Shown: positions 1 to 23,741 of the stretch, in pieces
Numbering within the stretch: the stretch's first letter is position 1
Layout: each line of letters opens with the position of its first letter
Made by a program: the position numbers and the translations under genes
IMG/VR virus record: IMGVR_UViG_3300047457_000805
Coordinates: 1-23,741 of that record
Length of the DNA: 23,741 bases
Origin: a virus
Direction: 5' to 3' (one strand)
Notes under the pieces: model-generated
The model's input: only the letters and a program-made list of their open reading frames with translations
The model's database searches: none
Told to the model about the DNA's origin: nothing

Positions 1-88
1 GGTGTGCGAAGCACAGGTTGGCGCGTGTGGAGTACCGCGGCAAAGCCGCCCCGCCCAAATCGCGCTAGGGGGGTCAAAACGATTATCA

Positions 89-141
89 AATGAGAATCAT
101 TCGCATTTCCGAGTCAATCGAGGATGAGAATGATTCTCGAC
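89..141. promoter_or_regulatory. Two Fur-box-like palindromes
   Basis: Bases 89-107 read AATGAGAATCATTCGCATT, a 9-1-9 inverted repeat with one mismatch. Bases 123-141 are a second copy whose core, GAGAATGATTCTC (126-138), is a perfect palindrome. Both share ATGAGAATnATTC and resemble the Fur operator seen in proteobacteria. A third, inverted copy lies at 1957-1976. They could be Fur sites of a host or moron gene outside the window, or operators of a phage repressor; no adjacent gene in the window settles this. Confidence 0.4.
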
Positions 142-186
142 AAACCATCGAAACCGCATCAAACCCTACCAGATTGTCAGTTTTTC

Positions 187-215
187 CGCGTTTGGGCGAC
201 AATTGTCGCGTTTGG
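187..215. promoter_or_regulatory. 14-bp palindrome between 9-bp direct repeats
   Basis: GCGACAATTGTCGC at 196-209 is a perfect palindrome. It lies between two direct copies of CGCGTTTGG (187-195 and 207-215, 20 bp apart; the second overlaps the palindrome). The layout is operator-like, but it sits downstream of the minus-strand gene at 235-651, so its target is unclear. Confidence 0.25.
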
Positions 216-234
216 TAAAACGAGCGCAACTGCG

Positions 235-651
235 TCAATCATGTTGCGATGCGTCAATTGTCAGCGCTTCAGCTTGTTTGATCGCCGTCCATGCTTGCGA
301 GTCGATGTTTATTGCTACGACGGGAGCGCGATTCTCCGCCCATGATCGCGGATCGAGGCGCGCAGCAAACCATTTGCGCGTATCAACGCGCAGTCTAGGA
401 TCGTCTTTTGCCTCGTCGGCGATCGTCAGCGCCTCCTCCGCCAGCGCCGAGGCGCGCTCCTCGCGTGCGCGCGCGTACTGAGCGCTGCGCTCTGGCGCCA
501 ATAACCACCTATTTAAATGTCCCTGCTTTACTCCAATGCTTTCGGCTATAGCTCGAACACTTTCGCCAGCGCTTATACGCTCGAGAATCTCCTCCTCGCC
601 TACTTTCTCAATAACCGCAAGCGCTGCGCGCTTTTGTGGCTGCCCCGCCAT
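235..651 (-). CDS. Terminase small subunit-like DNA-binding protein
   Basis: This 138-aa protein has an N-terminal helix-turn-helix (about residues 15-55, with SVRAIAESIGVKQGHLNRWL). A charged helical region follows, then the segment LRVDTRKWFAARLDPRSW. That combination is typical of Sf6 gp1-like small terminase subunits, which bind the packaging site and recruit the large subunit. The start ATG has a GAGGGG Shine-Dalgarno five bases upstream. The gene is divergent from the plus-strand gene at 757. No large subunit follows within the 234 bases left in the window, which is unusual because the two normally sit together. It could instead be an orphan HTH protein of the same fold. Family assignment is fairly sure, role less so. 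Confidence 0.7.
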   Translation of the reverse strand: MAGQPQKRAALAVIEKVGEEEILERISAGESVRAIAESIGVKQGHLNRWLLAPERSAQYARAREERASALAEEALTIADEAKDDPRLRVDTRKWFAARLDPRSWAENRAPVVAINIDSQAWTAIKQAEALTIDASQHD

Positions 652-756
652 ATAAACCCCTCAATGGTTGAAATTGTCCGACAAATGGTCAATCGATTAA
701 TGCGCGACCATGCTATTGTTTTGCTTGTCGCAATCAATCAAAACGGAGTCGATATC
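652..756. promoter_or_regulatory. Divergent intergenic region with operator-like palindrome
   Basis: This gap separates two divergent genes and should hold promoters for both. An 11-bp palindrome, TTGTC-C-GACAA (674-684), lies just after a TTGAAA (668-673) that could be a plus-strand -35 element; I see no convincing -10. TTGTC half-sites also occur at 203-207 and 258-262. GGAG at 745-748 is the Shine-Dalgarno of the gene at 757. Confidence 0.35.
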
Positions 757-1488
757 ATGCGCAAGCCAAACGGATTTATTTTTTATCGCGGATTCTCGCC
801 AATCGATCAAGCGCCAATCGTCGGTATCGCGGTTTTCGAGTCTAGTAATGTCAAAACCGGGAACATGATTCAAACGTACATTATTCGATCGGACGTTAAC
901 CCTATCAGCGCCGTCAATACTGGCAATGATAAAAGCATTTGTGGCGATTGTGTGCATCGTGGCAATGAAAGCCAAAAGCGCACATGTTACGTTGATTACT
1001 CCAAAAGCGTTAACGCAGTCTATAAAGCTTTCGAGCGCGGCTCATATCCCGATTTTTCGCACAATGTAAAGCTTGCAGCGCTTTGGCTAAAGGGTCGCAA
1101 GATTAGACTAGGCGCTTATGGCGATCCCGCCATGATTCCCGCGGAAAATTGGCTTGAATTACTCGAGCTCGCTAGTGATTGGACCGGATATACGCATCAA
1201 TGGCGCGAACCATTTGCGCAAGCGCATCGCGAACTATGCATGGCAAGCGCCGATAGCCTTAGCGATCGCGACGTCGCGCGCGCTATGGGCTGGCGCACTT
1301 TTCGCGTTATCCCGATCGGATCAGCGCTCAAGCTTCAAAATGAAGCAATTTGTCCCGCCAGCCCTGAAGGTGGCGACAAAAAACAATGCATTACATGCGG
1401 GGCGTGCGATGGCGCTTTAAAGCCAAGCGCTGCATCGATCGCCATCGTCGTCCACGGAAAATCAGCAAAACAATTTGCGGAGGTTTAA
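757..1488 (+). CDS. Conserved cysteine-rich phage protein, function unknown
   Basis: This 243-aa protein matches a family I recognise from many proteobacterial phages: an N-terminus of the MRKPNG-YRG type, then KTGNMIQTYI, ICGDCVHRG, RLGAYGDPA, GYTHQWR and a Cys-rich end. Eight cysteines occur at residues 62, 65, 77, 161, 199, 211, 214 and 217. The CxxC at 62-65 and CxxCxxC at 211-217 suggest a metal or Fe-S centre (inference). No reaction is established to my knowledge. The frame is open upstream to 517, but that part overlaps the terminase-like gene on the other strand. The ATG at 757 has GGAG eight bases upstream and starts where the family starts. It is followed after three bases by a tiny membrane-peptide gene and then a terminator, forming a compact plus-strand unit opposite to the rest of the window. 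Confidence 0.85.
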   Translation: MRKPNGFIFYRGFSPIDQAPIVGIAVFESSNVKTGNMIQTYIIRSDVNPISAVNTGNDKSICGDCVHRGNESQKRTCYVDYSKSVNAVYKAFERGSYPDFSHNVKLAALWLKGRKIRLGAYGDPAMIPAENWLELLELASDWTGYTHQWREPFAQAHRELCMASADSLSDRDVARAMGWRTFRVIPIGSALKLQNEAICPASPEGGDKKQCITCGACDGALKPSAASIAIVVHGKSAKQFAEV

Positions 1489-1491
1489 ACC

Positions 1492-1569
1492 ATGCAAGCT
1501 TTAATCGATTGGACCATAGCACTAATTTTTGGCGTCGCACTTGCGTGCGCGATTTTCTTTAACCTTTAA
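1492..1569 (+). CDS. Tiny single-span membrane peptide (25 aa)
   Basis: The reading frame encodes MQALIDWTIALIFGVALACA followed by IFFNL, which is essentially one hydrophobic helix. It has an ideal Shine-Dalgarno (GGAGG, 1479-1483) eight bases before the ATG, overlapping the end of the preceding gene, which stops three bases upstream. A strong terminator begins 31 bases after its stop codon. The ribosome site, spacing and composition make translation likely. Function is unknown; small membrane peptides of this kind in phages are often toxic, regulatory or superinfection-related, but nothing here distinguishes these. Confidence 0.55.
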   Translation: MQALIDWTIALIFGVALACAIFFNL

Positions 1570-1599
1570 CGCCAGCATGAAAGCATGAAAGCTTAATCC

Positions 1600-1621
1600 A
1601 AGCCCTTCGGGGCTTTTTTTT
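1600..1621 (+). terminator. Rho-independent terminator, UUCG loop
   Basis: The stem AAGCCC (1600-1605) pairs with GGGCTT (1610-1615) around a TTCG tetraloop, followed by an unbroken T run to 1621. It closes the plus-strand unit 757-1569. Confidence 0.9.
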
Positions 1622-1626
1622 CGCGC

Positions 1627-1721
1627 GCCAAGCGCTTCGCGCACTGGCGCCATTTTGCGTTATTGATCGCCAAGCGCTTCGCGCACTGGCGCACTGCGCA
1701 CGCCTAAGCTTTACGCTTGGC
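1627..1721 (+). repeat. Two 24-bp direct repeats and a third hairpin
   Basis: A 24-bp sequence beginning GCCAAGCGCTTCGCGC occurs identically at 1627-1650 and 1669-1692, 42 bp apart. In each copy GCCA at the start can pair with TGGC near the end (six base pairs, GCGCCA/TGGCGC, in the first copy). A third hairpin follows at 1702-1721: GCCTAAGC pairs with GCTTGGC with one bulged T. The arrangement is REP-like and directly follows the terminator. Confidence 0.7.
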
Positions 1722-1811
1722 GCTTGCATGCGCTCGTCGCAATACTTTGGAGGTATAAACCCATAGAATCGCCGACAATCGATTTTCTCGAAAGCAAATA
1801 GGGTGATAGCC

Positions 1812-1964
1812 ATGACCTTAGAAAATCGCCTACAAGGGCGCTTTCCGAGCGCCTATGGCTGCGCCAATGCGCGCCGATCCATTGGCTTTGCATCACGTCG
1901 CATAACATCAAGAATCGTTATCGATCAAGCATCATGCTTGAACCCAATTCGCTCGCAATCGTGA
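1812..1964 (+). CDS. Possible small protein (50 aa), unknown
   Basis: This short frame begins MTLENRLQGRFPSAYGCANA and is Arg/Ser-rich. It has an acceptable Shine-Dalgarno (AGGGTG) before the ATG, and its stop codon lies inside the third Fur-like box. About 50 bases upstream is a second good ribosome site (GGAGG, 1749-1753) in a leader nearly identical to that of the 25-aa peptide gene, but with ATA where ATG would be. I recognise no family, and it may be non-coding. Confidence 0.3.
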   Translation: MTLENRLQGRFPSAYGCANARRSIGFASRRITSRIVIDQASCLNPIRSQS

Positions 1965-1976
1965 ATCGTTCTCATT
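1957..1976. promoter_or_regulatory. Third Fur-box-like site, inverted
   Basis: Read on the minus strand this is AATGAGAACGATTCACGATT. It shares ATGAGAAyATTC-type core with the boxes at 89-107 and 123-141 but points the other way. One half-site is good (8/9 to AATGAGAAT), the other degenerate. Confidence 0.3.
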
Positions 1977-2068
1977 GACCGATCACCGCCTTGCTGCTTA
2001 CATCAGGCACCCCTACATGTTCCCGTAGCCAAAAACATGCAAAAACCGGGAGCCTTCCGCCAAACGTT
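1965..2068. other. Intergenic, convergent side of the minus-strand operon
   Basis: No gene is visible. A 6-bp stem (CATGTT 2016-2021 with AACATG 2034-2039) lies downstream of the minus-strand operon end at 2069, but lacks a T run, so I do not call a terminator. Confidence 0.4.
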
Positions 2069-2734
2069 TCAACCATGTCGCTTTGACTGACTTTCCATTA
2101 CCGCCAACGCGTCCTTACTCAACGCGTAAGCCTGCTCACTGCTTCCCTTATACACCGGACCAATATCTTCTTCCGCCATCAGCGTCAACACTTCAGCACC
2201 AGGCATTGCCCGTTTAATACTCACCGCCTGCGTGAAAAATTCCTGCTGCAAGATGACCGCCACTTCATCCATCGTCCAGCAGTCGCACTCAGGTCTCATT
2301 GCCGCGTAGGCGTGGACAGTTGCCGGATCAGCGCAAATCGCAAACACGCTCCCGTCATCCCGCTGACCCTCCATAACACTTACCGCCAACGGTTGAGCGT
2401 TCATCGCCTTAGCTTCAGCCTCCAACACGTCAAACGCTCGCATCATCCCGCCACACGCTGACCTATACGCCTCAACATCTCTCGCTTTCCGCGCATCTCT
2501 ACACCGCCACAACTGCTTCCAAAACCTTAACCGCGTTTCCTCGCTCACGAGTTCCGCCAAACGATCTAATCCCCAAACCTTATCCGCCTCACGCTTTCGC
2601 TTCATCACACTGACCGCCACACTATTCATCGCCAACACGATCTGGTCATCCTCTTCAAAAGGATTCTTCAACCGATCCTGTGATCCGCCATACAAACCAT
2701 CTCTTACCTTTCCGCGCTTATCTTTTGCCGCCAT
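2069..2734 (-). CDS. Hypothetical protein (221 aa) after the origin-like region
   Basis: This is an unrecognised, soluble, charged protein. The N-terminus is basic (MAAKDKRGKVRDGLYGGSQD), the middle helical and Arg/Glu-rich (about residues 45-100), and the second half contains ADPATVHAYAAMRPECDCWT. No transmembrane segment or known catalytic motif is seen. It is preceded by AAAGGA at good distance. It is the last gene of the minus-strand run and is separated from the primase by an iteron-rich segment, so a role in replication is possible (inference from position only). Length and codon use look like a genuine gene. Confidence 0.75.
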   Translation of the reverse strand: MAAKDKRGKVRDGLYGGSQDRLKNPFEEDDQIVLAMNSVAVSVMKRKREADKVWGLDRLAELVSEETRLRFWKQLWRCRDARKARDVEAYRSACGGMMRAFDVLEAEAKAMNAQPLAVSVMEGQRDDGSVFAICADPATVHAYAAMRPECDCWTMDEVAVILQQEFFTQAVSIKRAMPGAEVLTLMAEEDIGPVYKGSSEQAYALSKDALAVMESQSKRHG

Positions 2735-2764
2735 AACCCAAATCCTTTCTCTTTACATCACACA

Positions 2765-2971
2765 TCACACATCAAACGTCCGAAACATTTCACCGTCCGA
2801 ATGTGTGTCTTTCAGACACACACACATTTCGGACGCTATGAAATTTTGTTCGATGGCGTTTTCGGACAGCTCAGGACGCATTTTCGGACGCTTAAAGGAC
2901 AAAACATCAACTTTAGGACACCCTAATTCGGACGCTAAAACATCACTTTCGGACATTCGGACGCTTAACAT
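2765..2971 (-). CDS. Possible 68-aa protein overlapping the iterons
   Basis: The frame starts at an ATG overlapping the primase stop as TGATG and has AGGAAGG close upstream, so re-initiation is plausible. It begins MLSVRMSESDVLASELG, is acidic, and matches no family I know. Its whole length is made of the DNA repeats described for the iteron cluster, which appear in different reading frames (SVR, ASE, KRPK), so the protein sequence looks like a by-product of the DNA. Its translation signals are good, its protein-level support poor. Confidence 0.35.
   Translation of the reverse strand: MLSVRMSESDVLASELGCPKVDVLSFKRPKMRPELSENAIEQNFIASEMCVCLKDTHSDGEMFRTFDV
2794..2835. repeat. Long imperfect inverted repeat in the iteron region
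   Basis: The left arm 2794-2810 (CGTCCGAATGTGTGTCT) and right arm 2814-2835 are complementary around a TTC loop, with a few extra bases in the right arm. The outer eight bases of each arm are one iteron, in opposite orientation. It could extrude as a cruciform or form an RNA hairpin; there is no T run, so it is not an obvious terminator. Confidence 0.6.
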
Positions 2972-5043
2972 CAAAATCCTTCCTGATTAATCGGCTTGAT
3001 CCACACCAAATCGTTTCTTATGGCGGCAAACTCAAGCTCAACTAACTTGTCCTTCACTTCCTTCCAACGCTTCCTTTTATCGCTTTCCTCCACATCGTTC
3101 CCTAACCTGGCGTATACCTCATCCCGCCAACGCTCTAACGTCACCACGCGATGGCGTTCACCCTGAACGATCTGGTATTGCCCTTCCGTCTTCACAATAT
3201 GGCGTAACGCTTCCCTACCCATCGATTGATGCTTGCCGCGTCCTGCGTTTGGCTTTGCGTTTTGTGGCGGTCTAAAGCCAACACCATCGGGTAAATCACC
3301 CTCGAAAGGTTTGACTACCAGCGTATTGGCTAAGTCATCCTCAAACCCCAGGTTTAGCTTGGCGGCTGACGTTTCATGCGTTTCGTGCAATTCATGTTGA
3401 TCAAAGTTCACTGTCTCCATGGAGAAATGAATCTCCACACCATCCTTGCCATCCTTCTGCTTGGTCACTTTAAGCGTGCCTGACATTTGATCGGTATGGC
3501 GGGTAATCTCAATCTGCGTATCTACAGCACCTAAAAAGCTAGAGTGACCCCGTAGACCTAATGAGGCATCCTTACCTGAATGGTGGACAACCAAGAGCGC
3601 TGCGCCCGTGGCTTCCTGCAAGCGTCCACAGTTACTGATGAAACTTCCCATGTCCTCGGACGCGTTCTCGTTGCCGCCGCCAAAAGCGCGGGCTAAGGTA
3701 TCAATAATGATCAATTTCGGACGCTGGATTTCGGACGCTCTGATGGCGGCTATCAAGTCAGCAAAATCCTGATCCGATGACCTTAAGTTAACTTGCGACC
3801 TAATCACGCCAACGGGTATGTCCTTAAGCTCATACGCATGGCGGATACCAGAAATCCTTGTCCCGATACCGCCATGCCCTTCCCCTGCGATGTATAAGAC
3901 TTCACCGGCTTGCGGCACTTCGTGCGCTAGCCACGAATCCCCACTGGCGATCATGGCGGCTAAGTGCAACGCGATGAACGATTTGAACGTGCCAGGCGGG
4001 CCGTACAGCGCCATGAATCCCTTCTCCGGCACGATCCTATCCACCAACCACTTAACCGGCTCATCCTTGGCGTCACGCCACATCTCAACGCGGTAACGCT
4101 GCGCTTCCTGCGCCTCGATGACTTCAGCAAACGGTTCACGCTCAGGAACAACGGATTCCGGTTCCGTTTCTGCGCTCTCATCAATCACCAATCGCTGTGG
4201 CGGTGTAATTAGCTCGAAATCGTCAATCACGCTGGCTTCCGCCACGCGTTTAACGAACTCCTCAAACGTGAACCCGCGTCCGATAAACTCCTCAGCGTCA
4301 TCACCAATGGCTGACTCGTCATCGGCTAAGTCCACCACTTTGATTGCTTGCGCTACGCCAAACAAGTCACGCACAACGCGCCTGGCGTACTTCCAACCAG
4401 GTCTGTCGTTATCCGGCAGCACAACCACCAGGCGACCATGAAACCATGGTGTGATGGCGGCAGGCCACTCGCTCGAGCCCGCGTGCGCCGATATAGCGAC
4501 CACATCGAACATGCCAACCAAAAACTCTGCGGCCTTTTCGCCCTCGGTTACAAATACCGGCGCCGTGGGCCTGGCAATCATGAGCGGTAAGCCAAACGGT
4601 ATGGGCGTCCAGTTTCTAATCGTTGGCACCCGCTCGCCATTGATAAGGTGGTACTGGCGGTACGTCTTACCACCACCTTCAACGTCATACCTTACTTTTT
4701 GCGCTGTAACTTCACCGTTCTCATCGATGTAGTCCCACGCCATCACTTCTTTCATCGTTGGCGGCACTATGGGCCTAATACCCGATAAAGGGTCACGCGC
4801 AACCAGCGGGCGGTTCCAGTTCAACGAATTAGGCAAGTGCGGCTTGATGGCGGCAAACACATCCTCCTGATCGCACCCGCCAAAGCACTTAAAGAGAAAC
4901 TTCTCACCGAGTTGCGTAATTGCAAGCGATGGATGCCGATCACCTTTGCCATTGCCATGCCCGGGCACCGGGCAAGACGCAAGCCACCCCCTCTTGTAAC
5001 GCTTGGCGTTACCAAGCGCTGCGGCTAATAGTTCTGCGTTCAT
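2971..5043 (-). CDS. Bifunctional primase-helicase (zinc ribbon, TOPRIM, RepA-type ATPase)
   Basis: This 690-aa protein would prime and unwind DNA at the phage fork. A CHC2-like zinc ribbon uses C24, H29, C53 and C57. A TOPRIM domain follows with TEGEKAAE (E167, E169) and LPDNDRPG (D211, D213). The second half is a RecA/RepA-type (AAA_25) ATPase: Walker A GPPGTFKS at 348-355, Walker B LIIIDTLARA at 444-453, and VVHHSGK at 485-491. The C-terminus (about 600-690) is basic and may bind DNA. The start overlaps the preceding acyltransferase stop by ATGA with only a weak Shine-Dalgarno, implying translational coupling. Two perfect iterons sit inside the gene at 3716-3739. It is directly followed by the iteron cluster. 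Domain assignment is firm. Confidence 0.92.
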   Translation of the reverse strand: MNAELLAAALGNAKRYKRGWLASCPVPGHGNGKGDRHPSLAITQLGEKFLFKCFGGCDQEDVFAAIKPHLPNSLNWNRPLVARDPLSGIRPIVPPTMKEVMAWDYIDENGEVTAQKVRYDVEGGGKTYRQYHLINGERVPTIRNWTPIPFGLPLMIARPTAPVFVTEGEKAAEFLVGMFDVVAISAHAGSSEWPAAITPWFHGRLVVVLPDNDRPGWKYARRVVRDLFGVAQAIKVVDLADDESAIGDDAEEFIGRGFTFEEFVKRVAEASVIDDFELITPPQRLVIDESAETEPESVVPEREPFAEVIEAQEAQRYRVEMWRDAKDEPVKWLVDRIVPEKGFMALYGPPGTFKSFIALHLAAMIASGDSWLAHEVPQAGEVLYIAGEGHGGIGTRISGIRHAYELKDIPVGVIRSQVNLRSSDQDFADLIAAIRASEIQRPKLIIIDTLARAFGGGNENASEDMGSFISNCGRLQEATGAALLVVHHSGKDASLGLRGHSSFLGAVDTQIEITRHTDQMSGTLKVTKQKDGKDGVEIHFSMETVNFDQHELHETHETSAAKLNLGFEDDLANTLVVKPFEGDLPDGVGFRPPQNAKPNAGRGKHQSMGREALRHIVKTEGQYQIVQGERHRVVTLERWRDEVYARLGNDVEESDKRKRWKEVKDKLVELEFAAIRNDLVWIKPINQEGF
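3716..3739. repeat. Pair of iterons inside the primase gene
   Basis: TTCGGACGCT occurs at 3716-3725 and again at 3730-3739. The two perfect copies have a 14-bp period and are identical to the repeats in the intergenic cluster some 750 bp away. They encode part of RASEIQRPKL just before Walker B. Confidence 0.7.
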
Positions 5044-5696
5044 CTTGGCGCCGCCGGATTTCCTTGCAGCACAATGCCTTCATGCACCGGCCCTTTGAAG
5101 TCATGGCGGACAATCGACCCCGCTGAAATCTTCACGCGGTTAGCTATTTGCTTACCCGGTAATACATAAGACCCAATGCCCATGATCACCGCCACGCCAA
5201 TCACGCAATCGCCGCACACTTCCGTATTGGGAAACATCGTTGTCCATCCATGAATCACCGAGTCATGCCCAACCGTTGCATTGGTATTCATAAACACAAA
5301 ATCGTTGATCCAGGCATCCGCCGTAACGATCACTTGCGGCGCTAAAACGCAACCCTCGCCAATCTTCGCGTAAGGCGATACCGTGGCTGTGCTGTGTATG
5401 TACGTCCCCCATCTTTCTTCGTTTTTAACAACAATGGCTTGCTTTGCATCAGGGTCCGCCACAGCAAGCAAGAATTCAGCGCCAGGAAACGCGCCCTCTC
5501 TGATGCTTTCCACCACGGGATACTTGGCGGCATAACGCTTATTGTTAAACGGTTGCGTTGAAACAACACACACAATCTCGTGCGTTCCTTCTTCCTCGAT
5601 GTAGCCAATCAACTCCTTGGCAAGCCCTCCTGATCCAAATATGACGTATTGGCCTTTGGCTTTGGCCTTTTGATACATGTTGTGATCGCCGCTCAT
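5040..5696 (-). CDS. NeuD/PglD-type sugar acyltransferase
   Basis: This 218-aa protein has the two-part build of PglD/NeuD sialic-acid or bacillosamine acetyltransferases. A small Rossmann-like N-domain contains the nucleotide-binding loop FGSGGLAKE (about 20-28). A left-handed beta-helix of hexapeptide repeats spans roughly 98-205 (YAKIGEGCVLAPQVIVTADA, then VIHGWT, VCGDCVIGVAVIMG, ANRVKISAGSIV). Family members transfer an acetyl or formyl-type group from a CoA donor to an amino sugar. The length is normal for the family. The ATG has AGGAG upstream and overlaps the aminotransferase stop as ATGA; its own stop overlaps the primase start in the same way. Paired with the preceding aminotransferase it would convert a keto-sugar into an N-acylated amino sugar (inference). 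Confidence 0.85.
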   Translation of the reverse strand: MSGDHNMYQKAKAKGQYVIFGSGGLAKELIGYIEEEGTHEIVCVVSTQPFNNKRYAAKYPVVESIREGAFPGAEFLLAVADPDAKQAIVVKNEERWGTYIHSTATVSPYAKIGEGCVLAPQVIVTADAWINDFVFMNTNATVGHDSVIHGWTTMFPNTEVCGDCVIGVAVIMGIGSYVLPGKQIANRVKISAGSIVRHDFKGPVHEGIVLQGNPAAPR

Positions 5697-6385
5697 GCGT
5701 TCTCCTGATTTAGCTTGGTTCTTTCAGTCGTAGCCCCGTTACGATATTCATCACCCCCAAACGCGTAAATTGGAAACTTGGACAAATCCGGGTAGCTCAT
5801 CTCAATATCCTCCATCACTTTTGGCGAGCCATCACGATCCCAAAACTGATTCATGAGCAACAGACCACGCGCTGCCACGTCCGGCATCATGTAAAAGTTC
5901 CATCCAATCATGTCGAAATAATCGTCGTGATAGGAACACTCTCGGCGCCCGCTGAAACGCGCCCGCTTGAACCACAGCATGGCGGCATAGTCATCGGTAA
6001 GAATCGCACCGCCCTTGCCTAGCTTTAAGTGCTTATAAGGCCCGGTAAACGACACGCACATGTGCGAGCCTTTGATGTACATGTTGGAGGTAAACGAAAG
6101 CGCAGCATCCCACACACGCGTGGGTGCTAATTGATACGCGCCCTTAATCGCCCTGCCTTCAACCGGATAAAAGTCGACCTTCGCACCGGCATGAATCACT
6201 TCGCAAGGCACGCCTGGGTAAGTTCTAGCTGGCAACCTGATCGTCGTTCCCGCCACGCGTTCATAGGTAAGCGCCAGAAACAAAGCGTTGCAGCAGTTAT
6301 CGACCGCCACACAGTATGGTGCGCCTGTGTACTCAGCAACCTTTTCTTCAAACGCTTCCGTGATTTTGTAAACGCCATCTGCCAT
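5693..6385 (-). CDS. DegT/DnrJ/EryC1-type sugar aminotransferase, short form
   Basis: This protein belongs to the PLP-dependent family that aminates nucleotide-linked keto-sugars. It keeps the family start (FEEKVAEYTGAPYCVAVDN), the Asp that holds the PLP ring (WDAALSF, D93) and the likely Schiff-base lysine in SFTGPYKHLKLGKGGAIL (K118), with one residue more than usual between SF and K. At 230 aa it lacks much of the C-terminal domain of the usual 360-400 aa enzymes, so it may be a minimal form, or impaired. The frame is intact with AAGGGG upstream of the ATG, so it is not obviously decayed. A terminator stem lies only about 20 bases upstream of the start. It is coupled to the acyltransferase by ATGA. 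Substrate unknown. Confidence 0.8.
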   Translation of the reverse strand: MADGVYKITEAFEEKVAEYTGAPYCVAVDNCCNALFLALTYERVAGTTIRLPARTYPGVPCEVIHAGAKVDFYPVEGRAIKGAYQLAPTRVWDAALSFTSNMYIKGSHMCVSFTGPYKHLKLGKGGAILTDDYAAMLWFKRARFSGRRECSYHDDYFDMIGWNFYMMPDVAARGLLLMNQFWDRDGSPKVMEDIEMSYPDLSKFPIYAFGGDEYRNGATTERTKLNQENA

Positions 6386-6403
6386 ATCATCCCCTTAAGA
6401 GTC

Positions 6404-6430
6404 AAAAAATCCCGGCCTAAAAAGACCGGG
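6404..6430 (-). terminator. Rho-independent terminator
   Basis: Read on the minus strand, CCCGGTC (6430-6424) pairs with GGCCGGG (6417-6411), including one G-T pair, around TTTTTA; ATTTTTTG follows. It closes the block 11752-6451 but lies so close to the next start codon (6385) that the sugar and primase genes would need read-through or a promoter further upstream. Confidence 0.85.
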
Positions 6431-6450
6431 TTTTGTAAGTCAGTGACTTC

Positions 6451-6987
6451 TTAAAACTCTTCACCCTTCAATGGCGCAGGGGCCACCGGTTCCGGCGCAG
6501 CAACGGGCGCACTGCCTGGATCATCCGTGGGCCTTGGCGCCCAACCCGTGATATTCCACTTAGGCTTGCGCGTGTTGCCTTTGCCAACTTTCATGGCCTC
6601 GGCGCCTTGGTATTCAATGATCGGCAGCTTGCCAGCGTTCGCGTTGCGATCCTTGGCGGCTGCCGTGTAAAGCGCCTCCAAACCCATGTTCGGTCCTGCG
6701 CCATTGCTTGACCACTCAACCCATCCCATCTCGCGGCTGAAGAAACGAACAACGAATCCGCGCTTATGCGCATCGCTTGGCTTTGGGCCTTGCCTACCTA
6801 ACTCTTGATCCGGTTGCCAATCGCGCACACCGGCTTCAAGCAACAACCAACCCGTTTGCACGTTATCAATGTCAAACAACATTTTTTTTAGTTGGATTTC
6901 CTGACCCGTCTTATCGCTCCACATATTCATGGATGGCGAGAAACGAATGTAGGGAAGTCCTGATCCACCACCTGTAAGTCCTAGCAT
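6451..6987 (-). CDS. Putative ssDNA-binding protein
   Basis: This 178-aa protein begins MLGLTGGGSGLPYIRFSPSM. I recognise this start from a conserved phage family usually encoded beside DUF2800 nucleases, as here. The core (about 10-140) looks all-beta and rich in aromatics (GWVEWSSNGAG, WNITGW). It ends in a Pro/Ala linker and an acidic tail with a final Phe (PLKGEEF), a hallmark of T7 gp2.5-like and SSB proteins, where the tail recruits partners. A single-strand-binding role in replication or recombination is therefore inferred; no OB-fold proof is possible by eye. The start has AGGA upstream, and the gene follows the nuclease after 16 bases. Confidence 0.6.
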   Translation of the reverse strand: MLGLTGGGSGLPYIRFSPSMNMWSDKTGQEIQLKKMLFDIDNVQTGWLLLEAGVRDWQPDQELGRQGPKPSDAHKRGFVVRFFSREMGWVEWSSNGAGPNMGLEALYTAAAKDRNANAGKLPIIEYQGAEAMKVGKGNTRKPKWNITGWAPRPTDDPGSAPVAAPEPVAPAPLKGEEF

Positions 6988-7003
6988 GTCAAAGTTTCCT
7001 ATT

Positions 7004-8074
7004 TCAAAGTGAGGTCAAGTTTGGCGCGGGTTTGCGCCCAAGTGTAAGTCCACTTGATTCAGCGGTGACCTTATCCGCGAATGCTTGATATACATCTGGA
7101 AATTTTTTCTCTAGTTGCGCTGGCGTGATCGGTACGGTTTTTACGGCACCCTTATGCGCACTGAGTAATCCCGCCATCAGCTCATCGCTTTGCCATTTGC
7201 GCGTTGCGCGTTTCGGTATAAGCGTCCAATCCTGCAACTCACGCCCTGCTTGCAGCGCGTTTGTTACGCGCTCTTTGATGGCATCAATCGTGTGTAGCGC
7301 ATCGTCTGCCACATTCATCATCGCGTTCAACGCTTCATTAGTCGCTTCATCAATTTGCTTTGGCGTAACGCCAGCGAACGATTCAACACGCGCTATTTTT
7401 GCCGGGCACTTTGACCTGGCCTGGCACCAGCGGCAATGCTCACCTTCATTGGTTGGTGGGAATGGTGCCAGCGTATCGCGCAGCGCCGGCTCAAACACAT
7501 TGGCGGACCAATCAATAAGTTCGGCTTTGGTCATAAACGCCAAACTGATCTGCGGTTCTTGCGTTGGCTGAATAATCGCAAGCGTAATATTCTTCACGCT
7601 TGCCGGTGCCTTTTGCAATGCGCCTAACGCGTAAATCTTAAGTTGCGGACCTTCAACGTCCACCTTAATGCGACCTGTTTTAAGGTCTCCAACAACCAAG
7701 TCAACATCGTTAAAGCAAATAAGATCGGCAGTCCCATACACATCAGCACCAGCGTAATTAGGAATCCTAAGACGCTCCTCGATGAGGCAAGCACTTTCCA
7801 TGCGCATTTCCAGTTCGCCCGCAAAGTCCGTATAGACCTCGGCCCAAGACGCCATCTCTTCGCTAATCTCAACACCTTCAAATTCCTTTCCAACAAATGT
7901 ATGCGGCGCTGATCCTGTCAGCATCACTGTTTCCGCCAATGCGTGTACCGCTGTTCCAATCTTTGCGGCGTCTCCGGCTTCGCGTGGCGGCACACCTCGT
8001 GAGAGTTTGATTGATGCCGGGCACGCTATCCATCGCTCGGCGGCTGATGGTGACCACTCTGAGTGTACGTTCAT
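7004..8074 (-). CDS. DUF2800 RecB/Cas4-like PD-(D/E)XK nuclease
   Basis: This 356-aa protein shows the RecB-family nuclease core: H44 in GTAVHALAE, D117 in YGTADLI, and D130-x-K132 in VVGDLKTG. Cysteines at 18, 214, 217 and 223 (ACPAS, HCRWCQARSKCPA) match the Fe-S cluster arrangement of Cas4/AddB-type enzymes. Such phage proteins probably act as exonucleases in recombination or genome processing. The ATG has AAGGA upstream and overlaps the HNH gene stop as ATGA. The next gene downstream is the putative ssDNA-binding protein, consistent with an exonuclease plus binding-protein pair. Family assignment is firm, exact biochemical role inferred. Confidence 0.88.
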   Translation of the reverse strand: MNVHSEWSPSAAERWIACPASIKLSRGVPPREAGDAAKIGTAVHALAETVMLTGSAPHTFVGKEFEGVEISEEMASWAEVYTDFAGELEMRMESACLIEERLRIPNYAGADVYGTADLICFNDVDLVVGDLKTGRIKVDVEGPQLKIYALGALQKAPASVKNITLAIIQPTQEPQISLAFMTKAELIDWSANVFEPALRDTLAPFPPTNEGEHCRWCQARSKCPAKIARVESFAGVTPKQIDEATNEALNAMMNVADDALHTIDAIKERVTNALQAGRELQDWTLIPKRATRKWQSDELMAGLLSAHKGAVKTVPITPAQLEKKFPDVYQAFADKVTAESSGLTLGRKPAPNLTSL

Positions 8075-8457
8075 GTCTTGTTCCTTTTCTGTTTAAGTTT
8101 TAATTTTTTGCGTGCTAACTTGCGCTCTTCGTAATGCAAGATGCGATGGCAGTTTGAGCACACGGCGATGCACTTCTTAATTTCTTCAAACGCTTTCGCG
8201 ATAGCACCATCTTTAACAAGTTGATTGACGCTGTACTTTGGCGGCGAACGATCAACATGGTGGAAGTCAATAACGGCTTCATGTTGAATGCCACATCGTT
8301 CGCATGAAAGCGTAGACTTAAACACTTGCCACTTTTTGCGCAACAAGCGTCTTGATGCGAGCACTGCCTTGATTGTTTTTTCGCGGTTGTTTTCGTAATG
8401 ACGCTTGGCGTAAATCTTTTGCTTGGTTGCTTTAACCTTCGGGTCTTTGTACGGCAA
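8071..8457 (-). CDS. HNH endonuclease, TTG start
   Basis: This is a 128-aa HNH nuclease. The N-terminus is very basic and helical (PYKDPKVKATKQKIYAKRHY). The catalytic part carries CERC, DFHHVD and C-x-AVCSNCHRILHYEE: the paired Cys that bind a structural zinc and the His, Asn and His of the beta-beta-alpha metal fold. I choose the TTG at 8457 because GGAGG lies eight bases upstream and because homologues start with PYKDP. A longer frame to 8532 would run through the GNAT gene. The start lies 26 bases inside the end of the acetyltransferase gene. It could be a free-standing homing endonuclease or a packaging/recombination helper; nothing near it looks interrupted. Confidence 0.85.
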   Translation of the reverse strand: MPYKDPKVKATKQKIYAKRHYENNREKTIKAVLASRRLLRKKWQVFKSTLSCERCGIQHEAVIDFHHVDRSPPKYSVNQLVKDGAIAKAFEEIKKCIAVCSNCHRILHYEERKLARKKLKLKQKRNKT

Positions 8458-8875
8458 GCGTTTTCCTCCAGTACAACGTGTTTGGCAACCCCCAAGGGTG
8501 TTCCGGATCGAACATTCTGAACCCCGTGGCAATCAACGCATTGGCTGATGCCACATTGTCTGTTGTATCGGTAATAGCCTCCGTCAACCCTAAGTCCTTG
8601 GCGAACTTTAAGCGCTCTCGGATCAACTTCTTTTGCAGCCCCCGGCCACGAAACGCTTCCAGCGTACCGGCCCTGGCTAAGTAAACGGCCTGCGGCGTTT
8701 TGCTGGATTGCAGCATCGCTGCGAATCCGGCTAACCGTCCGTCGCAATAAGCCACCCACCACCAACCGTTTTTTGGACTCAATACCGTGTCCAGCGGCAA
8801 GCATTCTTTTTGCATGAACCGAATGGCTTGCTCCGTCGAGTGCGACATGTTGTTGACGTGGCGGATTTTGAACAT
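8432..8875 (-). CDS. GNAT-family N-acetyltransferase
   Basis: This 147-aa protein has the GNAT fold: a beta strand with WWWVAYCDGRLAGFAAML, then the acetyl-CoA pyrophosphate loop RGRGLQKKLI (about 78-87), and a C-terminal NVASANALIATGFRMF strand typical of the family. It would move an acetyl group from acetyl-CoA to an amine; the target (protein, sugar or small molecule) is not evident. The ATG at 8875 follows GGAGG at 13 bases, slightly long. A TTG four codons earlier is too close to it. A 266-codon open frame on the same strand overlaps this gene and the next but shows no family features. Its place between the glycosyltransferases and the nucleases leaves its partner open. Confidence 0.82.
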   Translation of the reverse strand: MFKIRHVNNMSHSTEQAIRFMQKECLPLDTVLSPKNGWWWVAYCDGRLAGFAAMLQSSKTPQAVYLARAGTLEAFRGRGLQKKLIRERLKFAKDLGLTEAITDTTDNVASANALIATGFRMFDPEHPWGLPNTLYWRKTLAVQRPEG

Positions 8876-8911
8876 TGAACATTCCAAAGCCTCCGCATTG
8901 TGCTATAAAAA

Positions 8912-9166
8912 TCATGTCAAATCAACGTCAAGGGTCCATGACCGAGGCCATAGATAGCAAGTTTTGTCCATCTTCAATTGCGCGTGCCGTTCACGCAGCC
9001 AAGTTGTCGTGCGCTCAATGCCACCAGGCGCTACCCAGTAATGCCGCTTGCTGTAATGCGGTACATAGGGCAGGCCTTGCAGCTCAAACATAGGCACCAG
9101 TTCGCGGTCTGCCAATTTGTTCGTATCAATCATTCCATTTATCCAGATAACGTTTTGCACTTTCAT
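8912..9166 (-). CDS. Hypothetical protein (84 aa)
   Basis: This small protein begins MKVQNVIWINGMIDTNKLAD and is rich in Tyr and Trp (LPYVPHYSKRHYWVAPGG). No family is recognised. The ATG at 9166 has GAGG close upstream and lies 41 bases inside the end of the preceding glycosyltransferase gene, so it is probably co-translated. The position suggests it accompanies the glycosyltransferases, but this is only inference. Confidence 0.6.
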   Translation of the reverse strand: MKVQNVIWINGMIDTNKLADRELVPMFELQGLPYVPHYSKRHYWVAPGGIERTTTWLRERHAQLKMDKTCYLWPRSWTLDVDLT

Positions 9167-9806
9167 TCCAAGCCTCACCCATCACGCCTTGCGAGTGATG
9201 GATCACGGAAATCGATGACACATAGATTGACAGTTCCTTAGCTGTAAATTGGCGGCAAATGTCCATGTCGTAATGATGGAAGGTGAATTGCTCATCAAAT
9301 CTTATATCGTTGTCATGGAAGGTTTTTGAGTAAGCCGCCATGAACAAACCATCAATCAATTTCACTTCACGATTTGGCGATGCAAACACATCCCAACTCG
9401 TTAGATATTCACCGTTGCCACGCGCTACGCAACCGGCCCATGATTGGCGATCTGACAACGTACCTTCAGTGTCCGTAATGGCCCATGATGTTTGGCCTGG
9501 TGATGGTTGACAGTTGCCCGCTAAACCAACCAAGTGATGGTCATCGAGTGACGCGCCTAAGCGCATGTACCAATACCAATCAACAATCTCAACATCGTCA
9601 TGCACAAATACAAGCAACGCCGGATCGTTCTTGGCGGCTTCAATGGCTTCGTTATAACGTTGGCAAAGTCCAGCAGTATTGTTTGTGAACAACTGCGCTT
9701 CGATAAACGAAAGATGCGAAAAGCGCTGAATCGTTACGCCTAACGGCGTTCCTGCGAAGTCCTTCCTATTGTGGCGAGTACACGCCACGATTCTTATCGG
9801 AATCAT
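9126..9806 (-). CDS. Glycosyltransferase, GT-A/GT2-like (second of two)
   Basis: This 226-aa protein has GT-A features: an N-terminal strand IRIVACTRHN, a helix YNEAIEAAKN, then a strand ending in FVHDDVEI (D70, D71, the DxD-like metal site), and a later region with MDICRQF and VIHHSQG resembling the acceptor side of GT2 enzymes. It would transfer a sugar from a nucleotide donor; donor and acceptor are unknown. It resembles the preceding gene product (YNxAIE, the DD motif, HH near the end), so the two may be old paralogues. I choose the ATG at 9806, which overlaps the preceding stop as ATGA and has GGGGG upstream; an ATG at 9818 is possible. Confidence 0.75.
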   Translation of the reverse strand: MIPIRIVACTRHNRKDFAGTPLGVTIQRFSHLSFIEAQLFTNNTAGLCQRYNEAIEAAKNDPALLVFVHDDVEIVDWYWYMRLGASLDDHHLVGLAGNCQPSPGQTSWAITDTEGTLSDRQSWAGCVARGNGEYLTSWDVFASPNREVKLIDGLFMAAYSKTFHDNDIRFDEQFTFHHYDMDICRQFTAKELSIYVSSISVIHHSQGVMGEAWNESAKRYLDKWND

Positions 9807-10459
9807 TCGAGCCCCCATTTTTCAACGTAATTTGGCCTGTTCTCTTTAAGCCATGGCATTGATTGTTCAAGATTTGATTGCATGTCAACACCAATCGTCA
9901 TCGAACCAACGTGGTGTATGTAGCTTCGGCTAATCCAATGCTTAAAGCCAATCTCTGCAAGATCGGCGCACATCACATCATCGCTAAACCAATTTAGTGG
10001 TGGAAATTGAACTTGCTCAAACGCGCCACGCGGCAACCATGCAAACAAAGGCGATACAACAGCAACTTTCCTGACCGCTCCTTCGCTCTTCCATCGCATA
10101 CCAACAAACTGATCACGATCGCCTATCGGAACGCGAATGTTTTGGTTTGGCCTTACATAGTCGGAACGCGCTGCAACAAGACCCAATTTGTGACCGCAAA
10201 GTTTTCCAAGCGCCTGAACATCTTCCATCAGCAATCGATACGAATAAGGCGTAAGCACAATGTCATCATTGGCGATGATTACACCTTCGTCATCCTTGGA
10301 CATAAAGCGCTCAATCGCTCGGTTGTAGTCATCACCAAACGTTGGCCCTTTCCCGTTCTCGACGCAAAGGTCAACTTCTGGCGCATAAGCGTCAACGCTT
10401 GCCGCCAAAACGTGTAACGATCCCTTGTCAGGCTTGATCGTTGACACAATCATTTTCAT
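9803..10459 (-). CDS. Glycosyltransferase, GT-A-like (first of two)
   Basis: This 218-aa protein begins MKMIVSTIKPDKGSLHVLAA. It contains DYNRAIERFM followed by the strand GVIIANDDIVLTP, whose Asn-Asp-Asp is placed as the DxD metal motif. The second half holds NWFSDDVMCADL and SYIHHVGSMT. This fits a small GT2-like transferase acting on a nucleotide sugar in the host cytoplasm. The start at 10459 overlaps the previous stop as ATGA; the ATG at 10465 has better spacing from AAGGA and is equally possible. Together with its paralogue and the amino-sugar genes at 5040-6385 it suggests glycan synthesis or transfer by the phage (inference). Confidence 0.7.
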   Translation of the reverse strand: MKMIVSTIKPDKGSLHVLAASVDAYAPEVDLCVENGKGPTFGDDYNRAIERFMSKDDEGVIIANDDIVLTPYSYRLLMEDVQALGKLCGHKLGLVAARSDYVRPNQNIRVPIGDRDQFVGMRWKSEGAVRKVAVVSPLFAWLPRGAFEQVQFPPLNWFSDDVMCADLAEIGFKHWISRSYIHHVGSMTIGVDMQSNLEQSMPWLKENRPNYVEKWGLE

Positions 10460-10749
10460 GCCCATTCGCCAATCCTTTTTAGGCACTCAAGTGCGCGACG
10501 TCGAACAACTGAATCGTTAAAACGTCCATAACTTTCTAAACCTTTGAGCGTTTCAACACAGTCGGCCAAATTCTCAAGAGCGACGTTTAGTCGCTTTTCG
10601 AGTTCGCTTACTTCAGCGCTGGCTTTTGGTGTTCTACCTTTTTTTGATGCTATTGCCTCGAATCCAAACGTTTCGTCTGCCTGTTCTGAGCGGGCATTCT
10701 CTTCCCTGGTTACAGTTCCCGTTGCAACAATCGTCACTTTTTGTTCCAT
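10456..10749 (-). CDS. Hypothetical protein (97 aa), coiled-coil tendency
   Basis: The protein starts MEQKVTIVATGTVTREENAR and has a leucine-rich helical stretch at about 45-72 (VSELEKRLNVALENLADCVE) that could form a coiled coil, followed by a basic end (VVRRRALECLKRIG). No known domain is seen. The ATG at 10749 has AAGGG six bases upstream, better than the open-frame extension to 10815. Its stop overlaps the first glycosyltransferase start. Confidence 0.6.
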   Translation of the reverse strand: MEQKVTIVATGTVTREENARSEQADETFGFEAIASKKGRTPKASAEVSELEKRLNVALENLADCVETLKGLESYGRFNDSVVRRRALECLKRIGEWA

Positions 10750-10824
10750 TGCGATCCCTTTCAGGTTGGCGAGACAATGCCCGCCATAAAGCGTTGAGTG
10801 AAAAGTTTTTAACAAAAGGCATCT

Positions 10825-11073
10825 TCATCGCTGCAACAGGTAACGTGCAATCTGTCCAAGCATTAAGACACCGCCAAAGTAAAGCGAACCAAGCAAAAGC
10901 AATTTGGCTTGCCTGTCGCGGATTGCATAAGCCGGTACGCGCTTAAACGTAAAGACAGACTGAATCCACAATTGATCATCCGCCAAATAGTTTGGCTTTG
11001 GCGGTTCATAGGAAGATCCAATCTTTGGCCGATCTACGACAACCACGGTTTCACCATTGACTTGCACTAGCAT
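10825..11073 (-). CDS. Small membrane-anchored protein (82 aa)
   Basis: The soluble N-terminal part (MLVQVNGETVVVVDRPKIGS) and a Pro-rich stretch lead to a C-terminal hydrophobic segment (LLLLGSLYFGGVLMLG, about 58-73) that is probably one transmembrane helix, with a short basic tail. No family is recognised. The ATG overlaps the preceding stop as TGATG and is served by AAAGGA. It lies in an early-type block, but nothing defines a function. Confidence 0.6.
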   Translation of the reverse strand: MLVQVNGETVVVVDRPKIGSSYEPPKPNYLADDQLWIQSVFTFKRVPAYAIRDRQAKLLLLGSLYFGGVLMLGQIARYLLQR

Positions 11074-11264
11074 CACATGATCCTTTGCAAGACGGTCATG
11101 GCTTGACCACGCACCTGATCAGTCACTTGACCGCCAAGACGTTCAACGTCGGTTAACTCGCCAATGAATTGCCTGGCGGTGCGTAACTTGCGATCTGAAT
11201 CGGCTGCGATTTGGCGGGTATACGCCAGCAACTCCTTCAGGTTCTCCACTTCCTGTGTACCCAT
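11073..11264 (-). CDS. Small helical protein (63 aa)
   Basis: MGTQEVENLKELLAYTRQIA and the following residues predict a mostly helical, charged protein without membrane segment or known motif. GGAG lies eight bases before the ATG, and the gene is packed between the resolvase and the membrane protein, which supports its reality. Function unknown. Confidence 0.6.
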   Translation of the reverse strand: MGTQEVENLKELLAYTRQIAADSDRKLRTARQFIGELTDVERLGGQVTDQVRGQAMTVLQRIM

Positions 11265-11275
11265 CGTTTTAACTC

Positions 11276-11752
11276 CTATTGCATCGAACCATATAAAGCA
11301 ATCAGCGCAGCGTCAGCACGTCCGTTATCCTTAACACGGCTAAACGCTGAACTCATTTCGGGAAACATTTGCATCGCCAGGGCGCGTGCGCCTTCTTTGC
11401 CGCCTGTTAGTCGCACAGCGCGTTGCCATGTCAGTGGCGGTACAAAGTGATAGCGAATCTTGAGACTTGCCAATACACCTTCCACGTTACCAAGCGAGCG
11501 TCCGAAGTTAAACATGGACGTTACACCTTGACCTGGCATGGCGGACACTTGCTCAATGAAGCATTCGCACTCATGGTCAATTAAGAATGCCGCTAACTCC
11601 GTATGGAGTTCGTGCGGCGCAACAAAGCGTTTCACTGACTTGCCAACCTTACGTTCAACCGTTGGCATGTCAAAGACGCTTACAAGTTTCTGACCTTGAA
11701 CGGCTGCGATAGCGCCGCTCAAACCTGGATCAATACCGAGAATGATTTTCAT
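11276..11752 (-). CDS. RuvC-like Holliday junction resolvase
   Basis: This 158-aa protein has the RNase H-like RuvC fold: LGIDPGLSGAIA with D8 on strand one, FIEQV with E67, and GRADAALIALYG with D147 as acidic metal ligands. It is close to the size of E. coli RuvC. Phage enzymes of this type cut branched DNA before packaging. It is the first gene after the late terminator, with 57 bases between terminator and start, so a promoter may lie there. I choose the ATG at 11752, where the conserved strand begins; its Shine-Dalgarno is poor. A TTG three codons earlier is possible. Confidence 0.88.
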   Translation of the reverse strand: MKIILGIDPGLSGAIAAVQGQKLVSVFDMPTVERKVGKSVKRFVAPHELHTELAAFLIDHECECFIEQVSAMPGQGVTSMFNFGRSLGNVEGVLASLKIRYHFVPPLTWQRAVRLTGGKEGARALAMQMFPEMSSAFSRVKDNGRADAALIALYGSMQ

Positions 11753-11809
11753 GGTTTGCAATCATGCACCATGTTTACGAAATGGCTGGCGCATTTCTGA
11801 CAAACGGCC

Positions 11810-11837
11810 AAAAAAAAGCCGCCAACGGTAGGCGGCT
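11810..11837 (-). terminator. Strong rho-independent terminator of the late block
   Basis: On the minus strand AGCCGCC (11837-11831) pairs perfectly with GGCGGCT (11823-11817) around a 7-base loop, followed by seven T. It lies 56 bases past the 729-aa virion gene and separates the late genes from the resolvase block. Confidence 0.92.
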
Positions 11838-11892
11838 AAGATCTCAGGGGGAGAATGACAACAGAAAAAGGAGACAGCGGATAGATTTTACG

Positions 11893-14082
11893 CTATTGCA
11901 GCAATCCTGCAAGACGTTTCTCTTCGTCAGTCATGGTGTCGGCTGTACCCATCACATCAAGCCTAAACGGTTGCTCTGGCGCGGCGGCTTGCCCGGCCAA
12001 CTGGCCGAGTGCCCCGCCGACCATCGGACGCGTCGTTGCTCGAGCAACTTCACCGCGGGCCATGGCCTCTTGTTGCGTGGCTAATCGCCGCATTAAAGCA
12101 TCAAGACTTTGTGGTGTTAGCGGCGTTAGCAACTCGCGCCCAAGTATTTCCGCCACATCGCCAACGTTTCCTGCGCCGCGTTGCATGGCCTGCCCAAGCA
12201 ACTGTGACGCAATAGGTTGTAAATTACCTTGGATAATGGCTGATCCAACAGCCGCACCCGTTGGGCCTGCCTGTTCGGCCATTTCCGCGGCCAGAGGCGC
12301 TGTGCGCGATCCGGCCAGGATTCTGTTGCGCACTTCAGTAAATCGCGCTTCTTCGCCAAGTTGATTACGGAACGTGTCAAATGATTGTGTGTCAGGAAAC
12401 GCGGCACGCAAGCGGCCAAGCGTTTGCGTGTTATCAAACAAACGTGTTACGTCTCGAGCGGTTCCAAACTCTCTAGTAATGCGATCGGCTTGTATCTTGG
12501 CGGCATCAACAACACCAGCGCGGAACATATTGCGTTCCATGTCGGTAAGTTTGTTGAAGTCTGCCGCCACTTCACGCCAGTCGTTCTCAGGCATTGTGAA
12601 TACTTTTCTGCCTTGATCGATGGCGTCTTTAAGCGCAGCATCACCGGCGAACGCAGCTCGAGCGTCCTTGTACTTTGGCACTAAAGTGTCCAGGCGATCA
12701 AGAAAATCGTTCTTGGCGTTACGAATAATCCTAGCCTCTGTGGAGGCAAACCCTTCTTTCGTTTGCTTGGCATTGATTACGTCATCAAGACCGCGCTTAA
12801 CCCAATCAAGAATCTTTACATTTGGCAAATCTTCCAGTTCGCCATAAACAGGCAGGCCATCTTCATCGTAGATTGGACGCCCATTACCATCAGTCTTAAA
12901 GCGATAAATTTGCGGCAGTGACTCACCTTCATTGGAGGCCATGCTAACCGCCCGAGCGTAAGCCTTCTTAAAGGCCGGGCGATCTAAATAAGAAAGCAAT
13001 TCTTTATCGTTCAACACGCCAACTGGCGTATCGTAGGCTTCGGCATAAAGCGGAGCTGCTTTGCGTTTTTGCTGCTCAGTCAAATCACGCAATAGCATAT
13101 TGGTGTTTTGCAAGCGCTCTTGCGCGGCAGCCGCCAAGTCCGCAATGACACGATCAGATTGCGTACGAACACGTTCTTGCAAAAACTCGCCCCGCGGTCC
13201 TTTGGCGGCACCAGGCGTATTAACAGCACCAGCGGCACGCGACAATAGTGATTCGCCGCCAATGTCAGCAAGTGTCGTTTGTTTTCCTGGTGTTGCCTGC
13301 ATCAATCTGCGCTGCAATTCGGCTGGCGTAAGTTGGTCGCGTTCCATACCTTGAATGATAAGTTGCGCCGCTTTTTGTTGCGCAGCAGCACCGCTTCTTC
13401 CTAATATGTCACGCGCCTTGCCAACGCCATAGCCTGCAAGTCCCATGGCAGGCGGTATGGCGGCACCAACACCAGCACCAAGACCAGCACCTATAGCCGC
13501 ACCTTGAAGCGTATTAACTGCACCGCCTTCGGCTTGCCCTGCGCCACCCAACGCGCCACCGGCAGCACCCATCAGCGCACCGCGGCCAACTTGTGCGCCA
13601 ATGTTTGTGCCTTGTAACGCGGTTGGTAGTGCGCTTGTAACGGCCTGTGCGCCTCGGGTTACTGCACCGGCAAGTTGGGGAGCGCGTGCGGCAACGGCTG
13701 GCACAGCAGCACCCATCGTTACAGCAGCAGGCAATAAAGCACCAGCAAGTTCACTACTTGCCGCGGCCACTGGACTGCGCTTTTGGTATTCCTTGATGCC
13801 TTCGCGCACTGCTTCAACGTTGTCTTGGTATGAGCCTTTTGTAAACGCCGCTTTAACCGCAGCCTCAATCTCATCGGAAAAGCCAAACGTTAAGCCTTGC
13901 ATGAACGTGCGAAACGCGCCTGCTTCAACTTCGCCAACGCCTCGACGTTGCCTCGCCATAGCGCCAAGGTAACGCGATGGCGTATAACCTTCTAAGCGCA
14001 AGTAAGCCTCCATGTCCGACTGCGGAGCGCCTTGCTCAAACATCTTGCGCATGTTGGCGGAAACCCGCTCAAGGTTCGTCAT
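11893..14082 (-). CDS. Large internal virion / DNA-ejection-like protein (729 aa)
   Basis: The N-terminal 100 residues are helical and charged. From about 105 to 230 comes a long Ala/Gly-rich stretch with glycine-zipper pattern (GALMGAAGGALGGAG, GAAIGAGLGAGVGAAIP), likely membrane-inserting. The rest is helical, with a final Ala/Gln-rich tail. Such architecture is typical of large ejection proteins of podoviruses that pass into the host envelope during DNA entry. It is the last late gene, as gp16 is in P22. No lysozyme motif is seen. GGAG lies seven bases before the ATG. The role is inferred from composition and order, not from recognised homology. Confidence 0.7.
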   Translation of the reverse strand: MTNLERVSANMRKMFEQGAPQSDMEAYLRLEGYTPSRYLGAMARQRRGVGEVEAGAFRTFMQGLTFGFSDEIEAAVKAAFTKGSYQDNVEAVREGIKEYQKRSPVAAASSELAGALLPAAVTMGAAVPAVAARAPQLAGAVTRGAQAVTSALPTALQGTNIGAQVGRGALMGAAGGALGGAGQAEGGAVNTLQGAAIGAGLGAGVGAAIPPAMGLAGYGVGKARDILGRSGAAAQQKAAQLIIQGMERDQLTPAELQRRLMQATPGKQTTLADIGGESLLSRAAGAVNTPGAAKGPRGEFLQERVRTQSDRVIADLAAAAQERLQNTNMLLRDLTEQQKRKAAPLYAEAYDTPVGVLNDKELLSYLDRPAFKKAYARAVSMASNEGESLPQIYRFKTDGNGRPIYDEDGLPVYGELEDLPNVKILDWVKRGLDDVINAKQTKEGFASTEARIIRNAKNDFLDRLDTLVPKYKDARAAFAGDAALKDAIDQGRKVFTMPENDWREVAADFNKLTDMERNMFRAGVVDAAKIQADRITREFGTARDVTRLFDNTQTLGRLRAAFPDTQSFDTFRNQLGEEARFTEVRNRILAGSRTAPLAAEMAEQAGPTGAAVGSAIIQGNLQPIASQLLGQAMQRGAGNVGDVAEILGRELLTPLTPQSLDALMRRLATQQEAMARGEVARATTRPMVGGALGQLAGQAAAPEQPFRLDVMGTADTMTDEEKRLAGLLQ

Positions 14083-14085
14083 TAC

Positions 14086-15618
14086 TTATCTCCTTGGCGT
14101 AAGACCGTATTGATTCATGATACTTGGTGCGCCTGGTATGGGGACAGAGTCTGACAATGATGGATACTTAAGACCTTGCCCCGAATATTGCAATTCACGT
14201 TCCTTTTCAATCCTTCTTATTTCTTCAGCCAAAAGTCTTAGCTTGACTTTAGCAGCGTCTGGATTATCTGTAGGCAAAGGAATGAACGGTTTTAGCCTCG
14301 ATGATTCGCCAACAGTAACGGTTGCCCCAGATGTATCTTTAATCTGTAAACTTCCAATTCTTGCCACACGCGCACGCGCTTCAATCTCTTCGTCTTTAGA
14401 TAGCGGGTCTCTAATTGATTGAGGAATGTTTCCAACTACAGGACCGATAGCTCTAGGGTTGTCTGTGATTGACTTTATCGCTAGGTCAATGCTTTCAACT
14501 GCATTTTTATTCTTAATAAACTCTTCCGTTAGCGCAGGCGTAAGGGTTTGTCCTTTACCCATTAATGGCTGACCCATTGTGTCGCCAATCGTTGGCCCAA
14601 CAATTTGCCTTGTTGGTTGCGTCATGGTCTTTGATGTATAGAACATTCTTCCGGCGGCATCCGTAACCAGGTCAACGTCTCCTTGTGCTGCACGCAACGC
14701 TGACAAATCAACTTCCCGCCCTCTAAGTCCAAGCTCACGTTCTCTAAAAATATTTTGCTGCGCTGTTTGCCGTTGATCAAATGCAAACTTGCGCTCATTC
14801 AAATCTTGTGCGCTTAAAGCTCTCAAGTTTGTTGCCACCTCGCCTGGCGTCATTTCAACATCGTAGGTGCCAATTGTTTTTCCGGTGTTCTTATCACGAA
14901 TAAGAATCTTGTTTCCTGTCTTAATTTGCTCTTCGTTAGGTTGTGGCGCTACATCAAGCACTTTAATACCGCCACGCTTGCCAACTACATAGCTAACAGG
15001 CCTTCCGCCAATCATGCCCGTGTTGGTTCCTGTGCCGTACTCTTCAGGCTTAACATTTTCACCAATGTACTTGACTGCTTCTGCATAAGGCATTTGCGAC
15101 GCAATCAATCGCTGCTCTGGCGTAAGGCTTGCAAAAGGTCTTGCCGATTCAACGGCTTTTTCTTGCGCTCGAGCCGCGGTAACCGTTGGACCCATACCTT
15201 CAGCGCCCATGGCGGCAGCGCCAGCCTGAAACCGTTGCGCCTCAGTTGGTTGCGCTGTTAATGCTTGGCGTAATGCTTGTTCACGAAGTTGTTGCTGCTG
15301 CATTTGAGCCAATTGCATCTGAAACAACTGCCTTTGCAACCCTTGTTGCTGCACACCTTGCAAGCCTTCAGCCAATGTACCGCCACGCGCAACGGTTGAG
15401 CCTAATTGCGCAAGCGTTAGTAATCGCTGCCTGCGGCGCTCTTCCTCATCCATTGGCATGGCGGGCAAGCCAGGGTATTGCTGCAACCGATCAAGTCCTG
15501 ATCCAAAACGATCAAGCAAGCCTGGCGCATAACCTTGTGATGCAGCTTCAGGCGAGTTCGGCACTTGCTGACCGCTGTAGCTTCCGCTGCCCGTAAAAAA
15601 GTCTAGTAAAGACGCCAT
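14086..15618 (-). CDS. Virion protein, probable ejection protein (510 aa)
   Basis: The N-terminal 75 residues are Gly/Ser/Pro-rich. Residues about 85-125 are very Gln/Leu-rich (QRQLFQMQLAQMQQQQLREQ), followed by a mixed middle and an Arg/Glu-rich helical end (LRLLAEEIRRIEKERELQ). No enzymatic motif is visible. It lies between the S74 protein and the large glycine-zipper protein, the place where P22 encodes gp20. The ATG has AGGGG upstream; neighbours are two to three bases away. Assignment is by composition and synteny. Confidence 0.65.
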   Translation of the reverse strand: MASLLDFFTGSGSYSGQQVPNSPEAASQGYAPGLLDRFGSGLDRLQQYPGLPAMPMDEEERRRQRLLTLAQLGSTVARGGTLAEGLQGVQQQGLQRQLFQMQLAQMQQQQLREQALRQALTAQPTEAQRFQAGAAAMGAEGMGPTVTAARAQEKAVESARPFASLTPEQRLIASQMPYAEAVKYIGENVKPEEYGTGTNTGMIGGRPVSYVVGKRGGIKVLDVAPQPNEEQIKTGNKILIRDKNTGKTIGTYDVEMTPGEVATNLRALSAQDLNERKFAFDQRQTAQQNIFRERELGLRGREVDLSALRAAQGDVDLVTDAAGRMFYTSKTMTQPTRQIVGPTIGDTMGQPLMGKGQTLTPALTEEFIKNKNAVESIDLAIKSITDNPRAIGPVVGNIPQSIRDPLSKDEEIEARARVARIGSLQIKDTSGATVTVGESSRLKPFIPLPTDNPDAAKVKLRLLAEEIRRIEKERELQYSGQGLKYPSLSDSVPIPGAPSIMNQYGLTPRR

Positions 15619-15620
15619 GC

Positions 15621-16805
15621 TTATCCCCTTGTCCTGCGGTCAAGTTCCTTTACAGCCTCAACCAGTAACCCTGTCACTTTCGGGTAATTCACTGCCATCA
15701 TGCCGTTATCGCCTTGCGCTACAGCATCAGGCATGACACGGCGAACGTCTTGCGCCATCACACCACCAGTTCGTTGATCATCGCCCTTGTAGTTGTAGTC
15801 ATAACCAGTAAGTTTCCCAATTTGGGAGAGCGGCGAATCCATGCGATCAATGTTTTCCTTCATGCGCTTGTCTGACCCAAACAAGTAAGCCAATGACGCC
15901 AATGTGCTAACGCCCTGGCCGATCTGCTGACCTGGTGACATGCGCTGCGATGTGACTTGCTCGTTTTGCGCAGGAAACTGACCAAGACCAGCTTGAAGAA
16001 TGCCAAGTTGCTGCAACGGATATTGCTGTTGGCGTAAAAAGTCTTGATACGCCAAATCAAGTTGCTGTTGTTGCAAGCCTTGCTCAATGCCGCCAACTTG
16101 CATAAGTTGTTGCGCTTGTGCTTGGCGTAAAGCATCTTCAGCGCCACCGGCACTAAGCAATTGCTGTGCTTGTTGTTGGCGGATTGCTTGTTGCTGTGCG
16201 CCTAACCCTGCCAGTTGCGCAGCCTGCGCCTGGCGAGCCGCAACGTCTTGCTGCGCAAGTTGCGCCGCCTGACCAAACCCTTGATAAGCTAAATTGCCAG
16301 CCGTTTGGCCTGCGGCCATGAGTGCTGCTTGATTCGTTAAGCCTTCAACAATGCCCTGGCGCGATCCGCCAAAGGCGCGGGCGCGAGTGGCGGCGGCTAA
16401 ATTGCCAAGTTGCTGCTGTTGGCGCTGCGTTTCAATGTTTTGCAGCGCCGTGTTGATCACTTGCGTTTGGAATGGATTCACAAACTGACCAATGTTTTGC
16501 GCAATGCCGGTCGGTTGCATCGCCAACGACGTTGCGTAATCAACCGTTGCGGTTCCAGGACCAACTTGCCCGGCTTGCGCTAACTGCTGTAAGCCAAGTG
16601 TTGTGGCGGAAGTTGGTTCAACTTGCGCAAGACGCTGTAATCCGGCGAGTGTTGCTTGTGTAGGCGCCGCGATACGCGGGCCTTGGTATGGCGTATAAGG
16701 TTGATTGGCGATTTGTTGCGCTCTGCCATATACGTCGAGCGCTGCCGTCTTAAACTCTGGATCAAGTTCAACGCGAGTTGTTTGACCGCCGCCGCTTTTG
16801 CTCAT
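15621..16805 (-). CDS. Gln-rich virion protein with C-terminal peptidase S74 chaperone
   Basis: The first 300 residues are Gln/Ala-rich and mostly helical, probably coiled coil (QQQAIRQQQAQQLLSAGG and similar). The end, from about residue 310, is a peptidase S74 intramolecular chaperone: GSDKRMKENI carries the cleavage-site Ser (S311) and Lys (K316), followed by GYDYNYKG, GGVMAQDV and LLVEAVKELD. S74 domains trimerise fibre or spike proteins and then cut themselves off. Here the domain sits on a protein in the ejection-protein block rather than on an obvious fibre. I use the ATG at 16805, which has AAGGAG eight bases upstream and overlaps the preceding stop as ATGA; the frame is open a little further. 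Confidence 0.8.
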   Translation of the reverse strand: MSKSGGGQTTRVELDPEFKTAALDVYGRAQQIANQPYTPYQGPRIAAPTQATLAGLQRLAQVEPTSATTLGLQQLAQAGQVGPGTATVDYATSLAMQPTGIAQNIGQFVNPFQTQVINTALQNIETQRQQQQLGNLAAATRARAFGGSRQGIVEGLTNQAALMAAGQTAGNLAYQGFGQAAQLAQQDVAARQAQAAQLAGLGAQQQAIRQQQAQQLLSAGGAEDALRQAQAQQLMQVGGIEQGLQQQQLDLAYQDFLRQQQYPLQQLGILQAGLGQFPAQNEQVTSQRMSPGQQIGQGVSTLASLAYLFGSDKRMKENIDRMDSPLSQIGKLTGYDYNYKGDDQRTGGVMAQDVRRVMPDAVAQGDNGMMAVNYPKVTGLLVEAVKELDRRTRG

Positions 16806-17176
16806 AGTGATAACTCCTTGGACATGACCGTCCAGCATTCCTTGTAATCTTCATCCGCCAAAAACGAACGAATCCAACCTCGTCTTCCGGATAATGTAAT
16901 CATGTTGCATTGGATATGACGCGCCCACGATTCAATAATAGGGCGCATGGCTGAGAGTTCTTCCAGTTTGCCGCCAGCTAGAAAGTAATGAAGCGATTTC
17001 TTTTGCGGGTAAACGTGGACCTCAGTAATGACTGCTGATTGCTGACCAGGCCAAAATTGCATCGCCCTGTCAATAACCGCTTTGCGTATGTCTTCAATGG
17101 TATGCGTTCCATGGCTAAAGCGCAACGCCGCTTCGAGGTATGGAGAACATCGATCCCAATGCGCTAAATCATTCAC
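16802..17176 (-). CDS. Conserved phage protein of tail-accessory region (124 aa)
   Basis: The protein begins MNDLAHWDRCSPYLEAALRF and contains GTHTIEDIRKAV, HYFLAGGKLEEL and ITLSGRRGWIRSFL. I recognise this pattern from many aquatic podovirus genomes, where it is annotated only as hypothetical. The fold may be GNAT-like (small alpha/beta with a GRRGW loop), but this is uncertain. It lies where P22 encodes gp14. Both ends overlap the neighbours by ATGA, so its dose is probably tied to theirs. Confidence 0.7.
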   Translation of the reverse strand: MNDLAHWDRCSPYLEAALRFSHGTHTIEDIRKAVIDRAMQFWPGQQSAVITEVHVYPQKKSLHYFLAGGKLEELSAMRPIIESWARHIQCNMITLSGRRGWIRSFLADEDYKECWTVMSKELSL

Positions 17177-18423
17177 GCTGCGCCAAATCCGAGTAATGTT
17201 TGGCCCGCCACGGAAGGAAAACCGCCAGCCAATAATCCTTGGCTAAACGCGCCTGGAGCAGTGCCTAGCATTGCCATAGGCTGCGCTCGTTGAGCGGACG
17301 CCACACGCGCAAGCTCTAGCAGGTCTTCATTCTTTTGCTGACCAACGCCTGTGTTGATAACGCTCAACGCTTGATCGTAATTCAATCCGCTATTGAGCAA
17401 ATCATTGAAGTAAGACGCTTTGCCTTCAGCGTCACGCGTTTGCAGTTCAGGCGCCATCCGTACAGTCTGACCGAGTTGGCGGAGAAAGTTGAATTGTTGC
17501 GGCGTTTGAAAGCCAATCGATGATCCAACTATGTTTTGAATCTCCTGGTCACTGTAACCCTGGCCGCGCAACTGGTTATAAAACGCAGCTTTATCAAGTG
17601 CTGTTTTAGTAGACACGTCGCGCACTTGATTCATCAACGCTTGGTTTGCCGCCAGCAATCCAGCCGTTGGCGACTCATTGGCAAGCAATCCACGATTGAC
17701 CATACCGGTCACAATGTTTGCAGTTGGCGCTGCCGCCTGCATGGCGGCAAGATTTGCCGCTTGCGTTTGCCGTACTTCGGATGCCGTTGGGATATCGCTA
17801 AAAAGCCCTTGCTCCTGGCCGTAACCATAGCCGAGCAAACCCGTTGGTGCTAACCCTGCGCGTGCTTCGTAGTCGCCAAGTGGCGCAATGTTGTATTGCA
17901 TTTCGCCTGACTCAAGTCGAGTTGCGCCAGTGCGCTCGGTCGTGCTGCGTCCCGTTCTTGGAATGGGAATGCCAAGTTGCTCAAATGACGTGGCCTCAAC
18001 TGGTGTTGGGTCGAGCCTTACAATTTCACCACGAATCTGCGCTGGCGAGTAACCCTGCTTGAGCAAAGTTTGCACATAGCCTTTTTTCGTTTCAAGCGAT
18101 GCGTCACGATTCCAATCAAGGCCAAAAATCTTCAGTGTGCGCGACTCTGTTGGCTTTGCCGTTGTTGTCGTTGTAGTTGTTGCGCCACTTGTTGCCCCGC
18201 CAGCGGTTGCTCCTCCAGCATTTGTTTCTGGAAACGCTAACCCAAGTAAATTGAAATTTGATTCGGTTAGCGCCGCTTTATTTGGCTCAAGTCTTGAAAT
18301 CTCAGCGCGAATGTCGGCAATGTCATATCCTGAATTGATCATATCCTGGACAAGATTTTGCTTTGCACCTAGTGATGCGGTTGTGTCCCACTTAAAAGTT
18401 TCAAATGGATATAGGATTGCCAT
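17173..18423 (-). CDS. Virion protein with a four-fold helical repeat (416 aa)
   Basis: A motif of about 29 residues occurs four times: GAKQNLVQDMINSGYDIADI (about residue 19), ETKKGYVQTLLKQGYSPAQI (about 110), DKAAFYNQLRGQGYSDQEIQ (about 280) and GKASYFNDLLNSGLNYDQAL (about 336). The first two lie in longer duplicated units of about 55 residues ending in SRLEP/VRLDP and a FxxLGxxxP segment. A Thr-rich linker (ATTTTTTTAKP) separates them. No membrane or catalytic motif is visible. The gene is part of the late block after the gp10-like gene and probably encodes a tail or internal component. AAGGA precedes the ATG. Confidence 0.75.
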   Translation of the reverse strand: MAILYPFETFKWDTTASLGAKQNLVQDMINSGYDIADIRAEISRLEPNKAALTESNFNLLGLAFPETNAGGATAGGATSGATTTTTTTAKPTESRTLKIFGLDWNRDASLETKKGYVQTLLKQGYSPAQIRGEIVRLDPTPVEATSFEQLGIPIPRTGRSTTERTGATRLESGEMQYNIAPLGDYEARAGLAPTGLLGYGYGQEQGLFSDIPTASEVRQTQAANLAAMQAAAPTANIVTGMVNRGLLANESPTAGLLAANQALMNQVRDVSTKTALDKAAFYNQLRGQGYSDQEIQNIVGSSIGFQTPQQFNFLRQLGQTVRMAPELQTRDAEGKASYFNDLLNSGLNYDQALSVINTGVGQQKNEDLLELARVASAQRAQPMAMLGTAPGAFSQGLLAGGFPSVAGQTLLGFGAA

Positions 18424-18433
18424 CTCAGATTCC

Positions 18434-18643
18434 TTACATGGTAGTGGCGCTTAAGACGCCAGCGTTTGACACCGCCAGTGAGTAACGCGTGCCATTAGGC
18501 GAACGAATGATGATCAGTTCATCCTGACCCATTTCGATGTTAGCGTTCTTCTTGCGGTTTAATGCGTCAGCCAATTCCAAAGCACGCCGAAACGATTGCT
18601 CCTCGATTTGGTTGTATTCAACACCAGGGCGCGGTAGTTTCAT
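18434..18643 (-). CDS. Small late protein (69 aa)
   Basis: MKLPRPGVEYNQIEEQSFRR starts a charged helix followed by a short beta-rich end (ELIIIRSPNGTRYSLAVSN). The ATG at 18643 overlaps the gp10-like stop as ATGA, which I prefer over the longer frame to 18691. Proteins beginning KLPRPG-Y are common small genes of podovirus late regions; function is unknown. Confidence 0.65.
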   Translation of the reverse strand: MKLPRPGVEYNQIEEQSFRRALELADALNRKKNANIEMGQDELIIIRSPNGTRYSLAVSNAGVLSATTM

Positions 18644-20127
18644 CGCTTGCTGCCTTGCCTGGCGTTGAATCGCATGATGCCAACTCGCCAATCGGTATTG
18701 TTATTGCCATTGACGCGGACCTTCATTTGCCTGCCCTGTAAGCGCACTGACGTTGGGTTGGCTAACGAATACGGACCATGCGTTGTTTCTGTAGCGGTAG
18801 GATACAAGCGCGTTTTGAACGTTGCCGTAACGTCGCCAAGTGTTAAATCATCCGGTATGAGTTGATCCGCCACAAGCAAATTGTCGCCCATGCCAATTTG
18901 ATATGGCCCCGATTCAGCGTATGGTGCGCTGCCATCATAGTTCCATCCGGCCTCATGCTCATAAACATAACCATCAACGGAACACATCAATGGCGATGTG
19001 AATACGCCTTGACCTGTACCGACAGTGCGTGCAAGCGTTCCGATTGTCCAATGATTTTCTCTGTAATTCCACACCACATAACTGTCAATTTCGTTTGATT
19101 CGGATGACGGGTAAAACCAAATGATTTCGGCAAATTTTGAGTTGTGAATTGCGTTGACTTTGCTGATTTGCCCGCGATTGATGTTGCTAAATACATAGTC
19201 AGAAACATCAGAGGAGAGCGGTTTGACGTAACCGTCATAAACCCAAAACCCGGATGATCCCATCCAAACGGCAAACGTGTCGGCAGCGGCAACGCTCAAC
19301 ACGCCCACAGCGCCACACCCTGTCCCTACTTTTTCAAACCCATAGACGTATGGCGGACCTTGGTACTGCGCCAAGTGGGCATCCACATCCGTCAAGATTA
19401 ATACGCCACCGCGAACGCGCCTAGCGCAAATAATTGATCCTGGCGTTGAAAGGATAAAGTCACCGGCCTGGTTCGTTGCTGCTGGCGTCCATACGGTGTT
19501 GTCTTCCTGGTCGGACCATTGCACTTTGCGCGGATCGCCGCCAGCGCCAAGCGCAAACAGAAAACGCTCTTCAGAGACAATCAATCCTTTGCAACTCGTT
19601 GGCGCATTGGTAATGGCAACGGCTTTGGTTGGCGTGGCAAAGTCTAACTGCCACTCGTATAACTTTCCGTCATAGTCTGAGCACGCCACAAGATATTGGC
19701 CCCAGTTGTCCATTGACCAAGTGGTGGCAGGCAGCACGCCGTTAACGCTTGAAGGGATGCGTGCAACACCATAGGCTTGTTCGCCGTAATCTTGATTGCC
19801 GTAACCGGTCGACCCTAAAGCGTCAGTGCGCCCTGCGCTAAAACTTGTTGGTGTAATGTCAGCCTGATCGCCATCGCCCTGGTAAGCGTAAAGTTTTGAA
19901 GCCGTTCCAACTGCGAGCCAAATATTTGCTGAGTTATCGCGCCAGGCGTACATACCACGAGGAACGCCTGAAGCCTGAGCGGTTGTCCATTTACGCCATC
20001 CGCCCATAGGGCGAAGCGTACCTTCAAACCAACGCACAAGGTTTGCGTCATACCAACGCCCTTGAGACTGATATTCAGTTCCGTTTCGGTAAATGCCTGG
20101 CGGTAATTTGATGGGGACAAGTGGCAT
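18640..20127 (-). CDS. P22 gp10-like tail hub / DNA-stabilisation protein
   Basis: This 495-aa protein is beta-rich throughout, with repeated aromatic strands (GVPRGMYAWRDNSANIWLAV, WGQYLVACSDYDGKLYEW, FLFALGAGGDPRKVQWSDQE, SYVVWNYRENHWTIGT), the pattern of a beta-propeller. N-terminal KLPPGIYRNGTEYQSQGRWY is typical of a podovirus family related to the P22 packaged-DNA stabilisation protein gp10 (about 470 aa), which plugs the portal and holds tail spikes. It is followed by small and ejection-type genes, as in P22. The start has no clear Shine-Dalgarno and lies two bases after the lysozyme stop, so re-initiation is likely. Confidence 0.72.
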   Translation of the reverse strand: MPLVPIKLPPGIYRNGTEYQSQGRWYDANLVRWFEGTLRPMGGWRKWTTAQASGVPRGMYAWRDNSANIWLAVGTASKLYAYQGDGDQADITPTSFSAGRTDALGSTGYGNQDYGEQAYGVARIPSSVNGVLPATTWSMDNWGQYLVACSDYDGKLYEWQLDFATPTKAVAITNAPTSCKGLIVSEERFLFALGAGGDPRKVQWSDQEDNTVWTPAATNQAGDFILSTPGSIICARRVRGGVLILTDVDAHLAQYQGPPYVYGFEKVGTGCGAVGVLSVAAADTFAVWMGSSGFWVYDGYVKPLSSDVSDYVFSNINRGQISKVNAIHNSKFAEIIWFYPSSESNEIDSYVVWNYRENHWTIGTLARTVGTGQGVFTSPLMCSVDGYVYEHEAGWNYDGSAPYAESGPYQIGMGDNLLVADQLIPDDLTLGDVTATFKTRLYPTATETTHGPYSLANPTSVRLQGRQMKVRVNGNNNTDWRVGIMRFNARQGSKR

Positions 20128-20129
20128 GA

Positions 20130-20606
20130 TTAGTTGCTCATGTAAAGGGCCATTTCATCGCGGCGGCGTTTGACCAGGCCCGGCAACTCTTTCCCTGCCG
20201 CTTTAGTCCACATCTTAAACGCAAGTGCAGCGCCCGTATAGTCACCGCGATTATGTCGCATCCTTAACGTTGATCGCTGAAGGTTGCCTAGTCCCACATT
20301 GAACGAAAATGATGTGAGTGCATCAATGCGAGGCTGAGTAAGACCAGCAGGACATAATCGTAGTACGCCAGCTTCAAAGCGGCGTAAGTCCTGTGTAAGT
20401 ATCTCGTCAACTTCCGCCATAGATAACGTGCGATCCCAACCTGGTGGAATGGGTAAAGCTTTACGCTCTTCGATCTTGATGTTGATGTGCGATGGGTCAA
20501 TGACATGGCCCACACCAACGGTCCAAAGCAACGCCGGACAACGATAAGGCCGCACGCGCACACCTTCGTGATGCTTGATCATTTGTAGGGCAAGCGGGCT
20601 GATCAT
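20130..20606 (-). CDS. Endolysin, GH24 (T4/P22-type) lysozyme
   Basis: This 158-aa muramidase cleaves the host cell wall. The catalytic signature is E14, then eight residues, C23, five residues, T29 (HHEGVRVRPYRC, ALLWTVGVGH), the E-8-(D/C)-5-T pattern with Cys in the Asp position as in some phage-21-like endolysins. DALTSFSFNVGLGNLQ and LVKRRRDEMALY complete the family profile. MISPLALQMIKHHEG has no long hydrophobic or charged leader, so it is not clearly a SAR endolysin and probably depends on the holin. The ATG at 20606 overlaps the holin stop as ATGA. Family assignment is firm. Confidence 0.92.
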   Translation of the reverse strand: MISPLALQMIKHHEGVRVRPYRCPALLWTVGVGHVIDPSHINIKIEERKALPIPPGWDRTLSMAEVDEILTQDLRRFEAGVLRLCPAGLTQPRIDALTSFSFNVGLGNLQRSTLRMRHNRGDYTGAALAFKMWTKAAGKELPGLVKRRRDEMALYMSN

Positions 20607-21085
20607 TTCGCAAAGGCTCGTGACCCAAAGTGAAAGGCCACAATCGCGGCCCAAATCTGTTGCGTGTCGTCATCCCATAATTGGTCAAGCATCAAATCGA
20701 ATGGCACGTTCGTTGTCCATGCGTACCAGAATCCTCCAATCTCAACAAATACCAAAAGCATGAACATGCCATAGGTCAAGACAGGACGCACTAACGCCCT
20801 GGCGTTCTTCACCCACTGGCTTGTTCCTTCGCCAATCGCAATGTCATGGGCGTACAACGCTTTCATCTCTTCGGCCTGCGTTTGCATCGCCACTTGCTCA
20901 GTGTGAATCTCCTCGATGCGTTGCTGCGCAAGCAAACCCATGGCGGCTAACTCGCGCTCACGCTCATTTTGCATACGGGCAAGTTCCAGCTCGTGCGCTT
21001 TGTCCTTGGAGTCCTGCCAAAGGTCAAGCAACTTAGGCACGCCACCGGCTAAGAATGACAAGAGCGTTGACAAAAGCGTCATCAT
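20603..21085 (-). CDS. Holin-type membrane protein (3-TM holin-like)
   Basis: The 160-aa protein starts with a hydrophobic helix (MMTLLSTLLSFLAGGVPKLL), then a charged coiled-coil region at about 30-80 (ELELARMQNERERELAAM). WVKNARALVRPVLTYGMFML, a second membrane segment (about 98-125) and a short hydrophobic C-terminus follow. This layout matches the 3-TM holin family known from gene-transfer agents and many phages. Its position directly before the lysozyme, coupled by ATGA, supports a lysis role. The Shine-Dalgarno is weak, with two ATGs in tandem. Confidence 0.8.
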   Translation of the reverse strand: MMTLLSTLLSFLAGGVPKLLDLWQDSKDKAHELELARMQNERERELAAMGLLAQQRIEEIHTEQVAMQTQAEEMKALYAHDIAIGEGTSQWVKNARALVRPVLTYGMFMLLVFVEIGGFWYAWTTNVPFDLMLDQLWDDDTQQIWAAIVAFHFGSRAFAK

Positions 21086-21086
21086 G

Positions 21087-21257
21087 CTATTTCAGCTTAA
21101 ACGCCAGGTTGATCAGCAAAAGAATACTGGTTCCTGCCGTGGTCATAAGGATCATCTCCAAACGCTTAAGCCTGGCATTGATCTGCGCATAACGTTCATC
21201 GCATACGGCTTCGTGAACCTCAATGCGCTTTAACGCTTCTGAATCACCGGATGTCAT
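21087..21257 (-). CDS. Small coiled-coil membrane protein, possible lysis accessory (56 aa)
   Basis: The frame gives MTSGDSEALKRIEVHEAVCD, then a charged amphipathic helix (ERYAQINARLKRLE) and a hydrophobic tail (TTAGTSILLLINLAF) ending in KLK. Coiled coil plus C-terminal membrane helix resembles XhlA-type lysis accessory proteins. AAGG lies eight bases before the ATG, and the gene ends one base before the holin start. It is likely a real lysis-cassette gene; the holin or anti-holin role is inferred. Confidence 0.65.
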   Translation of the reverse strand: MTSGDSEALKRIEVHEAVCDERYAQINARLKRLEMILMTTAGTSILLLINLAFKLK

Positions 21258-21327
21258 GATGCACCTTACTCAGTTTAATTCTGGCTTGCGCTTTGAGGAC
21301 AGCTAGCTCGTGGGTTTTGTCATCCAT
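21244..21327 (-). CDS. Possible 27-aa peptide
   Basis: MDDKTHELAVLKAQARIKLS starts at an ATG that shares its A with the preceding stop (TAATG) and overlaps the next start by 14 bases. No separate Shine-Dalgarno is visible. It is very short and charged and may only serve to carry ribosomes across the gap. Confidence 0.3.
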   Translation of the reverse strand: MDDKTHELAVLKAQARIKLSKVHHDIR

Positions 21328-21497
21328 TACGCTGCAACATCTTCTTTAGGACTCGGCACAGGCAGTTGAGGAACCGCTTGCTCTTTGATCTTCTCCACCA
21401 ATGGTGCGATCTGAGCATAGGGCATATTGCCTAGTGCCGCCATGATTTGATTGACTTCATCAAGGGTGAGTTCTAGTTTGATTATTACGGGGTTCAT
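21327..21497 (-). CDS. Small hypothetical protein (56 aa)
   Basis: MNPVIIKLELTLDEVNQIMA leads into a helical protein with a Pro-rich C-terminus (VPQLPVPSPKED). It is a common type of small late phage protein: a beta strand with LTLDEVNxI followed by a helix. AAAGGA lies six bases before the ATG, a strong start. No function known. Confidence 0.65.
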   Translation of the reverse strand: MNPVIIKLELTLDEVNQIMAALGNMPYAQIAPLVEKIKEQAVPQLPVPSPKEDVAA

Positions 21498-21506
21498 GGG
21501 TTTCCT

Positions 21507-21761
21507 TTAGTAGGCTTCGCCAGCCGCAATAGCAGCATTGACAGCAGCGAGTTCGTAACCCGTCCACCAAGGCTTATCGCGCATGATCTTGAGGTGTTCG
21601 ACGTTGCGGGAAACAGTGCCCTTCGCGTCGTCGTTCTTGGTGATGGTGCGGCCTTGGTAGCTGCCTGCCACATAGCCGTTGATGAGATCAACCGAGTCAC
21701 CCATTGCTGAGAAGTGACGGTCAAGCTCTTCTTTTGCGGGGATTTCAATTACTTCAGTCAT
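21507..21761 (-). CDS. Small hypothetical protein (84 aa)
   Basis: MTEVIEIPAKEELDRHFSAM starts an acidic, soluble protein with GSYQGRTITKNDDAKGTVSR in the middle and an Ala-rich helix at the end. GGAG lies eight bases before the ATG, three bases after the fibre gene stop. An overlapping frame (21494-21748) is rejected. It may be a fibre-associated or assembly protein; this is position only. Confidence 0.7.
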   Translation of the reverse strand: MTEVIEIPAKEELDRHFSAMGDSVDLINGYVAGSYQGRTITKNDDAKGTVSRNVEHLKIMRDKPWWTGYELAAVNAAIAAGEAY

Positions 21762-21763
21762 GA

Positions 21764-23161
21764 TTAAGCTCCTTTGAGGGTTGCGATTTCAGCTTCGGCT
21801 GCTTGTAAGCGGGTGTTGAGTTGCTTGATGGCGTTGAGCATGTGCCAGAACACATTGTCGGAATCGACTGACAGCACGCCTGTTGACTCTTCCTTCACGC
21901 AGTCAGGGCAGACTTCTTGAAGTTCCTGAGCAATAACGCCGAGTTGGATACCGGTCTTTTGAATTGCGTCTTGCGGCTTGAGTTCAGCATCAACTTCTTC
22001 CGGCAAACGGTACTCAAAGTTGCGAACCCGAATCTGGCTGATCTTGTCTAAGCCTTCGTTGTTATCAACGATGTTTTTCTTCAGACGCCGGTCAGAAGTG
22101 GTTGACCACGAAGATGAGTTGTTGCCTTGGTAGACGCCGCCAGTATTTGGGTTGATAAACCCAGTGCTATCACCTTTGCCTGTTATTTGCGTACCACTCT
22201 GATTGCCAATAACGATTTGCCAACTACCTGATGCAGCCGATGCGGTAGCGTTTCCAATGCAAGTGTTCACTTGCCCCGTCGTGATTGTATTTCCCGCTTG
22301 ATAGCCAACAGCGGTGTTTTGTGCGCCAGTGGTGACGGCGGCGAGTGTCTGATAACCAACAGCGGTGCTGTTTGCGCCGGTGGTGTTGTCGATAAGCGCT
22401 TGGTGACCGACAGCAGTGTTGTTGGAGGAGGTGGTGAGTCGGAGCGCTTCATGACCAACTGCGACGTTGTAATTGCCGCTGCTGTTGGCACGAAGTGAAG
22501 CGTTCCCGATAGCTACGTTATAAGAACCTGAGGTGTTTGAATGAAGCGCTGCCCATCCGTTATTACTATCCTCTGTGCCAAAAGCAACGTTATTGACGCC
22601 AGTGTTGTTATTACCTAATGCTGTACGTCCAACAGCGACATTCGCAGACGCCGTGTTATACCGTAAGGCAGCGTAACCAACGGCAACATTTGAATTACCT
22701 GTACTGTTGGTGGAAGCCGCTTGAAAACCAAGAGCGACGTTATAACCACCTGTAGTGTTGCCGGAAGCTGCTTGATAACCAACAGCGGTATTGCTTGGGC
22801 CAGTGGTGTTGTTGTAGAGGGCAGCGTATCCTACTGCATGATTAAATGTGCCGGTTGTGTTTGCTTGTCCAGCAAATGCGCCAACAAACAAACTATCACT
22901 AGCCTTGTTGTTTAACCCTGCTTGATAGCCAATCGCTACAAAGTATGAATTTGTTTGGTTTGCATTACCGGCTTGATAACCAACAGTGGTGTTTCCTGCG
23001 CCAGTGGTGTTGTTGTAGAGAGCAAATAAGCCGAGCGCAGCGTTATAGCTACCTGTCGTATTAAGTTGCATCGCAGCGCCACCAATAGCGACGTTCTGCG
23101 TACCCGAAGTGTTTGTGGTTAGCGCGACGGCACCGACAGCGGTGTTGCTGCCGTTTGTGTT
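21764..23161 (-). CDS. Tail fibre, downstream part with S74 chaperone (after frameshift)
   Basis: Repeats of 17 residues (pattern NTAVGYQALxxNTTGxx) run from 23161 to about 22198, followed by a short linker and a peptidase S74 domain. TTSDRRLKKNI holds the cleavage Ser and the Lys, and the domain continues through FEYRLPEE, LGVIAQELQEVCPD and a C-terminal coiled coil (LNTRLQAAEAEIATLKGA). The mature fibre would be a trimer; the S74 part assists folding and is then cut off. An internal ATG exists at 23071, but the repeat pattern continues upstream in the same frame to 23161, where the frame switches to that of the neighbouring segment. I therefore treat both segments as one gene broken by one base. 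Confidence 0.82.
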   Translation of the reverse strand, partial: NTNGSNTAVGAVALTTNTSGTQNVAIGGAAMQLNTTGSYNAALGLFALYNNTTGAGNTTVGYQAGNANQTNSYFVAIGYQAGLNNKASDSLFVGAFAGQANTTGTFNHAVGYAALYNNTTGPSNTAVGYQAASGNTTGGYNVALGFQAASTNSTGNSNVAVGYAALRYNTASANVAVGRTALGNNNTGVNNVAFGTEDSNNGWAALHSNTSGSYNVAIGNASLRANSSGNYNVAVGHEALRLTTSSNNTAVGHQALIDNTTGANSTAVGYQTLAAVTTGAQNTAVGYQAGNTITTGQVNTCIGNATASAASGSWQIVIGNQSGTQITGKGDSTGFINPNTGGVYQGNNSSSWSTTSDRRLKKNIVDNNEGLDKISQIRVRNFEYRLPEEVDAELKPQDAIQKTGIQLGVIAQELQEVCPDCVKEESTGVLSVDSDNVFWHMLNAIKQLNTRLQAAEAEIATLKGA

Positions 23162-23741
23162 GCTGCAAGGGCTTGATAACCGACCGCTGTGCTGTTGTTT
23201 GCGGTGGTGTTGTTGTAGAGGGCGCGATAACCGATGCCGGTATTGTTACTTCCGGTGGTGTTTGCAAACAAAGCCGTATCGCCAACTGCTACAGAATATC
23301 CTGCTGTTGTAGCGGTATATAAAGCATTCACACCAACAGCGGTGTTCTCTACGCCAGTCGTTAAAGCTTGCAATGCCATCCGGCCAACAGCGGTGTTTTG
23401 ACCACCTGTTGCGTTTAGCAATGCTTGATAACCAACAGCGGTGCTGAAGCTTCCGGGATTGCCAGCGGCATTGTTGGCGTAAAGAGACTGATACCCAAAA
23501 GCGACGTTTTGAGTTCCGGAGGTGTTGGAATAAGCCGCCTGATAACCAACAGCGGTGTTGCCGGAAGCGGTGGTGTTGGAGTAAAGGGCTGAAACACCAA
23601 TACCAACATTAGCGGCACCGGAAGAATTAAGGTACAGGGCATCTTTGCCAATGGCGGTGTTGCTTGAGCCAGTATTCGTATACAAAGCAGCAAAACCAAT
23701 TGCGGTGTTGTAAACGCCCGTCTGAAGTGCGTTTAATGAGT
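22198..23741 (-). repeat. Array of about thirty 51-bp (17-residue) repeats
   Basis: At the DNA level, CAACAGCGGTG preceded by TTGATAAC recurs (for example near 22345, 22770, 23431 and 23551). At the protein level each unit has the form N-x-A-V-G-x-x-A-L followed by N-T-T-G, a pattern that suggests a stacked beta-solenoid fibre shaft. The array runs off the right edge. Confidence 0.85.
23119..23741 (-). CDS. Tail fibre, upstream repeat part (5' partial)
   Basis: This frame is open from the right edge (SLNALQTGVYNTAIGFAALY) and carries the same 17-residue repeats until GYQALAAT, after which it reads out of frame to a stop at 23119. The last in-pattern residue is encoded at about 23162. Inserting one base between 23162 and 23161 joins it to the downstream frame and restores the exact 17-residue period (STAVGYQALAANTNGSN). 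The start and any N-terminal tail-binding domain lie outside the window. The break could be a sequencing or assembly error, a real mutation, or variation at a repeat. Confidence 0.75.
   Translation of the reverse strand, partial: SLNALQTGVYNTAIGFAALYTNTGSSNTAIGKDALYLNSSGAANVGIGVSALYSNTTASGNTAVGYQAAYSNTSGTQNVAFGYQSLYANNAAGNPGSFSTAVGYQALLNATGGQNTAVGRMALQALTTGVENTAVGVNALYTATTAGYSVAVGDTALFANTTGSNNTGIGYRALYNNTTANNSTAVGYQALAATQTAATPLSVPSR

Follow-up and report, generated by a model that had tools for sequence, protein, structure and literature searches.

A predicted detachable S74 domain at the C-terminus of a helical ejection-block protein in a podophage-type virus

Peptidase_S74 domains are best known from fibres and spikes, and finding one is routinely taken as the mark of such a protein. 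In the window, by which we mean the whole stretch of 23,741 nucleotides analysed here (IMG/VR virus record IMGVR_UViG_3300047457_000805), an S74 domain ends a Gln/Ala-rich, helical protein encoded in what appears to be the ejection block. What might such a domain be doing on such a protein, and could it be cut off? The gene and its parts lie as follows.

15621–16805, minus strand: candidate first ejection-block gene with a C-terminal S74 domain; 394 aa, helical
16814–16819, minus strand: AAGGAG, putative ribosome-binding site for the 16805 start
15876–16805, minus strand: residues 1–310, Gln/Ala-rich helical module and predicted mature protein (from model, composition and core conservation)
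16359–16373, minus strand: FGGSR of the AFGGSR signature, residues 145–149, invariant in alignments A1 and A2
15876–15950, minus strand: residues 286–310, a low-charge, partly hydrophobic segment before the predicted cut, mostly of low confidence in the model
15624–15875, minus strand: Peptidase_S74 / intramolecular chaperone domain, residues 311–394 (from PF13884, model and fold match to MyRF)
15873–15875, minus strand: codon of Ser311, predicted nucleophile (SD...K motif), with the cut expected between 15876 and 15875
15858–15860, minus strand: codon of Lys316, which would complete the predicted Ser-Lys dyad (by equivalence to MyRF and endoNF)

Read on the plus strand, 15621–16805 has stops throughout. 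The longest minus-strand frame begins at 16838 and would add 11 residues to the protein started at 16805. We consider 16805 the better start, since AAGGAG lies a few bases upstream of it, its ATG overlaps the stop of the preceding gene and, in relatives such as L016, the equivalent Met is the second codon behind a stop, which makes the 11-residue extension impossible in such relatives. Gln accounts for 21% and Ala for 16% of residues 1–310. An AlphaFold2 model built with 68 sequences (mean pLDDT 70.6, pTM 0.35), of moderate confidence in the helical part, places helices upstream of S74 at residues 111–141, 147–219 and 223–275 and no strands; pLDDT is 76–91 in the S74 blocks and below 50 at residues 285–308. 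The initial annotation had described a second S74 domain in the window, sitting on a Gln/Ala-rich helical protein, and on this point the predicted helices and the Pfam match given below agree. A solved-structure search with alignment A1 (14 sequences) returned four S74 matches and two marginal ones, with nothing convincing for the helical part. Foldseek against the PDB gave no match at E <0.001, and VIA-align gave only middling helix matches for the helical part (Z up to 7.2); neither result bears on the novelty of the helical fold. In NCBIfam the gene had no match.

The domain itself is readily recognized. Peptidase_S74 (PF13884) matches residues 311–362 with E 8.1e-13 and 48.9 bits against a cut-off of 22; another Pfam search gave E 8.6e-13. 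The scissile serine predicted at the outset corresponds to Ser311 in the 394-aa numbering, and Lys316, five residues on, completes the dyad. Among the matches listed, the SD...K dyad was present in 63 of 63 distinct S74-bearing members of the family, as counted with a model that was seeded with motif-bearing sequences but by which motif-less matches would still have shown up. The dyad residues are given as S587/K592 in MyRF and S911/K916 in endoNF in a passage of PMC8326128; the same part of that paper reports S74 cutting only in trimers and describes MyRF trimers as driven by a C-terminal coiled coil. The modelled S74 domain superposes on the intramolecular chaperone domain of MyRF (7dc3) with Z 5.4 and an rmsd of 1.5 over 65 residues at 31% identity; the Z score is modest on its own and agrees with the sequence match, so that in the model the domain appears to have this fold. 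Judged by its sequence, the S74 domain looks active. Since its catalytic residues are intact and it is carried by a helical ejection-block protein, one may plausibly expect a fold-and-cleave step ahead of Ser311, and autocleavage between Gly310 and Ser311 is likely.

What kind of protein carries the domain can be approached through its neighbours. From upstream, the operon runs from the gp10-like gene through the 416-aa gene and the GNAT-like gene to the 394-aa S74 gene, the 510-aa gene and the 729-aa gene.

18640–20127, minus strand: gp10-like gene for tail stabilisation, upstream; matches phrog_3287 (virion structural protein) with E 1.8e-78
17173–18423: 416-aa gene between the gp10-like and GNAT-like genes
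16802–17176, minus strand: GNAT-like gene directly upstream, with ATGA overlap, in the position of internal virion protein A
14086–15618, minus strand: 510-aa gene downstream, resembling gp20/gp15 in position and size only
11893–14082, minus strand: 729-aa gene, resembling gp16 in position and size only; matches phrog_5880 (unknown function) with E 1.1e-67

The 510-aa gene matched nothing in Pfam or PHROG. Of 129 relatives' loci, 116 have a homolog of the GNAT-like gene and 119 have one of the gp10-like gene; all same-strand copies (115 and 118, respectively) lie upstream and none downstream. Homologs of the 729-aa gene lie downstream in 36 of the 129 loci. By profile match the GNAT-like gene is related to phiM5_26 and OH_p41; against epsilon15 gp13 and T7 gp13 the same profile gave no convincing match. 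A figure legend in PMC10386132 describes internal virion protein A as homologous to the product of P22 gene 14 and distantly to that of T7, and from this legend and the match to phiM5_26 we infer that the GNAT-like gene encodes internal virion protein A; the profile result with the two gp13 proteins speaks against this identity. The 394-aa protein matches PHROG 4287, which bears the annotation name 'DNA ejection protein', over nearly its whole length (residues 2–377 of 394 against 5–386 of 392, E 5.7e-22); among the matches listed, 47 of the 68 relatives match this PHROG as well, and just 31 of the 68 carry S74. The GenBank entry of the ortholog Sm_phiM5_27 bears the note 'detected in phage particle proteome', and three adjacent internal virion proteins were likewise detected; the presence of an ortholog in virions is supported by annotation, namely that of phiM5.

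Because of the operon slot, the PHROG 4287 match and the proteome note on the PhiM5 ortholog, we consider the protein most likely to be a virion protein of the ejection block and not a fibre or needle; its placement in that block is well supported. Of the position first proposed, the ejection block stands, while 'between gp14-like and gp20-like' is better replaced by the gp7 (P22)/gp14 (T7) slot itself. The initial annotation had also considered a tail needle, against which speak the ejection operon (with a GNAT-like neighbour in 116 of the 129 loci) and the end-to-end match to 'DNA ejection protein'. A P22 gp26-type needle was not matched in Pfam or PHROG, and two genes lie between the gp10-like and the 394-aa gene; this is a weak test. 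More generally, the protein might be an exposed trimeric needle or fibre, as the usual home of S74 would suggest and as the names 'tailspike' or 'tail fiber domain-containing protein' given to several relatives would have it. The model, however, has no beta-structured or receptor-binding region ahead of S74, the gene occupies an ejection slot and matches PHROG 4287, and the S74 domains themselves can be compared with those of true fibres, one of which is encoded in the window.

21764–23071, minus strand: tail fibre that carries the other S74 domain of the window (E 6.2e-14), used for comparison

In a tree of S74 domains, which has only 87 columns and counts L136 in the ejection group, the ejection and fibre labels require 2 changes, against 15.7 when the labels are shuffled. 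With so few changes, repeated borrowing from fibres looks unlikely for the S74 domains of ejection proteins, which seem to form lineages of their own. Given these lineages, the operon slot and the model, we hold an exposed needle or fibre to be highly improbable. The two kinds of S74 also differ in length. Among the matches listed, the 63 family domains measure 66–79 aa in 46 cases, 84 in five, at least 91 in 11 and 24 in one, whereas the fibre-like S74s in the same loci all reach at least 91 aa (17 of 17), most with heptad-like helices at the end. At 66–79 aa, 46 of the 63 would lack room for a coiled coil; the S74 of the window has a short C-terminal helix (residues 374–393) in the AlphaFold2 monomer model. 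Given the trimers needed for cutting in MyRF, this shortness weighs against self-cleavage in the family, and the trimer first proposed for the 394-aa protein is a possibility at most. The tail before S74 is only modestly more hydrophobic in character than the stems ahead of fibre S74 domains (51 vs 12, p 0.012), the 12 non-family rows including L136, itself an ejection-block protein.

The L136 protein (positions 7200–8219 of that locus, Rhizobium phage RHph_N2) is helical-looking, has no AFGGSR core and ends in a short S74; it occupies the same slot, behind an N-acyltransferase-like gene. The tail fibre of the window (21764–23685) is split into two ORFs, 23119–23685 and 21764–23071, in different frames. 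Since both carry the same repeat type, the change of frame probably reflects a frameshift or an error in sequencing. Elsewhere in the window, two adjacent ORFs at 5040–6385 resemble by eye an acyltransferase and an aminotransferase for sugars and may be surface-sugar genes, and the product of 11276–11761 matches phrog_1770 (E 4.2e-35), a RuvC-like Holliday junction resolvase.

Is the fusion a peculiarity of this virus? The helical core is widespread, and in the family alignments its NP and AFGGSR motifs are invariant or nearly so. Named members include vB_OspP_OH p40, phiM5 gp27, Microcystis phage MJing1, Octadecabacter virus DB2 gp18, Caulobacter phage RW and Planktothrix phage Pag-Yong1. Among the matches listed, S74 was matched in 31 of the 68 relatives in alignment A2, and clustering of 265 C-terminally complete proteins at 90% identity gave 167 groups, S74 being present in 63 of these. 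L290 and L291 were left out of the tree, since L291 resembles a frame-broken copy of L290: the loci are near-identical, and the long S74-bearing ORF of L290 (2231–4609) appears as two ORFs in L291 (one at 2231–3211). After their removal, 62 of 165 distinct members among the matches listed carried S74, a biased frequency drawn from three profile scans with the best 80 of at least 600 AFGGSR-pattern matches each. The core tree of these 165 members (among the matches listed) implies 36 changes of S74 status, at least 20 of them imposed by branches whose support reaches 95, although it has few columns and the exact number of changes is soft; a smaller tree (79 rows) implies 15, at least 4 of them forced. 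Members with and without S74 can be very close: the window and L036 are 93% identical over 294 residues, L220 and L241 88% over 232. Hence the fusion, which had been implied to be exceptional, is common in the family and has been gained or lost repeatedly. A crude motif for a muralytic next gene occurred in 8 of 58 S74 loci and 7 of 96 S74-less loci, too few and too crude to relate the two.

Such frequent gain and loss, with S74 absent from over half of the relatives sampled, is what one would also expect if the domain were a neutral C-terminal passenger, tolerated without disturbing the helical part. Selection argues otherwise. The dN/dS of S74 is 0.02–0.07 in seven of eight relatives compared (dS was saturated in the eighth), that of the helical part 0.03–0.13, and purifying selection is stronger on S74 in all seven usable comparisons. 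Together with the invariant dyad, this makes a mere passenger very unlikely.

If S74 were a detachable domain, relatives lacking it might be expected to end near the cut site. We formed 20 pairs, each protein being used in one pair only, and compared the end of the S74-less member with the predicted Ser of its partner. The median offset was 0.5 residue; 13 of 20 pairs fell within 10 residues and 15 within 20, while 5 exceeded 20. In several pairs, L235/L246 among them, end and predicted cut site nearly coincide, while in two the distance is large (+68 and −177). L036, the nearest S74-less relative of the window, ends 17 residues past the cut site in a Gly-rich tail. Such coincidence is expected of a removable C-terminal domain and equally of a simple C-terminal add-on; the dyad and the selection on S74 favour the removable domain.

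In L036 (5528–5898) and L039 (8770–9136), the last part of the ejection gene, where the window has S74, has been exchanged for a Gly-rich tail jointly with the beginning of the next gene, and identity to the window resumes about 250 bases inside the latter. The two loci have nearly the same start of this next gene, and their exchange is probably one event. The joint exchange hints that the S74-bearing end faces the next ejection protein. It would suit a further possibility, namely that S74 stays attached as an oligomerising or docking domain in contact with the portal or with the ejection protein that follows, because it suggests a fit between the C-terminus and the N-terminus of that following protein. 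An attached domain would not, however, account for a catalytic dyad kept in 63 of 63 members (among the matches listed) or for S74-less relatives that stop near the cut site, and the exchange itself probably happened only once. We therefore regard permanent attachment as unlikely.

The reading that we favour, and consider reasonably probable, is that the product of the gene is the first of the ejection (internal virion) proteins in a podophage-type virus, with S74 as a detachable C-terminal pro-domain cut off before Ser311. It is based on what was observed by computation: the architecture, the operon slot, the intact dyad, the selection on S74, its gain and loss and the agreement of the cut site with S74-less ends. 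The oligomer number, the membrane or channel role and actual cleavage we infer. In such a scheme the helical module would fold and oligomerise, and S74, the last 84 residues, would fold last at its end. Ser311 and Lys316 would then cut the Gly310–Ser311 bond and leave a mature protein of 310 aa that ends in the low-charge segment and has the same design as the S74-less relatives. This protein might be packaged near the portal, be ejected early and help to build a channel through the envelope. As to the benefit of a cap, solubility of the tail or control of its assembly are suggestions.

A more tentative idea, possible rather than probable in our view, is that S74 serves ejection proteins as a specialised cap, mobile and able to remove itself, which would hold the oligomer, mask the C-terminal tail that later enters the envelope and then cut itself off in the course of assembly. 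If so, capped and uncapped phages would yield the same mature protein, and S74 would have a use outside fibres and membrane-bound transcription factors. It would also split a fused ejection polyprotein in MW202675 (L135). There a 1185-aa ORF (7998–11555) combines a helical ejection module, a central S74 and a transglycosylase SLT domain, and a cut at the central S74 would part two ejection parts. The combination of S74 with an ejection protein is already in the databases under misleading names: because S74 is routinely read as a fibre or spike mark, such ejection genes are annotated as tailspikes. In our literature searches we found no description of S74 on ejection proteins. Should ejection proteins indeed carry S74 as a removable cap, many annotations would need correcting, and capped and uncapped relatives would offer a natural experiment on how channel-forming proteins are kept soluble until ejection.

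How does this arrangement compare with known systems? The gene order is the same as in epsilon15 (gp12, the GNAT gp13, gp14 and the transglycosylase gp15) and in T7 (gp12–16). Ejection protein sizes are listed in part of PMC8954989 as 229/471/609 for P22 and 229/499/708 for epsilon15, roughly the size order of 310/510/729 found here if S74 is removed. No sequence similarity was detected to T7 gp14, epsilon15 gp14 or P22 gp7, with a single sequence on one side each time, and we therefore propose only a like way of working and not family membership. The protein studied here is longer than these three. P22 gp7 is trimmed too, but at its N-terminus and by a host protease, whereas any trimming here would be C-terminal and by the protein's own domain.

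Among S74 proteins, the intramolecular chaperone domains of endosialidase, the T5 fibre and the phi29 appendage cap these proteins behind beta-stalks. They and MyRF have the domain and the dyad in common with the 394-aa protein. In the latter, by contrast, the upstream part is helical and Gln-rich with no beta-stalk, and the C-terminal coiled coil is short; in most relatives, to judge by length, it is absent. Closest in design are Sinorhizobium phage phiM5 gp27 and Ochrobactrum phage vB_OspP_OH p40, each 29% identical in the family alignment, which share the core, the S74 domain and the gene neighbourhood and are annotated as tailspike or tail fibre domain proteins.
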